Shown here one piece after another: positions 1 to 64,000 of a stretch of DNA of 64,000 nucleotides (positions are counted from its first letter, which is position 1; every line of letters starts with the position of its first letter). Source of the DNA: a virus; IMG/VR virus record IMGVR_UViG_3300031963_000066, positions 20,668 to 84,667 of that record; one strand, 5' to 3'. The position numbers were made by a program, and so were the translations under genes. The notes beneath the pieces are model-generated. The model made no database searches. It saw only the letters and a program-made list of their open reading frames with translations, and had not been told where the DNA came from.

Positions 1-98
1 GCTGTAACAGCTTTCTTGTATGGGTCTTTGATGGACTCTAGGCCTTCGTGCTCAAGCACTGGTGCCCATTTTTTTTGTAGTTCTTCTGTTAGATACAT
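1..98 (-). CDS. gp23: gp23 major capsid protein, N-terminal fragment
   Basis: Only the first 32 codons are inside the window. They read MYLTEELQKKWAPVLEHEG and continue to KKAVTA, matching the start of gp23 major capsid proteins of marine T4-like phages (the KWxPVLEHE...I.D.Y...VTA pattern). gp23 forms the hexamers of the capsid shell. In T4 its N-terminal segment is removed by the gp21 protease during maturation. The ATG at 98-96 has a good ribosome site (AGGAG, 8 bases upstream). It follows gp22, as in T4. The gene continues beyond base 1. Confidence 0.9.
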   Translation of the reverse strand, partial: MYLTEELQKKWAPVLEHEGLESIKDPYKKAVT

Positions 99-137
99 TT
101 AGTATTCTCCTTGTAAGTATCTTTTAATGGTAAAGTT

Positions 138-145
138 TATTTATT
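138..145 (-). promoter_or_regulatory. Late-promoter-like box (AATAAATA) upstream of gp23
   Basis: On the minus strand AATAAATA matches the T4 late consensus TATAAATA at 7 of 8 positions, 40 bases before the gp23 ATG. The TAA stop of gp22 lies inside the box. In an AT-rich genome such an octamer is common by chance, so the support is its position. Confidence 0.35.
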
Positions 146-1400
146 TTACCAACGATTTTGAGATTGTTTGTGCGTACTGTGCAATAGCAGGATCAACAGA
201 TGCTGTTGGCTTCTTGTCTTCCTCGATTTCTACTGCTTCGTGTAATGCAGAACTTTCAATCGCTTTTACTGGAGTTTGGAAGTATGAATCTACCAATGTT
301 TCCAATTTACGACCAAATTCTTCTTCTGTGGTAAAGTCAACACTCTCTGCGAGTGATTTCAATTTTTCCACTTGGGTCTGCGTTAGGCCTTCACATACTG
401 CATGTATAGCCTCTGTTTTTTTGTATTCGTTAATTTGTTTCTTCATTTCAACGGCAGTTCTAATTTGCTCGTTTAGTGAGTCTTCCAATTCTTCAACTTT
501 GTCGGTCAATTCTTCGACAACATTTACTTTTTCTTCTGGAATATCAATGTAGTGATCTTCGAACAAGGTCTTCATACCACGGATGAAATCTTCAACGATT
601 TCTGCACGAAGGCCTTTTTCGATTGCCAATTGATTTTCTTTGAACCATTCTTCAGCCATGTAGTTGATGTAGTCATCTAATTTCTTAGACAAATCTTCTT
701 TGATTTCTTCAACTGAAGCTTCGAATTCTTCGTACATTGCTTCTTCAACATCTTCCATAATGGCTTGTGAACGAGCAATAACGGCTGCTTCGAAAATTGT
801 GGTTGCTTTTGTTTTGAATTCTTCGGTCAATTCTTCACCTGAAAGCAATGCACCAACATCTTGGTCCATTTGTTCTTTCATTTTTTGTTTCTTCATCATA
901 GACTTAATCATTGCTTTGTCTTCGGCTGCATCTTCATGGCCTTCTTTTTCTTCAGCAACTACTTCTTCTTCTGTTTCCACTTCTTCTGGAACATAAGGTG
1001 CGGTTGCGCCAGGATTGGAATGCATTGTTTGTGTTGCCAACTTAGCCTTGATTCTGTCACGAATGGCAGAATAGTCTGTTGCAGCTGCTTGAACAGCTTT
1101 GTGTTCAGAACCTTGTGAGTCAGCTGGACCTGTCAACTTGCCGCCTGGTTGTGAACCAATTGGTGGTGTTGCGCCAGGAGGTGTTGCTGTTGGAACACCT
1201 TTGGTGTAATCACCAGTTTCGTCATCTTGTTTCTTGATTTCACCAGCAACTTCACCAGCATCTTTCATGCCATAGGCAACAGATGTAGGTAGTTTAGATG
1301 GACCGTCTTTGTGACCACTACGCACAGAGGCTTCAAGATTTTCTTTTGCACCTTCTGTTAGAATAGCTTTAGCGGCGTCTGTCAGATTAAATTTTCCCAT
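141..1400 (-). CDS. gp22: gp22-like prohead scaffolding core protein
   Basis: This 419-residue, highly charged and acidic protein sits between the gp21 protease and gp23, the place of T4 gp22, the main internal scaffold around which the prohead assembles and which gp21 later degrades. Residues about 20-125 are proline- and glycine-rich and look disordered. Residues 140-180 are Glu-rich. Residues about 210-380 are predicted helical with heptad-like coiled-coil stretches, for example around EELTDKVEELEDSLNE. It is longer than T4 gp22 (about 270 residues) because of the N-terminal low-complexity part. The start has an AGGAG site and an exact late-promoter octamer 30 bases upstream. The identification rests on position plus composition. 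Confidence 0.85.
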   Translation of the reverse strand: MGKFNLTDAAKAILTEGAKENLEASVRSGHKDGPSKLPTSVAYGMKDAGEVAGEIKKQDDETGDYTKGVPTATPPGATPPIGSQPGGKLTGPADSQGSEHKAVQAAATDYSAIRDRIKAKLATQTMHSNPGATAPYVPEEVETEEEVVAEEKEGHEDAAEDKAMIKSMMKKQKMKEQMDQDVGALLSGEELTEEFKTKATTIFEAAVIARSQAIMEDVEEAMYEEFEASVEEIKEDLSKKLDDYINYMAEEWFKENQLAIEKGLRAEIVEDFIRGMKTLFEDHYIDIPEEKVNVVEELTDKVEELEDSLNEQIRTAVEMKKQINEYKKTEAIHAVCEGLTQTQVEKLKSLAESVDFTTEEEFGRKLETLVDSYFQTPVKAIESSALHEAVEIEEDKKPTASVDPAIAQYAQTISKSLVK

Positions 1401-1429
1401 TTTGAGAATCTCCTTGATTTTATATTGGA

Positions 1430-1437
1430 TATTTATA
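1430..1437 (-). promoter_or_regulatory. T4-type late promoter (TATAAATA) for gp22
   Basis: An exact TATAAATA on the minus strand in the 38-base gap between gp21 and gp22, 30 bases before the gp22 ATG. T4 late promoters consist of this -10-like octamer, recognised with phage sigma gp55. Confidence 0.65.
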
Positions 1438-1438
1438 A

Positions 1439-2083
1439 TTAAAGTTTTTTGATGAAGTTTTCGAATATTTTTAAACTTACTTGTTCAATTTCTTTACGAG
1501 AAGCTTGTTTGATTTCTCTCTTAGCTTGTTCGTATTGAACTTCAGTCCATATTCCACCCACCATCATCCACTCTTTACCTTCCATAATACCTTGCACAAA
1601 AGCACCAGGCGCAGAAGGGTCTGCTACAATATCTGCCGCTGTGGCCAGATGAAAGTCATCTTGAACTATGTTAACACCATTGACAGCTTTAAGAGAACCC
1701 ATACCACGGGAAGAAACACCTAGTTGTCCTCCACCCTCGATAAGATTTCTCGCAATGTTGCCCATTGGCGTTTCAAGAATTTTAGCTTTGCCTATCCAAT
1801 CAGTTCCTTCTTGGCGCAGACCCACAATAATGTGAGACACACGGTCAAGATTGATAGATGGGGTGTCTGGATGACCCAGTTCACCAAAGGCACGATTTTT
1901 TTCTACAGATTCGGTCACATAACGGCCAACTTCTTTACGCATGGTTTCTTCTTTATACATGCGACCGTTTTTGTTAACTCTTTCAGAAACTAGAAATGGA
2001 CCTTCAATGAAAAGAGTTCTCTTTCCATCTTTTTCTTCCACCAAATAGTTTACTGATTCGGTAATTTCTTTAATAAGTTTCAT
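1439..2083 (-). CDS. gp21: gp21 prohead core protease
   Basis: This 214-residue serine protease belongs to the T4 gp21 family, which degrades the scaffold and trims capsid proteins before DNA packaging. The family motifs are visible: GELGHP at residues 67-72, with the likely catalytic His71, and GVSSRG at 122-127, with the nucleophilic Ser124 or Ser125. The N-terminal 'FIEGPFLVSE..NKNGRMY' segment is also typical. The length matches T4 gp21 (212 residues). The ATG is preceded by AAGGACC and lies 8 bases from the preceding gene. Confidence 0.93.
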   Translation of the reverse strand: MKLIKEITESVNYLVEEKDGKRTLFIEGPFLVSERVNKNGRMYKEETMRKEVGRYVTESVEKNRAFGELGHPDTPSINLDRVSHIIVGLRQEGTDWIGKAKILETPMGNIARNLIEGGGQLGVSSRGMGSLKAVNGVNIVQDDFHLATAADIVADPSAPGAFVQGIMEGKEWMMVGGIWTEVQYEQAKREIKQASRKEIEQVSLKIFENFIKKL

Positions 2084-2091
2084 TTTGGTCC

Positions 2092-2643
2092 TTATGGTTT
2101 CATGCCGTAACTACCATAATTAAAGGCAGCAGGATCGGTAAACTGTCCACGCTCATAGTGTGCGTTGTCTTTACGCAATTCCATAATGATTGTATAACCT
2201 GAGTTTGCTACTTGACCTCTTGTGCAAATTGCAATATCTCCGTTGTTCCATGTTGTGGCTGTATTAGATACAGTTGGATTTTTAATAGTAATCCAGTTAC
2301 CGGCACCATCATATTCACCACTACCTTGCATGAATATAATTGGTACACCAGAATTAGCTAAATCACTTCTACTGTTTGCCCAATATAATTGTACATCACT
2401 GCTGCCACTATCTGAATCATACCATATACGGTGTATTGTCAAACCATAATAGTACAATGGTCCTGTGTTTGCAGTTGATGACAATAGATTTGCTCTTGAG
2501 TAATCTAAAGCACCATATAAAGTGTTTGCTTGGATTCTGGCCACATTGTTTTCTTGACCTGTACCATCAAATTCACCAGTAAGTTTGATGACTGCATGTT
2601 GCGTATCATCTTTTAATACTTGATATGAAAATTTGTTTGCCAT
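2092..2643 (-). CDS. Conserved virion-type protein of unknown function between gp20 and gp21
   Basis: This 183-residue protein is predicted to be all-beta, with no signal peptide or membrane segment. It starts with 'SYQVLKDDTQHAVIKLTGEFDG' and is rich in Tyr, Trp, Asn and Gly. I recall comparable proteins in aquatic T4-like phages annotated only as structural or hypothetical; this is memory, not a search. It lies in the prohead core operon where T4 has gp67/gp68, but it resembles neither, since those are small helical proteins. It has its own exact late promoter box upstream. A capsid decoration role is possible but unproven. The ribosome site is weak. Confidence 0.75.
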   Translation of the reverse strand: MANKFSYQVLKDDTQHAVIKLTGEFDGTGQENNVARIQANTLYGALDYSRANLLSSTANTGPLYYYGLTIHRIWYDSDSGSSDVQLYWANSRSDLANSGVPIIFMQGSGEYDGAGNWITIKNPTVSNTATTWNNGDIAICTRGQVANSGYTIIMELRKDNAHYERGQFTDPAAFNYGSYGMKP

Positions 2644-2670
2644 TTGTAATCCCTGTTATTGTTTGAATAA

Positions 2671-2678
2671 TATTTATA
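2671..2678 (-). promoter_or_regulatory. T4-type late promoter (TATAAATA) before the 183-residue protein
   Basis: An exact TATAAATA on the minus strand in the 49-base gap upstream of the ATG at 2643, 28 bases away. It would drive the 183-residue protein, gp21 and beyond. Confidence 0.65.
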
Positions 2679-2692
2679 CCAATATGACAAAA

Positions 2693-2884
2693 TTAAGCTG
2701 ATGCTTGAATCGCTTCATCTTCAACAGCTGCTTCTGGTGGATTCATTATGTTTTGTGCAACCACTTGTTTGTGTGCTTCGATATGTGCCATCACTCTGTC
2801 TTGTAATGCAGAATACAAAGCATCACGCATTTCTTTTGCGCTGTCGTTTTCTGCATAGTCTAATATTTCTCTTGCTGTTGCCAT
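2693..2884 (-). CDS. Small helical prohead core protein (gp67/gp68-like by position)
   Basis: This 63-residue protein is predicted helical over residues 1-48, with an acidic, disordered C-terminus. It directly follows the portal gene and precedes the protease, where T4 encodes the small core proteins gp67 and gp68 that help set head size. The pattern 'AKEMRDALYSALQDRVMAHIE' resembles short core proteins of cyanophages, but sequence evidence at this length is thin. It has a clear AGGAG ribosome site and a 13-base gap to the portal gene, so it is probably co-transcribed with it. Confidence 0.65.
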   Translation of the reverse strand: MATAREILDYAENDSAKEMRDALYSALQDRVMAHIEAHKQVVAQNIMNPPEAAVEDEAIQASA

Positions 2885-2897
2885 GTTTATCTCCTAA

Positions 2898-4628
2898 TTA
2901 TAATATACGCTTTAATCTAGTGAAGGTGGTATCTTCTAAACTCAAATCACCTTTAACTGGCTTTGAACCACTAGAACTCTTTGCTTTTGAATCTCCTGAT
3001 GATGAACCACCAGAACTTCCACCAGCTTGACCTTGGTCAGGCATTAATTGTGCCTGTTGTACCATCTGGTCAGTTTGAACTTGGCCAAGCATTTGTTGTT
3101 GTGCAACATCATTAGTTACTGCAACAGGTAAACCAAGACCCATATCTTTTTCTTTGTCAATTTGTTTTTGCATTCCATCAATCTCATCATCTGTTAGGCG
3201 CAATACATTTTGTTGAATCCACTTCTGAGAGAAATAACGGCCTGTGTATGGATCAACCGCAGCCAACAAAGACAATCTTTGATTAATTAATTCTGCTTCT
3301 TTTAATTCGGCAAAATTATTATCTCTAATAAAATTATAGTGAATGTTTTCTTTGAACAAGTTCCATTCTTCATTGGTACAAATACCTTTTAGTACACACT
3401 GTACACGAAGAGCTTGGTCAAAAACATCCGAAAATTTGTTGCGTAGCCTATCAACAAACTTAGAAAACTTTAATTCATCTCTGGTAATCTCTGATGTACG
3501 ACCAAGAGAGAAACTTTGATTCGGTTCCAATCTAGAAACTGGCACACACAATGCACCATACAATTTCTTTTGGAAGTACTTAACATCTTCCAACTCACCT
3601 AGGTTTTGACCACCAGGTAATGTGGTGATCTCTGTACCTTTACCACCTTCACGGCGAGGTAACCAGAAATCTTCCATCATTGACATAAACTTACGGTCAT
3701 CACGGACTTCACCTGTGTTTGCATCATAGACAAGTTTGTTTTTATACTTGACCATAATGTCACGGAGGTATTGTTCTGCCTTTAACTTAGGAAGATTGCC
3801 AACGTCAATATAAAAGATACGGCGCTCAGGAGCCCGTGAAATACGATAGATAACAGTTGCATCTTCAATCATCCTTAGTTGATTCAAAGGTTTAATTGCC
3901 TTGTGTAGGTAGGACAATACAACTGCTCTGCGTGAATCCATAAGGCCAGAAACCACCGAGATGATTGAATCTGTTGTGATGCGTGTACCGACTGGTCCAA
4001 AGTTTGAGGCTGATCCTGAGACTACCTTGTCGTTGTAGATGTAGTACTCATTCACAGGTTTCATAATCTCCACACCTGTGCGTTCATCCTTTTGTTTCTT
4101 GATCTCACGGACTTTACGCAATCTACGTGGATCAATATATCTTAACTCTTTGATACCTTCTTGTGGATTCTCACGGTCAATAATTACGTGATAATACATT
4201 CTACCGTCAACATAGTAACGGCGGAAAATATCTTGAGCCATGTTTTGGTAATTGAACAAACGAAGAATGGTATTGAATTCTTCTCTGATGGCTTTTTTGA
4301 TTTTATCTGGTTGTTTTAAATCGTCCAGAATAATTTCAGTAATTTTACCATCATCATCTTGTACAATAGCTTCATTAACTATATCATCTATCGCAGATTC
4401 AATTTCTGGTTGCATTGCCATTTCACGGTAACGAGAAATAAGTTCTACCTCATTCTTTGCAGTACCGTCTAGGTCAACATATGTGCCGTAATAAGCGGCA
4501 GATGTAATAGTTAATGCGCCATCATCCGTAGCCGGAGGCGCAAAAGATTGTTGAACGACTTTTTCTTCCTCATCTTGTTGACGAGAAATTGTAAAACCGA
4601 ACAGTGAAAATTTATTTGTATTTGCCAT
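2898..4628 (-). CDS. gp20: gp20 portal vertex protein
   Basis: This 576-residue protein is the T4-family portal, a dodecamer at the head vertex through which DNA is packaged and ejected and on which prohead assembly starts. Typical stretches include 'ISRYREMAMQPEIESAIDDIVNEAIV', 'YYHVIIDRENPQEGIKELRYIDPR', 'RAPERRIFYIDVGNLPK' and 'FWLPRREGGKGTEI.TLPGGQNLGELEDV.YF'. T4 gp20 is 524 residues; the excess is mainly the Gln/Gly/Ser-rich C-terminal tail from about residue 515. A transcription terminator lies just upstream and the ribosome site is weak. Confidence 0.96.
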   Translation of the reverse strand: MANTNKFSLFGFTISRQQDEEEKVVQQSFAPPATDDGALTITSAAYYGTYVDLDGTAKNEVELISRYREMAMQPEIESAIDDIVNEAIVQDDDGKITEIILDDLKQPDKIKKAIREEFNTILRLFNYQNMAQDIFRRYYVDGRMYYHVIIDRENPQEGIKELRYIDPRRLRKVREIKKQKDERTGVEIMKPVNEYYIYNDKVVSGSASNFGPVGTRITTDSIISVVSGLMDSRRAVVLSYLHKAIKPLNQLRMIEDATVIYRISRAPERRIFYIDVGNLPKLKAEQYLRDIMVKYKNKLVYDANTGEVRDDRKFMSMMEDFWLPRREGGKGTEITTLPGGQNLGELEDVKYFQKKLYGALCVPVSRLEPNQSFSLGRTSEITRDELKFSKFVDRLRNKFSDVFDQALRVQCVLKGICTNEEWNLFKENIHYNFIRDNNFAELKEAELINQRLSLLAAVDPYTGRYFSQKWIQQNVLRLTDDEIDGMQKQIDKEKDMGLGLPVAVTNDVAQQQMLGQVQTDQMVQQAQLMPDQGQAGGSSGGSSSGDSKAKSSSGSKPVKGDLSLEDTTFTRLKRIL

Positions 4629-4650
4629 ATTTTGTGTGTAATTATAAAAT

Positions 4651-4680
4651 CAAAAAAACATGGAGGGCACAAGGCCCTCC
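4651..4680 (-). terminator. Factor-independent terminator after gp19
   Basis: On the minus strand, directly after the gp19 stop, GGAGGGC-CTTGT-GCCCTCC forms a perfect 7-bp GC-rich hairpin. It is followed by ATG and a run of seven T. This is a classic intrinsic terminator and separates the sheath/tube transcripts from the portal/head transcripts. Confidence 0.9.
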
Positions 4681-4687
4681 TCATATA

Positions 4688-5230
4688 TCAAGATGTTGTA
4701 TTTGTTTCCCAGAATTGGTAAGCAAATGTACAAGTATATTCCTCAATTGCATCATTTGAACCCCAATCTAAATCAATTGGTGCCAAGTCGAGTGGGAACA
4801 TACCAACAAAGTTGTATTTCTTTAGTTCGTTTCCAGTTTTGCCGTATTGTGTAACACTTGCATCTACAGAGTAACCTGTAGAAGATGCTGCAGCACCAGA
4901 ACGAACATTGGTTGCGTGGCTGTTTATTGCGTTCATCCATGATTCTAAAGAATTTCGTATTGCGAAATCTTCATCGTTGATGATTGTCAATGTCCAGTCG
5001 GCGAAAGTTCTGTTTCCAGGAAACTTCATTTCACGACCAAAGTAATAAACAGGTACTGTACCAATTGTTGAACCTGGTAACTGTGCAGCTTTGGCCATGA
5101 AATTAACTTTCTGACCTGCTAATGCACCGTTTTCGGCTAGTGTTGGAAAAACTAAAGAGACTGAGAACAGATTAGGACGGGCACCGTCACCAATCATGTT
5201 CGCTCTAAATTCTGCTACGTTGAATGCCAT
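4688..5230 (-). CDS. gp19: gp19 tail tube protein
   Basis: This 180-residue protein is the T4 gp19 family tube monomer, stacked as hexamer rings inside the sheath. Family features are 'FRANMIGDGARPNLFSVSLVFP' at the N-terminus, 'QLPGSTIG..PVYYFGREMKFPGNRTFADWTLTIINDEDF' in the middle and 'DLDWGSNDAIEEYTCTFAYQFWE' near the end. T4 gp19 is 163 residues. The ATG has an AGGAG site. It follows gp18 with a 27-base gap and is followed by a strong terminator. A paralogous tube-fold protein is encoded on the plus strand at 60546-61247. Confidence 0.95.
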   Translation of the reverse strand: MAFNVAEFRANMIGDGARPNLFSVSLVFPTLAENGALAGQKVNFMAKAAQLPGSTIGTVPVYYFGREMKFPGNRTFADWTLTIINDEDFAIRNSLESWMNAINSHATNVRSGAAASSTGYSVDASVTQYGKTGNELKKYNFVGMFPLDLAPIDLDWGSNDAIEEYTCTFAYQFWETNTTS

Positions 5231-5251
5231 TGTATTCTCCTATTGTCGTTT

Positions 5252-5259
5252 TATTTATT
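5252..5259 (-). promoter_or_regulatory. Late-promoter-like box (AATAAATA) before gp19
   Basis: AATAAATA on the minus strand, 22 bases before the gp19 ATG and overlapping the gp18 TAA stop. It is a 7 of 8 match to the T4 late consensus. Confidence 0.35.
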
Positions 5260-6943
5260 AGGCTGCGCCAACAACTGTAGTGAAGTCAACACCAGTTCCA
5301 ACAGCAACAAAATTCAACTGAATGTAGTTAATTGAACGAGCAGGTTTGATGTAGATATCACCAACAAATTGGTTGCTGTCAATTATTTGTGCTGTGTTGT
5401 TTGTTGAATCACAAACAACTTTGAAATCTGTGATACCACGGCGACCTTGAATGTCACGCAAGAATGGAACTACTAAAGCAGTAAACTGAGCACGGGTGAA
5501 TTCATCGTTCAATTCAAACAATGAATATTTTGCTGCTTGTGCAATTGCTTTTTCCAGAACAATGAACAGTCTACGAACATTGATTCTATCAAATGCAGAT
5601 GGTCTTGACAACAATGTTTTGTCACCAAACAACAATGTACCTTGGCCAGGTAAAGACACAACAGGGTTTACACCTTGTTTGTACAATGCATCACGGAATG
5701 TTTTAGTTGGGTTCCATGCCAATTTAACGCAGTTCTTAATAGCACCACGGTTTAGACCAGCAGGTGAGAACCATGGATCTCTTACTGTATCGGTATTAAC
5801 ACACAAACCAGCAATGTCAGCATTCAATGGCATCCAACGATATGTATTGTTGTATTTGTCTAGTTGATATTTCCAACCAGAATCTGCAACAACATATGAA
5901 GATGATCTTGACAATGCAGATAACCAGTTTGTAATATTTGTGGATTCACTTCCACCTTGGTTAACAACATCAACATATCTTGGAGAAACAAATGCAACAC
6001 AATCTGCTCTAGAGATTGCAACATTGTCAATTACATATTGTTGAACTGTAACGCTATGGTCACCAGTCAATACTAATGAAATGTCAACAGCTTCTTTGTT
6101 AACAAATAAGTCATATGCGGTTTGTAAATTTCCATCTGTTGGTGGAGTAGTAACGCCATTTGATAGTGTTACTACTGCTATTGCTGCAGGATCAGCAAAA
6201 GTTTTACCAAGCGCTGTTGTGCCCCATGTTGCACTTGTTGTTGAATAATCAACTGGATCCATTACATAAACATATTTTGAGTTATTGAAAATAACTTGTT
6301 TATAGTAATTAGATGTACCATTTATTACGGCATCTGATGCAGCAGAAACAAAACCATATGTTTCTAAAACCGTTCCTGCAACACCAGTAATATTACCTAA
6401 TTTGTCAATAACAACAATGTGCATTTCATCTGCCACGCCATTCACAGATGTTGCATATTCTGATGTGCCTGGTGCAGAAGTAAAATATGAATTATATGCC
6501 CAAGATGAAAACAGACCACTAGTAGCACAAACTTGAACTTCTAATGAATTTCCTAGTGTGCCTGGATATCTTGCAACAAAAGAACCATATGTGTTTGAAT
6601 TGCCTGCCAACAAATATGTAGCTTCATATACATCTTCATTTTTAATTTGTACAGCCTGACCGGCTCCAGCATTTCTTGCTGCAGTACCAACAGCTCTGAC
6701 AACACTTAAACTGTTACCGTAAGCCAAGAAATTGGAACAAGTAAAAAAAGATGTTGCTGTAGATGTGTCTGGTTTACCGAATGTGCTCGCAAGTGTTATT
6801 TCATCACCAATCAATTTTATTTTATCTGCTGGACCCCATTGAAATGTTCCAGCAAATGCACCGGCCGTAGTTTGTACTGATGGAACGACTGTAGTTAGGT
6901 CGATCTCCGATACATTTACGCCTGGAGAGATTTGAAATGCCAT
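5258..6943 (-). CDS. gp18: gp18 contractile tail sheath protein
   Basis: This 561-residue protein is a phage sheath protein: the contractile outer tube that drives DNA injection. The N-terminus 'QISPGVNVSEIDLTT' and the following 'GAFAGTFQWGPADKI.LIGDE..L...FG.P' are the conserved opening. The C-terminal part, from 'NRGAIKNCVKLAWNPTKTFRDALYKQGVNPVVSLPGQG' to 'RLFIVLEKAIAQAAKYSLFELND', is the conserved core. The variable middle (about residues 110-330) matches the exposed sheath domains. T4 gp18 is 659 residues, so this is a shorter version. AAGGAG precedes the ATG. Confidence 0.95.
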   Translation of the reverse strand: MAFQISPGVNVSEIDLTTVVPSVQTTAGAFAGTFQWGPADKIKLIGDEITLASTFGKPDTSTATSFFTCSNFLAYGNSLSVVRAVGTAARNAGAGQAVQIKNEDVYEATYLLAGNSNTYGSFVARYPGTLGNSLEVQVCATSGLFSSWAYNSYFTSAPGTSEYATSVNGVADEMHIVVIDKLGNITGVAGTVLETYGFVSAASDAVINGTSNYYKQVIFNNSKYVYVMDPVDYSTTSATWGTTALGKTFADPAAIAVVTLSNGVTTPPTDGNLQTAYDLFVNKEAVDISLVLTGDHSVTVQQYVIDNVAISRADCVAFVSPRYVDVVNQGGSESTNITNWLSALSRSSSYVVADSGWKYQLDKYNNTYRWMPLNADIAGLCVNTDTVRDPWFSPAGLNRGAIKNCVKLAWNPTKTFRDALYKQGVNPVVSLPGQGTLLFGDKTLLSRPSAFDRINVRRLFIVLEKAIAQAAKYSLFELNDEFTRAQFTALVVPFLRDIQGRRGITDFKVVCDSTNNTAQIIDSNQFVGDIYIKPARSINYIQLNFVAVGTGVDFTTVVGAA

Positions 6944-6991
6944 TTTATTCTCCTTGAATTATTATGTTCTTTTGGCAAAATACCATAAGTA

Positions 6992-6999
6992 TATTTATG
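6992..6999 (-). promoter_or_regulatory. Late-promoter-like box (CATAAATA) before gp18
   Basis: CATAAATA on the minus strand lies in the 67-base gap between gp17 and gp18, 49 bases before the gp18 ATG. It is a 7 of 8 match to the late consensus. The sheath is needed in high copy, so a late promoter here is plausible. Confidence 0.45.
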
Positions 7000-7010
7000 A
7001 AAGGCTGGAT

Positions 7011-8702
7011 TTACAACCTCTCCATCATCTTTCTTGTGAAACTTGCATAGACTTCTCCACCATCTGCAACTTCCCATACATCACCACCCATAATCTCAAA
7101 ATCATGTTCTAGGCCATCCTCAATGATCGGTGCAGGTAGAACATCATCGTCCATCTGGTTCATACTTTCCAGTTGGATTTGTTTACGGATATCGTGGTTT
7201 ACAATTTCTTTAAAATATTGTTGAGTTGTTACCCATGAGAAAATGACCAGTGACATTACCATGTCATCATTTGCACCTTCTTCCGCAGAGAAAGAATTCT
7301 TTTGTTGAACAAAAGTTGTTAGTTCGGAATAGGTATCAAAGTCATTTATCAATAGTTTGTCACCCTCAATCAAAGTTTTTAGGTTGGAACACCCAATTGC
7401 CTTGACTTGTGGTGACATTTTCAGACCCATTTGAATACCACGGGCAAATCCGGCAGACAATTGTTGAGGCTTTTTGTTGCCTGTAAATATTTTCCATAGG
7501 TTCTCATACTCAAAGTCTGAGTGTAGTGAGTCTGCAACCTGTGGATTATTGTTAATCTCTACCAGAATATATGCGTCATTGTAATATCTGGCTGTATTGT
7601 ATATGACTGTAGGAAATAATATTGGTGTAATTGACGAACTCTTATATGTGGCCACCTGTTTATACGGTGTCTGTGAGATATCAATGACAGAAAATGCCGA
7701 ACTGTCTAGGTTTTTACCTTCAGATACATCGACCGTTATACAATATAGGTGGTCAGATTTAGATTCGTTGACACCTTCTTTGACTGGATGTTCATAGATT
7801 TTCAACAAATCGTGGTTCGCAACAGGGTCCACATAGACCAGTTGTTGTAATTTGTATCCGGAAACCAAAGTATTTGAAGAACCCAAGAACTCTGTTTCAA
7901 ACTCCTGTTTGAATTGTCTTTCGGAGGTGTTTCGGATTGTTTCTTCTTTCCATTTTTCATCACGACCTGGTACCATAGACCAGTGAATTTCAAATGGCTT
8001 GTAGTCATTCTTCTTGTTGATTGAGTCCATCCATAGTTTGTAGAATAGATTCATACCATTAGGTGTAGACACAATAATAATCTTTGTCTTTTTACCTGAT
8101 GAAATTACAGGGTAAACGGAGTTGAAGAATTCTTCCGCAATATTGGTTGGAACGAAAGCAAATTCGTCCAAGAATACGATGTTAAATGCACCACCACGAA
8201 TGGCGGAACTTGATGTGGACGCAGCGATAATCTTAGAACCATTCTCTAGTTCTACATTACCTTTGTTCCAGGTAACAACACCTTGTTGCAACCACATAGG
8301 TAAGTTTTCGTATGCCAGTTGGTACTTGGCTAAAATATCTCTTGCCAAAGAACCTTTGTTGGCCAAGACTGCACAGTTTTGTGTGTCTTTGAAGATTGTT
8401 TCCCATAACATATATGCAACTGTTGTGGTAGTCTTACCAACCTGACGGGGACACTTGGTGATAACGAAACGATTGTTTGCAAAAAGTGTAATCATTTCCT
8501 CTTGGAAAGGCCACATCTTAAAGTTAATCAAACCCTCATCAACGTTAACAATCTTTACATAATTTTTTGCAAAATAGATAGGGTCTTTTGAACACTTAAT
8601 GTATTCATCAACCTGCTCTTGGGTATATTCTACCTTAACACCAGCTTTTTTAAGTAAAGGGTTATCCCGATATGCTTCACCAAATCTTAAATCACCACTC
8701 AT
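7011..8702 (-). CDS. gp17: gp17 terminase large subunit (packaging ATPase/nuclease)
   Basis: This 563-residue protein is the DNA packaging motor. The ATPase half shows the Walker A motif CPRQVGKT at residues 84-91, the Walker B motif IVFLDE at 175-180 and the coupling motif STPNG at 212-216. The RNase H-like nuclease half shows VDVSEGKNLDSSAF at 324-337, an acidic residue in YILVEIN (about 382) and a third acidic site in GANDDMV (about 479-480). All expected catalytic positions are present. It overlaps the end of gp16 by 4 bases (ATGA), implying translational coupling. The length is slightly below T4 gp17 (610). Confidence 0.97.
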   Translation of the reverse strand: MSGDLRFGEAYRDNPLLKKAGVKVEYTQEQVDEYIKCSKDPIYFAKNYVKIVNVDEGLINFKMWPFQEEMITLFANNRFVITKCPRQVGKTTTTVAYMLWETIFKDTQNCAVLANKGSLARDILAKYQLAYENLPMWLQQGVVTWNKGNVELENGSKIIAASTSSSAIRGGAFNIVFLDEFAFVPTNIAEEFFNSVYPVISSGKKTKIIIVSTPNGMNLFYKLWMDSINKKNDYKPFEIHWSMVPGRDEKWKEETIRNTSERQFKQEFETEFLGSSNTLVSGYKLQQLVYVDPVANHDLLKIYEHPVKEGVNESKSDHLYCITVDVSEGKNLDSSAFSVIDISQTPYKQVATYKSSSITPILFPTVIYNTARYYNDAYILVEINNNPQVADSLHSDFEYENLWKIFTGNKKPQQLSAGFARGIQMGLKMSPQVKAIGCSNLKTLIEGDKLLINDFDTYSELTTFVQQKNSFSAEEGANDDMVMSLVIFSWVTTQQYFKEIVNHDIRKQIQLESMNQMDDDVLPAPIIEDGLEHDFEIMGGDVWEVADGGEVYASFTRKMMERL

Positions 8703-9112
8703 TCTTTACCTTTAAGTAACTTATTCAGTTCTGCGGTTGAACCAACAAAGATAGCTTTATCAATCTTAGTGTCACCTTCTTTTGGTTTGCCATCCATTGT
8801 ACGCATTTGTTTTTGTACCGCAAGTAGTTCTTTATTTGCATCCACCACATTCTTCAACAGTGTACCATACACCTCAAAGGCTCTAGGATGTTGGCCTGCT
8901 TTTGCAATGTTGAGTATTTCTTCCATGGCTTCTTTGCCCTGGTCGATAAGGTCTTGTAGATTATCTTTTGTTTGTTGATATGCATCTTCCAAATCATTCT
9001 TTAAATCTGGACCATCCTGAGATTTTGTAACCACCGGCAACAAAGGTTTTTCTTTTTGTTCTACCGGTGTTACATCAAATAATTTTTCCATGTTCTTGTC
9101 AAATGTATTCAT
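8699..9112 (-). CDS. gp16: gp16 terminase small subunit
   Basis: This 137-residue protein matches the T4 gp16 family (T4: 164 residues), which forms rings that recognise the concatemer and stimulate gp17. The central helices ('DLEDAYQQTKDNLQDLIDQGKEAMEEILNIAK' and 'PRAFEVYGTLLKNVVDANKELLAVQKQM') are the conserved coiled-coil oligomerisation core. The C-terminal 'IFVGSTAELNKLLK' is also typical of the family. The ribosome site is weak, and the gene ends inside the gp17 start. Confidence 0.92.
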   Translation of the reverse strand: MNTFDKNMEKLFDVTPVEQKEKPLLPVVTKSQDGPDLKNDLEDAYQQTKDNLQDLIDQGKEAMEEILNIAKAGQHPRAFEVYGTLLKNVVDANKELLAVQKQMRTMDGKPKEGDTKIDKAIFVGSTAELNKLLKGKE

Positions 9113-9126
9113 AGTTTTTATATTAA

Positions 9127-10854
9127 TTATAACGCTGCAATTCTACTCTGAAAATCGGCAAAACTGGATGATGCAGCAACAATTACTTTCAAGTTTGCAA
9201 GAGGCAGTGCTGCAGCTCTTTGTGTTGTACCATTATTAAATATGACATTTCCAGTATTCACAATGTTTTTGCCACTCAAATCCAATGCTGTTGGGTCACC
9301 AGAAGATGGTACTATGATTTTACCATTAGAATCGAATTGCCATTTTTGTTTAAATGGTGTTACAGATTTCTCATACAAACCACCAGGAGTTGAATAAACA
9401 ATTACATTTGTTGTATATGTGTAATCTGTATTCTCAGCAATCGTTACAGTTGTATTGCCGGTACCAACGGTTGTACTTGTTGCAGTGTTTGCTTCTGGTA
9501 TACCAACATAAGTGAAATCACCCCAAGAACTACCATTTGCACCAAGATATGTTCCAGATAGAGAACCATCTACAGGCAATTGATAAACTGTTGCAAATGT
9601 GTTTGATTTACCTGATGGCTTAGAATAACCAATACCAACAAGATAGTCACCTGAAACATCTAGTTGTCTATGGCCAAGTCTGATTGTTTGGTTTGCACTT
9701 GCAATTTCTAAAGACCTTGCCCAAACTAATTCACCATTTGCATCAATTTTATATGTGATAAATGCTGTCTGGTTGTTTGCATCTGTTGTTGCACCATTTA
9801 CATACAAATAATCATTCTTGTGTTTAATCCAATTGATTTTTGGTGTTGTAATACCAGTTATTGTTTTTTCCCAAATCAATTGATTATTGGATCTAAATTT
9901 ATAAATGTTAGTATTTGATGCTGCATACCAATTATTTGATGTATCAGAAGTCAAACTTATAATTGTGTTTCCGTTTGTATCAACATTGTTTGTCCAAAGA
10001 TAAACACCCTCTGTATCAAACTTGTGAACTTTTCCGTTTGCAGAACCAACTAAAACACCATACTCATTTGGTAACGCTAAACAGCAAAATGCATTTGTGG
10101 ATTCTGTTTGTGAAGTGAAATATGTGAAGTACAATTCACCTGTGTTGTCAAGACCTGTTAGTAGGTTGTGTTCACCAACAAAGTATGGGAATCCTTGGTC
10201 ATCAACAGTAATGTCTACAGAACCTACTGCATCTTCTACCATCGAACTCCAAACATTTTGGCCAACAGAATTAAATTTGGTAACTAGAGTTGAAAAAGTA
10301 TTTGGAAGATTTGTCAACAAATACACATTGTTGTTTGCATCAATATCTAAAGATTCAGAATAACTACCATATGAGGTGTTTGCTGGCACAGAACGAGTCC
10401 AGAATATTTCACCTGTTGTATCAAATTTTACAATTGTAGATTGTGGATAACCTGTGGTTTCATTTTGTGTTGTCAGTGCAACATAAATGTTATTGGCAGA
10501 ATCGTATGCAACACTGTGACCATATGTATTGGCTAACTGAGTTGTTAGTTGACCATATAATAGACCCCAAACTTTTTTGTTGTGATGGTCATTACCAAGT
10601 TCCACTCTTGTATTACTATACATTATGGTATCGGTAAAACTGATATCACCCAAGAAAACAGAATTTGCTTTATTGAAAGCACCTTGTGCTAGTGCAGCAT
10701 TGTTTGCTGATTGTGAATTTGCAGTATTAGAATTATTGGAAACATTGGTATACAGCTCGGTAAAGTTGTCATTTGATTTGACAAATGCGGCTCTTAGTGT
10801 ATCACCTTTACCATCATTTGCTCTAATACCAATATTGATTGTTTGTTTAGCCAT
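9127..10854 (-). CDS. Beta-propeller-like fibre/virion protein inserted between gp15 and gp16
   Basis: This 575-residue protein begins with a module seen in aquatic phage fibre proteins ('INIGIRANDGKGDTLRAAFVKSNDNFTELY', residues 6-36). Residues about 95-430 carry at least five copies of a blade-like repeat with the pattern 'K(F)DxxGxxxW' (around 143-152, 193-202, 278-287, 318-328 and 369-378), each preceded by 'D.NNN.Y' or a similar sequence. This looks like a PQQ- or SBBP-type beta-propeller. The tail ends 'LANLKVIVAASSSFADFQSRIAAL', a type of C-terminus I associate with phage structural proteins. In T4, gp15 is followed directly by gp16, so this is an accessory insertion. The function is unknown; receptor or glycan binding is a guess. 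Confidence 0.7.
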   Translation of the reverse strand: MAKQTINIGIRANDGKGDTLRAAFVKSNDNFTELYTNVSNNSNTANSQSANNAALAQGAFNKANSVFLGDISFTDTIMYSNTRVELGNDHHNKKVWGLLYGQLTTQLANTYGHSVAYDSANNIYVALTTQNETTGYPQSTIVKFDTTGEIFWTRSVPANTSYGSYSESLDIDANNNVYLLTNLPNTFSTLVTKFNSVGQNVWSSMVEDAVGSVDITVDDQGFPYFVGEHNLLTGLDNTGELYFTYFTSQTESTNAFCCLALPNEYGVLVGSANGKVHKFDTEGVYLWTNNVDTNGNTIISLTSDTSNNWYAASNTNIYKFRSNNQLIWEKTITGITTPKINWIKHKNDYLYVNGATTDANNQTAFITYKIDANGELVWARSLEIASANQTIRLGHRQLDVSGDYLVGIGYSKPSGKSNTFATVYQLPVDGSLSGTYLGANGSSWGDFTYVGIPEANTATSTTVGTGNTTVTIAENTDYTYTTNVIVYSTPGGLYEKSVTPFKQKWQFDSNGKIIVPSSGDPTALDLSGKNIVNTGNVIFNNGTTQRAAALPLANLKVIVAASSSFADFQSRIAAL

Positions 10855-10874
10855 TTGTTTCTCTCATTTGATGT

Positions 10875-11894
10875 TTATTGGTTTGCGGCCTTGTTAATTG
10901 TCAAGACTTCATTTAGTGTGTTATCGGTCTTAGCGTCAACTTTATCAACAGTCATAAAGTCGATATCTGTAGAAACTCTACCAACAGCATCAACTTCAAC
11001 AAATTTCAATGGGTTCAAATTATATGTGGTGAAGTTATAGTTTGCCAAAGTATTAACTCCATATATAGGTTTATCGGACACAAAGTTTCCTGTTAGTGAT
11101 TTTAATCTAAGTAGGTTGTCTGTAAATTGAACAACAATTCCTGTTGCTGTTGTATCATCTGATGTATATCCTTGATATACTTTTTCACCAACTTTATATG
11201 TACCAAAACCAGAATTTAAATTCAATGTAAATTCAACAACATCTTCTTCGGTAATTAAGTTGAACACTGAAACAAATGCACGATTGATGACACCAGTTTC
11301 TGTGGTTTTACCAAATACAAATCCTTTGACAGTGAAGTTTAATGTCCAGACTATCATTCTGGTTTCGTTCTCTCTACCACCTTCGTAAATAATTTCATGT
11401 GATGTTGAGTTTAAAATCACAGGTACTTCTTTAATAATCCCCATTTCAGGAATCAAATTCAATTTGATGGTGTAATCTGGTGTAAAGAATGGTAGTATGT
11501 GTTCAATGATTTGTGTACCATCTTCAATGTTTCGAACATATATGTACAGATTAAAATCAAAATTGTATGGTACTGGATTGTATTGTGCAATAACACCGGT
11601 CGCTGTATTTGTGCCTGCAAAATTTTTAATGTTGGTATTTTGTTTTCTACTTGAATCATAACTAAGACCGGCCATCTCAAACGACATTTTAGGTAAAGTT
11701 ACTTGAACTTTTTTATCTAATTGAGGATCACTCTCAAGGCGCATAACATATCGTTCTTTTGATGCATAAACAATAGGCACAATAAATCTCTCAGATTCGG
11801 TTTCGTCTGATTTGAATCTGTATAGTGTTATGTTGTCAAAAAGATTACCAAATCCAACAACTAATTTTCTGATGACACGGTTGTATGTTGACAT
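10875..11894 (-). CDS. gp15: gp15 proximal tail sheath stabiliser (tail completion)
   Basis: This 339-residue protein lies between gp14 and gp16 as in T4 and shares gp15 family features: 'RKLVVGFGNLFDNITLYR', 'ERFIVPIVYASKERYVMRLESDP' and 'LPKMSFEMAGLSYDSSRKQN'. gp15 forms a hexamer that caps the finished tail and connects it to the neck. T4 gp15 is 272 residues. The extra C-terminal part (about residues 215-339) reads like a small beta domain ('GFGTYKVGEKVYQGYTSDDTTATGIVV'), a kind of insert also seen in aquatic phage proteins. Its ATG overlaps the gp14 stop by one base (TAATG). Confidence 0.92.
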   Translation of the reverse strand: MSTYNRVIRKLVVGFGNLFDNITLYRFKSDETESERFIVPIVYASKERYVMRLESDPQLDKKVQVTLPKMSFEMAGLSYDSSRKQNTNIKNFAGTNTATGVIAQYNPVPYNFDFNLYIYVRNIEDGTQIIEHILPFFTPDYTIKLNLIPEMGIIKEVPVILNSTSHEIIYEGGRENETRMIVWTLNFTVKGFVFGKTTETGVINRAFVSVFNLITEEDVVEFTLNLNSGFGTYKVGEKVYQGYTSDDTTATGIVVQFTDNLLRLKSLTGNFVSDKPIYGVNTLANYNFTTYNLNPLKFVEVDAVGRVSTDIDFMTVDKVDAKTDNTLNEVLTINKAANQ

Positions 11895-12775
11895 TATATT
11901 TTTCCAAACGGATTAGTTTCGGTGAAATCTATAATGTTATCGGCTTCATTGTCCAAATAATCATTGTCATAGGCTTCATTTCTTGTACTGTCTTTTAATG
12001 GATTATATGATGACAAATAGTATTGTGCATTGCTTGTTGCACCAATGATTGCAACATTGTTTGCAAACTCACCGGCAACATTTGTTACTTTTAATATATC
12101 ATTGACAGTGTTCCATTCTTGTACCATTGCAACCACTGATGCGTTTGCTTGTGTACCATCCCTAGATTGAAATACAATTTCTCTAGGTTCATATGTTCCA
12201 GTTCCAACACCAGTGTTCAAATCTATTGTATAACTTGATTGAATCATTATATCATCAATATCTTCCACACCAGTGTCGATAACTTCTTGTGAGTACTTGA
12301 ATTTCTCTAGTTCTAATTCGTAGAAATAAGGAATCTTGCGGCCTAACATGAAGAAGTCTTTGGTTTGATTGGTGAATTTAATTTCAAACAATTCACCGGT
12401 ACCATTTAAGAAAGGCACATAAATCAAATCACCTTCACGGGGTCTGGTGAATAGGTCTTGTGGTACTCTTTGAGAGAAAGAACGCTTTGATAGTATGATA
12501 TTGATATTGTTTTTAATCTCAAGACCAAATTTAGAAAAGAATTCTTTCTCGCCACCGTACTCCATTGAACTAGATAGATAGAACTCAATTGGAAAGGCCG
12601 AACCAAATCTTTTAATTGGATCTTCACCATATAGAATGTCTCTATCTTCTTCATTCTCAATAGGCAGGTAGTAGGCGTCATAACCTTGAATTTTAATACT
12701 TTCTACAATCAAATCTTCTATTACTCTCTGTTCAGCAAGAGAGTTGTAGTTGTTGAAATACACCGAGGTCGCCAT
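11894..12775 (-). CDS. gp14: gp14 neck protein
   Basis: This 293-residue protein matches the T4 gp14 neck protein (256 residues), which with gp13 seals the packaged head and allows tail joining. Typical stretches are 'VYFNNYNSLAEQRVIEDLIVESIKIQGYDAYYLP', 'RFGSAFPIEFYLSSSMEYGGEKEFFSKFGLEI' and 'PREGDLIYVPFLNGTGELFEIKF'. The AGGATAA ribosome site lies inside the last codons of the inserted HNH gene, so the insertion kept gp14 translation intact. The C-terminal 100 residues include a 'GVGTGTYEPREIVFQS' beta insert. Confidence 0.93.
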   Translation of the reverse strand: MATSVYFNNYNSLAEQRVIEDLIVESIKIQGYDAYYLPIENEEDRDILYGEDPIKRFGSAFPIEFYLSSSMEYGGEKEFFSKFGLEIKNNINIILSKRSFSQRVPQDLFTRPREGDLIYVPFLNGTGELFEIKFTNQTKDFFMLGRKIPYFYELELEKFKYSQEVIDTGVEDIDDIMIQSSYTIDLNTGVGTGTYEPREIVFQSRDGTQANASVVAMVQEWNTVNDILKVTNVAGEFANNVAIIGATSNAQYYLSSYNPLKDSTRNEAYDNDYLDNEADNIIDFTETNPFGKI

Positions 12776-12779
12776 GATA

Positions 12780-13283
12780 TTATCCTAACTTTTCACAAAA
12801 ATAATTTTTGTGGTGTTTTCTTAAACCACTAGCCACAATTGACATTTTTGAACTATCCAAGTTATTTTCCTTACAATATTGTTGTAAATTTTTTATTTTT
12901 ATTTTTGTTCCGTCTGGTTTGGTTATTAACCAATTTCTACTATTACTCTCGGATATTTTATTTTTCCATTCACAAGGACGGCCTTTTAATGTCTCACTCA
13001 TTTTTAATTTATATTCATCAGACCATTTACGACCTAAATTTGCTTTGTGACCTACTGGTGGTCTAGATTTTTTACCAGACATTACAAATAGTTCGTGTAA
13101 CAATTCTTCTTTACCAATAATGCCAGCTAAACCTTTCCAAGCTAATTCATCTTGTTTATGTCCATATTTTTCCCACAAAACACGATGAGCTTCCGCATGT
13201 TCTTCTACGGTAAGTTCAATTAAATTGGACGGATCATTTGTTCCACCCATATGTTTTGGAATAATATGGTGTTGGTGTTTCAT
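12780..13283 (-). CDS. Free-standing HNH homing endonuclease with NUMOD-type DNA-binding motifs
   Basis: This 167-residue protein has an N-terminal HNH nuclease: HHIIPKHMGG with His5/His6, Asn20, and LTVEEHAEAHR with His29 and His33. Next comes a NUMOD3-like segment ('GRKWSDEYKLKMSETLKGR', about residues 84-102). It ends with a segment like those that read DNA in phage homing enzymes ('TKIKIKNLQQYCKENNLDSSKMSIVASG'). It sits between intact gp13 and gp14, so it is a free-standing selfish gene and not intron-borne. It is more AT-rich than its neighbours, has no clear ribosome site (ATG two bases after the gp13 stop) and is separated from gp14 by 4 bases. It probably targets the gp13/gp14 junction of related phages lacking it. 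Confidence 0.92.
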   Translation of the reverse strand: MKHQHHIIPKHMGGTNDPSNLIELTVEEHAEAHRVLWEKYGHKQDELAWKGLAGIIGKEELLHELFVMSGKKSRPPVGHKANLGRKWSDEYKLKMSETLKGRPCEWKNKISESNSRNWLITKPDGTKIKIKNLQQYCKENNLDSSKMSIVASGLRKHHKNYFCEKLG

Positions 13284-13284
13284 A

Positions 13285-14061
13285 TTAGTTCATAAACATT
13301 TCTAGTGGTGCACCGTACTTGTCACCAATTTCTGCATGAAGGGCATCAATTTCTGTTTTTGCTTCCTCATAAATCTTATCACCATTCAACATGACACCAC
13401 CTGGTAATTGTATACCACTAAACTTTTTAAGGTTGTTGCCCCATGAACGCTTGATAAGTGCTGTTGCATACTCTTTTAACCAACGGTCGTTCCAGACATA
13501 ATTGTAATATTCTGGATTGATTGTTGCATAAGATTCCATGACAACAACAGTACCGACTGGTGCTTGTGAAGAACCCCAAGCCCAATCAATGAAAAGTTTT
13601 TTCATGTGTCTTTGATAACGGATTGGTATTTCACCAGTAAACATTAACTCCAATGAACGCAAATGTTGTTGTGTTAATGTATAGTTGATGTAAGATGCGG
13701 AAGTGAAATCGTACAATTCATTCAAACGCAATTGATATCTCAAGTCAAACATGTTGATTGATGCTGACGAATCTTGAATAGGGAAAATTCTAGTTATACC
13801 AACTATGTCAACAGAATTATTTGAATCGTCTGTAACATTAGTTAGATTTATATATTTGTTTTGAATGTCTGTCGCATCAAGTTTTTTGATGTAATATATT
13901 TTTTGTAGGCCATCAAAGTGGTAGTCTTGCCAATATTGAAGTGCATCATCAATACGGTCTTCTACCTGATCGTCATCAACGTTGATTTCGATTACTGGAA
14001 ACCCTAGTCTACGCAGGCAATAATCTTTGAATGCCGTTCTTGTTGTTATTGGTTGTGCCAT
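13285..14061 (-). CDS. gp13: gp13 neck protein
   Basis: This 258-residue protein corresponds to the T4 gp13 neck protein (309 residues), a head-completion factor acting with gp14. The family pattern is clear: 'FKDYCLRRLGFPVIEINVDDDQVEDRIDDALQYWQDYHFDG', 'FTGEIPIRYQRHMKKLFIDWAW' and 'YNYVWNDRWLKEYATALIKRSWGNNLKKFSGIQLPGGVMLNGDKIYEEAK'. The ATG has a strong GGGGGAT ribosome site, partly inside a small hairpin, and a late-promoter-like box just upstream. Confidence 0.93.
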   Translation of the reverse strand: MAQPITTRTAFKDYCLRRLGFPVIEINVDDDQVEDRIDDALQYWQDYHFDGLQKIYYIKKLDATDIQNKYINLTNVTDDSNNSVDIVGITRIFPIQDSSASINMFDLRYQLRLNELYDFTSASYINYTLTQQHLRSLELMFTGEIPIRYQRHMKKLFIDWAWGSSQAPVGTVVVMESYATINPEYYNYVWNDRWLKEYATALIKRSWGNNLKKFSGIQLPGGVMLNGDKIYEEAKTEIDALHAEIGDKYGAPLEMFMN

Positions 14062-14067
14062 TATATC

Positions 14068-14080
14068 CCCCTATAAGGGG
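14068..14080 (-). promoter_or_regulatory. Leader hairpin overlapping the gp13 ribosome site
   Basis: On the minus strand CCCCT-TAT-AGGGG forms a 5-bp stem with a 3-base loop. Its right arm is part of the GGGGGAT ribosome-binding site of gp13. It lies directly after a late-promoter-like box, so it would be at the 5' end of the transcript. Confidence 0.45.
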
Positions 14081-14088
14081 TATTTATG
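14081..14088 (-). promoter_or_regulatory. Late-promoter-like box (CATAAATA) before gp13
   Basis: CATAAATA on the minus strand, 20 bases before the gp13 ATG, at the border between the fibre block and the conserved neck/packaging block. It is a 7 of 8 match to TATAAATA. Confidence 0.5.
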
Positions 14089-14117
14089 CATCATTGGTTG
14101 TTTCGTCAACTGATACA

Positions 14118-15047
14118 TTAATTGAATTTGATAGATCCTGAACCCGTAAATTTATATATTCTATACCCGGATAATATTGTATATGTAACTGTGCCTGTAG
14201 TTGTAGCTGCTGCGTAACCGGTTGGGTACTTGATAACTGCAATACCTGAACCACCGTTACCTGCATTAGTGCCGGCGCCGTTTTTCATACCACCACCGCC
14301 GCCGCCGGAATTTGTTCCGCCATTCCCACCAACAGTATTTGTTCCATTCTGGCCGCCGTTTGCACCTCCTGTGCCTCCAGCTGTTGAACTTCCTCCACCA
14401 CCACCACCTGCACCACCGTTGCCCGCTGTGCCGGTATTGACGCTGCCGCCACCGCCACCGCCGCAATAATATGTTGCAGTGCCTGTTATGGAATTTTGTA
14501 ATCCAATACCACCTGAACCTGCCACTGTGCCGCTTACACTATTTCCACCAACAGCACCTGCGCCGCCACCGCCGGCACCTGCCAAAGCAGTGCCTGATAC
14601 AAATGCATCACCTCCAGCATTTCCTTGACCTGTGATTGGTTCTCCACCCAAGTGGTCTGTTACGGAGCTACTAACTCCACCGCCACCTGAGGCGCCACTT
14701 CCTGGCCTTCTTGGATCCGTGTAGCCTCCAATGCCCCATCCACCGCCGTATGCATACAAAGAAAAACCAGTTGATGTGATTGAAGTGTCACCGCCTCGTT
14801 CTCCATTTGAAGAACTCGCACTGAAGACTCCTACCGCACCGGCGCCGCCGCCAGCAACGGTTACTGTATAGGTTACATTTTTTTTAAAAGTAAATTCACT
14901 CTGATAATTATAACCACCAGCACCAGCTCCTGCTGATCCACCTCCTCCACCTCCTCCAACCAGTAACATCTCAACTGTTATCAAATCACTACTTAAAGTA
15001 GTGTTTTTAGTGGATATTTTACTCTTAGATAAAGTTTTGATTGCCAT
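14118..15047 (-). CDS. Glycine-rich fibre tip/adhesin (first copy)
   Basis: This 309-residue protein has a short N-terminal beta part ('SDLITVEMLLVGGGGGGGS'). Then come about 200 residues of poly-glycine and GGxG runs alternating with short variable loops (residues about 34-265), and a C-terminal beta part 'TTGTVTYTILSGYRIYKFTGSGSIKFN'. The pattern matches the glycine-rich domains of phage adhesins such as the gp38-type tips of T2/S16-like phages, where polyglycine II helices pack in a lattice and loops contact the receptor. I infer host-receptor binding. It follows a small beta protein with a 1-base gap. A second such protein is at 16215-17291. Confidence 0.75.
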   Translation of the reverse strand: MAIKTLSKSKISTKNTTLSSDLITVEMLLVGGGGGGGSAGAGAGGYNYQSEFTFKKNVTYTVTVAGGGAGAVGVFSASSSNGERGGDTSITSTGFSLYAYGGGWGIGGYTDPRRPGSGASGGGGVSSSVTDHLGGEPITGQGNAGGDAFVSGTALAGAGGGGAGAVGGNSVSGTVAGSGGIGLQNSITGTATYYCGGGGGGSVNTGTAGNGGAGGGGGGSSTAGGTGGANGGQNGTNTVGGNGGTNSGGGGGGMKNGAGTNAGNGGSGIAVIKYPTGYAAATTTGTVTYTILSGYRIYKFTGSGSIKFN

Positions 15048-15048
15048 G

Positions 15049-15378
15049 TTAGGTTATCTCACTACCGTAAGCGTGGAAACTTATTAATGCACTACTTGCA
15101 TTTACTGTGACAACATCAGTTGTTGCTAAAGTTAAACCAAGTGTTAATGATAACATATCATTTGCTGGTACAGGTGTGTCAAATGCCAAATAGTGTTGTG
15201 TAGCCAATGTTGCTCCTGCTGGACGAACAGCTACTTTAACTGTGCCGCCAGTGGCAGCCTGGTTACAAATAGAAAGTGTGGAAACAATTGTACTTGTTGC
15301 CGCAGGAACAGTGTAAAGAGTTGTTGCTGTGTTTGCTGCTGGATTTGATTGACCTAAAACTTTGTATGTTATTGCCAT
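15049..15378 (-). CDS. Small beta-sandwich virion protein (fibre cassette member)
   Basis: This 109-residue, beta-rich, Ala/Thr-rich protein begins 'ITYKVLGQSNPAANTATTLYTVPAATSTIVSTLSICNQ'. That wording ('T.LYTVPA.....I.sl.i.N') is common in small phage capsid or fibre-associated proteins. Two further small genes here look like distant relatives by length, pattern and setting (24882-25241 and 27787-28113), each next to a repeat fibre or adhesin gene. The role is unknown; a trimeric connector or cap is possible. It has an AAGGA ribosome site. Confidence 0.65.
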   Translation of the reverse strand: MAITYKVLGQSNPAANTATTLYTVPAATSTIVSTLSICNQAATGGTVKVAVRPAGATLATQHYLAFDTPVPANDMLSLTLGLTLATTDVVTVNASSALISFHAYGSEIT

Positions 15379-15387
15379 GATTTTTCC

Positions 15388-15819
15388 TTATGCTCCCATT
15401 AACAAGAATGGATTGATTGTGTTTGTAGATCCACCACTACTTGCTGTGTTAGCAGCTGCAAAGGCCGCATTGGCCTGGTTAAATGCAAACGTGGCACTTG
15501 AACCAGAATTTGCTGCAGCGAAAGCCGCATTAGCTTGTAAGAACCCAGAATTGGCATATAAACTGGCTGAATTGGCTGCACCAAAAGCTGAATTGGATGT
15601 TAAAAATGCTCCATTGGCATATAAACTGGCTGAATTGGCTGCACCAAAAGCTGAATTGGATGTTAAAAATGCTCCATTGGCATATAAACCTGCACTAGTT
15701 GCACCACCGGCCGCATTGGCTGCTTCAAAAGCTCCATTGGCTTGAGCATATGCCGAACCAACCAACGATGAATAATCATACGATGTGTCTATATTCGGTA
15801 ATTTTATTTTTGTTGTCAT
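15388..15819 (-). CDS. Ala/Asn-rich repeat fibre shaft protein, short
   Basis: This 143-residue protein consists almost wholly of the repeat 'SASLYANGAFLTSNSAFGAAN' and variants. The repeat is built of 14-residue (two-heptad) units with Ala/Phe and Asn at regular spacing, suggesting a trimeric alpha-helical shaft. It starts with 'TTKIKLPNIDTSYDYSSLVGSAY' and ends 'INPFLLMGA', a different tip from the other repeat fibres. A perfect 63-bp tandem duplication lies inside the gene. It probably works with the neighbouring small beta and glycine-rich proteins as one fibre set. Confidence 0.7.
   Translation of the reverse strand: MTTKIKLPNIDTSYDYSSLVGSAYAQANGAFEAANAAGGATSAGLYANGAFLTSNSAFGAANSASLYANGAFLTSNSAFGAANSASLYANSGFLQANAAFAAANSGSSATFAFNQANAAFAAANTASSGGSTNTINPFLLMGA
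15553..15689 (-). repeat. Perfect 63-bp tandem duplication inside a fibre gene
   Basis: Bases 15553-15615 and 15616-15678 are identical, and the next 11 bases (15679-15689) begin a third copy. The unit encodes 21 in-frame residues (LYANGAFLTSNSAFGAANSAS). Perfect identity implies a recent slippage or recombination event that lengthens the shaft without breaking the frame. Confidence 0.95.
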
Positions 15820-15825
15820 TTTTTA

Positions 15826-16179
15826 TTAAGGTGTATATTCAACCCAAGCCAAGGTTGCTTCATCCCATCCATATGATTTTTCATCTTCGGGCCTCGCAAC
15901 AGGTGCATCCCAATGGCAAGATGTTTCATTTAATATCCAACTTGGAAATGGTTTAGGTGGTATGAAAGCGTCACGTTCTTTATCGTAGGTGTATCCAATA
16001 CCCGCATAATTTTTACGCAAAGGTGTACCACCCAATCTATGCTCACCCATAATGGTGTTATAACTTGTTTGTATCCAAGATTCTTTTGGACCAAACATAC
16101 CAGAATCAATTACATCCTGTTCAATAACAAGAACTCTTGTTACAATATTGTTTTCATCTATCTGTGCAAAGTGTGCCAT
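15826..16179 (-). CDS. Conserved aquatic-phage protein of unknown function (fibre-associated)
   Basis: This 117-residue protein begins 'MAHFAQIDENNIVTRVLVI', contains 'GGTPLRKNYAGIGYTYDKERDAFIPPKPFPSW' in the middle and ends in a Trp-rich segment ('WDEATLAWVEY'). From memory it belongs to a very common family in marine phages and metagenomes without known function. Its layout (short beta start, Trp/Pro-rich end) recalls tail-fibre assembly chaperones, but that is only an analogy. It has a GGGATAA ribosome site and lies between two repeat/Gly-rich fibre sets. Confidence 0.75.
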   Translation of the reverse strand: MAHFAQIDENNIVTRVLVIEQDVIDSGMFGPKESWIQTSYNTIMGEHRLGGTPLRKNYAGIGYTYDKERDAFIPPKPFPSWILNETSCHWDAPVARPEDEKSYGWDEATLAWVEYTP

Positions 16180-16208
16180 TTTTATCCCATTAAAAATTAT
16201 TCATGCTC

Positions 16209-16216
16209 TATTTATT
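16209..16216 (-). promoter_or_regulatory. Late-promoter-like box (AATAAATA)
   Basis: AATAAATA on the minus strand in the 35-base gap before the 117-residue protein, overlapping the stop codon of the glycine-rich gene at 16215. It is a 7 of 8 match to the late consensus. Confidence 0.35.
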
Positions 16217-17291
16217 ATAAATCTGCTGTATATGTGGCTGGATAAGCTCTGGTCACATCACCTGGTCTAGTGCCTGACCATATAATTCTAACACCACCTG
16301 TATTTCCTGATCCACTATAAACCACACCACCACCAATTATACCCGTTCCTTTTTTAACTGCACCACCGCCGCCACCATAAGTACCACCAAAATTTCTATC
16401 GGATGTTGTAACGCTACCAAGGCCTGCTGTTCCATCTTTTGAATCTGTTGCCGACGAACCAGCACGGATGCCGCCGCCGGCATCTGTTGTACCTGAAGAT
16501 TGGAATACGCCAAGTCCACCGCCGCCAGAACCCACTTTGTTAGTTGCGGAATGCGGTGGTTTAAGTGAATTTCCTCCTCCACCACCAGAACGATAAGATG
16601 GACCATTGGTTGTGTATGCACAACCTCCACCGCCAGGTGCACCGCCACCATATGTGTCACCAGAAATAGACATATCTCCTGATCCATCGGAACCACCGTA
16701 TCCACCTTGGCCAGCTACTGTTAATGTTCCGTTTCCAATAACTAAACCAAATCTACCTCCAGCACCGCCATTACCATAGTAACCACCTGCGCCACATCCA
16801 CCCCATGCACCCGCTTGTGTTCCGTTTGCGCTGCCACCTCGGCCACCACCATCACCAACAAAATTTCCACCAACCACGTTTGCGGATGCACCTGATGAAC
16901 CACTTGGTCCAGTACCACCAAATCCTGCTACCGTTGATGTGTTAATAAAATAACTATTGCCTGTTGTGTGTACTCCTGGATATGCATCAGGTGCAACGTT
17001 TGCTGTTACTCTTGATTGTCCAGCACCAACAACTACTGTATATGATGCACCTGGTGTAACAGAAATATTATTTTTCCATCCTAATCCACCACCACTACCA
17101 CCAGCCATTCTTGTTGCTGCACCACTTTGACCCATAGCACCACCTGCGCCACCGCCACCAATGCAAACAACACAAACACTTGTTACACCATCAGGTGCAA
17201 CCCAAGTGTAAGTTCCTGCCGCAGTGTATTCTGCTTGTCCTGGAGCAATACCGGTTGGTCCAACAATATAAGAATTTACAAGGAAACTCAT
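16215..17291 (-). CDS. Glycine-rich fibre tip/adhesin (second copy)
   Basis: This 358-residue protein starts with 'EYTAAGTYTWVAPDGVTSVCVVCIGGGGAGG', the standard opening of phage glycine-rich domains (a beta strand leading into poly-Gly). It continues through about 270 residues of GGGG/GGxG runs interrupted by variable loops, and closes with 'GGVRIIWSGTRPGDVTRAYPATYTADL'. It is not a close copy of the first glycine-rich protein (14118-15047): N- and C-terminal parts differ. Host-receptor binding is inferred. It overlaps the upstream repeat fibre by 4 bases (ATGA), so the two are translationally coupled and probably form shaft plus tip. Confidence 0.78.
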   Translation of the reverse strand: MSFLVNSYIVGPTGIAPGQAEYTAAGTYTWVAPDGVTSVCVVCIGGGGAGGAMGQSGAATRMAGGSGGGLGWKNNISVTPGASYTVVVGAGQSRVTANVAPDAYPGVHTTGNSYFINTSTVAGFGGTGPSGSSGASANVVGGNFVGDGGGRGGSANGTQAGAWGGCGAGGYYGNGGAGGRFGLVIGNGTLTVAGQGGYGGSDGSGDMSISGDTYGGGAPGGGGCAYTTNGPSYRSGGGGGNSLKPPHSATNKVGSGGGGLGVFQSSGTTDAGGGIRAGSSATDSKDGTAGLGSVTTSDRNFGGTYGGGGGAVKKGTGIIGGGVVYSGSGNTGGVRIIWSGTRPGDVTRAYPATYTADL

Positions 17292-18010
17292 GTTCGTCTA
17301 TAATATAATGTTACTTTTAATCCTTTTGCACCAGTACCAGCAACATCAATATCCATAGTTATTTCATCATCATCTGAAAAAGTAGTTGTAGATAACACCG
17401 CCGGTGTAGCGGCAGTAACACTTGTTTTTTCATTTGCATCTATTGTTAATCTTGTGCCAAAAATAGTAGTACCGTTTTTATTAATATCAATTTCAGGAAT
17501 TCCAGATGTACTTGCAGTGGCCAATGATGCTCTAGGTATCTGATACAGTGTCATTGCATGTGGTGCTCTAAATGTTACTTTAGCTGTACCTGTAGTTATT
17601 GATGTTGTTTCATCACTAAGAGCCACAGTCAAGTAAACGTTTGCAGAAGTATTGGCTGCAGCAAAAGCACCATTGGCATACAAACTCGCAGAGTTTGCAG
17701 TATCATAAGCATTGTTTGCTTTTGTTCTTACCCACGCATCTGATGCATTGTTGGCTGCATTATATGCTGCATTGGCTTGAATGAATGATCCATTTGCAAA
17801 TATTGATGCCGAGTTTGCAGTAATAAATCCTGCATTGGCCGTACCTCTAGCCCACGAATCTGCACCCGAACCACCGTCATTAGTATTTGCTTGTGCAAAA
17901 GCAGCATTAGCCTGTGCAAACGCAAGATTTGCTCGGTCAAATGCAGAGGGCACCAAAGAAGAAAAATCTTTAGTTGAATCTAATCTTGATGGAGGTACTT
18001 GTGTTGACAT
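17288..18010 (-). CDS. Ala/Asn-repeat fibre with conserved C-terminal beta domain
   Basis: This 240-residue protein has residues about 1-125 in 'FDRANLAFAQANAAF / SASIFANGSFIQANAAYNAANN' repeats and residues about 128-240 in a beta domain. That domain ('VYLTVALSDETTSITTGTAKVTFRAPHAMTL...SGIPEIDINKNGTTIF...DDEITMDIDVAGTGAKGLKVTLYYRR') is widely seen at the end of small phage structural proteins (from memory). The gene overlaps the second glycine-rich adhesin by 4 bases. A likely role is a trimeric short fibre that carries or is capped by that adhesin. Confidence 0.75.
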   Translation of the reverse strand: MSTQVPPSRLDSTKDFSSLVPSAFDRANLAFAQANAAFAQANTNDGGSGADSWARGTANAGFITANSASIFANGSFIQANAAYNAANNASDAWVRTKANNAYDTANSASLYANGAFAAANTSANVYLTVALSDETTSITTGTAKVTFRAPHAMTLYQIPRASLATASTSGIPEIDINKNGTTIFGTRLTIDANEKTSVTAATPAVLSTTTFSDDDEITMDIDVAGTGAKGLKVTLYYRRT

Positions 18011-18030
18011 TAATTATAACCTTTTTACAT

Positions 18031-18038
18031 TATTTATT
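18031..18038 (-). promoter_or_regulatory. Late-promoter-like box (AATAAATA)
   Basis: AATAAATA on the minus strand, 21 bases before the ATG at 18010. The TAA stop of the giant LamG gene (18034-18036) lies inside the box. Confidence 0.35.
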
Positions 18039-21000
18039 TAATATCATATGGAGCTGTTGGTACTGTTATAGTTCTTGCATAACCGTTTGTAATTCTCAAA
18101 TCTGCAATGTAGCCAAGGGTACCGTAACCTGACAAGCTACCGTCTTTTGAACCAATGTATATTGGAGCAGTTGTTGCAGTGCCAGTTTGTGTTCCGGAAA
18201 TTGTTGCTGTTCCACCTGCAACACCATTTACATAGAAGGTCATTGTTGTGCCACTACGAACATATGCTAAATGTGTCCATTGATTGGTGTAAACTGTTAT
18301 TGTTCCAAAATAAGCTGTTGCATTATAATATTCCATTCTATAAGAACCAGATACTGCTGATGCCAATGGAGACAAACCAAGGTTCATTGCTGCACCTGTT
18401 GCACCAGCTTGTCTTGAATCCCAAAATCTCCATCTTGTTATTGTGGCATCCGTTGGATATACCCAGCATTCAAATGTAAAGTCACCTGGGAATACTATAA
18501 GACTTGGTTGCGGTCTTACAGCAAGATAATCTGTTTTGGTTGCAAAGTACACAGATGAGAATCTTGAGTTATTGCTGCCTACAAAAGGTTCTAATGTGGT
18601 TATTTTTGCATCACCAGCTTTAGTAATAGTAAATGCATTGGTTGAGTTGTCAATGAATCTATTGGATTGGCAGGTTAACAAGCTGGTGTTTGCTATTGCT
18701 GTTAATGGTGCAGTGGGTGGAGTAAATGCAGAGGTGTAGAGTCCAGTGCCTTTTACTATTCTAAAATTACTACAATGGCCAAAAGCATTGTTTGTACCAC
18801 TAGCATTTTGTGTACCAAAATACAAGAATGTTAATGTAAATGTGTAATTCCCCGAATCAGAATAATTTGTATTTACCTGCACTCCATTTGAAAATATTCT
18901 AGTTATTCCCGAATTTCTACAAATTGCTATATGGTTCCAAGTATCTTTAATTAACGCATTTGCTGTTGAAACTGTTCTTGTTGCAGCGGAAGCGCCATAA
19001 AATCCAATACTCATATTAGTGTTTTGCTGTACTAAAAATCTCCCCGAACTATTATTGTCATATATGTCAAGAAGGTATCGGGTAGTTCCTGAATCTAGTG
19101 GATAATACCACCATTCAACAGTAAAATCTCCTGTACCTAGTGCAAGATTTGAGTTTGGAGGGATAGTTAGGTAATCCCCAGTACCATCAAAGTATGCACT
19201 GTATGTATCATAGTATGGCGAATTGTTGGCCACATATCTTGAGGTACCAAAAGTTTCTATATTACTAATTCTCAATGCATCTGTTACTGATGGACCCACT
19301 GTACTTGCTAACAATAATGTAGTGTTTGATGTTACTGGTGCTGGCCGGTTAGAAGGTACAAATGGTCCGGTGTATAGTGCTTGACCATTAGTCATTCTGA
19401 GGTTTGAAATATACCCTTGGAATGGACCGCTTATAGCACCGGGCAAAGCGGCAGTTCCAATTCCGTGAATGGTTGATGTGTTGTATAACGTTCCCGTCTG
19501 TGTTGCGGTACCGATCACCACACCATTCACAAAAAATCTAACTAAATTTGAACTATCACGGGTAACAGCTACATGGTTCCAAACACCCTTTACATAAGCA
19601 TTATTCACTCCTATGTTTGTGTTCCATGCAGAACCGGTCGTACTTAAAACAGCTTGCATTTGATTTGAAGCGTTACCTCCATCACAGTCAACTCTAACTG
19701 ATGCATATGCACCAGAAGTAGAATTAAATGCAAAAAGTGTTTGCTGTACGCCGGAAGTACTTGTATTGTAGAACCAACACTCCGCAGTAAATGTACCTGC
19801 AATTAATAATGATGCGGTGTAACTTGCATAATCTCCAGTGCCATCAAAATAAACACTGTTACCAAAAGTGTTTGCAGAATAATTTGTTGCATCACTAACA
19901 GTATCAGTAAATGGATTTTGTATGACAGGCTTTGCATTACCGTTGACTGTGATTGCAAATGCATTATTACTGTTGTCAATGAATGTGGTAGACTGACAGG
20001 TCAACAAACTAGTATTGGCAATTGCGGTTAGTGGTGTGGTAGATGGAGTAAAGTTTGAGGTGTAGACTGCGGTGCCGTTAACTACCCTAAAATTACTTAA
20101 ATATCCGGTGAGTCCAAATGTTGATTGTCCGCCTATTTCTAAAGATTTATTTTCACTGACAATAGCAGAACTTGTTCCTGTACCAACAGAAGTTCCATTT
20201 ACATAAAGTGTAAAGTTGGTTGAAGATTTTACTACTGCAATATGATACCATATGTTTAAACCAAAGTTATGAGTTACGCTAACCACAGTTCCACTAGTTT
20301 GTGCAGTTCTCAAAGTTATGGTACCGTCACCCCATAGATACAAATAGGGATTATAAGTAGTAACTCCACTAAACGTCCACAAATTATCGTTAGTTCCTGC
20401 ACCAGGAAAAGCAGTAAAATAATACCATCCTTCTACGGTGAAGTTACCAGAAATATTAAAAGCCGACGATGATGCAACAGTCAAATAATCTCCAGTGCCA
20501 TCAAAGTAACCACTATAACTTGCAGGTGTTACTGTTACTGAACTGAATGGGCTGAATTTTGAAACTGTTGATGCGCCATCACCGCCTTTTGTAATCACAT
20601 TGTTGGCCGCAGAATAATCAACAAATCTATTTGAGTTACAAGTTAATAATATGGTGTTTGCGACTGGTAACAATGGATTAGTACTTGGTGTAAATGCTGC
20701 GGTGTATAGTGCGGTACCTTTTAGAATACGGACATTTGAAATGTAACCGTTAACTGGCCATAATGTATTGCTTAGTTGGCCAATATATAAAGTACTGCTA
20801 GTGTCTTGGTTTCCAGAATAAGTAGTACTTGCTGATTGAGTACCATTTATAAAGATTCGTAGAGTTGTTCCTGATCTACAAACAGCATAATGGTACCATG
20901 TTCCAGCAATAGGTGTGTGACTAGCAATTAAGATTGATGTGTCACCGTTAATCCAATTTAATGTTGGACCGCTAGTGTTATCATACCTTAAAGCCCAACC

Positions 21001-23805
21001 ACTCGATGCGCCAGCATATCGACTAATTATTCCTCTATCGGTCGTAGTAGAGGACCAATTTACCCAACATTCGACAGTAAAATCTCCGGTACCAAAATTA
21101 AATGAAGAACTGGTTGGTATACTCAAAAAATCATTTGCACCATCAAAGTATGCACTCCATGAACTACCAAATGGGCTGAATGAACCTAAATTTGTATTTC
21201 CAAATCCTGTAACCACACTATTAATATTACTTTCATCAACTATTACTTTTGTATTTGAAGATAGGTTTGTCTGAGCTGTTAGTAACACTGTGTTGGCCAC
21301 AGGTGTCAATGGTGCCCAAGAAGGAACAAATGCGCTGGTGTATAATCCAGTACCATTAACAACTCTTACATTGGACAAATATCCAGTCATAGATGAATCT
21401 CGAGCCGCCGATGCACCTACACTAATTCTAGTACCATTACCTCTAGAACCAGATAGTGTTCTTACTGCGCCTGCTGAAGCACCATTTATAAATGCATACA
21501 TGTTGGTGCCAGTTCTCGAAAAGGCCACATGTGTCCAAGTATTGAGTACCATGGCAATTGTTGTATATATATATTCTGTTGCATCTCCGAAAATACCATA
21601 TTTTAACTGCCCTGATGCATTTGTCAATAAAGCAAATCTACCGGACACTTCAGTACCAAACGCAACAAGTGGTTGATTTGCTATAGATGATGTTAAGTAC
21701 ACCCACATTTCTACAGTAAAATCCGCAGGCAAAATACCATTTGATGATTCCGCTCCCAAACAATCCCCAGTGCCATCAAAGTATACTGAACCTTCATTGC
21801 CAACTAAAGTAACTGTTGTTGTGTTTGCAAAAGGTCCGTTTCTTGCTGGACCTGCATTACCATTTGTAGTTATTGTAAGTGCATTACTAGAATTGTCAAT
21901 TACTGTGTTTGCTTGAGCTGTTAAAAATGAAGCTGTAGTTCCAAATGGACTAAATGTGTTGGCAACTGCTGCATCACCAACTTTTGTAATTGTAAATGCA
22001 TTGGTAGAATTATCAATTACTGTACTTGTTTTTGATTGACAGGTCAATAGACTGGTATTGGTAACTGCTGTTAGTGGTGTTGTGGATGGTGTGAATGTTG
22101 TGGTGTATACCGCAGTACCCCTTATCACTCTAAGATTGGAAATGTATCCCTGAACATAGTCGGCTGAACCGCCATTGCCTATCCAGACTGCGTCAGTTAC
22201 TGTTCCTATATTGCCAGACAACGTTGATGTGCCAACACTTGTTCCGTTAAACCACAAAGTGATACCTGTTCCAGATCTAGTCAATGCCACATGGTACCAT
22301 TGGTTTGCTGCTAGTGTAGCTGATGCAGAAATTGCTCCTGTTGATACGCTATTATTGAATATGGCCCTCATTGTTGAACCATTGTTCATTTGAAGCATCC
22401 AGCCCCACACATTGAAGCCCGGATATTGTCCTACTATTACCTGATATCCTGTTACCTTTTCTAGATATACCCAACATTCTACAGTAAAATCAGCTGTGAA
22501 TTGGAATGCCGCATTTCCCGGAACACTCAAATAATCTCCAGTACCATCAAAGTACATGCTGGACCCATTTGTCGGCACCGCTATTAATGCTGCTGTATTT
22601 GCAGATGATGATTGTGTGATTGCTAACGGACTGGTAGGAACAGTAAAGTTGCCGGTGTATACTGCGGTGCCTTTAACTATTCTATAATTTGAAATGTATC
22701 CTATCCATAGATATGAAGTACTATAATAGCCACCCAACACAACATGTGTGCCAGTATAATTAGTTGTATCTGTAATTGATCCACTAGAGCCAATGCTAGT
22801 CTCTAACACGCCATTGATATAAAGTTTAGTAACTCCGGACGCACGAACTAAAGCAAGATGCGTCCAAGTGTTAAATATCAGTTTGTTTGTGCTTGTTGTG
22901 TGTGTAGTATTTACTGCGTACACAGTTATTGCGTTACTGGTAAAAATATTTAAAGCTAAACTATTTGCGGCACTTGCTTTAAATCCACCAGCAGTATCTG
23001 ACTGTTGAAAAATGCCTTGGTTTGCACCAGAGTTAGGATAAACCCAAAACTCAATAGTGAAATCACCTGTACCAAATGCAAATGCAGAATTCGATGGTAT
23101 TGTTAAATAATCCCCAGTGCCATCAAAATACATACTGTAATTATTTGCAGCAGGCACAGTGACTGTTGTTGGTGTACCATTGAATGGGCTAAATGGATTA
23201 ACTTTTGTGTCACCACCCTTTAAGATTGTAAAGTTATTATTTGAATTGTCAATTAGTTTGTTGGATTGGCAAGTTAATAAACTGGTGTTGGCCACATATG
23301 TTAGTGGTGAAGTTGATAGAGTTGTATTTGCGGTATATAATGCGGTGCCATTTATAAATCTAAGATTAGAAATATAACCGTTAAATCCAAATGCTGTGCC
23401 GCTATTATAACCTATGTATGTTGTGCCGCCTGTTGTTAAAGAAGTTGCATAAGTTTGTGTTGTACCTACTTGTAATCCGTTGATAAAGAAATAAACAGAC
23501 GAACCGTTTCGAGTAATAGCAATATGATTCCATGTTCCTAAAGTAATTGATCCTGCGGTTACTGCCACACCCCAAGAACCACCCGGACCCATCAACCATT
23601 GTACAGTTTGATCGGATAACACTTGTACACGAACTGCTCCATATCCCGAACTAGCCGTGTCAGAAATATTAAAAATTGATTGTTGTGTTGCTGAACTGGT
23701 ATTGATCCATGCTTCTACTGTAAAACTATTGGTACCAATATTAAAAGCGGCATTGGTCAATATGGCTAAATAATCACCAGTACCATCAAAGTAGTTACTG
23801 TAATA
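18034..23805 (-). repeat. Nine LamG-like domain repeats (about 630 bp each)
   Basis: Nine diverged protein-level repeats, recognisable by the recurring 'YFDG(T/A)(G/N)D(Y/F/C)' start in eight copies; the last opens 'SVYFATKTDYLAV'. Copies also share a 'SLLTCQSN.(F/L)IDNS.N.FTI...GD' linker in most cases. Divergence is well beyond recent duplication. Confidence 0.85.
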
Positions 23806-24882
23806 ACCTTCTTTAAAAGGATGAAATTCATTTGGCTTTGTGTCTGCAACAACCACAACTTCATTATTAAATGTACTTAAATCTGTATTGAATGTGTTTC
23901 CATTTGGTACCGGATTTGCACTCATTAACAATGATGCATATTTCCAAAACAAGTCACCAGGAAGATTGATTGTCCAGTTCAAATATCTTGTTGCAGTTCT
24001 ACTTGTTGTATTTGCTGTTGCAGTTATGATTGATGTATTACTTGCAACAACTGTTGGTGTACCAGAAATTATACCAGTAGAGGTATTCATTGACAATCCA
24101 GTTGGCAATCCACTGGAAGTATACAGTACACCATATCCGGCCGCAGAAGTTGCAACTACTGTCACATTTGATATTGGTAAATTTTGTGTTGCACTAGTTG
24201 TTGTGTTGTTTGCTGGTGATGAGAATGAAACAACATCAGTATTAATCGTCAAACTAAAAGAACGAACAGAATCTTGATTTTGTGCATCAGTTGCTTGTAC
24301 AGTAAACGAATATGTTGTACTTGAACCATCCACAGGTGCAGTACCAGAAATTGTGCCACCAGAACTTAGTGTCGAACCTGAAGGTAAAGAACCAGAAGAT
24401 AATGCATATGTAATTGGTGCATCACCTGTTGCAACAACTGTTGTGCTGATTGCGGTTGTTTCGTATACAGTACCTAATGAACCAGCTGCTGTGGTAAATG
24501 TTGGTACACCAGAATATACCAAACCTGGTACAAGGATACCAGTACCACCATTTGCATTGGTAACAAAAACGGTATAACTACCAGAACCTAATGCGGGAGA
24601 ACTAAATGTAAGGCGTCCAGAATCCAGGAATGTTACTGCACCTATCGTAGTAGACCCAACCAAAACGGTTGCACCTGGTGCGAAACCTGACCCATACAAA
24701 ACGATAACTTGATTGCCTGCTGGGTCTGCTGCGGTATCATTTGTGTCAACATAAGATCCATCAGTTACCGCAAAACGGGTAACAGTAGGTACCAGGAAAG
24801 TTTGTTGGTTAAAATGTTCACCAACTGTAATAAATCCTGTTGAATCTTTTGCTCTCTTGCCTCTGACACCGGCATTAAACAT
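18034..24882 (-). CDS. Giant LamG-repeat adhesin (tail fibre or virion surface)
   Basis: With the ATG at 24882 (one base shared with the preceding TGA; GAGGAG upstream) the protein has 2282 residues. Counted from the first in-frame TTG, residues 33-125 look like an IPT/TIG Ig-like domain ('VIVLYGSGFAPGATVLVGST'). Residues about 127-215 and 218-308 look like putative-Ig (He_PIG-type) domains ('LSSGSLPSGSTLSSGG.ISGTAP'). From about residue 360 to the end there are nine concanavalin/LamG-like domains of about 210 residues, each opening with a variant of 'YFDGTGDYL.....F..GTGDFTVE.W' and containing 'TWNHIAI.R......F.NG' and 'G.ISNLRI..GTALYT'. LamG domains bind sugars or proteins. I infer cell-surface polysaccharide binding. 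Confidence 0.85.
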   Translation of the reverse strand: MFNAGVRGKRAKDSTGFITVGEHFNQQTFLVPTVTRFAVTDGSYVDTNDTAADPAGNQVIVLYGSGFAPGATVLVGSTTIGAVTFLDSGRLTFSSPALGSGSYTVFVTNANGGTGILVPGLVYSGVPTFTTAAGSLGTVYETTAISTTVVATGDAPITYALSSGSLPSGSTLSSGGTISGTAPVDGSSTTYSFTVQATDAQNQDSVRSFSLTINTDVVSFSSPANNTTTSATQNLPISNVTVVATSAAGYGVLYTSSGLPTGLSMNTSTGIISGTPTVVASNTSIITATANTTSRTATRYLNWTINLPGDLFWKYASLLMSANPVPNGNTFNTDLSTFNNEVVVVADTKPNEFHPFKEGYYSNYFDGTGDYLAILTNAAFNIGTNSFTVEAWINTSSATQQSIFNISDTASSGYGAVRVQVLSDQTVQWLMGPGGSWGVAVTAGSITLGTWNHIAITRNGSSVYFFINGLQVGTTQTYATSLTTGGTTYIGYNSGTAFGFNGYISNLRFINGTALYTANTTLSTSPLTYVANTSLLTCQSNKLIDNSNNNFTILKGGDTKVNPFSPFNGTPTTVTVPAANNYSMYFDGTGDYLTIPSNSAFAFGTGDFTIEFWVYPNSGANQGIFQQSDTAGGFKASAANSLALNIFTSNAITVYAVNTTHTTSTNKLIFNTWTHLALVRASGVTKLYINGVLETSIGSSGSITDTTNYTGTHVVLGGYYSTSYLWIGYISNYRIVKGTAVYTGNFTVPTSPLAITQSSSANTAALIAVPTNGSSMYFDGTGDYLSVPGNAAFQFTADFTVECWVYLEKVTGYQVIVGQYPGFNVWGWMLQMNNGSTMRAIFNNSVSTGAISASATLAANQWYHVALTRSGTGITLWFNGTSVGTSTLSGNIGTVTDAVWIGNGGSADYVQGYISNLRVIRGTAVYTTTFTPSTTPLTAVTNTSLLTCQSKTSTVIDNSTNAFTITKVGDAAVANTFSPFGTTASFLTAQANTVIDNSSNALTITTNGNAGPARNGPFANTTTVTLVGNEGSVYFDGTGDCLGAESSNGILPADFTVEMWVYLTSSIANQPLVAFGTEVSGRFALLTNASGQLKYGIFGDATEYIYTTIAMVLNTWTHVAFSRTGTNMYAFINGASAGAVRTLSGSRGNGTRISVGASAARDSSMTGYLSNVRVVNGTGLYTSAFVPSWAPLTPVANTVLLTAQTNLSSNTKVIVDESNINSVVTGFGNTNLGSFSPFGSSWSAYFDGANDFLSIPTSSSFNFGTGDFTVECWVNWSSTTTDRGIISRYAGASSGWALRYDNTSGPTLNWINGDTSILIASHTPIAGTWYHYAVCRSGTTLRIFINGTQSASTTYSGNQDTSSTLYIGQLSNTLWPVNGYISNVRILKGTALYTAAFTPSTNPLLPVANTILLTCNSNRFVDYSAANNVITKGGDGASTVSKFSPFSSVTVTPASYSGYFDGTGDYLTVASSSAFNISGNFTVEGWYYFTAFPGAGTNDNLWTFSGVTTYNPYLYLWGDGTITLRTAQTSGTVVSVTHNFGLNIWYHIAVVKSSTNFTLYVNGTSVGTGTSSAIVSENKSLEIGGQSTFGLTGYLSNFRVVNGTAVYTSNFTPSTTPLTAIANTSLLTCQSTTFIDNSNNAFAITVNGNAKPVIQNPFTDTVSDATNYSANTFGNSVYFDGTGDYASYTASLLIAGTFTAECWFYNTSTSGVQQTLFAFNSTSGAYASVRVDCDGGNASNQMQAVLSTTGSAWNTNIGVNNAYVKGVWNHVAVTRDSSNLVRFFVNGVVIGTATQTGTLYNTSTIHGIGTAALPGAISGPFQGYISNLRMTNGQALYTGPFVPSNRPAPVTSNTTLLLASTVGPSVTDALRISNIETFGTSRYVANNSPYYDTYSAYFDGTGDYLTIPPNSNLALGTGDFTVEWWYYPLDSGTTRYLLDIYDNNSSGRFLVQQNTNMSIGFYGASAATRTVSTANALIKDTWNHIAICRNSGITRIFSNGVQVNTNYSDSGNYTFTLTFLYFGTQNASGTNNAFGHCSNFRIVKGTGLYTSAFTPPTAPLTAIANTSLLTCQSNRFIDNSTNAFTITKAGDAKITTLEPFVGSNNSRFSSVYFATKTDYLAVRPQPSLIVFPGDFTFECWVYPTDATITRWRFWDSRQAGATGAAMNLGLSPLASAVSGSYRMEYYNATAYFGTITVYTNQWTHLAYVRSGTTMTFYVNGVAGGTATISGTQTGTATTAPIYIGSKDGSLSGYGTLGYIADLRITNGYARTITVPTAPYDIK

Positions 24883-25241
24883 CAACTGATCTCCTCAAAC
24901 GAACACACTGCTTGTAATATACTATTGGTACTGGCCGTTAATCTCAATTCATCACCTTCTAACAGATAAATGGAAAGTGTTTTGTCAATGGCTGTGAAAG
25001 ATGTATCTGCTGCAACCGAAATGGTACTGACCAATTTATATGCAGTCGCACTTCTATACAAATCAACTGTTATGTCCGCTGCACTGGTTCCATGAATATT
25101 GGAAATAATCAAAGAATTAATTTTTAATATTTTACCACTGGATGAAGGATTGTTTGCAATAGAAGTCGCCGATGTTGTCACCGATTGTACTTGTGTGTTT
25201 CCATTAATTGTTGTTAGTGCTGCTATGTTTGGGTTTGCCAT
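24882..25241 (-). CDS. Small beta-sandwich virion protein (second)
   Basis: This 119-residue beta-rich protein has 'TSATSIANNPSSSGKILKINSLIISNIHGTSAADITVDLYRS...YKLVSTISVAADTSF....KTLSIYLLEGDELRLTAS'. The pattern (core strand 'I.SL.ISN', a 'VDLY' strand, then 'L.EGD.L') is that of small phage structural proteins. It resembles 27787-28113 and more weakly 15049-15378. Its stop overlaps the ATG of the giant LamG adhesin by one base (TGATG), implying coupled translation and perhaps a connector role for the adhesin. It has an AAGGAT ribosome site. Confidence 0.7.
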   Translation of the reverse strand: MANPNIAALTTINGNTQVQSVTTSATSIANNPSSSGKILKINSLIISNIHGTSAADITVDLYRSATAYKLVSTISVAADTSFTAIDKTLSIYLLEGDELRLTASTNSILQAVCSFEEIS

Positions 25242-25250
25242 TTTAAATCC

Positions 25251-27785
25251 TTAGAATCCGAAAACAATCGACATTGCAATTGCCTTTGATAATGATGTGC
25301 CACCTGTATTTGCTTGTGAGAATGCTGCATTGGCTTGAATGAATGCAGCATTTGCGGTGCTTCTAGCATATGTATCCGCACCGCCACCAGTATTTGCTTG
25401 TGCAAAGGCCGCATTAGCTTGTGAGTATGCTGCATTCGCCTGGTTAAATGCAGAACTGGAACTAGAACCAGAATTTGCAGTAGCGAATGCAGCATTAGCT
25501 TGTGCGTATGCTAAGTTTGCAGTATTTGCTGCATAAGGGTCTAGAGCACCACCGCCTGTTATCGTGGTCACTTCTACATTTGCACCATTTTCAAATGTAC
25601 TATCGAATGTTACTACATTACCAGAAACAGTATATGTGTCTCTAAGCTGTGTGATACCATCTACAACAGCAATTATATAATTTTCACTTGTTGGTGATGT
25701 ACTTAAAGTGAATGTTGTTGTTCCACCATTTGCAGTAAATCTATCAGAATAAATTGATACTGGTGTTCCTGATCCGCCACCAGTATTAGCTGCCGCAAAA
25801 GCTGCATTTGCCTGAGCAAAGGCTGCATTAGCATAAAGACTTACGGAGTTAGCAGTACCAAATGCTCCGTTAGCATATGTTCCTGCACTGGTTGCCTTAG
25901 CATCAACTGTATTAGCATATCCTATTGCATCGTTGGCATAACCAGATGCAGAATTAGCCGCACCAAATGCTCCGTTTGCATATAAACTTGCCGAGTTTGC
26001 GGCATCAAAGGCCGAGTTTGCCTGATTAAATGCAAAGCTGGCACTAGAACCAGAATTCGCAGCAGCAAAGGCCGCATTGGCATATAGGCTGGCTGAATTG
26101 GCTGCACCAAAAGCAGAATTTGACTGCAAGAAGGCACTGTTAGCATAATTAGATGCCGAGTTAGAAGAACCGAATGCACCGTTAGCAAATGTTCCAGCAG
26201 AGTTGGCCGAATCAAATACACTATTCACATAAGGCAATACATCAATGCCTTTGATTGTAATCGTTGTTGATTTTAGGTTTGCTTTTAATGTTGCAATCTT
26301 AAATGATGCATCATTAATATTGATGTTGTTATCACCACCAATTTCTGGTGTATATTCTTCAAAGAGCTGCCATTCTTTTGTGCCAGAATCTCTTATTAGT
26401 CCGGTGTGTGCATTGACACCATTGTTATAGTGGGATGCAAAACCAATATCTAAAATATCACCGGTGTAATTTCCGGTACCCATGATAAACAAAGTATCGT
26501 TTGCAACAATCTGTGTTGAACTGGTACTAAATGTATTGCCTAATATACTCAAGTTACCAGTAATAGAAACATCACCAGAAATGGTACCACCAGATGTATT
26601 AAATTTTAGGTTGGCTGTTGTAAAAGCACCATTGGCATAATTAGAAGCAGAGTTGGCTGCCGCAAAAGCACTATTGGCATAATTAGATGCTGAATTAGAA
26701 GCATCAAATGCTGCGTTTGCCTGGTTAAATGCAAAACCAGAACTTGAACCGGAGTTGGCTGCAGCAAATGCTGCATTAGCATATAGACCTGCACTTGTGG
26801 CTTTTCCATCTGCTGTATTAGCTGTTGTGAAGGCACCGTTGGCGTATAAACTGGCTGAATTGGATGAACCAAAAGATGCATTGGCCTGTGCAAAGGCACC
26901 ATTTGCATACAAACTTGCTGAGTTGGCCACCGCATATGCAGATATAGCAACATTACTTCCAACATTTGCGGTGTATTGAACAGTTCCGTCAGCAAATGTG
27001 ATGCCGTTTGCACTTGTTCCATTTATAGTTAATGCACCACCTATGGTTACATTTCCACCTATACCCGCACTACCAGTAACAACTATTGCACCACTGGTTG
27101 TCGTTGAAGAATTTGTTGTGTTTGTAAAGTAGGTTGTTTCTGTGAATGTTACAACACCAGTTACATTACCTCCAGTTTTAGGTAATGCATTATTGGCTGT
27201 TATGAAAGCACTATTAGCATACGATGAAGCCGAATTGGCTGCATCAAATGCGGCATTGGCTTGATTAAAAGCAAAGCTGGCACTAGAACCAGAATTCGCT
27301 GCAGCGAATGCCGCATTGGCTCTATCGAATGCTGAGTTTGAATTATCTGTAACTACTGGTACATTACTTAACAATTCACGAACTTGTATCACCGATCCGG
27401 TACTTGGTGCAGTTGTGAAAGTTAATGTTGTACCACTTACACTATAATCAACTATTGGATTTTGTGTAATACCATTATCAAAAACAAGAATACTATTTGA
27501 TGTAGTATTAGCTGTTACTGTAAATGCGGTTGTACTACCATCACCAGTAAATGTTCTTGTCAAATAATACAATGAAGCAGTATTACTACTTGTGATAATT
27601 GCATCATAAGCCAAGTTGGCTTGACTGAAAGCACCATTGGCATATATACTTGCTGAGTTTGCTGCACCAAAAGCCCCATTGGCAAATGAAGATGCTGAGT
27701 TAGCAGTTACAAATGCACCATTGGCAATTGAACTGGCTACCCTTACATCCTTCTTACTTTGGCTGCCAATGTAGGTGAATTGCAT
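25251..27785 (-). CDS. Modular repeat fibre protein
   Basis: This 844-residue protein alternates Ala/Asn-rich shaft repeats ('SASSFANGAFGAANSASIYANGAFSQAN') with folded modules. Near residue 70 and again near residue 690 there is a T7-fibre-like module ('FTGDGSTTAFTV...SILVFDNGITQ....DYSVSGTTLTF'). In the middle lies a module with 'LDIGFASHYNNGVNAHTGLIRDSG', shared with the 640-residue protein at 29503-31425. The C-terminus 'SLSKAIAMSIVFGF' resembles that of 28143-28763. A long trimeric tail or whisker-type fibre is likely. It lies between two small beta proteins and starts 1 base after the upstream stop. Confidence 0.75.
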   Translation of the reverse strand: MQFTYIGSQSKKDVRVASSIANGAFVTANSASSFANGAFGAANSASIYANGAFSQANLAYDAIITSSNTASLYYLTRTFTGDGSTTAFTVTANTTSNSILVFDNGITQNPIVDYSVSGTTLTFTTAPSTGSVIQVRELLSNVPVVTDNSNSAFDRANAAFAAANSGSSASFAFNQANAAFDAANSASSYANSAFITANNALPKTGGNVTGVVTFTETTYFTNTTNSSTTTSGAIVVTGSAGIGGNVTIGGALTINGTSANGITFADGTVQYTANVGSNVAISAYAVANSASLYANGAFAQANASFGSSNSASLYANGAFTTANTADGKATSAGLYANAAFAAANSGSSSGFAFNQANAAFDASNSASNYANSAFAAANSASNYANGAFTTANLKFNTSGGTISGDVSITGNLSILGNTFSTSSTQIVANDTLFIMGTGNYTGDILDIGFASHYNNGVNAHTGLIRDSGTKEWQLFEEYTPEIGGDNNININDASFKIATLKANLKSTTITIKGIDVLPYVNSVFDSANSAGTFANGAFGSSNSASNYANSAFLQSNSAFGAANSASLYANAAFAAANSGSSASFAFNQANSAFDAANSASLYANGAFGAANSASGYANDAIGYANTVDAKATSAGTYANGAFGTANSVSLYANAAFAQANAAFAAANTGGGSGTPVSIYSDRFTANGGTTTFTLSTSPTSENYIIAVVDGITQLRDTYTVSGNVVTFDSTFENGANVEVTTITGGGALDPYAANTANLAYAQANAAFATANSGSSSSSAFNQANAAYSQANAAFAQANTGGGADTYARSTANAAFIQANAAFSQANTGGTSLSKAIAMSIVFGF

Positions 27786-27786
27786 G

Positions 27787-28113
27787 TTATGTTATTTCCA
27801 ATAAACTTACAATAACATCGGCTGCCGAAGCATTACTTGTCGAAACTTTAAGTACATCTGCGGCTTCCATAACCAATTTTTGTTCACCACCAATTGTAAT
27901 CAGTGAATTGCCTGGTTCAATCTCAGCCATCTTAACCATATAGTAATCTGATCCACCAGAAGTCAATATCACATTGGCTGTTATGGTTGTGTTTAGTATG
28001 TTTGCGATTGTCATACCAATAACTGTAGTAGATACACCAGAATTAGCAGTATAGATGGTTTCTGCCGATGTTCCGACTGCTGCTCGTAGTTGATTTTTAA
28101 AAGTATTTGCCAT
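27787..28113 (-). CDS. Small beta-sandwich virion protein (third)
   Basis: This 108-residue protein contains 'TSAETIYTANSGVSTTVIGMTIANILNTTITANVILTSGGSDYYMVKMAEIEPGNSLITIGGEQKLVMEAADVLKVSTS'. The strand pattern resembles the two other small beta proteins in this block. It has a strong AAGGA ribosome site and a late-promoter-like box 19 bases upstream. It precedes the 844-residue fibre. The function is not known; a fibre cap or connector is the working guess. Confidence 0.7.
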   Translation of the reverse strand: MANTFKNQLRAAVGTSAETIYTANSGVSTTVIGMTIANILNTTITANVILTSGGSDYYMVKMAEIEPGNSLITIGGEQKLVMEAADVLKVSTSNASAADVIVSLLEIT

Positions 28114-28131
28114 TTAAATTTCCTTATCCTT

Positions 28132-28139
28132 TATTTATT
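28132..28139 (-). promoter_or_regulatory. Late-promoter-like box (AATAAATA)
   Basis: AATAAATA on the minus strand, 19 bases before the ATG at 28113, in the 29-base gap between two fibre genes. It is a 7 of 8 match to the late consensus. Confidence 0.3.
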
Positions 28140-28142
28140 TCA

Positions 28143-28763
28143 TCAACTAAAGGCGATTGTAAATGCAACAATGTCGGCGTTTACATCTAGTGCGGTCGTT
28201 CCTGTATTTGCCTTGGCATAGGCAGCATTCGCATGAGCAAAGGCCGCATTAGCAGATGCAGATGTAATGTTTTGTGATGCATATGCCGAATTGGCCGTTA
28301 GGAAAGCACTATTAGCAAAAGAACCGGAAGAATTGGCTGCATCATATGCGTTGTTGGCCTGTGTTCTGACCCAAGCATCACCACCAGTATTTGCTGTATT
28401 ATATGCCGCATTGGCATGACTAAATGCCGCATTGGCTCTATCAAACGCAGGACCAGGATCACTTCCACCAGACACTGATGCATTAATTGTGATTGTTTTT
28501 GTGGTTGTATTGGTACCGATGGTGATATTATCACCAGCAACAAAAGAGAGTGTGTCGGAACCACTAGTGGCCAATATTAAAGAACTATTGGCATTAATTG
28601 TGTCGAAAGAGAATTGGTTGGTGATATAGGATGTACCACCAAGACTGTTTTTGTAATACAGTTTACCATCGGCATAGTTAAGCGCCAACTCACCATTAGC
28701 TAGGCCTGTTGGTGTGTTTCCTGTGACGCCTGATTTTTTTAACCGTATTGCTGTATTTGACAT
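28143..28763 (-). CDS. Short fibre with attachment module and Ala/Asn repeats
   Basis: This 206-residue protein begins with the N-terminal module 'IRLKKSGVTGNTPTGLANGELALNYADGKLYYKN', a beta module found at the head of many phage fibres and of Mtd-like receptor proteins. The same type opens the 640- and 78-residue proteins nearby. Residues about 105-190 are shaft repeats ('FDRANAAFSHANAAYNTAN'). The end 'LDVNADIVAFTIAFS' resembles the end of the 844-residue fibre. It lies 4 bases after the coiled-coil gene. Confidence 0.7.
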   Translation of the reverse strand: MSNTAIRLKKSGVTGNTPTGLANGELALNYADGKLYYKNSLGGTSYITNQFSFDTINANSSLILATSGSDTLSFVAGDNITIGTNTTTKTITINASVSGGSDPGPAFDRANAAFSHANAAYNTANTGGDAWVRTQANNAYDAANSSGSFANSAFLTANSAYASQNITSASANAAFAHANAAYAKANTGTTALDVNADIVAFTIAFS

Positions 28764-28767
28764 TTAC

Positions 28768-29457
28768 TTAGAACGTTCCGCCATCCTTGATTGGGCCATC
28801 AGTACCAATTAAACCTGTTAGGGTTGTTGGTACCACTTCTTTATTTAGCTCATCAATTTTTTTTCTTTTGGAAGGAGGTAGTTGTAAGTAATCAATTTTA
28901 GCAAGTAATTCGTCTATCTTGTTGTTGTATTCACTTTTTTCAGTTTCATGTTTCTGAATCAAACTATTAACATTATTTTCATATTGTACATTTAAAGCAT
29001 TCATTTTAACTTCAAATTCTGAACGAACCTGATTAGTTTCTTCTCTTGCTCTAACTAATTCACCTTTAAATGTTTCCACATGAGTGGCTTGATTCTTAAC
29101 ACTATCATAGTCACGAAATTTAGTAATCAATTCATCAATTTCGGTTCGATGTTTACTGTTTAAGTTGTTAACATCTGCACTTAATTTTGTTACAAGTTTT
29201 TCACTTTCAGATAATTTATTTTCCAATTCTTGAACAGCCTTACTTTGATTTGATTCACTGTTTTCTTTCAAATCTTGAATTGTTTTTTGCAACTCAAGAT
29301 TTGATTTTACTAACGCATCAATCTTTTCAGACTGTTCTTTCACAACTTCATCAGTTATTTTCGCATTCGCTTGCATTGAGATATTTCGAATAACACAATC
29401 TGTCATTGTGCTTGTCAAAGTCTCAACATAATAATTTAAATACTTCTCATTTGCCAT
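28768..29457 (-). CDS. Coiled-coil virion protein with DGGTF tail
   Basis: This 229-residue protein is predicted as one long coiled coil from about residue 30 to 195 (many E/K/L/N heptads, e.g. 'SEKIDALVKSNLELQKTIQDLKE'). There is a short globular start and a C-terminal tail 'TGLIGTDGPIKDGGTF'. The same last residues (DGGTF) end the 78-residue protein, and DGGQF ends the 640-residue protein, so this tail is a shared docking or trimer-closing motif. No enzyme motif is visible. I do not recognise a named family. It has a GGAG ribosome site. Confidence 0.7.
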   Translation of the reverse strand: MANEKYLNYYVETLTSTMTDCVIRNISMQANAKITDEVVKEQSEKIDALVKSNLELQKTIQDLKENSESNQSKAVQELENKLSESEKLVTKLSADVNNLNSKHRTEIDELITKFRDYDSVKNQATHVETFKGELVRAREETNQVRSEFEVKMNALNVQYENNVNSLIQKHETEKSEYNNKIDELLAKIDYLQLPPSKRKKIDELNKEVVPTTLTGLIGTDGPIKDGGTF

Positions 29458-29502
29458 TTCAAACTCCTATCATAAAAAAATCTATTACATTATATAGTCA
29501 GC

Positions 29503-31425
29503 TTAGAATTGTCCTCCGTCTATTGCTGATGACCACACTGGTACACCTGCATCTGTGACTGTAAGAATTTGATTAGACCATGTTTGGTCTGCTGAACCGG
29601 ATGCAGCTGTAACAGCCAACGCATTTGTTCCATCACCGTATACGATACCTTTTGCGGTGAATGTTGCGGCACCTGTACCACCTTGAGCAACAGTCAAACC
29701 AGAAATGTCTGCCGCAGTTGCTGCTGTTACACGACCGTAAGCATCAACAGTCAATGAGGTGATTGTTTTTGCAGCACCCAATGTGCCTGTCAATGAATAA
29801 CCAGCATTAGCGATTGATTGAATTGCACCAGAACCATTACCAATCAACATTAGGCCACTAGTGAATGTTGATACACCAGTACCACCTTGTGTAACTGTTA
29901 GACCAGAAATATCTGCGGCTGTTGCAGCTGATACACGACCATATTCATCTACAGTCAACGATGTGATTGTTTTAGATGCACTTAATGAACCAGTTAATGT
30001 GTAAGTAACATTTGCAAGTTCTGACAAAGCGCCTGTACCATTACCAATAACAACTTTACCTGAAGTAAAAGTAGATTTACCTGTACCACCTTGGTCAACA
30101 TTTAGACCAGCAATTGCTTGGAATGTTGCAGCAGTTGTTCTGCCATATGAGTCAACAGTTACAGAAGTAATGGTGTTATTTTGTGCACCAGCACCTGTTG
30201 CAGTGAATGTACTGTTAGCAAGTACTTTTAGTGAATCGGTACCATCACCAATAACAATACCACCAGCAGTGAATGAACTTGCACCAGTACCACCGTTAGG
30301 TACTGTTAAGTCATCAGTTAGTGTTAATGATTTAAGTGTTGTTGCACCAGCAACATTCAAGGTACCAACTTGTAATACTGCTGCATTTGCCCATTGTGAA
30401 ATCAAATTAGATTTCAAGTTTGCTTGGCGGAAGCTTCCATCTGCAACGTTGATAACGTTACCTGTTGGTTCTATGTTGTAGTTGTCAAACAAATAGAAGA
30501 AACCATCACCTGCGTGGCGGAACAAACCGGCATGTCGGTCTGCACCATCATTGTAATGGCCGTAGAAACCAATATCGACTGCATCTGATGCATTGTTTTT
30601 ACCAAGTGCAATCAAGGAGTCTTCGACAGTAAGTGTTTCAACGTTGTATGTTGTTGATGTACCTAAGATGGACAAGTTACCACTGATGATAATGTTACCA
30701 TCAATTGTTTGTGTTAAACTAGCAGTATTTGCACGAACGACCGTGTTATCAACGTCAATAGTAACTGTATTATCTGTTACAGTTGATGTAAGGCCTGCAC
30801 CGCCAGAAATTGTAAATGTGTCGGTTGCTAGATTAACAACATCAGCTGTACCAGAATCAGCTGCAACAGTCAATGCAGTTGAGATTGTTGACGAATTTGC
30901 AATCGTCATAACACGGCCGTTTGCAGCTACCTGGATGATAGGTATAACTGTTGAACCACCGTAGAAACCAGGAGTAAGACCAGAAATTGAATTTAGTGCA
31001 GCACTTAATGTTGCGTTTGCAGTACCATTAAACAACTGTGCAGATGCGGTAATGTCACCACCAGTAACATCAATATATCTGTCTGTTTGGAATTGAGTTG
31101 CAGAGTTTGCGTTACCTGAGAAAAAGGTAGTACTTAATGTACCGCCATCAGAGAAACTAAGACTTCTAACGTTTGCATGACCAACAGCAATATTACCTGT
31201 TACACTTCGTTGAACAAGTGTGCCTCCAGTATTTGAACTGGTTGCAGCATCAATTGTTGATGTGTAGTATTGTCCACCAATATTAACAACACCTGTACCA
31301 GCAGGTGAGCCAATAAACATGGTATTGGATTGATATGAATAAGCTAATTCACCCGCTTGTAGACTGGCTGGTACGCCTGTGGTAAGGGAACGTCTAATTC
31401 TTAGTGTTGTATTTGCGCCTGCCAT
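29503..31425 (-). CDS. Modular repeat fibre/structural protein with DGGQF tail
   Basis: This 640-residue protein starts with the module 'LRIRRSLTTGVPASLQAGELAYSYQSNTMFIGS' (as in 28143-28763 and 31475-31711). A middle module contains 'VDIGFYGHYNDGADRHAGLFRHAGDGFFYLFDNYN', shared with the 844-residue fibre. The second half has repeats of about 55 residues: 'VTQGGTGVSTFTSGLMLIGNGSGAIQ.....YSLTGTL.AAKTITSLTVDAYGRVTAAT'. These are typical of beta-rich fibre shafts. It ends 'VWSSAIDGGQF'. AAGGATAA precedes the ATG. Confidence 0.75.
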   Translation of the reverse strand: MAGANTTLRIRRSLTTGVPASLQAGELAYSYQSNTMFIGSPAGTGVVNIGGQYYTSTIDAATSSNTGGTLVQRSVTGNIAVGHANVRSLSFSDGGTLSTTFFSGNANSATQFQTDRYIDVTGGDITASAQLFNGTANATLSAALNSISGLTPGFYGGSTVIPIIQVAANGRVMTIANSSTISTALTVAADSGTADVVNLATDTFTISGGAGLTSTVTDNTVTIDVDNTVVRANTASLTQTIDGNIIISGNLSILGTSTTYNVETLTVEDSLIALGKNNASDAVDIGFYGHYNDGADRHAGLFRHAGDGFFYLFDNYNIEPTGNVINVADGSFRQANLKSNLISQWANAAVLQVGTLNVAGATTLKSLTLTDDLTVPNGGTGASSFTAGGIVIGDGTDSLKVLANSTFTATGAGAQNNTITSVTVDSYGRTTAATFQAIAGLNVDQGGTGKSTFTSGKVVIGNGTGALSELANVTYTLTGSLSASKTITSLTVDEYGRVSAATAADISGLTVTQGGTGVSTFTSGLMLIGNGSGAIQSIANAGYSLTGTLGAAKTITSLTVDAYGRVTAATAADISGLTVAQGGTGAATFTAKGIVYGDGTNALAVTAASGSADQTWSNQILTVTDAGVPVWSSAIDGGQF

Positions 31426-31468
31426 GTTGTTATCCTTTTTATGTTAAATGGATTTAAATCCTATGATC

Positions 31469-31476
31469 TATTTATT
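31469..31476 (-). promoter_or_regulatory. Late-promoter-like box (AATAAATA)
   Basis: AATAAATA on the minus strand in the 49-base gap upstream of the 640-residue protein (44 bases from its ATG), overlapping the TAA stop of the 78-residue gene. It is a 7 of 8 match to the late consensus. Confidence 0.3.
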
Positions 31477-31711
31477 AAAATGTGCCACCGTCAAAGTCGC
31501 TAACCGTATTTAAAATAGTATTACTAATATATTCTGATCCACCAATGCTAATGATATTGTTGGTCCACAATTGACTTTCCACATTTAATGTGGAACTACC
31601 AATAAAAAGTGTATTGGAAAGAAAAGAGTAAGCTAATTCTCCGTCTGCTAGATTGCCAGGTGCCGTGTTCGCATATGAACGGAGAATCTGTATTGTTGTA
31701 TTAGATGCCAT
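31475..31711 (-). CDS. Mini fibre module protein (attachment module plus DGGTF tail)
   Basis: Only 78 residues long, it has the N-terminal module 'IQILRSYANTAPGNLADGELAYSFLSNTLFIGS' found in the larger fibres and ends directly with 'SDFDGGTF'. It looks like a large fibre protein reduced to its two ends: attachment module and tail motif, with no shaft. The start is directly after the previous stop (TAA-ATG) and no separate ribosome site is visible, so translation is probably coupled. Confidence 0.7.
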   Translation of the reverse strand: MASNTTIQILRSYANTAPGNLADGELAYSFLSNTLFIGSSTLNVESQLWTNNIISIGGSEYISNTILNTVSDFDGGTF

Positions 31712-32245
31712 TTAGAAGAACCCTGAATCAGCACCTTGGAAAGCCAAATAAGTTACTGAATTTGCTACTGCGGCCTGAATTGCTGCATCTGAAATTACAC
31801 CACCAACTGTTTGAACAGGCGCAAAACCACCAACCGGTGATACCACAATCGCAATCGGATTAGGATTAATGTCTGTTGGCGCAGCTGCAAATGAAATTGC
31901 ACCAGTTGTCGATTCAGCTTTGATCTGTGTTCCGTCCAAGTCAATTGTATTACCACTTAGATATAGACTTCGGAATTTATTTGTTCTACTGCCAAGGTCA
32001 AACGCTCTGGAAGATGTTGGTAATAGATTTCCGTGTACAGGAGTGTCGGTACCAAGGCCTCTGGCAGAAAATGTTTTGGTTTGTGAGTTATAGACAATTA
32101 CATCACCAGTGTTTGCGCCTTCCAAAGAAAGGTCAGTCAAACTCCTAAGTGTCTTTGTACCATAGGAAAGTGTTTGTACCTTAGTTTTTTGGCCTTCAAC
32201 TCTAACTTTTACGGTTGCAGGTTGTCTGACGGTTACCGTTGGCAT
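31712..32245 (-). CDS. Virion structural protein of the fibre block, unknown function
   Basis: This 177-residue protein has a beta-rich start ('PTVTVRQPATVKVRVEGQKTKVQTLSYGTKTLRSLTDLSLEGANTGDVIVYNSQTKTFSA') and a middle 'GNLLPTSSRAFDLGSRTNKFRSLYLSGNTIDLDGTQI'. This second pattern ('LGS...FR.LYLSGNTI.L') is common in marine phage fibre and baseplate proteins. It ends 'YLAFQGADSGFF', loosely like the DGGxF tails. AGGAA precedes the ATG. It is likely a subunit of the structure formed with its neighbours. Confidence 0.65.
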   Translation of the reverse strand: MPTVTVRQPATVKVRVEGQKTKVQTLSYGTKTLRSLTDLSLEGANTGDVIVYNSQTKTFSARGLGTDTPVHGNLLPTSSRAFDLGSRTNKFRSLYLSGNTIDLDGTQIKAESTTGAISFAAAPTDINPNPIAIVVSPVGGFAPVQTVGGVISDAAIQAAVANSVTYLAFQGADSGFF

Positions 32246-32254
32246 ATTATTCCT

Positions 32255-32596
32255 TTAAAATACTGTAACTTGGGGTAAGACGTTCACAACTCCCTCTAAA
32301 ACCCGTATGACTGTGTTTGAAGAATCTTTGATAATCACATCATACACATAACGGCCAGCAGAAATATTTGCCGTGTTTGCATAAGGTAAAGACAATATTA
32401 TAATGCCTTCTGTTGGATCATTAACTGTTATTACAAAATTAGCGGTTGTGCTACTAGAATAATATGATTTTTTCATGGCAGCTTTTACTTGGCTACCAGT
32501 TAGAGTAAAAGGTGAACCATCAGCTTGATCCAATGTGATGGATGTACTAAAGTTTGAACCTTGTTCTAGAAATAATTCTTGGTAACCAGCTGGCAT
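32255..32596 (-). CDS. Ig-like virion/baseplate protein
   Basis: This 113-residue protein is all-beta: 'LEQGSNFSTSITLDQADGSPFTLTGSQVKAAMKKSYYSSSTTANFVITVNDPTEGIIILSLPYANTANISAGRYVYDVIIKDSSNTVIRVLEGVVNVLPQVT'. It follows the BppU N-terminal/Ig-like pattern of phage baseplate proteins (input 'D..G....LTG..V.......', then 'GRYVYDV...D'). It is first in its transcription unit: an exact TATAAATA box and an AAAAGGGG ribosome site precede it, and the 76-bp repeated element lies just upstream. Confidence 0.7.
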   Translation of the reverse strand: MPAGYQELFLEQGSNFSTSITLDQADGSPFTLTGSQVKAAMKKSYYSSSTTANFVITVNDPTEGIIILSLPYANTANISAGRYVYDVIIKDSSNTVIRVLEGVVNVLPQVTVF

Positions 32597-32616
32597 TGTT
32601 TAACCCCTTTTGGAGG

Positions 32617-32624
32617 TATTTATA
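32617..32624 (-). promoter_or_regulatory. T4-type late promoter (TATAAATA) at the head of the fibre block
   Basis: An exact TATAAATA on the minus strand, 21 bases before the ATG at 32596. It is followed by CCTCCAAAAGGGG, in which the CCTC and GGGG arms can pair over the ribosome site. It lies in a real 124-base intergenic gap, which strengthens the call. Confidence 0.7.
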
Positions 32625-32640
32625 CTCAAAGGAAATGGTA

Positions 32641-32716
32641 AAAAGTAAATTCGCTTTTTGGACTTTTGAATCTGTCGGAGAAAATTCTCGGGCCGGAACG
32701 CAAAAATTCGAAATTT
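32641..32716 (-). repeat. 76-bp non-coding repeated element, copy A
   Basis: It aligns without gaps to bases 54664-54739 with 64 of 76 positions identical, although both copies are non-coding. The most conserved core on the plus strand is TCTGTCGGAGAAAATTCT followed by N and GGGCCGGAA. The differences cluster in one 8-base stretch. On the minus (transcript) strand the element ends in AAAAAG-(8 bases)-CTTTTT, a possible weak hairpin. In both copies it sits just after a gene end and just before a late-promoter-like box. Function unknown. Confidence 0.9.
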
Positions 32717-32720
32717 GTTG

Positions 32721-33953
32721 TTAAATATTATTTTTCAATTCTTTTACTTCTGCACGTAGTTCTTTAATACCCTCAATCAATAATGGAATTAACTTTTCAT
32801 AGCGTACTGTTAAGTATTTCTCATCAATAGGTGCGGGTACAACAACTCCGCAATCAGGTAATTGATTTTGAACCTGTTGCGCTGATACACCAATTTGACG
32901 CTGTTTTTTATATCCAAGTGATACTGCTAATTCATTTTCTTCGTAATAGAAACCGCTTAGTTCATCAATCTTGTCTAGTGCATTTTCAATTGCACCAAGT
33001 TTAGTTTTTAATCTGTCATCAGAATAATATGCAGTGATGTTATTGGTTGCACGAATTTCACCGTCAGTACCAGATGCCGGGGTGCCTATACCTAATCGTT
33101 TAAACTGTGGTGTATCACCTGTACCAATACCTTGGGGTGGTGAGTAGATAGCGGGGATGACGGGCCTTCCACTCAAATCTCCGTATGCTCCAGATGTTGC
33201 AACAGTTGCTAAACCAGAAACTGAACCGGCAGCAATTGCAATATTTGTTGCAGTTACAGATGTAACCCTACCTTTTGCATCGACATTGATTCTTGGAACC
33301 ACTGAAGCTGTACCGAATAATCCGGTGTTAGTGCCAGCATTACTTAATCTAGCATCTGGTAATGTGCCTGAATCGATATTACTAGCATTTGTTGTATCTT
33401 TGGTTGCCGAGGCTGCAAATGTTGGATAACCAGTGATTTGAGAAGTTGCAATTTGTATTGCAACATTTGATGCTCCGGTGATTCTTCCTTTTGCATCTAC
33501 TGTAACTTGACTGACGCTTGAAGCCGTACCATATGTTGTTGCGCTTACACCAGAATCGGCCAATCTTGCTGCAGCCAATGTACCAGAACCAATATTACCA
33601 GCATTTGTTGTATCTGTGGTTGCCGATGTGGCTAATCCTGAAACTGCACTAGAAGCAATTGCAATTGTAATGTTGGCCACTCCAGTTGCTCTACCTTTTG
33701 CATCCACTATAATTCTTGGTACAATACTTGCACTTCCATATGAACCTGATGTAGCACCAGTATCAGGCAACCTTGCATCAGCCAGTGTGCCACTAGTAAT
33801 TTGAGATGTAGATATATCAATAGTAGTATTGGTGACACCAGTAATTCTACCTTGTGGATCAACAACTATAACTGGTATTGCGGCACCAGTACCATGTGTA
33901 GCCGCTACAACAGCCGTATTTTCTAGAACTGATGGCGTAATCTTTGTTGTCAT
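32721..33953 (-). CDS. Fibre protein with C-terminal S74 intramolecular chaperone
   Basis: This 410-residue protein has four copies of a roughly 70-residue shaft repeat centred on 'YGTAS.V..I.VDAKGRVT.V.N..I.I' with 'SGTL..ARL' linkers (residues about 20-240). A short connector follows ('YGDLSGRPVIP'). The C-terminal part is a Peptidase_S74/endosialidase-type chaperone (about 311-408): 'YYSDDRLKTKLGAIENALDKIDELSGFYYEEN', 'RQIGVSAQQVQ.QLPDCG', 'YLTVRYEKLIPLLIEGIKELRAEVKELK'. In this family the chaperone helps trimerise the fibre and cuts itself off at the serine of the SD dyad (here Ser311-Asp312). It was probably released from the mature fibre. Confidence 0.9.
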   Translation of the reverse strand: MTTKITPSVLENTAVVAATHGTGAAIPVIVVDPQGRITGVTNTTIDISTSQITSGTLADARLPDTGATSGSYGSASIVPRIIVDAKGRATGVANITIAIASSAVSGLATSATTDTTNAGNIGSGTLAAARLADSGVSATTYGTASSVSQVTVDAKGRITGASNVAIQIATSQITGYPTFAASATKDTTNASNIDSGTLPDARLSNAGTNTGLFGTASVVPRINVDAKGRVTSVTATNIAIAAGSVSGLATVATSGAYGDLSGRPVIPAIYSPPQGIGTGDTPQFKRLGIGTPASGTDGEIRATNNITAYYSDDRLKTKLGAIENALDKIDELSGFYYEENELAVSLGYKKQRQIGVSAQQVQNQLPDCGVVVPAPIDEKYLTVRYEKLIPLLIEGIKELRAEVKELKNNI

Positions 33954-33971
33954 TTATTTTGCCTTTTTATT

Positions 33972-34277
33972 TCATGCATTTTTGTTTTCATCCAACACAT
34001 TTTCATAAAAATGTACATTTTCATTGGATTCAAAATTTATTTTTTGAGGATTAAATTTGTCAATTATTTGTTGATATAAAGGATGACTTGGTTCGACATT
34101 AATGATTTGAATAACGTCATTCGGTGTTATATTTTTTCCTTTTTCCAATTCATCCGCAACAATACGATCTTCAGGCAAAGCGTTTGCTTTAACATAGGCT
34201 CGTATAGTGTTATGTGGAAATTTCGAACTATGTTGAATATAATCTACTTGTAAAATTTTATTGATTGAAAGTGTCAT
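33972..34277 (-). CDS. Hypothetical protein between two fibre genes
   Basis: This 101-residue soluble protein is rich in Asn, Lys and Glu, with no signal peptide or membrane segment. It begins 'LSINKILQVDYIQHSSKFPHNTIRAYVKANALPEDRIVADELEKGKNITPNDVIQIINVEP', which could form a small alpha/beta domain. I do not recognise a family. A GGAGC ribosome site precedes the ATG. It follows the large 1626-residue fibre gene with a 32-base gap, a position typical for fibre assembly chaperones, but no sequence feature proves that role. Confidence 0.6.
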   Translation of the reverse strand: MTLSINKILQVDYIQHSSKFPHNTIRAYVKANALPEDRIVADELEKGKNITPNDVIQIINVEPSHPLYQQIIDKFNPQKINFESNENVHFYENVLDENKNA

Positions 34278-34309
34278 TTATTTTGCTCCATTAAAAATTA
34301 AGTTTCAAC

Positions 34310-37300
34310 TTATGTACCAACTTTATATGCCATAAATCTCACACTACCTCCAGCATACCAATATCCTGCGGGCCCGCCGTTAGCATATGCTCTCCACTCA
34401 TTATTAACGTCAGGTCCTATTTTATAAACATGTTTGTTTGTGGCACTTGGATTAGTTCCATCATTTCTCCAGCCAAGAACACTGTCCATATAATATCCTC
34501 TACCGGAAGCCGCATTGGCCTCCGTCATAAAATGAGTACCTGCCCTAAAATAATCATTAGCAAATTTCATTGTAACTCTGACGTTATTACCTGCAGCTAG
34601 ATAATATGGTGTTTTTTGGCTACCTAACGCCGCCCAAGTGGTGTCCTCGTTAGACCAATGCCAATAACCATAAGGTCCGTATGTTTGAAATGGTCTTGCT
34701 GCATAATAGACACTACCGTCAGCTGGCATATAATTAACTGTATCATAATTTTGTGTTGTTAATTTAATTAATCTCCAAACATTATCAACAAGAACTTCAA
34801 CGACCAACCATAGATAAGTGGTACCGCTTGCCCACATACTGGAATTTAATCTTTGTCCTCGATAGAACATATCTGGTTCGGTTATGTTCCACCAACCTGC
34901 GCTAGGAATATTTAAATATTGAACCGTATTCCAACCACCGCCGCCTGCGCCTGTACTAGTATAAGTAACACCACCAACTGATCCCATTCCAAACGATTCT
35001 GCATAAGTAAAGTATGCTGTGCCTTGAGTAACATTTGATGCTGAACCAGCAGTTGTGGCGTATCCAGCATTTCCAGCACTTGATGCATATCCAGCATTTC
35101 CAGCATATCCAGCACTTCCAGCATAAGTGGCATTTCCAGCACTTCCAGCATAACCAACACTCAACGATCCTGTTTGATATGAACGCAAGTAACTATCACT
35201 ACCGTTTGTACCCCAAACTCTTGGTGGGTTGCTAGCATTATTTTCGTCACCATTACTTGAATTAATGTAACCTGTTTGTAAATAACCGCTTGCATCAGTT
35301 CTTACAATTTTGTTTGCTTCATTGTTTCTATTTGCATGTACATTTAATCCAGCAACAGTTGTTGAATTTCCAGCACTTGTAGCATAACCTGCACTTGTAG
35401 CAGAACCAGCACTTGTAGCATAAGAAACAGACTGTGAACCAATGTTGGTGCTGTTGATATATGTTACCCAGCCACCATAATTACCATTTTGTATATTTCT
35501 GGTTCTAAGTAAATTAGCATTGTCTTCCCAACCCCATGCAACCTGAACACCCCATAAATTAGATGCATTTGTGTGGCGCATGTTCTGTTGGAACCACCAA
35601 CTTCCACCTGGACCACCAGTTGAGCTTCCTGATGAAGTATCACCACGAAGAACTGTACTTCCGGCCGGAGCGTGTGAGAAATCTGTATTCCAATTGGAAT
35701 TGAAACCCATTGTTATGTTATTTGCATAAGTAGAATTCGTAGCAAATGCAGAAGTGATATTCCAATTTCCAGAAGCACCAGTGCCTGTTAATGTTGGTGC
35801 ATACGAATTATAGTTACCAGAATCTAGTATAACATAAGAAGCGCCGCCTCGACTCCATCCGCCAGTTCTTAATTGGTTATCGGTACCAAGTCCAAAATTA
35901 ATTGCATATAATCCAGGTCTGTGAAAAGACATGGCCGCAGCACCAGCGCCTTGTGATTGAACTTGTGGTCCTAAATGGCCAACATAAGAAACATCTTGGC
36001 CAGACACAGTATAACCTAAATCTCCAGCAGTACTAATAAGATTATTAGCACTATCAGCAATTCCGTTAATATTCACACCTGTCAGTCTTTGGAATCCAGT
36101 TGCACGATTCAATGCAATAGAAGTTGTACCAATAAAGTGTGATGAATTGCCTAGTATAGTACTTGAAATTGTACCACCAGATAATTTATCTGCATTTAAT
36201 GATGTTAACCAAGCAGGATTTGCATAACTTCCTGTTGAATACAATCCATTTGTTACTGTACCTGCATTACCGGTTATACTGTGTGAGAATGTCCAATTAG
36301 AGTTTGCTAGATTGTGTACATATGATCCAGTTGCTAGTGAAGTATTTGCAGTAGCTTTGTCTATTGTTTGACCAATAACTTGACCAGTAAATGTGCCGCC
36401 AGTTTTTGGCATCTTACCAGATTCCAAACCATCAATTGCAGACTGAATGGTGCCTGTTGTAAGAGCACCTGTTGCTGGACCATATACAATGTTATTTGCA
36501 AAATATTCATATACTGCATAACCATCTACTTCGATCAATATTTTATCATTATTAACTGGTGCAACAGTCATTGTTACTTTAGAAGTACCGGAATTTAAAG
36601 TGTACTCAGATTCCAATTGGCGAACACCATTAATATATACTCTGACCTGGTTGGCTTGACTGAATGTTGGTGTCGTATATTGTGTTGTTGAACCATCTCC
36701 AGTATATGACAATCTATTTGATGTGATTCTGGTACCAGGCTGTGTACCTGCACCACCTGCACCCGCAGCAGTCCAATAAAAGTTACCTGTACCACCAGTT
36801 GCAAGAACATAACCTGAAGTTCCACTTGCTGTACCGGTAGCAGCTGCAACCAATGTATTGAAGGCTGATGCTGCCGATGTTGAACCAGTACCACCAGATG
36901 ATGTTGACAAAGGAGTTCCTGTTACTGTCAATCCAGTAAATGATGGACTTGCGGTTGTTTGCAAATCTTGTGATGTACTAATTGCCAATGTGTTTGCAGT
37001 AACTGAATGTATTGCAATGCCGTTATTAGATGTTAAGGTTAATGATGCACTTGTTGGTGATATTGAACCTCTTGTTCCTTTAATCTCAGCAGTTGCAGCA
37101 TTAGCTTTACCGAAAGCCGCATTAGCCTGTGCAAACGCAGGCGCAATTTGTGGAGCAACGTTGTTGGCCGAAGCAAAAGCAGAATTGGCATAAGATGATG
37201 CTGAGTTGGCAGCACCAAATGCACCGTTAGCATAGAGACTTGCAGAGTTAGCTGTACGAAATGCACCGTTAGCATACAATGATGCGGAATCTGAACGACT

Positions 37301-39190
37301 TCTTAACCAAGTATTTGCTTGTGTTGTATTGTCATTCAGTGTTTTTGCAGCAGTCAGTGATGCAGCTTTTGTGCCATCAGTAGTTGATATTGAATCACTA
37401 AGTTGTTGTTCGGTAATAATTCTGTAGTATGAAGCCGATTGAAAACTATCCACATCATTAATATCAAAATAATTTCCTGCTTCATTCCAACGAATTGCTG
37501 CATTTGCGGCCGCAGTTCCGGATGTTCCATCGACTGTTCTATAAACATTGAAAGATGATGTTTGATTTCTTGATGCTTGACTTAATGTGAATTCGTTTGA
37601 ATTGAATACTGTTCGTCCATTGATAACAAAATTGCCAGCAACACTGAAATCTTCATTTACCTGTAAGCTCTTAACTGTTGCTTCAGCATTTTCGGCATCA
37701 ATTAAATTCGAAATGCGTACATTTGGTGTCCAAACATCAGTGTTTGCTCTTATTGTGTTTGCTCTTACTGTGTCGGTTGCCCAAACATTTGCTGTATTGA
37801 CACGGGAATTTGCTTGCAACCTATCGGTAAATGTGATACCATACACAGACAATGTGCCAGTATTGGCTGATGTGTTAGCTTCAAGTCTATCTGTAAATGT
37901 GGTATTATAAACCGACAATGTATCGGTGTTTGCCGATGTATTGGCTTGAAGTCTGTTGGTGAAGGTTGTACCAGTAACAGAAGCTGTTGTTGTGTTAGTT
38001 GATACGTTAGCTTGCACAACATTGGCATACATTGTCCAAACTACGGATGCATTAGATGTATTGGATGATGTATTAGCTTGTAACACATTAGTAAAAGAAG
38101 TTCCTGTTACTGATAATGTTGTAGTATTTGCTGATGTATTTGCTTGCAATTCATTCGTGTGTGTGGTGCCAGATACAAAAGCTGTTGCAGTTGTTGTAAA
38201 TGTATTTGCTTGCAATACATCTGTAAATGTAGTACCAGTGACAGAAGCTGTTGTTGTATTGGTTGACACATTAGCTTGCACTACATTAGCATATAGTGTA
38301 TGCATAACCGATGCATTAGATGTATTGGTTGATGAGTTGGCTTGCACTACATTTGCATACAGTGTGTGCATAACCGATGCATTGGAAGTATTAGATGATG
38401 TATTTGCTTGCAATACATCTGTAAATGTGGTACCAGTAACAGAAGCTGTCGTTGTGTTTGTAGATATGTTTGCTTGTACTACATTTGCCCACAAGGTGTG
38501 TATAACGGATGCATTGGCTGTATTGGTAGATGTGTTAGCTTGTAATACATTTACCCAAGCTGTGCCACTTACACCAACAGATGTTGTGGTAACATGTGTA
38601 TTGGCCTGAATAGTTGCAGTAAGAATACTTGTGTTTGCTTGCACATCATTAGTAAACACTTTGTTGTTTGCAGAAAGTGTACCTGTCAATACACTGGTAT
38701 TTGATTGTATTCTGTTTGTATAAAGTGAATTATATATTGAAGCATTAGAAGTGTTAACAGAATTGTTTGATTGCAATGTTTCTGTAAATGTTCCACCTAC
38801 TACAGAAATGCTTCCACCAAACAATGAGTTATTTGCAACTCTTAGTGCTGTGTCTGATCCTAAAACGTTTAATACATTACCAACATTGGCTGTTCCTGTT
38901 GTTGCAAGACTTAGATTTCCATTTGAAAAGTAACCTTGCCCTTCCACATTCAAATTGTTTTGAATGATTGCAGAAGAACCAATACCTTGCACTGAAAATG
39001 TCTTTTGAACAATAACATTTCCGTTTGATTGTAATGCTGTCTGTGAATTTTCTGAAAGGAATAATGTTCCAGAATCTTTGACATAATTTTCTTTGGCAAG
39101 AATGTTGTTTTCGGTAACCAGATTGTTGGTTGCAACCATCCAATCACCAAATGTATTGGCATAACTTAATGAGGATACTGTATTAGCCAT
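34310..39190 (-). CDS. Giant modular tail fibre
   Basis: This 1626-residue protein starts with an N-terminal attachment region (1-140). Residues about 140-480 are a run of 22-residue repeats of the type 'QANTSSNTSNASVMHTLYANVV', a likely beta-structured shaft. Then 'VNEDFSVAGNFVINGRTVFN' (about 511-530), Ala/Asn shaft repeats (about 635-705) and a T7-fibre-like module ('LSYTGDGSTTQYT...VRVYINGVRQLESEYTL') follow. A stretch of 'AGSAGNATYAGSAGYAG' repeats precedes a unique C-terminal domain of about 230 residues rich in Trp, Tyr and Gly, the presumed receptor-binding tip. It lies directly after the 72-residue protein (1-base gap) with an AAGG ribosome site. It is a candidate long tail fibre. 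Confidence 0.85.
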   Translation of the reverse strand: MANTVSSLSYANTFGDWMVATNNLVTENNILAKENYVKDSGTLFLSENSQTALQSNGNVIVQKTFSVQGIGSSAIIQNNLNVEGQGYFSNGNLSLATTGTANVGNVLNVLGSDTALRVANNSLFGGSISVVGGTFTETLQSNNSVNTSNASIYNSLYTNRIQSNTSVLTGTLSANNKVFTNDVQANTSILTATIQANTHVTTTSVGVSGTAWVNVLQANTSTNTANASVIHTLWANVVQANISTNTTTASVTGTTFTDVLQANTSSNTSNASVMHTLYANVVQANSSTNTSNASVMHTLYANVVQANVSTNTTTASVTGTTFTDVLQANTFTTTATAFVSGTTHTNELQANTSANTTTLSVTGTSFTNVLQANTSSNTSNASVVWTMYANVVQANVSTNTTTASVTGTTFTNRLQANTSANTDTLSVYNTTFTDRLEANTSANTGTLSVYGITFTDRLQANSRVNTANVWATDTVRANTIRANTDVWTPNVRISNLIDAENAEATVKSLQVNEDFSVAGNFVINGRTVFNSNEFTLSQASRNQTSSFNVYRTVDGTSGTAAANAAIRWNEAGNYFDINDVDSFQSASYYRIITEQQLSDSISTTDGTKAASLTAAKTLNDNTTQANTWLRSRSDSASLYANGAFRTANSASLYANGAFGAANSASSYANSAFASANNVAPQIAPAFAQANAAFGKANAATAEIKGTRGSISPTSASLTLTSNNGIAIHSVTANTLAISTSQDLQTTASPSFTGLTVTGTPLSTSSGGTGSTSAASAFNTLVAAATGTASGTSGYVLATGGTGNFYWTAAGAGGAGTQPGTRITSNRLSYTGDGSTTQYTTPTFSQANQVRVYINGVRQLESEYTLNSGTSKVTMTVAPVNNDKILIEVDGYAVYEYFANNIVYGPATGALTTGTIQSAIDGLESGKMPKTGGTFTGQVIGQTIDKATANTSLATGSYVHNLANSNWTFSHSITGNAGTVTNGLYSTGSYANPAWLTSLNADKLSGGTISSTILGNSSHFIGTTSIALNRATGFQRLTGVNINGIADSANNLISTAGDLGYTVSGQDVSYVGHLGPQVQSQGAGAAAMSFHRPGLYAINFGLGTDNQLRTGGWSRGGASYVILDSGNYNSYAPTLTGTGASGNWNITSAFATNSTYANNITMGFNSNWNTDFSHAPAGSTVLRGDTSSGSSTGGPGGSWWFQQNMRHTNASNLWGVQVAWGWEDNANLLRTRNIQNGNYGGWVTYINSTNIGSQSVSYATSAGSATSAGYATSAGNSTTVAGLNVHANRNNEANKIVRTDASGYLQTGYINSSNGDENNASNPPRVWGTNGSDSYLRSYQTGSLSVGYAGSAGNATYAGSAGYAGNAGYASSAGNAGYATTAGSASNVTQGTAYFTYAESFGMGSVGGVTYTSTGAGGGGWNTVQYLNIPSAGWWNITEPDMFYRGQRLNSSMWASGTTYLWLVVEVLVDNVWRLIKLTTQNYDTVNYMPADGSVYYAARPFQTYGPYGYWHWSNEDTTWAALGSQKTPYYLAAGNNVRVTMKFANDYFRAGTHFMTEANAASGRGYYMDSVLGWRNDGTNPSATNKHVYKIGPDVNNEWRAYANGGPAGYWYAGGSVRFMAYKVGT
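34990..35160 (-). repeat. Low-complexity Ala/Gly/Ser/Tyr repeat near the fibre tip
   Basis: Short repeats encode AGxA(G/S)YAG-type peptides. On the plus strand the unit 'ccagcatttccagcac/atatc' recurs many times. A similar shorter run lies at about 35370-35430 ('agcacttgtagcataacc'). They form a flexible or polyglycine-like neck before the C-terminal tip and are prone to length change by slippage. Confidence 0.75.
37750..38773 (-). repeat. Array of 66-bp (22-residue) coding repeats in the giant fibre
   Basis: About fourteen in-frame repeats of 22 residues. Two subtypes alternate, one with 'ASV.HTLYANVVQAN' and one with 'ASVTGTTFTDVLQAN'. Some neighbours are nearly identical at DNA level, for example around 38050-38420. 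The regular spacing superficially resembles a CRISPR array, but the repeats are coding and have no unique spacers. Confidence 0.88.
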
Positions 39191-39191
39191 T

Positions 39192-39410
39192 TTAACCTTT
39201 TTCTAATAGTTTTAATAACAAACTTTTTATTTCCGTTATATCTTCCCTGAGCACTTTGACCTCAGACTTAACATTATTTATTTCTTCTTTTTGAGACTCC
39301 AGGGCCCGGCGTTTATTCAAATATTCATCTAAACCATTTTTATCTTGGTTTATAATTGCACCGGTTCTGGTGTCCCTAACAAGTTTTGTACCTTCAACTC
39401 TCAAATACAT
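39192..39410 (-). CDS. Small coiled-coil protein of aquatic T4-like phages
   Basis: With the ATG at 39410 this is a 72-residue protein: 'MYLRVEGTKLVRDTRTGAIINQDKNGLDEYLNKRRALE', then a coiled coil ('EINNVKSEVKVLREDITEIKSLLLKLLEKG'). A TTG two codons earlier would overlap the previous stop; ATG is preferred, though the ribosome site is weak. From memory, short proteins with this 'YLRVEG...LVRDT.TGA.IN.D' opening are common near baseplate genes of cyanophages. The function is unknown. Confidence 0.72.
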   Translation of the reverse strand: MYLRVEGTKLVRDTRTGAIINQDKNGLDEYLNKRRALESQKEEINNVKSEVKVLREDITEIKSLLLKLLEKG

Positions 39411-39412
39411 AA

Positions 39413-42400
39413 TCAACCAATCGAACTATTGATATTTGAAGGCAGTGCAATACATCTCATGTCTGTCAAATGAGGTACAATAGTTGTATCTGTAGTCAAC
39501 AAAACAATTTTGATTGCAAACTGATTGAATGAGTTATATGTTTGGCCATTTGTTGATGTATAAGAAACATAACCTTGTTCTGTACCTAAACTTCCTGGTG
39601 CAAAAGTATATTCATGCAAATCACCTCTAAATTTAGAATACAATGTGTTAGAATTCTTTGTTTTGGTCATTAGGATCCAAGAACCATCAGCAAAAGATTG
39701 TGTATCATTTCTATTCAAAATCTTGTAGTACACTTGTATATCTGTTTTTGCAGGACGATATGCAGACAAATAGACATTCAAATCTCCAGAATCAAAACCT
39801 GCTTCCAACACAACCTTCTTGGTTACATATCTTGTTGTTGCAGGACCACCATTCTTAGAAGTTTCACCTGTAATGATTGCAGATGCACCTGCCGCAGAAC
39901 CACCAGAAACATCAATCGAAACAGTTGGTGTTTCTATGTATCCAGAACCTGGTGTTGTTAGATAGATTGAAGTAATTTTACCAGCTTCAATCACAGGTGA
40001 TGCATAAGCTTGTACAGCATTTGCACCTGTTGGTGCAGAAATAGAAACTGTTGTATTGCCTGTTGCATAACTATTTCCTTGCGACACAATAGATATCAAA
40101 CTATTTGACAATTCACAATTGTTTATGTTGTATTGAACTGTAAATACAGTAGTACCAGCATCAGAAATGACTGGAGAAACTGCATTATCTTGTGATGATA
40201 ACTGGCCGTACAATGAGAAAGATGTTTCCGAATTGGCAACCAAAACTCTTTGACGTTGATTATCATCCAAATAAATGTGTTCATACATTGTTGTACCAAA
40301 TTTACCTGGATTTATTGCAACTTGGCCAGCAGATGTACCACCTTGCAGTGTTGCATCATAGGTATAGTTGATTGAGGTTGATGATGGAACAAAATCGGTT
40401 GTTGATATATTAAAAGCATCCACTAATATATTAGAATTTGATGTTGTTGATATCAAATCTGTCATTGTGTTTGCATTTTTGTAGAAATCAATTTCAGAAT
40501 CAACCAAAGTTCTTTGTGGCAACTTCTTAGGTACAACCATTCTAATTGATGGTGTGACTGATGTGTTGAACACACAACGATCAATTGTAAACATCACAGA
40601 TTGATTTTGGTCAGCTTCCCATGTTTGTGAATTCTGAGAAAGGAATAAACCACCAACATAGTGTGCAGCTGATATTTTTGTAATTGAACTTGGATATGGA
40701 TCAGTTGATAGATTTTTTACTGTTGATGGTAATGCTTCTTCATTGTTTGATGCGGTCCACAATGTGTACTCATTAGACAAAGATTTAACAATAAATGCAT
40801 ATAATACACCAGATTGAATATACACTGGAGAAGTAAAGGTAAATTCAGTGTATGTAGTTGAATCTAAATGCTGCGGAGTTGAAGAAACTTTAACTTTAGT
40901 TGGATCCAAAGTAACCACTGAATGGTCCAATGTTACTCCATTTGGATAACCATTTAATGTACCAACAATTGATAATGTTATTGGTGAACCATCATTTGTT
41001 GATGTTGGTTTTGAAGCAAAGAACACTCTGATTGAAGAAAGAAAAGCACCATTTGGAAAGTTTGTCGGATCAATCTGGAAAGTTTGAGCAACAGGATCAC
41101 CAGTCCATGGTGGTGGCGGTTGCAAATCTGTAATTATTCTTCTTGTTTGAACTTCTGATGTGTTGGTTGTATAAGAAGAATCTTTATACAATGTTTGTTT
41201 GAAAGTATCTTTTGCCCCAGATGGTGATGCACCAAAATCAATAGTTTGTCTATTGATTTGCAAACCTTCCGCATAGAAAGTACCTTCAGCATATGTTGTT
41301 ACTGTGCCAACATTGTTATTGATACGGTTGTCTAAACGAAAGACTTTTTGGCCGGTGTGAAAAGTATTTGCTGGTACAGTGAACACACCAAAGAAATCAC
41401 CACGTTCATTGGATTCAATCGAACCTGTAGTTGAACCAATAGAATATGTTTCTTTATCTGGTAATCCAACAACTGAAGATACTACTATAGGTGTTGCAAG
41501 TGTTGCAACTTTTGTTGATCCATCATAATCTGAAATCACAGCTGATTGGCCAGGATTTGCACCAGAAGTTATGTAAATCGTTAAACCATTATAGAAATCA
41601 TTTACACTTGATGCTAATGGTGATAATTGTATTGATGTAAGAGATGTTGAATCTTTTAATGTACCACTGTAGTGTTCACTAGAGTTACTAAATTGTGTTG
41701 CAACAACACTACCCGAAGCAGTAGATGACTGATAAACACCTGATGCATTGAAGAATCCGTTTTGTAAAGCTAAACCATTATTGTATGTGGTTGTCTTAAA
41801 GTCATTTGAAACATATAAACGAATCTTGGTTGTATCTGTGTAGTTGTACACACCTTCAACTTTACCTGTAGGTGTGAATGTACCAGCTGAATAGTAACCG
41901 ATAATGTCGCCAGCTTTAAATGTACCAGTCACGGATGCAACTTCAATTGTATTCAATCTGCGAACATAAGAATCAACACTTACATTATCAAAGAAAGCAT
42001 ATAACTTGGTTTTAATTAACAGGTTAGAAGCTTTAATCATAATCTGCTGTGGTTTGATCCACGGCAAAATACTAATATCATTTATGTAACCATTATTCAA
42101 TGAATAGGTGTTATCTATTTTGTTGTATGGTCCAAGTATATTAGTTTGTTGTTCTTTAAACTTTGTCAGGTAAGTTGAAGAAAGTGTGGAATTCTGTATG
42201 GTTGTTTGTTGCAATCCAGTTGATCCACCCGTCCAACCAACACTATTAGATACTGTTGCCCAGGGGCTAGATGTTTGTGACTGTAAACTTGTTGCTGATG
42301 TTCCAGGAACTGTTTGCCAATCACCAAAAGATAATGTGTTGTTTACATTACCTCTTTGGTATATTTGCAAACTAGGATCAACAACCAACAAAGCAGGTGA

Positions 42401-45400
42401 ATATGTTGTATCAACCCAATTGTCCATGTTTGGAGACAACGACAAGCTACCTTTTGAAAAAGGTGTATTGAATGGGTTCACATTGGTTGTTCTGCTTGCC
42501 AATTTTTGTGATACTATAATGCTTGTGGTATATGGCAATGTGAAATAATTCACTGAACCATCTCGACTAACATTAAAATTCAACGCAGAAATTGATGATG
42601 ATGTTGGTGAATTCATGTTATACACCATGGCCAAATTCTTCAATGGGAAATTTTTAACATTTTGGCCAGCCGTTAACTGTCTGGTTCTTCTATTAATGTT
42701 TGCATTGAAATCAGTAACACCAGAGTCTGAAGCAGAAAAACTTGAGAAATCATCTACCATAATACCATTTTTGAATCTATTTAATCCGTATGCATCAGAG
42801 ATTTGCAATGAGTTTGCATTTTGTTCCAATGAATTCAAAGAAGTATAGTATTCAACACGGTTAATTCTTGTGTCAAGACCAGCAATGTCAGCCATTGTGT
42901 AACGGCGGTGTTGCACTTTTTCTATAGACAAATCTGGTAATTTACCAACAGGTGACTCAGTTGTCACATATCCGGTGTATGGATTATGTGTGATGTTGGC
43001 TATTGTTAGAGAAGAATCTGGTTCATTAGGTAGAATAGGGTTGATTGAAGGAGAACCCTCAACTATTTGTAGACTTCTATCTTTGGTTAAAACTAATTTA
43101 TCTTTACGACCAAGATAATGTTCATAGTCACAAATAAAACTTGTTGAATCTACAGGCAATAAAATTCCAACTCTTGTGTCTGATGGATTAGAGTAACGGA
43201 AAACAAAATCTGTTTGAGCATTTTGACGGGATGGTCTAAAATCCAAACAATCTCTCAACGAATATGTTGTTCCATTTTTACTTGTGTAATCTGGAATTTC
43301 TCTATAATTTTCTGGTGAATCTGAATTGGTGTAAGATGTTTGACTGAAATAACCATCACCACCAGAATGCTTGTAGTAATCAAGGTACACAAGTAAATTG
43401 CCTGCTGGCTTAGGTGCACCAGGTTTTAATGTAATTGATGCATGGTCATAATAACCATCTCTTTGGCCATTATCGAAAACATAATTATTTGTAACATCAT
43501 ATGTTGAATTATTATACATTGTTGTTAATGGCAATGTACCTGAAGCTTTTGTATCAATGATTTTTACAATTCGTTTCACATCAGATAGATACAATGATTG
43601 TTTTGTTCCAGGAGCAGCAACACCTGCGGCTTGTATGTAAACTTGGCCACTAGAACTTACACCATCGTCAACAAATGTGTAGGTGTTAACTTGTGTTCCA
43701 TTGGTTACAACTGTTGCATTGGCCGCAGTAACTAAATTTTTAATTTTTAAGACAAAACCAGAATCGGTTGCAACAGGCACATCAACTTTAAATATGATTG
43801 TTGCTGTAAATGCGGTCAAATCTGCTGTTGTGGTTGTCAATGTTGCAACAGATAAATCACCATTCATTGAAATGGCTCTAGGAGATACTGACCAATTAAC
43901 AATATCACCAGCTGCAAACTTTGAATTTGATTGAGCATTCGTCACAATAATTGTGAAGTTTTCTCTGACCAAATCTGCACTCAAAGCCTGGCCTGCTGTA
44001 CCTATATGTGAAATTTTATCATTGTAACTTGAAAGGTCCACAGTTGCAGACAATGTACTACCAGCAACACCAAAAGGTACACCTCTAATTTCAATAAAAG
44101 ATGTGTAGATTGCATCGGTAATATCAGAGACAAATGGTAAACCTATTGGAAACAATAGTTCTGGTTTATTTGGATTTTCAAAAATTGCATCACCAGAAGC
44201 TATACCATTTTGTTTTCCAGTATCATCTATTTTTGCACTACCATATACAGTATAGTTACTGTTGTTAACTTGCAACATAGATTCCGCATCAGCGGTATTA
44301 AAATTCATCACAAAAGTGGATGTATTGTCTGGTGTTACACTCCAAGACCTATTCACAGTTGCAGTTCTTGTTGAACCTACGTATGCTGTGATTGTTCTTG
44401 TTTCACCTGCATTTGTTCCTGATGTAATTGAAATGTCAACACCAACATAAGCATCATTAAATGAAGACGTTTGGCCATTTGTTCCTGGTAGAACTACTGT
44501 GGTTGAACTTGCTGAAACAAGTGTGCCTGTTAAAGCCTGGTTCTGCAAGTCATATACCATTGCCTTGAAGATATGTGTATTTGCATTGGCTGTTGGCGCA
44601 CTCTGATAATCTAAACCACGAATGTATCCTCTTGCCACCAATGTGGAATTGTAAGTTGTTGTATTGGCTGTATGTACACTATCAGTTGAAACACAATGAA
44701 AGTCTATTGTGTTTGCTGTTGTTACTTCAAATGTTTTTGAGTTTGCGCCATGCACATTCGATACAATAAAATAACTACCATAGTTAATAACTGTTGTGTC
44801 ATTATTTTTTAAAGATGTTGCCCTTGCACGGTTGGAAGATATATTAACAGGTGAAGGATTCTCTACACGATAACCATGCACATATGCAAGGCCTTTACCC
44901 ACACCCATTATGTACTTGTCCTCATCATCCGGATCAACTTTTGGTGTTATACTGAAATCGTTTACAATGTAATCACCATTGGTTTCGTAGTCACGCTTTG
45001 CAAAGTAATCATCAATCGCCGCATAAACTGATCCATCAACCATCTTGAAAACATTACCATCTTCAACACGAAGTAACTCAATGAAAAATTGGTCATCACC
45101 AAAGTACAATGGTTTTGATGTTAGTTCAAGGCTAATAACATATCTGTCTGCACCAGGTGCCTGGTAGTTTGATGCACCGACCGCAGGATCCAACAATGAC
45201 GCATCGTTTGCATAGTCATAGATTGTTTCGGTAATTTCCAAACCAACCCGTCTGGATGGTGTACTGTCATACTTACTTAAAACGATTGTTGTTGGTTCAA
45301 TTTGTACAAAGTTACCAAGAACATAGAAAACACCTTTGGCAATCGAAACAACAGAAGACTCACCGGTTGAATTGTTTGTTACTGCTTGGCAAGCTTTATT

Positions 45401-45838
45401 TGAATTCACATCATAGATAATATCGTTGTCAGTGAATCTTGTACCTGATTTGTATACAACAATCAATGTTGGTGGATCACCTTCACCTGCGGTGCCTGTT
45501 GGTTGTGCTACAGCAACAACTTTAGCTCTAATTGTTCCAGTTGCATTAGTTAACAATAAACCACTGAAATCGGAAATATCAATTGTTGCACCATTATATG
45601 TGGTTTGTAATTTGATGTAGTAACAATTGAAATTGGTGGTAATTTGACCACCAGTTACGGGAGAATTTTCTTTGAAAATGTTATTGGCAAACTTAGTAAT
45701 CTGATCCTGTAGGATCGTTTGTGCCTGTGTTAATTCTCTGGCCTGTACTGCCTTACCTGGTTTGAATAAAATTCGATGAAAGTTTTTTGTATCATCGAAA
45801 TCATCATAGTAAGGATCAACGTTAAAATTTAGAGCCAT
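39413..45838 (-). CDS. Giant DUF4815-type baseplate/virion structural protein
   Basis: This 2141-residue protein opens with the DUF4815 signature 'NVDPYYDDFDDTKNFHRILFKPGKAVQARELTQAQTILQDQITKFANNIFKENSPV' and 'GVFYVLGNFVQIE'. Such proteins occur as large virion subunits near the baseplate wedge genes of marine T4-like phages. Many beta-rich segments follow ('FTITSGTNAGETRTI' and 'SGANPGQSAVISDYDG' types repeated). A central helical region is 'RRYTMADIAGLDTRINRVEYYTSLNSLEQNA'. Near the C-terminus there is a GxGY beta module (39860-40110) shared with gp6, gp7 and gp8. There is no counterpart of this size in T4; gp9/gp10/gp11-type roles (fibre attachment) could be combined here. Confidence 0.85.
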   Translation of the reverse strand: MALNFNVDPYYDDFDDTKNFHRILFKPGKAVQARELTQAQTILQDQITKFANNIFKENSPVTGGQITTNFNCYYIKLQTTYNGATIDISDFSGLLLTNATGTIRAKVVAVAQPTGTAGEGDPPTLIVVYKSGTRFTDNDIIYDVNSNKACQAVTNNSTGESSVVSIAKGVFYVLGNFVQIEPTTIVLSKYDSTPSRRVGLEITETIYDYANDASLLDPAVGASNYQAPGADRYVISLELTSKPLYFGDDQFFIELLRVEDGNVFKMVDGSVYAAIDDYFAKRDYETNGDYIVNDFSITPKVDPDDEDKYIMGVGKGLAYVHGYRVENPSPVNISSNRARATSLKNNDTTVINYGSYFIVSNVHGANSKTFEVTTANTIDFHCVSTDSVHTANTTTYNSTLVARGYIRGLDYQSAPTANANTHIFKAMVYDLQNQALTGTLVSASSTTVVLPGTNGQTSSFNDAYVGVDISITSGTNAGETRTITAYVGSTRTATVNRSWSVTPDNTSTFVMNFNTADAESMLQVNNSNYTVYGSAKIDDTGKQNGIASGDAIFENPNKPELLFPIGLPFVSDITDAIYTSFIEIRGVPFGVAGSTLSATVDLSSYNDKISHIGTAGQALSADLVRENFTIIVTNAQSNSKFAAGDIVNWSVSPRAISMNGDLSVATLTTTTADLTAFTATIIFKVDVPVATDSGFVLKIKNLVTAANATVVTNGTQVNTYTFVDDGVSSSGQVYIQAAGVAAPGTKQSLYLSDVKRIVKIIDTKASGTLPLTTMYNNSTYDVTNNYVFDNGQRDGYYDHASITLKPGAPKPAGNLLVYLDYYKHSGGDGYFSQTSYTNSDSPENYREIPDYTSKNGTTYSLRDCLDFRPSRQNAQTDFVFRYSNPSDTRVGILLPVDSTSFICDYEHYLGRKDKLVLTKDRSLQIVEGSPSINPILPNEPDSSLTIANITHNPYTGYVTTESPVGKLPDLSIEKVQHRRYTMADIAGLDTRINRVEYYTSLNSLEQNANSLQISDAYGLNRFKNGIMVDDFSSFSASDSGVTDFNANINRRTRQLTAGQNVKNFPLKNLAMVYNMNSPTSSSISALNFNVSRDGSVNYFTLPYTTSIIVSQKLASRTTNVNPFNTPFSKGSLSLSPNMDNWVDTTYSPALLVVDPSLQIYQRGNVNNTLSFGDWQTVPGTSATSLQSQTSSPWATVSNSVGWTGGSTGLQQTTIQNSTLSSTYLTKFKEQQTNILGPYNKIDNTYSLNNGYINDISILPWIKPQQIMIKASNLLIKTKLYAFFDNVSVDSYVRRLNTIEVASVTGTFKAGDIIGYYSAGTFTPTGKVEGVYNYTDTTKIRLYVSNDFKTTTYNNGLALQNGFFNASGVYQSSTASGSVVATQFSNSSEHYSGTLKDSTSLTSIQLSPLASSVNDFYNGLTIYITSGANPGQSAVISDYDGSTKVATLATPIVVSSVVGLPDKETYSIGSTTGSIESNERGDFFGVFTVPANTFHTGQKVFRLDNRINNNVGTVTTYAEGTFYAEGLQINRQTIDFGASPSGAKDTFKQTLYKDSSYTTNTSEVQTRRIITDLQPPPPWTGDPVAQTFQIDPTNFPNGAFLSSIRVFFASKPTSTNDGSPITLSIVGTLNGYPNGVTLDHSVVTLDPTKVKVSSTPQHLDSTTYTEFTFTSPVYIQSGVLYAFIVKSLSNEYTLWTASNNEEALPSTVKNLSTDPYPSSITKISAAHYVGGLFLSQNSQTWEADQNQSVMFTIDRCVFNTSVTPSIRMVVPKKLPQRTLVDSEIDFYKNANTMTDLISTTSNSNILVDAFNISTTDFVPSSTSINYTYDATLQGGTSAGQVAINPGKFGTTMYEHIYLDDNQRQRVLVANSETSFSLYGQLSSQDNAVSPVISDAGTTVFTVQYNINNCELSNSLISIVSQGNSYATGNTTVSISAPTGANAVQAYASPVIEAGKITSIYLTTPGSGYIETPTVSIDVSGGSAAGASAIITGETSKNGGPATTRYVTKKVVLEAGFDSGDLNVYLSAYRPAKTDIQVYYKILNRNDTQSFADGSWILMTKTKNSNTLYSKFRGDLHEYTFAPGSLGTEQGYVSYTSTNGQTYNSFNQFAIKIVLLTTDTTIVPHLTDMRCIALPSNINSSIG

Positions 45839-45847
45839 TTTTTTCCC

Positions 45848-47215
45848 TTAGAAACCTAATACAAATTTGAGTTGTTCTATTCCGTCATCACTTCTCTGAA
45901 CACTTGATCTATTTTCAATATATGCCAAATATCCAGAATGTATTGCAAAATTTGGAAGACTATATGACAATACAGTCCTTGTTGATGTGGTTGTTTGACC
46001 GAAAATAGGACTATTAATTACTGGAACACCTTTTGTATTTATTAGCTTTATTAGATTGGTAGAAAGATTAAAGTATAAAACTGTTGCAGTAAATGTTGGA
46101 TTGTTAACTGGACCTTGATAAACAATCTCATCCATTTGGAATCCAATGTCTGAACCTGCCGCCACAACGATATCTGTTGTTGTACTATATGCAACACCAT
46201 TTGCATATACAGGATTATACTGTTTGGTTGTTGGATAAATTATGATACCTAGTTGGTGGAAATCAATGTCTGTTGGTAATAGTCCATTTTCTGTACCTTC
46301 AAACTCACAAGTCAACATCACATGGTCACAACCTAACTCAGAAACCGGATCAAACCCATGCCCACCAACAGGTGAAGTTGATGCACCTAATGCACAACCT
46401 TCACCGATGCCGGATTCCACTACAGCGTTCACATAAGAATAGTTACTACCTGGATTGGTAACAATAACATCATGGATAACTCCGTTCTGTACATTTGCTG
46501 TAGCAGCCGCACCAGTTCCATCACCAGTGATTACTATATTTACAACAGAATTTCCTGGATCATATCCTGAACCACTTTCAACCACATTAATAACATCTAT
46601 GCTACCAACACCGGCAGATGTAATTAGAGGGTTTGGTGTGTTTGTACCTATAGCCACTGGCATCCATTCTCTGTCCATAAACTTGAGTTTTAGACCAGTA
46701 TCAATGGTATACATGAATTTCCATTTGTAACCATCTTGACCCTGGAACATTTTGTTTGCAGTGTATGTGCCCGGTTCAAAATAAGGCTCTTCTGTTGATG
46801 GTTGGTCGTTATTGTTCCATAAACATTTAAAAACTTGGTCGTATTTATTTTTTACATAAAAAACCTGAATGATATAACCATTTGCATCTTTTTCGAGCAT
46901 ATCAACTTCATCTTGGAAATAATTATACATTACTCCTGAAGTCCAATCTACACGTTGTATGACTGGTGATATATCATTAGTCTTTATCTGTTTCACAATA
47001 AACATATTCTTGTACACCTGCTTGATTGATTTCAAGTCGGTTGCAGGAACAGGTGGGTTTACATCATCATTCCAGGGCAGTGGTTTTGCCAGAAAACAAT
47101 AGAACACATTGATTGGCTCTGTCAAATACGGTGGTACCACAGCCACCGGTGCATAATACATCAACCCTATCTGGGAAACTTTTGAACCGTTTGTGAGAAT
47201 ATTTTTATTTGCCAT
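45848..47215 (-). CDS. gp8: gp8 baseplate wedge protein
   Basis: This 455-residue protein belongs to the T4 gp8 family, which links wedge parts in the baseplate. Family marks: 'FYCFLAKPLPWNDDVNPPVPATD', 'MFIVKQIKTNDISPVIQRVDWTSGVMYNYFQD', 'QVFKCLWNNNDQPSTEEP', 'QDGYKWKFMYTIDTGLKLKF...WMPV'. T4 gp8 is 334 residues; the excess is largely a GxGY beta module at residues about 203-285 ('VVESGSGYDPG', 'GDGTGAAATANV', 'VTNPGSNYS'). No ribosome site is evident before the ATG, which sits just behind an AATAAATA box. Confidence 0.92.
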   Translation of the reverse strand: MANKNILTNGSKVSQIGLMYYAPVAVVPPYLTEPINVFYCFLAKPLPWNDDVNPPVPATDLKSIKQVYKNMFIVKQIKTNDISPVIQRVDWTSGVMYNYFQDEVDMLEKDANGYIIQVFYVKNKYDQVFKCLWNNNDQPSTEEPYFEPGTYTANKMFQGQDGYKWKFMYTIDTGLKLKFMDREWMPVAIGTNTPNPLITSAGVGSIDVINVVESGSGYDPGNSVVNIVITGDGTGAAATANVQNGVIHDVIVTNPGSNYSYVNAVVESGIGEGCALGASTSPVGGHGFDPVSELGCDHVMLTCEFEGTENGLLPTDIDFHQLGIIIYPTTKQYNPVYANGVAYSTTTDIVVAAGSDIGFQMDEIVYQGPVNNPTFTATVLYFNLSTNLIKLINTKGVPVINSPIFGQTTTSTRTVLSYSLPNFAIHSGYLAYIENRSSVQRSDDGIEQLKFVLGF

Positions 47216-47222
47216 AGTATTT

Positions 47223-47230
47223 TATTTATT
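47223..47230 (-). promoter_or_regulatory. Late-promoter-like box (AATAAATA) before gp8
   Basis: AATAAATA on the minus strand, overlapping the stop of the fibre-like gene and only 8 bases before the gp8 ATG. That is too close to provide a normal leader, so promoter activity is doubtful, or the transcript is nearly leaderless. Confidence 0.25.
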
Positions 47231-49037
47231 ACTGATATGTGACTGCAACATAAGTATTTGCAAGATCATTATTAAAACTGAAGTATCTTAAATAGGTTGT
47301 TTTTGTTGCACCTAAATTGAAATCAATTGCACCAATTGTAGAATTTATTGCTGTGCATCCATGTGTAATTATTCTTTGTTGTCCTGATGTGTTGGTAATA
47401 ATCAAATCAACAAATTTTCCTGGTACAAAAGAACTTAAAGTCACTGTTAAATCGTCCGCAATATTTGCTTTCACCATACCGGAATTGGAAAAGGTGATTG
47501 TGATTGCTGTTTGTAAACTTGAAAATATATTTGGTGTTCTTATTGTATTGGCTGCATACAGTGGTCCCGTTACTGTTAATGTACCCGGTACTGTTAAATT
47601 TGCATCAACTACAATTGTTGATGTATTTTGTAATGCACTTGCTGCATTTGTGAAGGCTGCTTGTGCAATCGGTTCAATAATATCTAAACGACCTGCTTGT
47701 GTGGCAGCCAAAGATTGTGCAGAATTGGCTTTTGTGAATGCACCGTTGGCATACAACGATGCAGAGTTGGCTGCACCAAACGCACCGTTAGCGTATAGAC
47801 CACCAGAATTGGCTGTTGTGTATGCATTGTTGGAATTTATGAATGCACCGTTTGCAAATACACCAGCAGAATTAGCTGAACCAAACGCACCGTTGGCATA
47901 TAATGCAGCTGAGGTTGCCACATTTGCTGCTGTAAATGCACCATTCGCATACAACGATGCAGAATTTGCGGCACCAAATGCTGCATTAGCATAAACACCT
48001 ACTGTATTGGATGAATTAAATGCAGCATTTGCCTGTGGCCATACTTGGTTATTAGATTGATTAAAGACTGTATTAGCTTGTATGAATGCTGCATTGGCAT
48101 ACAATGAACCAGAATTTGCGGTACCAAACGCAGCATTCGCCTGTGGCCATACTTGGTTATTTGAACGACTGAATACTGCATTTGCTTGTATGAATGCACC
48201 GTTGGCATATAATGATGCAGAATTGGCTGCACCAAATCCACTGTTTGCATAAGAACTGGCTGAATTAGATGCTTCAAAAGCACCGTTAGCATATAGACTT
48301 GCGGAATTAGATGCTTCAAAAGCACCGTTAGCATATAGACTTGCGGAATTAGATGCAGCAAAAGCACCGTTAGCATACAGAGCAGCTGAGTTTGCTACAC
48401 CAAAACTAGAATTTGCTCTCACAAATGCACTGTTTGCAAATGGACCAGTTGATTCTGTGGAAGTATTCTGTGATGAACCATCTGCAAACTTCAATGGTTT
48501 TGCAACCAAGTTCACACCATCTGTTGATATCTTTACTTGAACTTTGTTTGACTCTGGACCACCTGCGATGATATTGACTGTTCTACCTGCGGTTGTTGTA
48601 CCTATGATTAGGTTACCACCAGTGCCTGTAGCAGTGTTACCTTGTACATACAAGTAACCATCTAGTGGCAATACAGAAGTGTATGTTGCATCTGTATCGG
48701 TTGAACCTGCCAAACCCAAATCAATATAGTTTCTTTCATCTGTACCTGTGTCAGCAGTAATAACATAGTCAGCCGAGCCGTCAGATGTTCTATTCTGTAA
48801 GTTTGTTTGTAGATATGATGAACTGTTACCAATAAACTGTGCAATAACATTTGGAAGAATGATTGCGTTGTTACCAACATTCAGTGCTGTATTAGAATAT
48901 AAACTTTCGGCCAAAGTTCTAGCAGTGAATTTACTGGTGACACTGGTTGAATTATCAATACCAACCAAGATTGTATTGGATGTGTTACTATCTAAGTGTG
49001 TTAGATTTGGTAATTGCGAAATTTTTACTGTTGACAT
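47229..49037 (-). CDS. Repeat fibre-like protein between gp7 and gp8
   Basis: This 602-residue protein starts with 'VKISQLPNLTHLDSNTSNTILVGIDNSTSVTSKFTARTLAESLY', a start module typical of baseplate-attached phage proteins. A beta module follows ('RNYIDLGLAGSTDTDATYTSVLPLDGYLYVQGN.....GNLIIGT'). Residues about 195-470 are Ala/Asn 14-residue shaft repeats. The C-terminal beta domain ('AITITFSNSGMVKANIADDLTVTLSSFVPGKFVDLIITNTSGQQRIITHGC') is seen in other aquatic phage fibres. T4 has no gene between 7 and 8, so this is an accessory insertion; it may be a short fibre mounted on the wedge. It has a GGGG ribosome site. Confidence 0.75.
   Translation of the reverse strand: MSTVKISQLPNLTHLDSNTSNTILVGIDNSTSVTSKFTARTLAESLYSNTALNVGNNAIILPNVIAQFIGNSSSYLQTNLQNRTSDGSADYVITADTGTDERNYIDLGLAGSTDTDATYTSVLPLDGYLYVQGNTATGTGGNLIIGTTTAGRTVNIIAGGPESNKVQVKISTDGVNLVAKPLKFADGSSQNTSTESTGPFANSAFVRANSSFGVANSAALYANGAFAASNSASLYANGAFEASNSASLYANGAFEASNSASSYANSGFGAANSASLYANGAFIQANAVFSRSNNQVWPQANAAFGTANSGSLYANAAFIQANTVFNQSNNQVWPQANAAFNSSNTVGVYANAAFGAANSASLYANGAFTAANVATSAALYANGAFGSANSAGVFANGAFINSNNAYTTANSGGLYANGAFGAANSASLYANGAFTKANSAQSLAATQAGRLDIIEPIAQAAFTNAASALQNTSTIVVDANLTVPGTLTVTGPLYAANTIRTPNIFSSLQTAITITFSNSGMVKANIADDLTVTLSSFVPGKFVDLIITNTSGQQRIITHGCTAINSTIGAIDFNLGATKTTYLRYFSFNNDLANTYVAVTYQ
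48267..48350 (-). repeat. Perfect 42-bp tandem duplication in the gp7-gp8 fibre gene
   Basis: Bases 48267-48308 and 48309-48350 are identical, and a third, slightly diverged copy follows. Each unit encodes one 14-residue shaft repeat (ASLYANGAFEASNS type). This is a recent in-frame expansion. Confidence 0.9.
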
Positions 49038-49040
49038 TGT

Positions 49041-52000
49041 TTACCCCAATAGGATTGTTCTATCATCTTCTGTTGTTAATGTAATACCATCTTCTGTGGC
49101 AATCTCTGGTATATATTGTAACCCAATTGGGCCAAATATCTTAATTTGATTTGATGAAATTGTACTATTTGCAATGAAGTTTCTTTTAACTGAAAGTAAA
49201 GTATTTTCATTAGATGATAAGTTGGTTGTTAAAACAATCTGATCGTCCGAATAGTTTACTGATTTAACCGTGTATATATTGTTGTTTACTTTGATGGAGT
49301 CACCAGTATAAACAATATCTTTTAATGGATAACTTGTGTTACTATAAACACCATTGTTCTCATAATCAAATTGGCCAGTGAGTGATGTAATATTTAGTGT
49401 GTTGGTGCCAGAGGTGCCAGTAACAACTGCCACATTTCCAAATGTTAACCAAACATTACTTGCAATTGTAATTGAATCTTGTGCATCGTTCACATCAACA
49501 ACCAAAGACTTAATGTTGACACCACGATCATTCTTAATTTCAATCGTACTTACATTTGGAAATATAAATTCTTCCAGATTTGAACCAAGTTTATTGTTAA
49601 ATTTAATTACATTGTTACTCTTGTTGGTGAAACTGGTTGTGATACTCAGTGCATCAGAAGTGTGTTCACCCAAATAGTAAGCTAATGGTTCACCACCATA
49701 TAAACCTTGTTGTGAATGGTGAAAAAGGTTGTTGTTCGATTTCAATGCATAACGACCAATTACATTTGTTCCGGTTGGATGTAATAGGTTCAACAATACT
49801 TCTCTGTATTTTGCAATTTCTTTTTCAAGTGTAATCTGATATGTGAAATTGTTGTACTTGGTACTCTGCAACACATCATAAGAACTTGGTTGCCCTTGTG
49901 TTGTTAAATACTGGCCTTCACCAATCACAAGACCATTCAAGAATGTTGCGTTAGCCTTTGCGGATCCATCACCAAATGTTATCACACCAAACTTATCATA
50001 AGTTCTGGTGTACACTGTTTGGTTGCCAACTGCATCAAAATAATTATATGTCTGTACAAATTGTGGAAATGCAGAGTTTGCCATCGGCAGACTGATGTAC
50101 TTACCATCAATCACCAAAGGTAGTTTTGGATTTGGTTTTGAATCGTAATTGTAAACCCTCAAATTGTATAATGACAATTGTGAGTTCGCATCAGCAGACA
50201 ACAATGAAACTGAATTGACTCTTGCTGTGTATGAAGCAAGATTGATTGTTGGACCTTGATAGATTACATCATCTTTTTGTGGCAAGTTTTCAATTGCAAC
50301 ATTAGATACCACAATATCTTGTATTCGTATTGACACATTAGGTTTGAATTCATAATCTTCACCGTAATTTTCAATTGAGATTGTTGTTACTGAACCTGCT
50401 CTGTCTACGACTGGAGAGAAAGTTGCGCCTGTTCCTAGAATACCTGGAATAAACAAACTTGCACCGGTCGCTGATGGGTTTGCAGATGTTACCGACAAAC
50501 TAGGTAAATAATCATTCGTATATCCCATTCCGCCTAATGGCCATTTTGGATATGTACGATACTGTGGATCAATAAAAAAATCTACTGCTGTAATTGCTCC
50601 AGTTCCATTCACACCTGTTACATTTGCATAAGGACCTTGGCCACGACCACCATTAAAAACAATTCTATCGTTCACTTGATAACCAGAACCACCGTTACTG
50701 ATTTGAACTGGACCTAATATACCAAGCGATTCTAGTGAAGAATTAACAGAAAATTCATCAAAGGAATCTTCTGTTCTATATGTAGACAATGCGGTTATTT
50801 CTGGTATCTTAGTTATTCCACCACCACCATTGTCAACAAAAATGGAAGATATAGGAAATGTTGTTAGTGAACCAAAAGTAAATGCATTTGCAAGAGTTGT
50901 ATCTTTAGTAGATGTTCCAACATTAGCAAAGAAGAAATTTGCATTACTTAATCTGATCTCTTTCTTAAAACCAATAACATCCATTGGTATGAAAGCCACA
51001 TTGGCTCTTGCGTTGCCTACTGCCGTGGCAGTTTGTATATTTGCACCAGAGGCTTGTACATTTGAAGAAAATACTTGTGCAGTTATGCCAACAATAGCTT
51101 GTGCATTTACTGTTTGAGTATATCTAATATTTGTTATAGTACCTTGTGCATCAACTTCAGAAACATATGCAAAAGTGGATTCTTCATACACAACTGAATC
51201 GTTAATTCTATAACCTGTACCACCGTTAATTATTTTAAATGATGGAGGTAAATATGGAGATATAGATGCAACGTTTGCTCTTGCACCACTTATAGCCGAA
51301 TCTTCAATTATAATAATAGTGTTTGGTTTTAATGAGTAACCATAACCACCATCAACCACATTGATACGCTGAATAGAACCTTTGGTAATTTCACCAACCT
51401 TTGCTGTTGCACCAACTGGATTTGCAACGTTTGCATTTAGGCCACCATAAACAACAACTGGATCACCAGGTTGATATGTTAAACCACGGCTTGTTGGATT
51501 AACTCTTATCTGGCTAATTTGACCAACAATTTTTGCACGAAGTATATTACCACCAAATAAAACATCCTGGTTGTTTGAATCTACAATCCTAACAGTCTCA
51601 CCAGAGTTAAATAGTCTTTCAATGTTTGATATGAATATTTCGGTTTTGTTTCCAACCAATACAGCAGCTTCAATTGTTGCAATAGATTTTGAAACTTCAC
51701 CAAAAATTCTATAGTTTTTTGTCTGTAAGAAATATGGATTGGCCGATAATAATTTTAAACTCTTTGCGATGTACCATGTGCCACCAGATGCTTTGAACAC
51801 CGAGTCTTTGGTATTGAATATTTCAACATCTGTGTTGTAGAGTACACGGAAAAGAAATTCATACGATGCTGGTGTACCTTTACTTTGGTACAACTGTCTT
51901 GCAACTTTTACAGCTTGTTCTTGACTTACTAAAGATTCTCTTGGAAAGAAGGGTAAGAATTCGTTGTTGAAATAATCTATGAATTCTTCCGTTGTTGCAT

Positions 52001-52178
52001 CAACATCTTTGTAATTCAATAAGTTTTTAGACCTATCCGTTACCTTACCAGTTGTTTCCATCCATTCGTAGTATGCCTTTAAGAATAGATTGAAGTTGGC
52101 ATAATCAGGATTATCCCGAACATACTCAGGTAACTGAGATAAAACCAGATTGGATGTTTTTTGATTATTGTCTATCAT
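49041..52178 (-). CDS. gp7: gp7 baseplate wedge initiator
   Basis: This 1045-residue protein, encoded between gp6 and gp8, has the position and size of T4 gp7 (1032 residues). gp7 organises wedge assembly and spans several domains of the wedge. The helical N-terminus ('LPEYVRDNPDYANFNLFLKAYYEWMETTG', 'EFIDYFNNEFLPFFPRESLVSQEQAVKVARQLYQSKGTPASYEFLFRVLYN') is typical of gp7 in aquatic T4-like phages. The middle (50330-51480) has several GxGY beta modules ('GGTGYRINDSVVY', 'GGSGYQVNDRIVFNGG'). The ATG overlaps the gp6 stop by 4 bases (ATGA). The call relies on synteny and size more than on motif identity. Confidence 0.82.
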   Translation of the reverse strand: MIDNNQKTSNLVLSQLPEYVRDNPDYANFNLFLKAYYEWMETTGKVTDRSKNLLNYKDVDATTEEFIDYFNNEFLPFFPRESLVSQEQAVKVARQLYQSKGTPASYEFLFRVLYNTDVEIFNTKDSVFKASGGTWYIAKSLKLLSANPYFLQTKNYRIFGEVSKSIATIEAAVLVGNKTEIFISNIERLFNSGETVRIVDSNNQDVLFGGNILRAKIVGQISQIRVNPTSRGLTYQPGDPVVVYGGLNANVANPVGATAKVGEITKGSIQRINVVDGGYGYSLKPNTIIIIEDSAISGARANVASISPYLPPSFKIINGGTGYRINDSVVYEESTFAYVSEVDAQGTITNIRYTQTVNAQAIVGITAQVFSSNVQASGANIQTATAVGNARANVAFIPMDVIGFKKEIRLSNANFFFANVGTSTKDTTLANAFTFGSLTTFPISSIFVDNGGGGITKIPEITALSTYRTEDSFDEFSVNSSLESLGILGPVQISNGGSGYQVNDRIVFNGGRGQGPYANVTGVNGTGAITAVDFFIDPQYRTYPKWPLGGMGYTNDYLPSLSVTSANPSATGASLFIPGILGTGATFSPVVDRAGSVTTISIENYGEDYEFKPNVSIRIQDIVVSNVAIENLPQKDDVIYQGPTINLASYTARVNSVSLLSADANSQLSLYNLRVYNYDSKPNPKLPLVIDGKYISLPMANSAFPQFVQTYNYFDAVGNQTVYTRTYDKFGVITFGDGSAKANATFLNGLVIGEGQYLTTQGQPSSYDVLQSTKYNNFTYQITLEKEIAKYREVLLNLLHPTGTNVIGRYALKSNNNLFHHSQQGLYGGEPLAYYLGEHTSDALSITTSFTNKSNNVIKFNNKLGSNLEEFIFPNVSTIEIKNDRGVNIKSLVVDVNDAQDSITIASNVWLTFGNVAVVTGTSGTNTLNITSLTGQFDYENNGVYSNTSYPLKDIVYTGDSIKVNNNIYTVKSVNYSDDQIVLTTNLSSNENTLLSVKRNFIANSTISSNQIKIFGPIGLQYIPEIATEDGITLTTEDDRTILLG

Positions 52179-54253
52179 GTTGTTTTAGCGGTAACATTTA
52201 CAATAATAGATTGTGGATCAAATTCATCTACAGTAATAACTCTATTATATGTGGAAGAAATAATTGTTGTTGTTGGATTGGTGGTTACTGTTAATAGGCC
52301 TAAATCATTATTCACATTCAATGGTGAAAATGCATCCAATGTAACAACACCTAAATTGTAGTCTACAGTACCAATATTACCTTTAAATACAGTCTTGACA
52401 TTTGTTGTGTCATTGTAATATAATCTCAACACACCATAACGGCCTTCAAGTGTAATTATACCTGCACCAGATGAACCTGTAGTATCTCCTGCTGCTGGTG
52501 TGATTTTAAGTATTGCTGATGTGTAACCTGTTCCTTTTGTTAGGACATTGATTTGTTTTATGGTACCGTTGTTTGTCATAACAGCTTCTGCTGTTGCACC
52601 TGTACCATCACCTAGTATGGTAACTGTTGGTTGACCTTGATAACCAAAACCCGGATTAGTTATTGTGATAGATTCTGCACCACCTGTTGATGATGGTACT
52701 TCTTCAATGTAAAGGCCATTAATTGTTTGTGCTAAATTTAATGGGTTTCTGTATACAACTGAAGGTGAACTGCCTATACCACTCAAAAACATACCACGCT
52801 TTAACCCTGCACCATAATACAACTTGTATGTGGTTGGTGTAGATAGATTTGGATAAAATTTCTTCTGTAGTTGAATAGATATTTCGTTTGTAATTATAGA
52901 AGAATCAACTGAATTGATTTGATTATTGAATTCAGATGATCTAAATGTAGAGTTAAAACTGTTTAGTGTTGACTTTGCATAGTTATTGATTGCAGTCTTG
53001 ACATTTTCTTTTATCTCACTTGCAGTCAATCTTGTTCTCTTAGGATCATACAATACATTTGCAGTGATTTGAATATAGGTATAATCTGGATCAACAATTG
53101 TTGGTTCTACGGTAAGAACCGATATAGGTCTCAATACATCTTTAATCAGTTTTGATTTCTGATTTTCTGTCAACATATATGCACCAGATGGTTTCATTGC
53201 AATGAATACTTGCCCATAAACTGGTGGATCATTCTCTTGGCCACCCCAAACATTCACTGAATCGAATGAGTAACCAAGATTGTTTTGTTGGATTGCTGTG
53301 ATGTAATCTTCTTTGGTTACTGCACGACCTTGTGCTGAGTATGACTTTGGTGCCTGAAACTTGATTGATTCTATTGTTTCTCTATCACCACCCTGAGTTG
53401 CAGAGGTCAATGGATAAATTCTTGTATTTGAATAACCTGATATTGAATCCATCAACACAAAATTGTTTGCACCAGTTGCAGCGGATCCATTTGTCACCAC
53501 ATAAGAAAGTGTGATAATGTTGCCATTGGTCAATTTTTTACCTAGTACACCATTACCAAAACTAACTTCATAGAAACCTTTGACATTTTCTTGTAAGAAA
53601 TATACCAAAGAAGAACCTGAGAGTGTTAGATAATCTTTTGCGTGGGTGTGAATATTGTAAAAATTGTTTGATGATGATTCACGCACCGAAACTGTTAATG
53701 TGGTTGTGTCCACATTTATTTCAGGTATTTCAAATATTGATTTGATATTTGTGGTACTATCATAAGTGAAAGACAAAGATACTGGTGTACCTTGTTTCAA
53801 TGTGATATTATCAAAATTTGCTGTGTTATTCAATACTGTAACTGTAGAATTTTCAGTTGTCACAAAGCTGTAACTGACACCATCAATAGATTCTGCCAAA
53901 AATGATGTAAATTTAGGTAATGTTAATGATGCATCAGTAACTTGATTGACTTTTAAATTGATTGTGGCTGTCGGTGCAATTGAAGATTTTGGTACATAAT
54001 CCAATGTTTTTGCATGGGAAACTACAGATGCTCTCTGTAATGCTGTGTCCAAGAATGTTTCGTTGGCCACCATGTTCAAGTAATAAGCATTGTATTGTGT
54101 ATTGTACGCTAGAATGTCCAATAGTGTTGAAAGTGCAGAACCATCATAGTTATAATCTTTTAAAGTATCTTGTGACTGAAGAAAGCTCTTCAGGCTAGTT
54201 TTTATTTGATTAAAATCTAGTTCTGTTATATTGAAACCAGTATTTGCAGCCAT
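52175..54253 (-). CDS. gp6: gp6 baseplate wedge protein
   Basis: This 692-residue protein is the T4 gp6/baseplate-J family wedge protein that forms the inner iris of the baseplate and triggers contraction. Family marks: 'LDFNQIKTSLKSFLQSQD.LKDYNYDGSALSTLLDILAYNTQYNAYYLNMVANETFLDTALQRASVVSHAKTLDYVP', 'FEVSFGNGVLGKKL.NGNII.LSY' (here YEVSFGNG) and 'SYSAQGRAVTKEDYITAI'. T4 gp6 is 660 residues. A GxGY beta module is inserted near the C-terminus at residues about 527-598 (bases 52460-52675). It overlaps gp7 by 4 bases. Confidence 0.96.
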   Translation of the reverse strand: MAANTGFNITELDFNQIKTSLKSFLQSQDTLKDYNYDGSALSTLLDILAYNTQYNAYYLNMVANETFLDTALQRASVVSHAKTLDYVPKSSIAPTATINLKVNQVTDASLTLPKFTSFLAESIDGVSYSFVTTENSTVTVLNNTANFDNITLKQGTPVSLSFTYDSTTNIKSIFEIPEINVDTTTLTVSVRESSSNNFYNIHTHAKDYLTLSGSSLVYFLQENVKGFYEVSFGNGVLGKKLTNGNIITLSYVVTNGSAATGANNFVLMDSISGYSNTRIYPLTSATQGGDRETIESIKFQAPKSYSAQGRAVTKEDYITAIQQNNLGYSFDSVNVWGGQENDPPVYGQVFIAMKPSGAYMLTENQKSKLIKDVLRPISVLTVEPTIVDPDYTYIQITANVLYDPKRTRLTASEIKENVKTAINNYAKSTLNSFNSTFRSSEFNNQINSVDSSIITNEISIQLQKKFYPNLSTPTTYKLYYGAGLKRGMFLSGIGSSPSVVYRNPLNLAQTINGLYIEEVPSSTGGAESITITNPGFGYQGQPTVTILGDGTGATAEAVMTNNGTIKQINVLTKGTGYTSAILKITPAAGDTTGSSGAGIITLEGRYGVLRLYYNDTTNVKTVFKGNIGTVDYNLGVVTLDAFSPLNVNNDLGLLTVTTNPTTTIISSTYNRVITVDEFDPQSIIVNVTAKTT

Positions 54254-54254
54254 C

Positions 54255-54647
54255 TTATCTATTTCTCTCTAAAAGAAGTGTTACTGTTGTCGGTAATGTT
54301 GCATTTTCTATGTAAAATGTTATTGTGGCACTATATTGATTTGAATCTGGATCAGCAGAAACCCGGACACTATCTAACAATGCTCTCGGTTCATAGTTGT
54401 TTATGGTATCAGTAACTTCTCTTTCAATTAAACTTGCAACAAGTGGTGAGAAGTTTTCAAATAAAAGTGCATCAATATTAGAACCCAATTCAGGATCAAA
54501 TGGTCTTTCATATTTTCTTGTTGACAACAAATTTCGGATTGATCTTATAACAGCCTTATTATCAAAACTTAAAGCAACATCACCTGTCACCGGTTTTTTG
54601 GTGAAAGTAAAGTCTATGTCTGAGTATATTTTGGTTAAAGTTGTCAT
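54255..54647 (-). CDS. gp25: gp25 baseplate wedge protein
   Basis: This 130-residue protein (T4: 132) belongs to the gp25/GPW family, which binds the sheath initiation ring and the wedge core. The conserved EPR motif is at residues 86-88 ('INNYEPRALL'), and the 'DPELGSNIDALLFENFSPL' stretch is diagnostic. It starts the gp25-6-7 unit: a CATAAATA box and the repeated 76-bp element lie upstream. No good ribosome site is visible. It is followed by gp6 after a single base. Confidence 0.95.
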   Translation of the reverse strand: MTTLTKIYSDIDFTFTKKPVTGDVALSFDNKAVIRSIRNLLSTRKYERPFDPELGSNIDALLFENFSPLVASLIEREVTDTINNYEPRALLDSVRVSADPDSNQYSATITFYIENATLPTTVTLLLERNR

Positions 54648-54651
54648 CTTT

Positions 54652-54659
54652 TATTTATG
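54652..54659 (-). promoter_or_regulatory. Late-promoter-like box (CATAAATA) before gp25
   Basis: CATAAATA on the minus strand, immediately after the repeated element and 5 bases before the gp25 ATG. It is in the same relative order (element, box, gene) as at 32617. The very short leader is odd. Confidence 0.4.
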
Positions 54660-54663
54660 AGCT

Positions 54664-54739
54664 AAAAGTAAATGCGCTTTTTGGAATCTGAGTTCTGTCG
54701 GAGAAAATTCTTGGGCCGGAATGAGAAATTTCGAAATTT
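54664..54739 (-). repeat. 76-bp non-coding repeated element, copy B
   Basis: The second copy of the element at 32641-32716 (64 of 76 identical, no gaps). It fills the gap between the gp5 stop codon (sharing one base) and gp25. It contains a perfect 14-base palindrome AAATTTCGAAATTT at one end; copy A keeps only its TTCGAA centre. The transcript-strand AAAAG-(8)-CTTTT arms are also present. Confidence 0.9.
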
Positions 54740-55695
54740 TAATCTCCAATGAATACTGTACCTGAACCAGTTTCGATAACATTGGTGCCTGGTGGATTAC
54801 TATCAAAGTGACTGCCAGTACCATCATCACCAGTATCTGCCGTGTCTCCAATTCTTGCAGCACCCATCGTACCATGATTCATATTAATAGTGCTACCATT
54901 CATAACTATATCTCCAGCCACATTTAAGGTATAGTTACCATCAACCTTTTCCTGTACATTTCCCTTGACATATAGGTTTGCATTGCCATCCACCGTAATA
55001 TTACAAACACCTTTGATGTGTACATTATTGTCAGAAAGATAAACTTCATAGTTGTCTCCAACCACTTTGGTAACCTTTGACCCGTCAGGTGCAATCTCAA
55101 AGAATGTGTTGGCCTTATGGTGTAGGTGTATCCTCTCAGCACCAGGTGTGTCATCCAACTCAAATACATGCCCTGCTTCAGTCTGTGTCACTCGGTTGTA
55201 TGGGATTTTTGCATCATATTGTGATTCTGGCTCACTCCAGGTACCACCACTAGCCGTAGGCACACTGGTATCTAGGTTATTATTGTGGTAACCAATTGCA
55301 GTTTCTTCAATTTTTTCATTTCTGTGTAGTCTGCTACTAGTAGGTTCACCTAGTGGATAAAATGAACCTTCTGAGAAACCTTTAGATGTGTTTGGTCCAT
55401 TTTTTGGTATGCCTGGAAATATACCAATAATGACAGGTGCTTGACTAGATTCACCATCAGTGAAGAAACCAAACGCATAGTCACCTTCCAGAGGTGCACC
55501 GTCAGTCATTGACACATTAGGTGGTAGGCACGGTAACGCCCAAGATAGACCATCCGTAGGCAATTCTTCAAGGTTGTCTGTGTGGTGACCGAACATACGG
55601 ACACGCACCCGGCCTAATCCTAATGGGTCGAATCTATCTTCAACGACACCTAACCACCAATGAAAACCATCTTTACCAATAAAATTGTTCATCAT
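54739..55695 (-). CDS. gp5: gp5-type baseplate hub spike without lysozyme domain
   Basis: This 318-residue protein begins with an OB-fold ('GKDGFHWWLGVVEDRFDPLGLGRVRVRMFGHHTD', '...DGLSWALPCLPP', 'DYAFGFFTDGESSQAPVIIGIFPGIP', residues 1-95). It then has a linker and a VgrG/gp5-like C-terminal beta-helix ('HLHHKANTFFEIAPDGSKVTKVVGDNYEVYLSDNNVHIKGVCNITVDGNANLYVKGNVQEKVDGNYTLNVAGDIVMNG', about 190-265). T4 gp5 (575 residues) carries a lysozyme domain between these parts, and none is present here. It overlaps the gp27-like gene by 4 bases. It forms the membrane-piercing spike with the gp27-like hub. Confidence 0.93.
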   Translation of the reverse strand: MMNNFIGKDGFHWWLGVVEDRFDPLGLGRVRVRMFGHHTDNLEELPTDGLSWALPCLPPNVSMTDGAPLEGDYAFGFFTDGESSQAPVIIGIFPGIPKNGPNTSKGFSEGSFYPLGEPTSSRLHRNEKIEETAIGYHNNNLDTSVPTASGGTWSEPESQYDAKIPYNRVTQTEAGHVFELDDTPGAERIHLHHKANTFFEIAPDGSKVTKVVGDNYEVYLSDNNVHIKGVCNITVDGNANLYVKGNVQEKVDGNYTLNVAGDIVMNGSTINMNHGTMGAARIGDTADTGDDGTGSHFDSNPPGTNVIETGSGTVFIGD

Positions 55696-57065
55696 GTTGT
55701 AATCGCCTGTCTAACACTCTTGTCTGAATTATTTGCACCTTCTTGTGCTTTTGGTAAGCTTTCTTTGGCCACTTCCAAAATTGTCTGATATGCAGTTTGC
55801 TTAATAATGTGTCGTACCGCAGTGACAAGGTACTTACCTGAATACGTTTTATCCAGTTCTTTTGTATTGTTTGTTGGTTTTAGTGTGAAAAGGTTGAATT
55901 CAACTACTTTACCTGCTGTCAACCCCGAATCACCGGGTACAACCATCTTTAGTGCCGTGAAGTTTGCAAGTGAAATTGCAGCAGTTCTAAGTGGTAAGAT
56001 TGTTTCAATGAAAATGTCTTTTGCAAAACCACCTTCTTTTTCTTTGATATAAGGTACATTTCCGTGGTTTGCATTACCTGTTGCAACCTTCAGTACACCT
56101 TCTGGTGATTGATTCAAAGCTTTATCAAAACGATTCTTCAATTCATTCAAAATACTACCAGGATTCAATTTTTCCATCGTGTTTTTCATCTTGTTATAAT
56201 CAAAATCGGTCACATTGAAAGACCTTGTTAGTGGGTCGATAGATATCAATCTGTTTGCAAACGAACCGGATGTAATCTCTTGGAGTGCATCATATGTTTT
56301 GGAAAATTCATATTCAATCACATTGAATGCTTTTTCTTGTAAGTCTTGTTTCTTGTTATCCAAATTCATCGGTTCATACTTATATGTCGCATAAACTTCA
56401 TCTTTGTACATGGATTGTAGAGACCTGAAGTTAAAACCTTCTTTTGTTTCAAAAAACAACATATCCGCCGTACTGTTTTGTTTCTTTGGCCTTGCATATG
56501 TTGATACCCAACTAATGGCTTCAAATGGTTTCAACCTTGGAACAACAAAGTCATAAACACCAGTTGTTTCTTCAATTACATTGATGTTTTTTGGTTTGAC
56601 CTTCAGTTTTTCCACCAATACATCCTGCACAATTTCAGAAATTTTTTGGCCAGAATATGATTTACTTATTTTTGTCTGTTCTGAGAGCATCAATTCTTCT
56701 GAACAAAAATATAATTTGTATATTTCGGAGTTGTAATTGCCGCCAGGTTTTCTATCACCAATCTTATACACCCTAAAAATCTGGTCGTTTCCATTGGGAC
56801 CATTTTTTATTTTACTAAAATTTACTTCAAGATATTCATTGCCTGATAACTGTAGAAGTTCAATGAAACCTTGTGCATCAACCAATGTCACATAACCGGA
56901 AGCTGCAAATGTGTAGATATCTTCATAATATGAAAACTCCAACATTATTTTTTTAAGTTCTATTCTGTTACCACTCGATGTTAAAAAATTGAGTGTTTTT
57001 AAAGAATAGTCTTGCGGTGAATATGCACCAGAAGCTTCAACTGGAGTAAAATTATTTGTGTCCAT
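55692..57065 (-). CDS. gp27-like baseplate hub protein
   Basis: This 457-residue protein is encoded directly upstream of the gp5 spike, with ATGA overlap, as expected for the hub protein that adapts the threefold spike to the sixfold tube (T4 gp27, 391 residues). The start 'LKTLNFLTSSGNRIELKKIMLEFSYYEDIYTFAASGYVTLVDAQGFIELLQLSGNEYLEVNFSK' and the end 'DKTYSGKYLVTAVRHIIKQTAYQTILEVAKESLP' are typical of hub proteins of marine T4-like phages and of the Mu gp44 fold. Sequence similarity to T4 gp27 itself is not obvious by eye. Confidence 0.82.
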   Translation of the reverse strand: MDTNNFTPVEASGAYSPQDYSLKTLNFLTSSGNRIELKKIMLEFSYYEDIYTFAASGYVTLVDAQGFIELLQLSGNEYLEVNFSKIKNGPNGNDQIFRVYKIGDRKPGGNYNSEIYKLYFCSEELMLSEQTKISKSYSGQKISEIVQDVLVEKLKVKPKNINVIEETTGVYDFVVPRLKPFEAISWVSTYARPKKQNSTADMLFFETKEGFNFRSLQSMYKDEVYATYKYEPMNLDNKKQDLQEKAFNVIEYEFSKTYDALQEITSGSFANRLISIDPLTRSFNVTDFDYNKMKNTMEKLNPGSILNELKNRFDKALNQSPEGVLKVATGNANHGNVPYIKEKEGGFAKDIFIETILPLRTAAISLANFTALKMVVPGDSGLTAGKVVEFNLFTLKPTNNTKELDKTYSGKYLVTAVRHIIKQTAYQTILEVAKESLPKAQEGANNSDKSVRQAITT

Positions 57066-57067
57066 AA

Positions 57068-57727
57068 TTAACTCATCAAGTCTTGAAATTCTTTTTCTAA
57101 TTGGTCAACATATTTTGAATTCAATATGTTAATGTTTCTCTTAGATTCATTTAAATCGAGTTCATAATCATAATTAGTCACTGCTGTTGGTTGTATGGTG
57201 ATATCCAGATAACTCATTGAATTGGCTGTTGACGAAGCACCATTTGCATATAAGTCGGAAGGAAGCTTAAATGTTCTAAGTTCGTCAATGCCAAAGGGGT
57301 GTGAGTATAGTAAACTCACATATTCGTCAGGAGAAATGATGAATTTTTCTATTACTGTTTGGTCATCATCTGTACCACGGGTGGTTTTTGTGATAACTTT
57401 TTCGTAATGATGTAAATCAGTCAAAGTATTACCATATTTTTCATTCACATACTCATTGAATTGTAATGAAGAAAGTGGCCAATCCCATTGTGGATCCAAC
57501 ATTTTGTTTGCAAACAATACTATCCAATAACGATATGGATCATCATAGTACTTGTGTGCAACAATTTCTGGTGTATCACCTTCTTGTACATCATATTTGT
57601 AGTATACCATTGGATTCTTCAAAACTTCTGGCATAATACTAACTCTAGCCATAAGATTTGTCATAATGGTAGAAACACCATTATTATTTGTGTGAATTAT
57701 TTTTGGAAGTGTATCAAAATATTGCAT
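57068..57727 (-). CDS. gp53: gp53 baseplate wedge protein
   Basis: Start chosen at the ATG at 57727 ('MQYFDTLPKIIH'), just after the gp48 stop and with AGGA 11 bases upstream. The longer reading from 57739 would place its ATG inside that ribosome site. The product is 219 residues (T4: 196). Family pattern: 'NLMARVSIMPEVLKNPMVYYKYDVQEGDTPEIVAHKYYDDPYRYWIVLFANKMLDPQWDWPLSSLQFNEYVNEKYG', which includes a LysM-like segment. gp53 links wedges around the hub. Confidence 0.93.
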   Translation of the reverse strand: MQYFDTLPKIIHTNNNGVSTIMTNLMARVSIMPEVLKNPMVYYKYDVQEGDTPEIVAHKYYDDPYRYWIVLFANKMLDPQWDWPLSSLQFNEYVNEKYGNTLTDLHHYEKVITKTTRGTDDDQTVIEKFIISPDEYVSLLYSHPFGIDELRTFKLPSDLYANGASSTANSMSYLDITIQPTAVTNYDYELDLNESKRNINILNSKYVDQLEKEFQDLMS

Positions 57728-57728
57728 T

Positions 57729-58727
57729 TCAATAACCATCCTTTTCTATTTTTTCTCTGTCTATCAATTCTATTTCCTTGAAACTAATCGACATTGTAGT
57801 CTGAACAGGTGAACCATCTGTGTGTGAAGACCATCCGTTTGGTGCATAGTTCACATCAATATTTTCGATGACACATTCGGCAACTTTACCAATGTTTTTA
57901 TTTTCTTCACCATTAAAGAAAAATTCCAAATTAAATGTTGATGGTGGTATAAAAAACATACCAGCAGCACCAGTAACAATCCTTGGTGCAGCATGTGTTT
58001 TAAACATCTTTACAATATTTTTTACTGTAGTTGCCTCATCTTTTGAGAATGGTGTAAAAGTAAAAGACATTTGAAATGTTCTAAAATCTATACCATCAAA
58101 CAATAATTGTTGTTGTGGATTGAGTGCAAGCCCTTGTGTAGCTAAACCTAATTTTGCAGCATTTGTTTGTGCTTTTGCTATAGCGCCTGCAGCCACGCCT
58201 GCGGCAAAATTAATTGGTCTAAAACCTTTTGCTTCTTTACTGTGTAATGATTCCAATACACTTGATGCAACCTCAAGTAAACTTGTTTGGTTGTATGAAG
58301 CGGCATTGGTAAATTCTAATGTATCTGGCATATACAAATTTATTCCGGCTATAAGCCTTGTTTTTCTTTGCGTAAATGCTATTTTTGTTTGTTCTGAAAC
58401 AGCTCCAACGGCACTAATTGATTTTTCGACAAAATCATTACCTTTAAATCCTTCTATTGCTGCATTTCCAATATCTGTTGCGCTATTTGCCACACCCTTA
58501 AAAATTTCAGAAAAACCATATGATTGTCCTTTTTCATATCCAACAGGTTGAACTTCATTGATTCGGAATTGAACCACATGATTTCTTGTTGCAGATTGTA
58601 AATCTCTTGGATAAGATAAAATCTCTACATTGTTTTTATTACCAAACAATTTACCCAAAGGACCTTTAAGTGCAGCTCCAGGAATTGATACGCCACCGAT
58701 TGATGTTGGGATTGAAATTATTGCCAT
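57729..58727 (-). CDS. gp48: gp48 baseplate tail-tube cap/initiator protein
   Basis: This 332-residue protein (T4 gp48: 364) starts tail tube polymerisation together with gp54. Conserved parts include the N-terminal 'EILSYPRDLQSATRNHVVQFRINEV', the tube-like domain 'LLFDGIDFRTFQMSFTFTPFSKDEATTVKNIVKMFKTHAAPRI', and the end 'PSTFNLEFFFNGEENKNIGKVAECVIENIDVNYAPNGWSSHTDGSPVQTTMSISFKEIELIDREKIEKDGY'. It is the first gene of the leftward late unit, with a CATAAATA box 29 bases upstream. Its stop lies 2 bases from the gp53 start. Confidence 0.9.
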   Translation of the reverse strand: MAIISIPTSIGGVSIPGAALKGPLGKLFGNKNNVEILSYPRDLQSATRNHVVQFRINEVQPVGYEKGQSYGFSEIFKGVANSATDIGNAAIEGFKGNDFVEKSISAVGAVSEQTKIAFTQRKTRLIAGINLYMPDTLEFTNAASYNQTSLLEVASSVLESLHSKEAKGFRPINFAAGVAAGAIAKAQTNAAKLGLATQGLALNPQQQLLFDGIDFRTFQMSFTFTPFSKDEATTVKNIVKMFKTHAAPRIVTGAAGMFFIPPSTFNLEFFFNGEENKNIGKVAECVIENIDVNYAPNGWSSHTDGSPVQTTMSISFKEIELIDREKIEKDGY

Positions 58728-58755
58728 GGTCTTTTCTAAAAAGATTGATATATGT

Positions 58756-58763
58756 TATTTATG
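58756..58763 (-). promoter_or_regulatory. Late-promoter-like box (CATAAATA) before gp48
   Basis: A 7 of 8 match to TATAAATA, 29 bases before the gp48 ATG in a true intergenic region. Confidence 0.55.
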
Positions 58764-58812
58764 TTGAATACGGAAACTTAGATGCAATGTTATTCATTAA
58801 ATTTGGTTCCTT

Positions 58813-58820
58813 TATAAATA
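58813..58820 (+). promoter_or_regulatory. T4-type late promoter (TATAAATA), rightward
   Basis: An exact TATAAATA on the plus strand, 22 bases before the ATG at 58843, followed by an AAAGGAG ribosome site. It is the only evident promoter for the rightward hub genes. Confidence 0.7.
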
Positions 58821-58842
58821 AAATATAAAGGAGTATAAATTT

Positions 58843-59484
58843 ATGATTTGTAAAATTTGTCACAAAAAAAACGATAACATTAGAAAATTGTCGAAACATA
58901 TACGAGATTATCATAAAGATATTACTATAAAAGAATATTATGATGTTTATATAAAGACAAAAACTGAAGGACAGTGTGTTATTTGTGCAAATGCAACAAA
59001 ATATTCAAATTTAGGCTCAGGTTACAGTAAAACTTGTTCAACATCTTGTAGTGCTAAATTATTTCGATTCAATTTAAAATCAAATGAAGAAAGGTATGAC
59101 AAATTTAAACAAAAAATAAGTGATAATATGATAAAAGAATGGAAAAAAAGAGAAAAAACCGGTAAAAAAGATGAAATAATAGAAAAGGCCAAAAAAACTA
59201 AAAAAGAAACAATAGAAAATATGTCTTATGAAGAAAAAATACAAAAATTTGGTTGGATTAATAAATTGAGTGAATCCGAAAAACAAAAATTCATTCAAAA
59301 AAATTATTGGGAAACTTTATATAAGTATTGGCAAGAAATTACTGATGAACAATTTATGAAAATAACAAAAAAAAGATTAAATACAATGTCTGAAAGACAA
59401 AAATCTGATTATGTTTATTTGATTACCGAAAAAGATAAAGAAATTATTGACAATAAATTAAAAGAACTACTTAACATAAAATGA
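58843..59484 (+). CDS. Double zinc-finger protein, probable homing-endonuclease relative
   Basis: This 213-residue, Lys-rich and strongly AT-rich protein has a C2H2-like finger (Cys3, Cys6, His19, His24: 'CKICHKK...LSKHIRDYH') and a second Cys4 site (Cys45, Cys48, Cys65, Cys69: 'CVICANATKYSNLGSGYSKTCSTSC'). This N-terminal pair is known from phage and large-virus homing endonucleases, in which a nuclease domain follows. Here the rest is a charged helical region with no obvious catalytic motif, so it may be a remnant, a divergent nuclease or a regulator. It overlaps gp4 by 4 bases (ATGA) and has a strong AAAGGAG site. It is the leading gene of the rightward unit. Confidence 0.75.
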   Translation: MICKICHKKNDNIRKLSKHIRDYHKDITIKEYYDVYIKTKTEGQCVICANATKYSNLGSGYSKTCSTSCSAKLFRFNLKSNEERYDKFKQKISDNMIKEWKKREKTGKKDEIIEKAKKTKKETIENMSYEEKIQKFGWINKLSESEKQKFIQKNYWETLYKYWQEITDEQFMKITKKRLNTMSERQKSDYVYLITEKDKEIIDNKLKELLNIK

Positions 59485-59918
59485 AATATTTGCAAGGAAA
59501 ATATATAGTTCGTCATCCAGAAAAATATTTAGGTGACCATTCTAATGTAATTTATAGGTCTTCCTGGGAATTAAAATTCTTATCTTGGTGTGATAACAAT
59601 GAAAATGTGGTTGGATTTGCTTCCGAAGAAATAATAATACCCTACAAATCACCAGTTGATGGTAAATATCATAGATATTTTGTAGATTGTCTTGTAAAAG
59701 TCAAAGATAAAAATGGTGTGATAAAGACACACCTAATAGAAATAAAACCCAAGAAACAAACCATGGAACCAGACAAAAAGAAAAGAGTCACAAAACAGTA
59801 CATACAAGAAGTCGTAACATGGGGTGTCAATCAGGCCAAATGGAAGGCTGCAACAGAATATTGCTTGGATCGTGGTTGGGAATTCAAACTTATAACGGAA
59901 GACCATCTCGGACTATAA
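59481..59918 (+). CDS. gp4: gp4 (gp50/65) head completion protein
   Basis: This 145-residue protein (T4: 150) matches the gp4 head completion family: 'GKYIVRHPEKYLGDHSNVIYRSSWELKFLSWCDNNENVVGFASEEIIIPYKSPVDGKYHRYFVDCLVKVKDKNG' and 'HLIEIKPKKQT'. It has a TnsA/PD-(D/E)xK-like arrangement with Glu30, Asp69 and Glu87-x-Lys89 as possible active-site residues. The protein acts late in head maturation before tail joining. Its start overlaps the zinc-finger gene by 4 bases. Confidence 0.95.
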   Translation: MKYLQGKYIVRHPEKYLGDHSNVIYRSSWELKFLSWCDNNENVVGFASEEIIIPYKSPVDGKYHRYFVDCLVKVKDKNGVIKTHLIEIKPKKQTMEPDKKKRVTKQYIQEVVTWGVNQAKWKAATEYCLDRGWEFKLITEDHLGL

Positions 59919-59929
59919 CTAAATATCCG

Positions 59930-60544
59930 ATGATAACAAAATCCATACTCACTACACTGACAGAAGAAAAAGTCTCGGCCAACCATCAAACGATGAGCCG
60001 AGAATCTATGACATGGTTATTAAAACGAATTGCAGATTTAAGAAACCCTGGCCGCCTGTCGATTCCTATAACTAAAGAAAAGTCACGATGGACACGTCCA
60101 ACTGATAGACAAAAGTTCTTGATGGGTGGTTTATACTACTTTGTATATGATCCTAAAGGCAAAAATGATTTACCATATTATGATAGGTTTCCACTGGTTT
60201 TGCCTCTAAAACGACAATCCGATGGTTTTATAGGGTTAAACATACACTATTTGCCACTTCGTTATAGATTAGTTTTTATGAAGAAGTTGGAGAATTTTGC
60301 AATTTACAATGATGAGGATGAGATTAAAAGAATTCGTATCACATATCCAATGTTAGATGCATCGTCTAGGTTAAAAGAATTCAAACCATGCATCAAACAT
60401 TATCTGTATAGCCACATTAAATCCAGAATATTGGCTGTTGAACCTAACGAATGGGATGTTGCAATGTACTTGCCTGTACATCAATTCAAGAAGGCACAAC
60501 CAAAAGAAGTCTGGAAAGACTCATTAGAAGAAATAAGGAACTAA
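59930..60544 (+). CDS. Conserved virion-associated protein of T4-like aquatic phages (gp2 position)
   Basis: Start chosen at the ATG at 59930, after the gp4 stop; the frame is open further upstream, but that would overlap gp4 by 100 bases. No clear ribosome site. The product is 204 residues with 'SRESMTWLLKRIADLRNPGRLSI', 'RQKFLMGGLYYFVYDPKGKNDLPYYDRFPLVLPLKRQSDGFIGLNIHYLPLRYRLVFMKKL' and 'LKEFKPCIKHYLYSHIKSRILAVEPNEWDVAMYLPVHQFKKA'. The family is conserved in cyanophage-like T4 relatives next to gp4. T4 has gp2 (DNA end protector) next to gp4, so a DNA-end or head-completion role is possible, but I cannot confirm homology to gp2. Confidence 0.8.
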   Translation: MITKSILTTLTEEKVSANHQTMSRESMTWLLKRIADLRNPGRLSIPITKEKSRWTRPTDRQKFLMGGLYYFVYDPKGKNDLPYYDRFPLVLPLKRQSDGFIGLNIHYLPLRYRLVFMKKLENFAIYNDEDEIKRIRITYPMLDASSRLKEFKPCIKHYLYSHIKSRILAVEPNEWDVAMYLPVHQFKKAQPKEVWKDSLEEIRN

Positions 60545-60545
60545 G

Positions 60546-61247
60546 ATGCCAGTTTCAATTAGCGGTTTTAAATCATCTTTCACCGGCGATTTGGCCAGAC
60601 CGAATCGTTTTGAGGTGGATGTTCCTATTCCTGTTACACTATTGGCTTATGTGAAAACCAATAGAAACCTGAAATATAGATGCGAGAACGCAAATCTACC
60701 AGGTAGAACTCTTGCAACAATCGAACAAAAGACCTATGGTCCTGTTGAAAAGTTTCCATATCAAAACACATACAGTGACATTGATTTGACATTTATTGTT
60801 GATGATGATATGTCACAAAAAGTATTCTTCGATGCATGGTTGAACTTTATCAACCCGTTGTACAACAATAATTTCAGATACAAGAGTGATTATTGTAGTG
60901 ATTTGACAATAACACAATATGATGTGACAAACCAACCATCATATTCTTGCAACTTGTATGAGGCATTTCCAATCGCAATAAACCAAATGGACCTAGATTG
61001 GTCTAATGATGGTTACCACAAACTGTCTGTGACATTTGCATATACTTACTGGAAGAACAATTCTCTCCAAGGCCTTGCCATGGAACTGTTGGACTCTCAG
61101 ATTGGAAATCTTACCGACAAATACGGTGGCCTTGGTGGTACTACCAAAGGTGCTGTCGGTGCAATTACTGATAGTGCCATCGGTGCCATCGGTTCGGGAA
61201 TTGATTCGATTGGAAAGAGTGCTGATAATATTAATGGATTTGTATAA
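60546..61247 (+). CDS. Tube-fold baseplate protein (gp54-like tail tube initiator)
   Basis: This 233-residue protein has the gp19 tube fold pattern: 'ISGFKSSFTGDLARPNRFEVDVPIPVTL', 'RCENANLPGRTLATIEQKTYGPVEKFPYQNTYSDIDLTFIVDDDMSQKVFFDAWLNFI', 'FPIAINQMDLDWSNDGYHKLSVTFAYTYW'. It has an added Gly/Ala-rich C-terminal tail (195-233). It is a paralogue of gp19 (4688-5230). T4 uses gp48 and gp54 to start the tube on the hub, and this gene lies beside gp26, so a gp54-like initiator is the best fit. It starts one base after the previous stop. Confidence 0.82.
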   Translation: MPVSISGFKSSFTGDLARPNRFEVDVPIPVTLLAYVKTNRNLKYRCENANLPGRTLATIEQKTYGPVEKFPYQNTYSDIDLTFIVDDDMSQKVFFDAWLNFINPLYNNNFRYKSDYCSDLTITQYDVTNQPSYSCNLYEAFPIAINQMDLDWSNDGYHKLSVTFAYTYWKNNSLQGLAMELLDSQIGNLTDKYGGLGGTTKGAVGAITDSAIGAIGSGIDSIGKSADNINGFV

Positions 61248-61263
61248 TTAAATTGGAGAAATT

Positions 61264-61989
61264 ATGGCTTTACCTAAACTTGATGTGCCAACATACGAAA
61301 TTGAATTACCAATTTCAAAGAAGAAAATTAAATATAGACCTTTTCTAGTTAAAGAACAAAAGAACTTGTTGATGGCTCTGGAATCAAATGAGTCCTCAAC
61401 GATTCAACAGAATGTCCGTGACATACTAAACAATTGTACCTTGACTGAAGGTATCAATATCGACAAATTGCCGATCATTGATGTTGAATATTACTTCATC
61501 AATCTAAGAAGTAAATCTGTTGGTGAAATTGTGGAGACCAGATACCGTTGTAATAATGAGGTTGAAGAAAAGGTTTGTGGTAACATTATGGAAGCAAGTG
61601 TTAACCTACAGAACATTCAACCATACCGTGAAGAAGAAGTTAGTCCAGAAATTCAATTGACTGACAAGGTTATGATTAAGATGAAGTATCCAGAATTTGG
61701 TATCATCAAAGATTCTATTAACATGGATGATATTACTGAGGTGACTTTCAACTTGATTTCAGAAAGCATTGAACACATTTATGATGGTGACCAATTCTAT
61801 TATGCACATGAGGCCGAACCAGGTGAAATGTTGGAGTTTGTTGAAGGTCTGAATCAGGCCCAATTTGAAAAGGTTGAACACTTCTTTAATAACTTACCAA
61901 AGTTAAAAGAAACTGTTGAGATGACTTGTAGTAAATGTGGTTTTCATCACACGATTGATGTAGAAGGTCTCGAAAATTTTTTCGGTTGA
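61264..61989 (+). CDS. gp26: gp26-family baseplate hub subunit
   Basis: This 241-residue protein (T4 gp26: 208) has the T4_baseplate (gp26/gp51) family opening 'VPTYEIELPISKKKIKYRPFLVKEQKNLLMALES' and 'YFFINLRSKSVGEIV'-type stretches. Two Cys pairs, Cys96/Cys105 and Cys222/Cys225 ('MTCSKCGFHH'), look like a zinc site. gp26 assists hub assembly. The final codons GAA AAT TTT TTC GGT TGA contain slippery heptamers, and the -1 frame continues as the next ORF, so a longer gp26 fusion may be made. GGAG precedes the ATG. Confidence 0.92.
   Translation: MALPKLDVPTYEIELPISKKKIKYRPFLVKEQKNLLMALESNESSTIQQNVRDILNNCTLTEGINIDKLPIIDVEYYFINLRSKSVGEIVETRYRCNNEVEEKVCGNIMEASVNLQNIQPYREEEVSPEIQLTDKVMIKMKYPEFGIIKDSINMDDITEVTFNLISESIEHIYDGDQFYYAHEAEPGEMLEFVEGLNQAQFEKVEHFFNNLPKLKETVEMTCSKCGFHHTIDVEGLENFFG
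61974..61983 (+). promoter_or_regulatory. Putative programmed -1 frameshift site
   Basis: In the gp26 reading frame the sequence is A AAT TTT TTC, containing two overlapping canonical X-XXY-YYZ heptamers (AAATTTT and TTTTTTC). The -1 frame has no stop from 61959 to the end of the 61-residue ORF at 62171. The gp26 stop comes 3 bases after the slip site. This arrangement is like the G/GT tail chaperones of lambda. Confidence 0.65.
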
Positions 61990-62171
61990 CGCTGCGTCAC
62001 GATAACTTGAGGAATTATTACAAAACTAATTTCTCTTTGATGCAGCATCACAAATACAGTTTGACAGAATTAGAAGCTATGTTGCCATGGGAAAGAGATA
62101 TCTATGTCTCTATGTTGATTCAGTATATTGAGGAAGAAAATCAAAAAATAAGAGAACGACAAAAGAGATAA
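61986..62171 (+). CDS. Small helical hub-assembly ORF in the -1 frame of gp26 (gp51 position)
   Basis: It has 61 codons if read from the TTG at 61986; the only other in-frame start is an ATG at 62041. Neither has a ribosome site. The protein ('LRNYYKTNFSLMQHHKYSLTELEAMLPWERDIYVSMLIQYIEEENQKIRERQKR') is helical. From memory it resembles short ORFs after gp26 in cyanophages, whose 'HHKWSLTELE.L.P.ERDIYV.ML' pattern recalls tail chaperone C-termini. It is probably expressed at least partly as a gp26 extension through frameshifting. It occupies the place of T4 gp51 but is far shorter. Confidence 0.7.
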   Translation: MTLRHDNLRNYYKTNFSLMQHHKYSLTELEAMLPWERDIYVSMLIQYIEEENQKIRERQKR

Positions 62172-63923
62172 ATGGCAAGAGACAACAGTAAGGATGTTAC
62201 TCATCAACAAACGATGAGTAAATTGTCCGAAAAATCAAAACAAACTTCAGCTTCATTGCTGAATTCCACCAAGGCCACACCTAAGGCTCTTGCGGATAGT
62301 GGCGACATGGATGGTGTTCTCGGTCAAATTTATCAGTTAATGGTTGATAATCGCAAAGATGAATTAGAACAAAGACAAATAGACGAAAAGAATAGTAAAA
62401 CCGATACCAGAAAAGAAGAAAGTCGCCATCAAGAATTGTTGAAGGCGTTAACGGTTCGTAGAAGACCAAAGCCTAAGAGGGTCATTCGCCGTGAGAAAAA
62501 GGCGGAAGAAAAAGAAGCAGCTAAACCAACTACACCGGCCAAAAAGCCAGCAGAAGCGGCCAAAAAGCCAGCTGAAGCGGCTAAGAAACCACCTGAGCCG
62601 GCTAAAAAGCCACCAGAACCAGCTAAGAAACCAGCAGAAGATACTGCTAAAAAGGCTGCCGAAGATAAAGCCAAGAAGGCTGCTGAAGATAAGGCTAAAA
62701 AAGAAGCTGAAGATAGAGCTAAAAAGGCTGCCGAAGATAAAGCCAAGAAGGCTGCTGAGGATAGAGCTAAAAAAGAAGCTGAAGATAAAGCCAAGAAGGC
62801 TGCTGAGGATAAGGCTAAACGAGAAGCTGAGGATAAGGCTAAAAAAGAAGCTGAGGATAGAGCCAAGAAGGCTGCTGAGGATAAGGCTAAAAAGTCTGCT
62901 GAACAGGTTAAACCACCTGAAGTTAAACCGCCACCAAAAGCTGAACAGGTTAAACCACCTGAAGTTAAACCGCCACCAAAAGCAGAAGCTGCACCTGCGG
63001 CACCAAAGCCAGCTCAAGTGAAGCCGCCGCCAAAAGCTGAACAAGTAAAACCTCCACCAAAAGCACCAACTACTAAAATTCCTCCAATTTCAGGTGGAAA
63101 AGGTGTAGTTATTGCTGCATTATTGGCTGCTGGGTTATCAGCAAAAGCTCAAGCAAATGTATTAGCACAAGTCGAAGCAGAATCAAATTTTGTTCCGAAA
63201 AGTGAAGATTTATACTATTCAGCCGATGGCTTGGCGAATACATGGCCAAATAGATTTGGCCAAAAAGGACCTGACGGTAAACTTTTAAAGGATAAAAATA
63301 ACAGAGTTTTACCAAATCAAATAGCGACAGATATAGCAAAAAATCCAGAAAAAATTGCTGAAGCTGTTTATGGAAAAAGAAAAGATTTGGGTAACACTGC
63401 TGACGGCGATGGTTTTAAGTATAGAGGACGAGGTTTTTTACAAATTACAGGAAAAGATGCATACAAATCTTTAGGTGATTATATTGGTGTAGATTTAGTA
63501 GGTGATCCAGATAAATTAAATGAAATTTCTGTTGCCGCAAAATCTATTCCTTGGTTCTTTTTAAAATATAAAGGATATCTGATTAAAAAACCACAAGATT
63601 TGGAAAATATAGGAACAGTTAGTAAAGCGGTTGGATTTCAAGATAAAAAATTAAAATCGGGTGAAATGGAATCAGAACATCGAGCAAAATTAGCTGAGAA
63701 ATATCAAGCTGAAGTTTCATCTACACCCGTGCCAAGTTCTGATACTGGTACCAAAGTTGACCAATCATCTAAAGAAAATGCAGACCTGAAAGAAAAGTTA
63801 AATAAAGATAAGTCGGCTCAAACAACGAACAATACCACTACGACAAACAACCAGACAAACAATGTTAAACCTGAACAAAAGGTTGACGATAGACCACCTT
63901 ATGCAAGAAAGCAACAACAATAA
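62172..63923 (+). CDS. GH19-type lysozyme with TolA-like helical linker (tail-associated)
   Basis: This 583-residue protein has a helical N-terminal region (1-110, 'GVLGQIYQLMVDNRKDELEQRQIDEKNSKTDTRKEESRHQELLKAL'). A Pro/Ala/Lys linker (111-153) is followed by about eleven copies of an 8-residue AKKAAEDK repeat (154-243), like the TolA helix, and a KPPPKAEQV proline-rich stretch (243-300). A GH19 lysozyme/chitinase domain (about 308-505) follows. Its likely catalytic residues are Glu337 (QVEAESNF) and Glu345 (KSEDLYYSADGLANTWPNRF); 'YRGRGFLQITGKDAYKSLGDYIG.DLVGDPD' is diagnostic. The Asn/Thr-rich tail is disordered. It directly follows the gp26 hub genes (TAA-ATG), so a tail-borne peptidoglycan hydrolase is more likely than a lysis endolysin. 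Confidence 0.87.
   Translation: MARDNSKDVTHQQTMSKLSEKSKQTSASLLNSTKATPKALADSGDMDGVLGQIYQLMVDNRKDELEQRQIDEKNSKTDTRKEESRHQELLKALTVRRRPKPKRVIRREKKAEEKEAAKPTTPAKKPAEAAKKPAEAAKKPPEPAKKPPEPAKKPAEDTAKKAAEDKAKKAAEDKAKKEAEDRAKKAAEDKAKKAAEDRAKKEAEDKAKKAAEDKAKREAEDKAKKEAEDRAKKAAEDKAKKSAEQVKPPEVKPPPKAEQVKPPEVKPPPKAEAAPAAPKPAQVKPPPKAEQVKPPPKAPTTKIPPISGGKGVVIAALLAAGLSAKAQANVLAQVEAESNFVPKSEDLYYSADGLANTWPNRFGQKGPDGKLLKDKNNRVLPNQIATDIAKNPEKIAEAVYGKRKDLGNTADGDGFKYRGRGFLQITGKDAYKSLGDYIGVDLVGDPDKLNEISVAAKSIPWFFLKYKGYLIKKPQDLENIGTVSKAVGFQDKKLKSGEMESEHRAKLAEKYQAEVSSTPVPSSDTGTKVDQSSKENADLKEKLNKDKSAQTTNNTTTTNNQTNNVKPEQKVDDRPPYARKQQQ
62643..62900 (+). repeat. 24-bp coding repeat array (AKKAAEDK octapeptides)
   Basis: About eleven in-frame copies of an 8-codon unit encoding AKK(A/E)AED(K/R). 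Alternating Lys and Glu at i and i+4 spacing would stabilise a single long alpha helix of roughly 90 residues. The DNA units are near-identical (gctgaggataaggctaaa type), allowing length change by slippage. Confidence 0.92.
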
Positions 63924-63924
63924 A

Positions 63925-64000
63925 ATGGCTACAGATAATAAAATGTCATATCAGATGGCTGCGAGGTTGAAAAATCAATCTCTTGGTTCCGTTATTGCTG
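63925..64000 (+). CDS. Start of an unidentified gene, cut by the window edge
   Basis: An ATG one base after the lysozyme stop opens a frame that runs to the window end: MATDNKMSYQMAARLKNQSLGSVIA. Twenty-five codons are too few to assign a family. Its place after gp26 and the lysozyme gene suggests another hub or tape-measure component. No ribosome site is visible beyond the end of the previous gene. Confidence 0.6.
   Translation, partial: MATDNKMSYQMAARLKNQSLGSVIA

Follow-up and report, generated by a model that had tools for sequence, protein, structure and literature searches.

The window analysed here, a 64,000-nucleotide stretch of an 84,667-base IMG/VR virus record, carries on its plus strand a gp26 gene (61264-61989, 241 aa) whose 3' end reads GAA AAT TTT TTC GGT TGA, in agreement with what an earlier sequence-only reading of this DNA had stated. 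The gp26 product matched PF12322 (T4_baseplate, E 1.2e-56) in Pfam and phrog_150 (baseplate hub, E 5.9e-62) in PHROG, and its nearest named relatives at the protein level were Synechococcus myoviruses with approximately 40% identity, while those of the product encoded in the overlapping -1 frame were a Pelagibacter phage and cyanophages with 60-70% identity. Synteny placed the upstream neighbour in the slot annotated as gp54 in S13 and Aeh1. The 583-aa protein encoded downstream contains a long Lys/Ala/Glu and Pro-rich repeat (62500-62980) followed by a GH19/endolysin-like region. In addition, a 213-aa ORF whose start is C2H2-like (MICKICHKKNDNIRKLSKHIRDYH) was found between the gp48 and gp4 genes (58843-59484, plus strand); it matched no PHROG family and no Pfam family above the cutoff, and may represent a mobile nuclease-like insertion. 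Neither the Rfam scan nor the tRNA scan of the window returned a match. The features of the locus are as follows.

60546-61247, plus strand: tail-tube-family gene directly 5' of gp26 (phrog_45, E 4.1e-46; PF23849; synteny)
61264-61989, plus strand: gp26, zero-frame product, putative short tail-assembly-chaperone form (PF12322, phrog_150, AlphaFold model)
61962-61967, plus strand: Shine-Dalgarno (SD)-like AGAAGG, which contains GAAGG, candidate 5' stimulator, 9 nt 5' of the heptamer (anti-SD pairing trough)
61977-61983, plus strand: slippery heptamer T_TTT_TTC, predicted -1 shift site (in-phase conservation, synonymous constraint)
61983-62171, plus strand: gp51-like C-terminal extension, encoded in the -1 frame and contributing 62 aa to the predicted fusion (phrog_634; stop at 62169-62171)
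61987-61989, plus strand: TGA stop of gp26 in the zero frame, located one codon past the heptamer
61991-61999, plus strand: 5' arm GCTGCGTCA of the predicted downstream stem, 7 nt past the heptamer (MFE -21.5 kcal/mol for 80 nt)
62009-62035, plus strand: predicted inner hairpin in the stem loop, GAGGAATTA / TAATTTCTC (MFE fold)
62038-62046, plus strand: 3' arm TGATGCAGC of the predicted downstream stem (MFE fold, covariation)
62172-63923, plus strand: following gene, beginning right at the extension stop (TAAATG); its 583-aa product is rich in repeats and includes an endolysin/GH19-like region

The sequence-only reading had proposed that a programmed -1 frameshift joins gp26 to a conserved-looking segment in a frame that is stop-free from 61959. 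The frames can be read directly: the -1 frame is indeed open from 61959, immediately after a TGA at 61956-61958, and runs to the TAA at 62169-62171. A -1 slip after TTC would join ...ENFFRLTLRHDNL... and give a product of 302 aa. Two PHROG families were matched by the -1 frame: phrog_634 ('baseplate hub assembly catalyst') with an E value of 1.5e-30, and phrog_150 at its end (positions 229-276). The latter match suggests that some phrog_150 members hold both parts in one chain.

For the comparative analysis, loci were collected from named phages and from two viral-contig scans with gp26 and the -1 frame as queries, together with two further scans using gp26 protein queries from which the junction had been removed; narrower scan queries were chosen because an alignment of nine distant gp26 proteins contained no conserved stretch. 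This yielded 319 loci in total with a readable gp26 stop. A gp51-domain profile detected the domain in the -1 frame at all 319 loci, a direct observation that bears out the supposed conservation of the segment. Counted by codon position in the -1 frame, differences between 66 relatives and the window over the 171 nt past the slip numbered 547 (first), 235 (second), and 1768 (third), and at every locus the -1 frame was stop-free while both other frames contained a stop, indicating that the -1 frame is under purifying selection.

Two overlapping heptamers had been noted at the end of gp26, and both A_AAT_TTT (61974-61980) and T_TTT_TTC (61977-61983) do lie in the X_XXY_YYZ phase, but conservation was found for the second only. 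A_AATTTT was rejected as a slip site because its AAT codon is exchanged for AGT, GAT, or TCT in relatives. In-phase T_TTT_TTN was observed at the same place in 316 of the 319 loci, including loci recovered with the junction-free queries, and was kept in 128 of 131 gp26 clusters at 80% identity and in 52 of 54 at 60% identity. Among the 131 clusters, 95 carried T_TTT_TTC, 30 carried T_TTT_TTT, two ended in G, one ended in A, and three lacked the heptamer. Without exception, the Phe pair in the 128 clusters with the heptamer began with TTT and was preceded by a codon ending in T, compared with 75% for each elsewhere in gp26, and only 9 of 124 other Phe-Phe pairs within gp26 were written T_TTTTTY. 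Furthermore, heptamer codons 238 and 239 ranked first and second of 184 gp26 columns in excess synonymous conservation, so that the programmed -1 frameshift read from the window alone gains support from its relatives. The gp26 stop was located 0, 1, 3, or 8 codons past the heptamer in relatives, and in two clusters the stretch bounded by the upstream -1-frame stop and the end of the zero-frame stop measured 10 nt only; any join there must therefore fall at the heptamer. These analyses confirmed that the conservation of the heptamer is far beyond chance, without an exact probability being claimed, as the clusters are not fully independent.

No close relative was found in which the heptamer had been silently changed with both ORFs kept, and the three loci lacking it were two Ackermannviridae (L165 and L168) and Vibrio phage D504 (L169). 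In these loci and in L330-L333, gp51 still lies in the -1 frame, with (A/G/C)TT TTC in place of T_TTT_TTN. Ackermannviridae gp26 ends in (A/G)TT TTC, and Serratia phage 2050H1 (Ackermannvirus) has G_GTT_TTC, the T7 gene 10 type, at the homologous place. The junction reads TAATG in members of Agtrevirus and Limestonevirus, and Vi01, K5lambda5, and 2050H1 have no start there; Vi01 and K5lambda5 also lack a canonical heptamer. By their sequences, Vi01, K5lambda5, and 2050H1 may frameshift too, or may not. As for annotation, gp26 and gp51 are given as two genes in most records. A separate short gp51 gene is annotated in S-PM2 (L001), Mosig (L159), and Sf-CH8 (L002), in the latter two from an internal ATG (43-44 aa) with loss of the conserved N-terminal part, and gp51 is unannotated in S-WAM1 (L160) and Vi01 (L333).

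Potential stimulators were found on both sides of the heptamer. Anti-SD pairing peaked at 8-mers starting 16 nt before TTT, with a mean of -5.5 kcal/mol against a background of -0.3 kcal/mol, and an SD-like 4-mer was present at that offset in 103 of 128 clusters compared with 6 and 8 of 128 in control windows. Pairing was stronger than in synonymous-codon controls in 95 of 128 clusters; the Glu-Gly encoded under the element is itself conserved, and the SD signal thus partly reflects protein constraint. On the 3' side, where the sequence-only reading had noted no stem, the predicted folding z-score just past the heptamer was about -1.9, compared with about -0.3 elsewhere (52 clusters). Of the 128 clusters, only 11 had the 9-bp stem predicted in the window at the same offsets, ten of them with all nine pairs and the 11th with eight. 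Its two arms showed compensatory changes (TGTCA/TGATA, AACCA/TGGTT, AGTCA/TGGCT, and AGTTA/TAACT), and when the arms were slid, no more than one cluster reached 8 or more pairs, while pairing the arms of different sequences produced a run of six in an average of 2.6. Helices at any position immediately 3' of the heptamer numbered 27, not clearly above codon-shuffled sequences (mean 17, maximum 29), and the argument is therefore carried by the position-specific stem and the z-score profile. RNAalifold over all lineages gave no consensus downstream structure; the S-PM2 and S-WAM1 lineages have different hairpins, and other lineages have none. Both elements are thus present as sequence features, the stem being lineage-specific, and both are candidate stimulators.

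The comparison with T4 was also informative on the nature of the products. T4 has separate gp26 and gp51 genes, as the sequence-only reading had stated, whereas the equation of T4 gp51 with the small ORF alone did not hold, since gp51 matches the whole fusion. Residues 15-249 of T4 gp51 (249 aa) were observed to align across the junction with the fusion profile (HMM E 8.6e-14; HHalign 99.5%, E 2.2e-23), and T4 gp26 aligned with the N-part (HHalign 99.7%, E 1.8e-25) in an alignment ending just past Phe-Phe; T4 therefore encodes the short and long forms as separate genes. This homology indicates that T4 gp51 is the counterpart of the whole fusion and gene 51 a stand-alone copy of it. Within the T4 family, gp26 and gp26-51 would then correspond to lambda G and GT, which suggests that the protein long referred to as a 'catalyst', gp51, represents the long form of the chaperone. 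Passages of PMC3004832 list T4 gp26 and gp51 as hub assembly chaperones and describe gp51 as required yet absent from the finished particle, and in the record of Acinetobacter phage Berthold both proteins are named 'tape measure protein assembly chaperone'. The AlphaFold model of gp26 had a pLDDT of 88, and the HK97 chaperone 2ob9 took ranks 1 and 2 in the PDB fold search, with E values of 2.6-2.9 and probabilities of 0.33 and 0.23, which are not significant. The putative chaperone role is based on homology together with a fold match with E > 1. A PDB sequence search with the fusion found nothing relevant.

The conserved in-phase heptamer, the open -1 frame, and the missing start codon are together what programmed -1 frameshifting predicts, and the comparative data support that prediction. 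Expression of gp51 as a separate gene, through coupled termination-reinitiation at the TTG at 61986 or through an internal ATG, would be consistent with the overlap of this TTG with the gp26 stop (TTGA) in the window, with the TAATG or TGATG junctions of ValKK3, Rhizobium, and several Ackermannviridae phages, and with the separate annotation of gp51 in many records. The TTG, which had been singled out as the only nearby start, is indeed present, but it is TTA in most relatives of 73-82% identity, the nearest diverged ones, and was for this reason ruled out as a conserved start. Initiation at the internal ATG would remove the conserved N-terminal part of the gp51 extension, and the SD-like element, 18 nt away from the TTG, is too distant to serve initiation there. 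Moreover, an independent start in homologues was absent in 102 of 128 clusters, whose -1 frame contains no ATG, GTG, or TTG before the slip or within the six codons that follow it. Reinitiation also leaves the invariant TTT and the preferred TTC at the site unexplained, and does not fit the inclusion of the gp26 part in T4 gp51. As such, a separately initiated gp51 is considered improbable as the general explanation. Among the distant lineages, in ValKK3 and the Rhizobium phages, where the T run is combined with TAATG or TGATG at the junction, and in S-N03, where it is followed by an ATG shortly past the gp26 stop, this -1-frame ATG could start a separate gp51, and reinitiation could operate alongside frameshifting.

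The fusion might also arise from transcriptional slippage, given that the site is a T run. Bacterial polymerase slips efficiently at runs longer than six T's, whereas the run here is mostly six T's only, and its codon phase is always fixed with C next in most clusters, a pattern predicted by tandem tRNA slippage but not required by the polymerase. Slippage during transcription is thus judged still less probable than reinitiation. A T run beside a stop codon would likewise suit a -1 ORF that is only a decayed remnant, or a single continuous gene whose frame was broken by a sequencing error, but the same frame relation recurs in 319 of 319 loci from independent assemblies and isolates and the -1 frame bears the marks of purifying selection, so that this explanation retains next to no probability and is refuted by the comparative data.

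Taken together, the gp26-gp51 locus of this T4-like myovirus is very probably a tail-assembly-chaperone gene expressed by programmed -1 frameshifting. Most ribosomes would translate gp26 and terminate at 61989, while a fraction would pause at T_TTT_TTC (61977-61983), aided by the GAAGG 9 nt 5' and the stem 7 nt 3' of it. The Phe-tRNAs occupying the P and A sites would then both slip back by one base onto TTT TTT, and reading of the -1 frame to 62171 would give the 302-aa gp26-gp51 fusion. We infer that slippage takes place, and likewise its rate and the part played by the two stimulators. The short and long forms may act on the tape measure and the hub during tail assembly, like lambda gpG and gpGT. 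In addition, the next gene begins at the end of the extension (62169-62174 in the window, and likewise in relatives), with its start -30 to +5 nt from the gp51 stop in 92 of 121 clusters; therefore, only shifted ribosomes would reach that start, and a second effect of the frameshift on translation of the next gene is possible.

Frameshifted tail chaperones, including those of some T4 relatives, are already known. Vladimirov, Gautam and Davidson (2022), as cited in PMC10885494/PMC10274946 and PMC12846349, treated the T4-like tail assembly chaperones gp26/gp51; papers citing that work mention short and long chaperones in T4-like phages as well as poly-T shift sites, and PRFect (PMC10274946) cites it for T4-like phages with a short gene plus a separate fused long gene. 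In the literature examined, no description was found of the signal made up of SD-like element, heptamer, and covarying stem, of the statistics at codon level, or of the next-gene start at the extension end (92/121). The present study adds strong nucleotide-level evidence that gp26 and gp51 form one frameshifted gene in cyanophage-like, Pelagibacter-phage-like, Vibrio, Aeromonas, and Rhizobium T4 relatives. More tentatively, and as a less likely generalization, a single three-part cassette (SD-like element, T_TTT_TTC, and a lineage-specific stem) could set the chaperone ratio in most T4-related lineages outside T4. Because the next gene begins at the extension end in most lineages, its translation would also be governed by the shift rate, and T4 genes 26 and 51 could represent a later duplication that replaced the frameshift.

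Several known systems resemble this arrangement in part. The E. coli dnaX cassette similarly combines an upstream SD-like element, a tandem slippery heptamer, and a downstream stem-loop. It differs in that its shift gives the short product, whereas the long one is made here, and in using A_AAA_AAG as opposed to U_UUU_UUC; its features are described in part in PMC5009743. The tail assembly chaperone of phage Adele (Vandenendeviridae/Andersonviridae; PMC12846349) shares a conserved -1 frame extension and a poly-T slip site, although its motif is GTTTTT, not T_TTT_TTC, and it belongs to a separate phage lineage. In T7 gene 10 (G_GUU_UUC, with X_XX given as G_GU in PMC5009743), the slip is likewise on Phe UUC, and Serratia phage 2050H1 carries the corresponding G_GTT_TTC, but the T7 gene encodes a coat protein, and the window and most relatives carry T_TTT_TTC.

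For lambda gpG/gpGT, the likeness lies in a short protein with a frameshift-extended long one, a shift near the end of the first ORF, and an adjoining tail-tube-family gene. The lambda heptamer, G_GGA_AAG, is a different one, and sequence similarity is not expected. Of the lambda-type placement between tail tube and tape measure genes, only the upstream tail-tube-family gene was found; in contrast to the lambda layout, the next gene is unlike a tape measure gene and encodes an endolysin-domain protein. In T4, gp26 and gp51 are separate genes in opposite orientation, whereas here one gene with its -1 frame would give both forms. The G/GT frameshift has been described as conserved in long-tailed phages 'except T4' (in a passage of PMC5009743), and the present result qualifies this view of T4-type phages as the exception to G/GT frameshifting.

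Follow-up and report, generated by a model that had tools for sequence, protein, structure and literature searches.

Comparison of closely related T4-like phages strongly supports the apparent exchange of an enzyme cassette on a constant scaffold in a predicted peptidoglycan hydrolase that is encoded next to baseplate hub genes. We analyzed a window of 64,000 nt, the 3' end of an 84,667-base IMG/VR record of a T4-like phage. The 583-aa ORF X (62172..63923, plus strand, ATG start) encodes a putative virion-associated protein that combines a scaffold with a GH19 cassette. The DNA of the window is 98.995% identical to that of the contig L022 over positions 56172-63011 (about 6.86 kb), is unrelated to it over the following ~730 nt (63012-63740, the exchangeable cassette interval, on the plus strand), and matches it again, at 96.5% identity, over 63741-64000. 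Very probably, X is a hub or tail-interior virion hydrolase that replaces the gp5 lysozyme in its role, and its enzyme is a cassette that is exchanged on a retained scaffold.

The X gene is located inside the tail/baseplate module. The baseplate genes near X on the minus strand are gp48, gp53, gp27-like, gp5, gp25 and gp6, the last two recognized by eye, whereas the plus strand carries gp4, a gene for a tube-like protein, gp26, gp51 and then X. The homologs of the baseplate hub protein gp26 (61264..61989; phrog_150, 5.9e-62; Pfam T4_baseplate, 1.2e-56) and of the baseplate hub assembly catalyst gp51 (61986..62171; phrog_634, 6.2e-29; TTG start) are both encoded on the plus strand, and the X ORF begins immediately past the gp51 stop codon, with no gap. 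The order gp26-gp51-X is kept in dozens of contigs, and gp26-gp51-X-Y in many. Y, a protein of about 460 aa, follows X in the relatives and is itself followed by an opposite-strand gene for a ssDNA-binding-like protein (by eye); in the window, 77 nt separate the 3' end of X from the end of the record. The gp27-like hub protein (phrog_350, 4.2e-85) is encoded at 55692..57065 on the minus strand. In T4, gp5 is a hub-linked lysozyme that opens murein during infection. The gp5 homolog of the window (54739..55695, minus strand, 318 aa) consists of the OB and trimerization domains only; no lysozyme domain was found between the two, so that the layout differs from that of T4, and the enzyme is in X.

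The GH19 lysozyme domain spans residues 308-516 of X (63093..63719, plus strand). It matches the endolysin family phrog_181 (3.5e-37) and Pfam GH19 (2.4e-5, slightly short of the Pfam cut-off), and is similar to GH19 endolysins in the PDB both by sequence (8p8e, 1.9e-23; 9eoi, 1e-22) and by fold (8p8e, 2.3e-9, TMt 0.75). The nearest structures are the phage endolysins 8p8e, 9eoi and 4ok7, and also the T6SS effector TseP. In the AlphaFold model of X, which was built from 13 sequences and has a mean pLDDT of 62.5, residues 308-516 form a compact domain with pLDDT of about 77-92. The catalytic glutamates E337 and E345 (codons 63180-63182 and 63204-63206, plus strand) are invariant in an alignment of 13 GH19-bearing homologs, in full agreement with the initial annotation, where a GH19 domain with intact catalytic glutamates had been described. 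The sequence matches predict a peptidoglycan-cleaving enzyme.

Residues 98-308 of X are rich in A, E, K, P, D and Q and include a charged rod with a proline-rich spacer on either side. The rod (residues 156-240; 62637..62891, plus strand) consists of 10 octads of the AKKAAEDK type, ~85 residues or ~12.8 nm at 1.5 Å per residue, and is modeled by AlphaFold as a single long helix with pLDDT mostly at 74-84. Opposite charges are found in 50 of its 84 i/i+4 residue pairs, compared to a mean of 18 and a maximum of 32 in 2000 shuffles, and the rod is devoid of I, L, V, M, F, W and Y; this combination of opposite-charge pairs with the lack of large hydrophobic residues identifies the rod as a single alpha helix and not as a coiled coil. 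Given the TRF score of the tandem octad array (261-345) and the recurrence of the layout in relatives, chance is not a viable explanation. The single-helix repeat of ~90 residues proposed in the first reading is thus borne out, with the AlphaFold helix and the charge-pair and composition check in agreement. Its description as TolA-like does not hold beyond composition: the NCBIfam TolA model scores 17.2 bits, below the family cut-off of 213, and homology to TolA was rejected. Spacer 1 (residues 119-155; 62526..62636, plus strand), identified by TRF and composition, is rich in Pro, Ala and Lys and contains repeats of KKPAEAAKKPPEP. Spacer 2 (residues ~243-307; 62898..63092, plus strand), rich in Pro and Lys with repeats of KPPEVKPPPKAE, includes the 5' boundary of the exchanged region. 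Both the proline-rich spacers and the helical N-terminal domain that had been noticed from the sequence were recovered, the latter at low confidence.

The first 45 residues of X (62172..62306, plus strand) differ among lineages, with a Y-like N-terminus of ~110 aa present instead in L016 and L026. The adjacent predicted helix (residues 46-95; 62307..62456, plus strand; AlphaFold pLDDT about 50-63) contains a 44-residue motif, LGxIY...R[HN]xxLLxAL (residues 50-93), that was detected in 32 of 70 X proteins, in 31 of these at exactly 44 residues, and across different cassettes. The conservation of this motif is the sole argument for a putative hub-docking function of the helix; a search of isolated phages with the N-terminal domain of X yielded no match. 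The C-terminus (residues 524-583; 63741..63920, plus strand), KENADLKEKLNK...NNTTTT...VDDRPxxxRK, is common to different cassettes, and a short C-terminal motif, [DN]D[RKST][PSN], is present in 35 of the 70 X proteins (DDRP in the window). Both putative terminal anchors are modeled with low confidence, and disorder is predicted for the C-terminus as well as for the Pro-rich linkers. Stretches of at least 40 residues rich in A/E/K/P/D/Q were found in 37 of the 70 proteins, and other clades, too, have charged A/K/E/R rods or Pro-rich spacers. The X and Y proteins of L026 share 47% identity across the N-terminal 180 residues, so both may load in the same way. Paralogous N-termini of X and Y are encoded at L026:5704-8466 and L017:5662-8501. 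The sequences suggest that X and Y could have arisen when the gene for a tail-interior protein was duplicated and an enzyme was subsequently captured.

Seven cassette types are present among loci with 100% identical gp51 and near-identical scaffolds, namely, GH19-A (the window and L004-L006), GH19-B (L007), GH19-C (the L012 group), GH19-D (L018 and L029), a VgrG3-like muramidase (PF21277; L009, L010, L014 and L015), a SLT transglycosylase (PF01464; L030), and the lysozyme-like cassette E (L022 and L023). The four GH19 cassettes are distantly related to one another, and BLASTP detected no link of the VgrG3-like, SLT and E cassettes to the GH19 cassettes or to each other. The contig L003 shows no differences from the window at 62935-64000 (1066 nt), and from the point equivalent to 63741 downstream, it matches L022 at 99.8% over 4904 nt. 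Cassettes that are 70-84% alike reside on unrelated scaffolds. Cassettes can be more similar to each other than are their surroundings: cassette E at 84% vs gp26 at 46% (L022-L098), the VgrG3 cassette at 84% vs gp26 at 71% (L009-L065), and the SLT cassette at 72% vs gp26 at 55% (L030-L088); between L009 and L014, the cassette is at 99% vs 77% for Y. Swaps were observed in other clades as well, in the pairs L045/L046 (GH19 vs SLT, with flanks mostly 86-92% identical), L094/L106 and L107/L117. Across the 70 X proteins, Pfam identified GH19 in 20, phage tail lysozyme in 8, phage lysozyme in 7, VgrG3-like in 6, SLT in 6, M23 in 3, and other domains, with the domain names including Phage_lysozyme2, Phage_lysozyme, SLT_3 and Transglycosylas. 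The cassettes of L018, L022 and L030 start with a signal peptide-like hydrophobic stretch, some with a terminal AxA (in L030, KKIGPAAIAGLGIAGLLMPTDAVASA), perhaps a relic of secreted enzymes.

Cassette E (L022:6847-7560) has 273 matching stretches in IMG/VR. In a separate scan for E-domain loci, 60 of 79 start at most 400 nt from gp51. The other 19 comprise 5'-cut contigs, many of which encode C-termini like that of X, one protein in the Y slot, and tape-measure-like proteins, mostly of 811-1296 aa; no evident stand-alone endolysin gene was found among the 79 loci. Being almost exclusively gp51-adjacent or contained in tape-measure-like proteins, E behaves as a dedicated tail enzyme. The model of its fold (pLDDT 68) ranked lytic transglycosylases and lambda lysozyme high, none significantly (best PDB match, E 0.55), and the cassette has no Pfam match.

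Low-complexity repeats in metagenome contigs can be misassembled, all the close relatives are metagenome contigs, and the 5' junctions of the cassettes lie in or near the Pro-rich repeat, which raises the concern that the cassette differences are assembly chimeras. We consider this to be hardly plausible because both flanks match one phage, the 3' junction is in non-repetitive sequence, each allele recurs on independent contigs from different metagenomes (the E allele on L023, that of the window on L002/L011 and L003), and the same pattern is seen in other clades. A different alternative is that X is an ordinary lysis endolysin, expressed late, released via a holin, and merely located beside baseplate genes. 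GH19 is a common endolysin domain, and phrog_181 as well as most of the matches of X in isolated phages are annotated as endolysins; domain shuffling, too, is known in endolysins (PMC10684548). This alternative nevertheless appears unlikely, given the findings on the cyanophage S-CREM2, where the gene order is gp206 (gp26)-gp207 (gp51-like)-gp208 (X; GH19, 3.1e-13)-gp209 (Y; phage lysozyme). Mass spectrometry of purified S-CREM2 virions detected 73 unique peptides of gp208 and 71 of gp209 (PMC10665884, Table 3), although the authors of that work suggested capsid packaging as an option for their 'endolysins', which counts against a place in the hub. The links between the much longer S-CREM2 X (1565 aa) and X of the window are limited to their common slot, the presence of GH19 in both, and short similarity at the N-terminus; generally, in Kyanoviridae, the slot after gp26-gp51 is occupied by one or two long proteins, with hydrolase domains in most.

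The ordinary-endolysin interpretation is further weakened by the presence of a separate Hydrolase_2 gene (PF07486), one per record, in six of the six records of relatives that were examined. The L022 copy matches lysis-endolysin PHROGs and has a signal peptide-like start, and L003, which carries the allele of the window, likely has such a gene as well, with the end of the contig encoding its apparent end (by eye). A PF07486 endolysin was sought in the window's own record, which stops 77 nt past X, and was not found. By eye, the N-terminus of X shows no signal peptide or SAR start; its neighbors are gp51 and Y; its rod is long, its conserved ends are of the hub type, and domain E occurs in tail-type proteins. 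Taken together, the same-slot virion protein, the lysozyme-less gp5 and the separate Hydrolase_2 make an entry enzyme accompanied by a distinct endolysin the better interpretation. The assignment of X to the virion, originally argued from its position beside gp26, stands as a well-supported prediction, now drawing on the conserved gene order, the S-CREM2 protein, the lack of a lysozyme in gp5, and the endolysin-like gene in the relatives. It is distinctly unlikely that X is instead a tape-measure protein with a built-in lysozyme, the length of which sets that of the tail. Tape measures with lytic domains have precedents, among them the GH23-bearing ones of enterococcal phages (PMC10194240), none besides X was recognized in the window, and in S-CREM2, where the tail is 418 nm long, X and Y reach 1565 and 1456 aa, respectively. 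However, among the near-identical phages of the close clade, X varies between 481 and 649 aa, with 0 (L030) to 14 (L014) octads in the rod, whereas Y is steady at 453-461 aa (the L022 Y is listed at 482 aa owing to an upstream start choice). Such variation of a ruler would be expected to result in mixed tail lengths; the rod thus seems to be a tolerant spacer, and X is unlikely to be the ruler. Y, with its hydrophobic segments and constant length, would be a better candidate. In S-CREM2, gp208 and gp209 (L135:4984-14055) are ~1500 aa each, and X in the other cyanophages examined is 623-1167 aa long; either gp208 or gp209 may be the missing tape measure.

As a virion hydrolase, X would take the wall-cutting role that is held by the lysozyme domain of gp5 in T4. 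The N-terminal docking helix and/or the C-terminal peptide would fix X in the hub/tube assembly, the rod and the Pro-rich spacers would carry the enzyme off the hub, and the enzyme would cut murein locally after sheath contraction. As the comparison of the loci shows, the enzyme of ~200 residues is replaced by unrelated hydrolases within one phage population while the scaffold and the neighboring genes stay; presumably, the repetitive 5' flank and the conserved 3' flank are where homologous recombination takes place. Of the layout read initially, the tethering of the enzyme through a rigid spacer is supported, and its reach across the periplasm and the anchoring of the N-terminus in the hub are putative.

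Several known systems resemble X in part. Like T4 gp5, X is putatively a murein enzyme linked to the baseplate hub; in T4, however, the lysozyme is inside gp5, whereas here the enzyme belongs to other families and resides in a protein distinct from gp5. Wall-lytic domains are also found at the baseplate hub of A-1(L), where gp15 contains lysozyme, endoglucanase and peptidase domains (PMC10966104), but these are parts of the hub barrel protein, in contrast to the separate rod protein described here. Evolved VgrG and T6SS muramidase effectors (VgrG3, PDB 4noo; TseP, PDB 8xcl) share the contractile-injection hardware and the hydrolase families, but are competition effectors with immunity proteins, unlike the role proposed for X. 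Endolysins of different phages have recently exchanged catalytic domains (PMC10684548), but these are lysis enzymes, whereas here the exchange occurs within a hub-linked scaffold that is constant at both ends. The post-gp51 'endolysins' of Kyanoviridae (S-CREM2 gp208/gp209, S-PM2 p209/p210, and those of ACG-2014e and S-H68) occupy the same slot as X and mostly possess hydrolase domains, but unlike X, they are mostly far longer, Gly/Ala-rich and tape-measure-like, sometimes with several enzyme domains, and no A/E/K/P-rich rod was detected in the four that were tested. One of these, S-PM2 p209 (L049:9886-13389), combines an ADP-ribosyltransferase-like N-terminal domain (PF01129, 1.3e-5) with a phage tail lysozyme domain. 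The claim of a new architecture that was made initially is therefore only partly upheld: in Kyanoviridae, the annotation 'endolysin' has already been given to a lysozyme-bearing virion protein at this position, whereas the rod with an exchangeable cassette is undescribed in the open-licence literature searched, in which we found no constant, rod-bearing, hub-linked scaffold with the enzyme replaced within one population. Tail lysins, hub enzymes, tape-measure lysins and endolysin shuffling are all known, and the cassette swap was absent from the first reading.

The classic example of an exchangeable phage component is the receptor-binding protein. The swap of an enzyme amid ~99% identical surroundings suggests selection on murein breaching itself, with host wall chemistry, lysozyme inhibitors and superinfection exclusion as candidate causes. 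Because one scaffold naturally carries a series of alternative hub-linked enzymes, these causes are directly testable, and the locus points to a possible entry-enzyme site in aquatic T4-like phages with a lysozyme-less gp5. More tentatively, the gp51-adjacent slot of environmental T4-like phages could be a dedicated, tail-fiber-like exchange site driven by enzyme-specific periplasmic inhibitors of resident phages or hosts, with the rod and the C-terminus serving as homology arms. Inhibitor-driven selection for cassette change is speculative; the precedent is T4 Spackle, an inhibitor of the lysozyme in gp5 that has no appreciable effect on the endolysin (PMC7677548).

Two further features of the window were observed. 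The large minus-strand tail/structural ORFs contain long tandem repeats with periods of 18-264 nt, at 37968-38552, 48018-48406 and 35046-35423. Between gp48 and gp4, there is an extra ORF (58843-59484, MICKICHKKND..., zinc-finger/HNH-like by eye). The segment 58764-59618 is common to the window and L022, whereas the alignments to L015, L010, L030, L007 and L004 stop at 58763 and restart at 59619, a possible case of homing endonuclease insertion.
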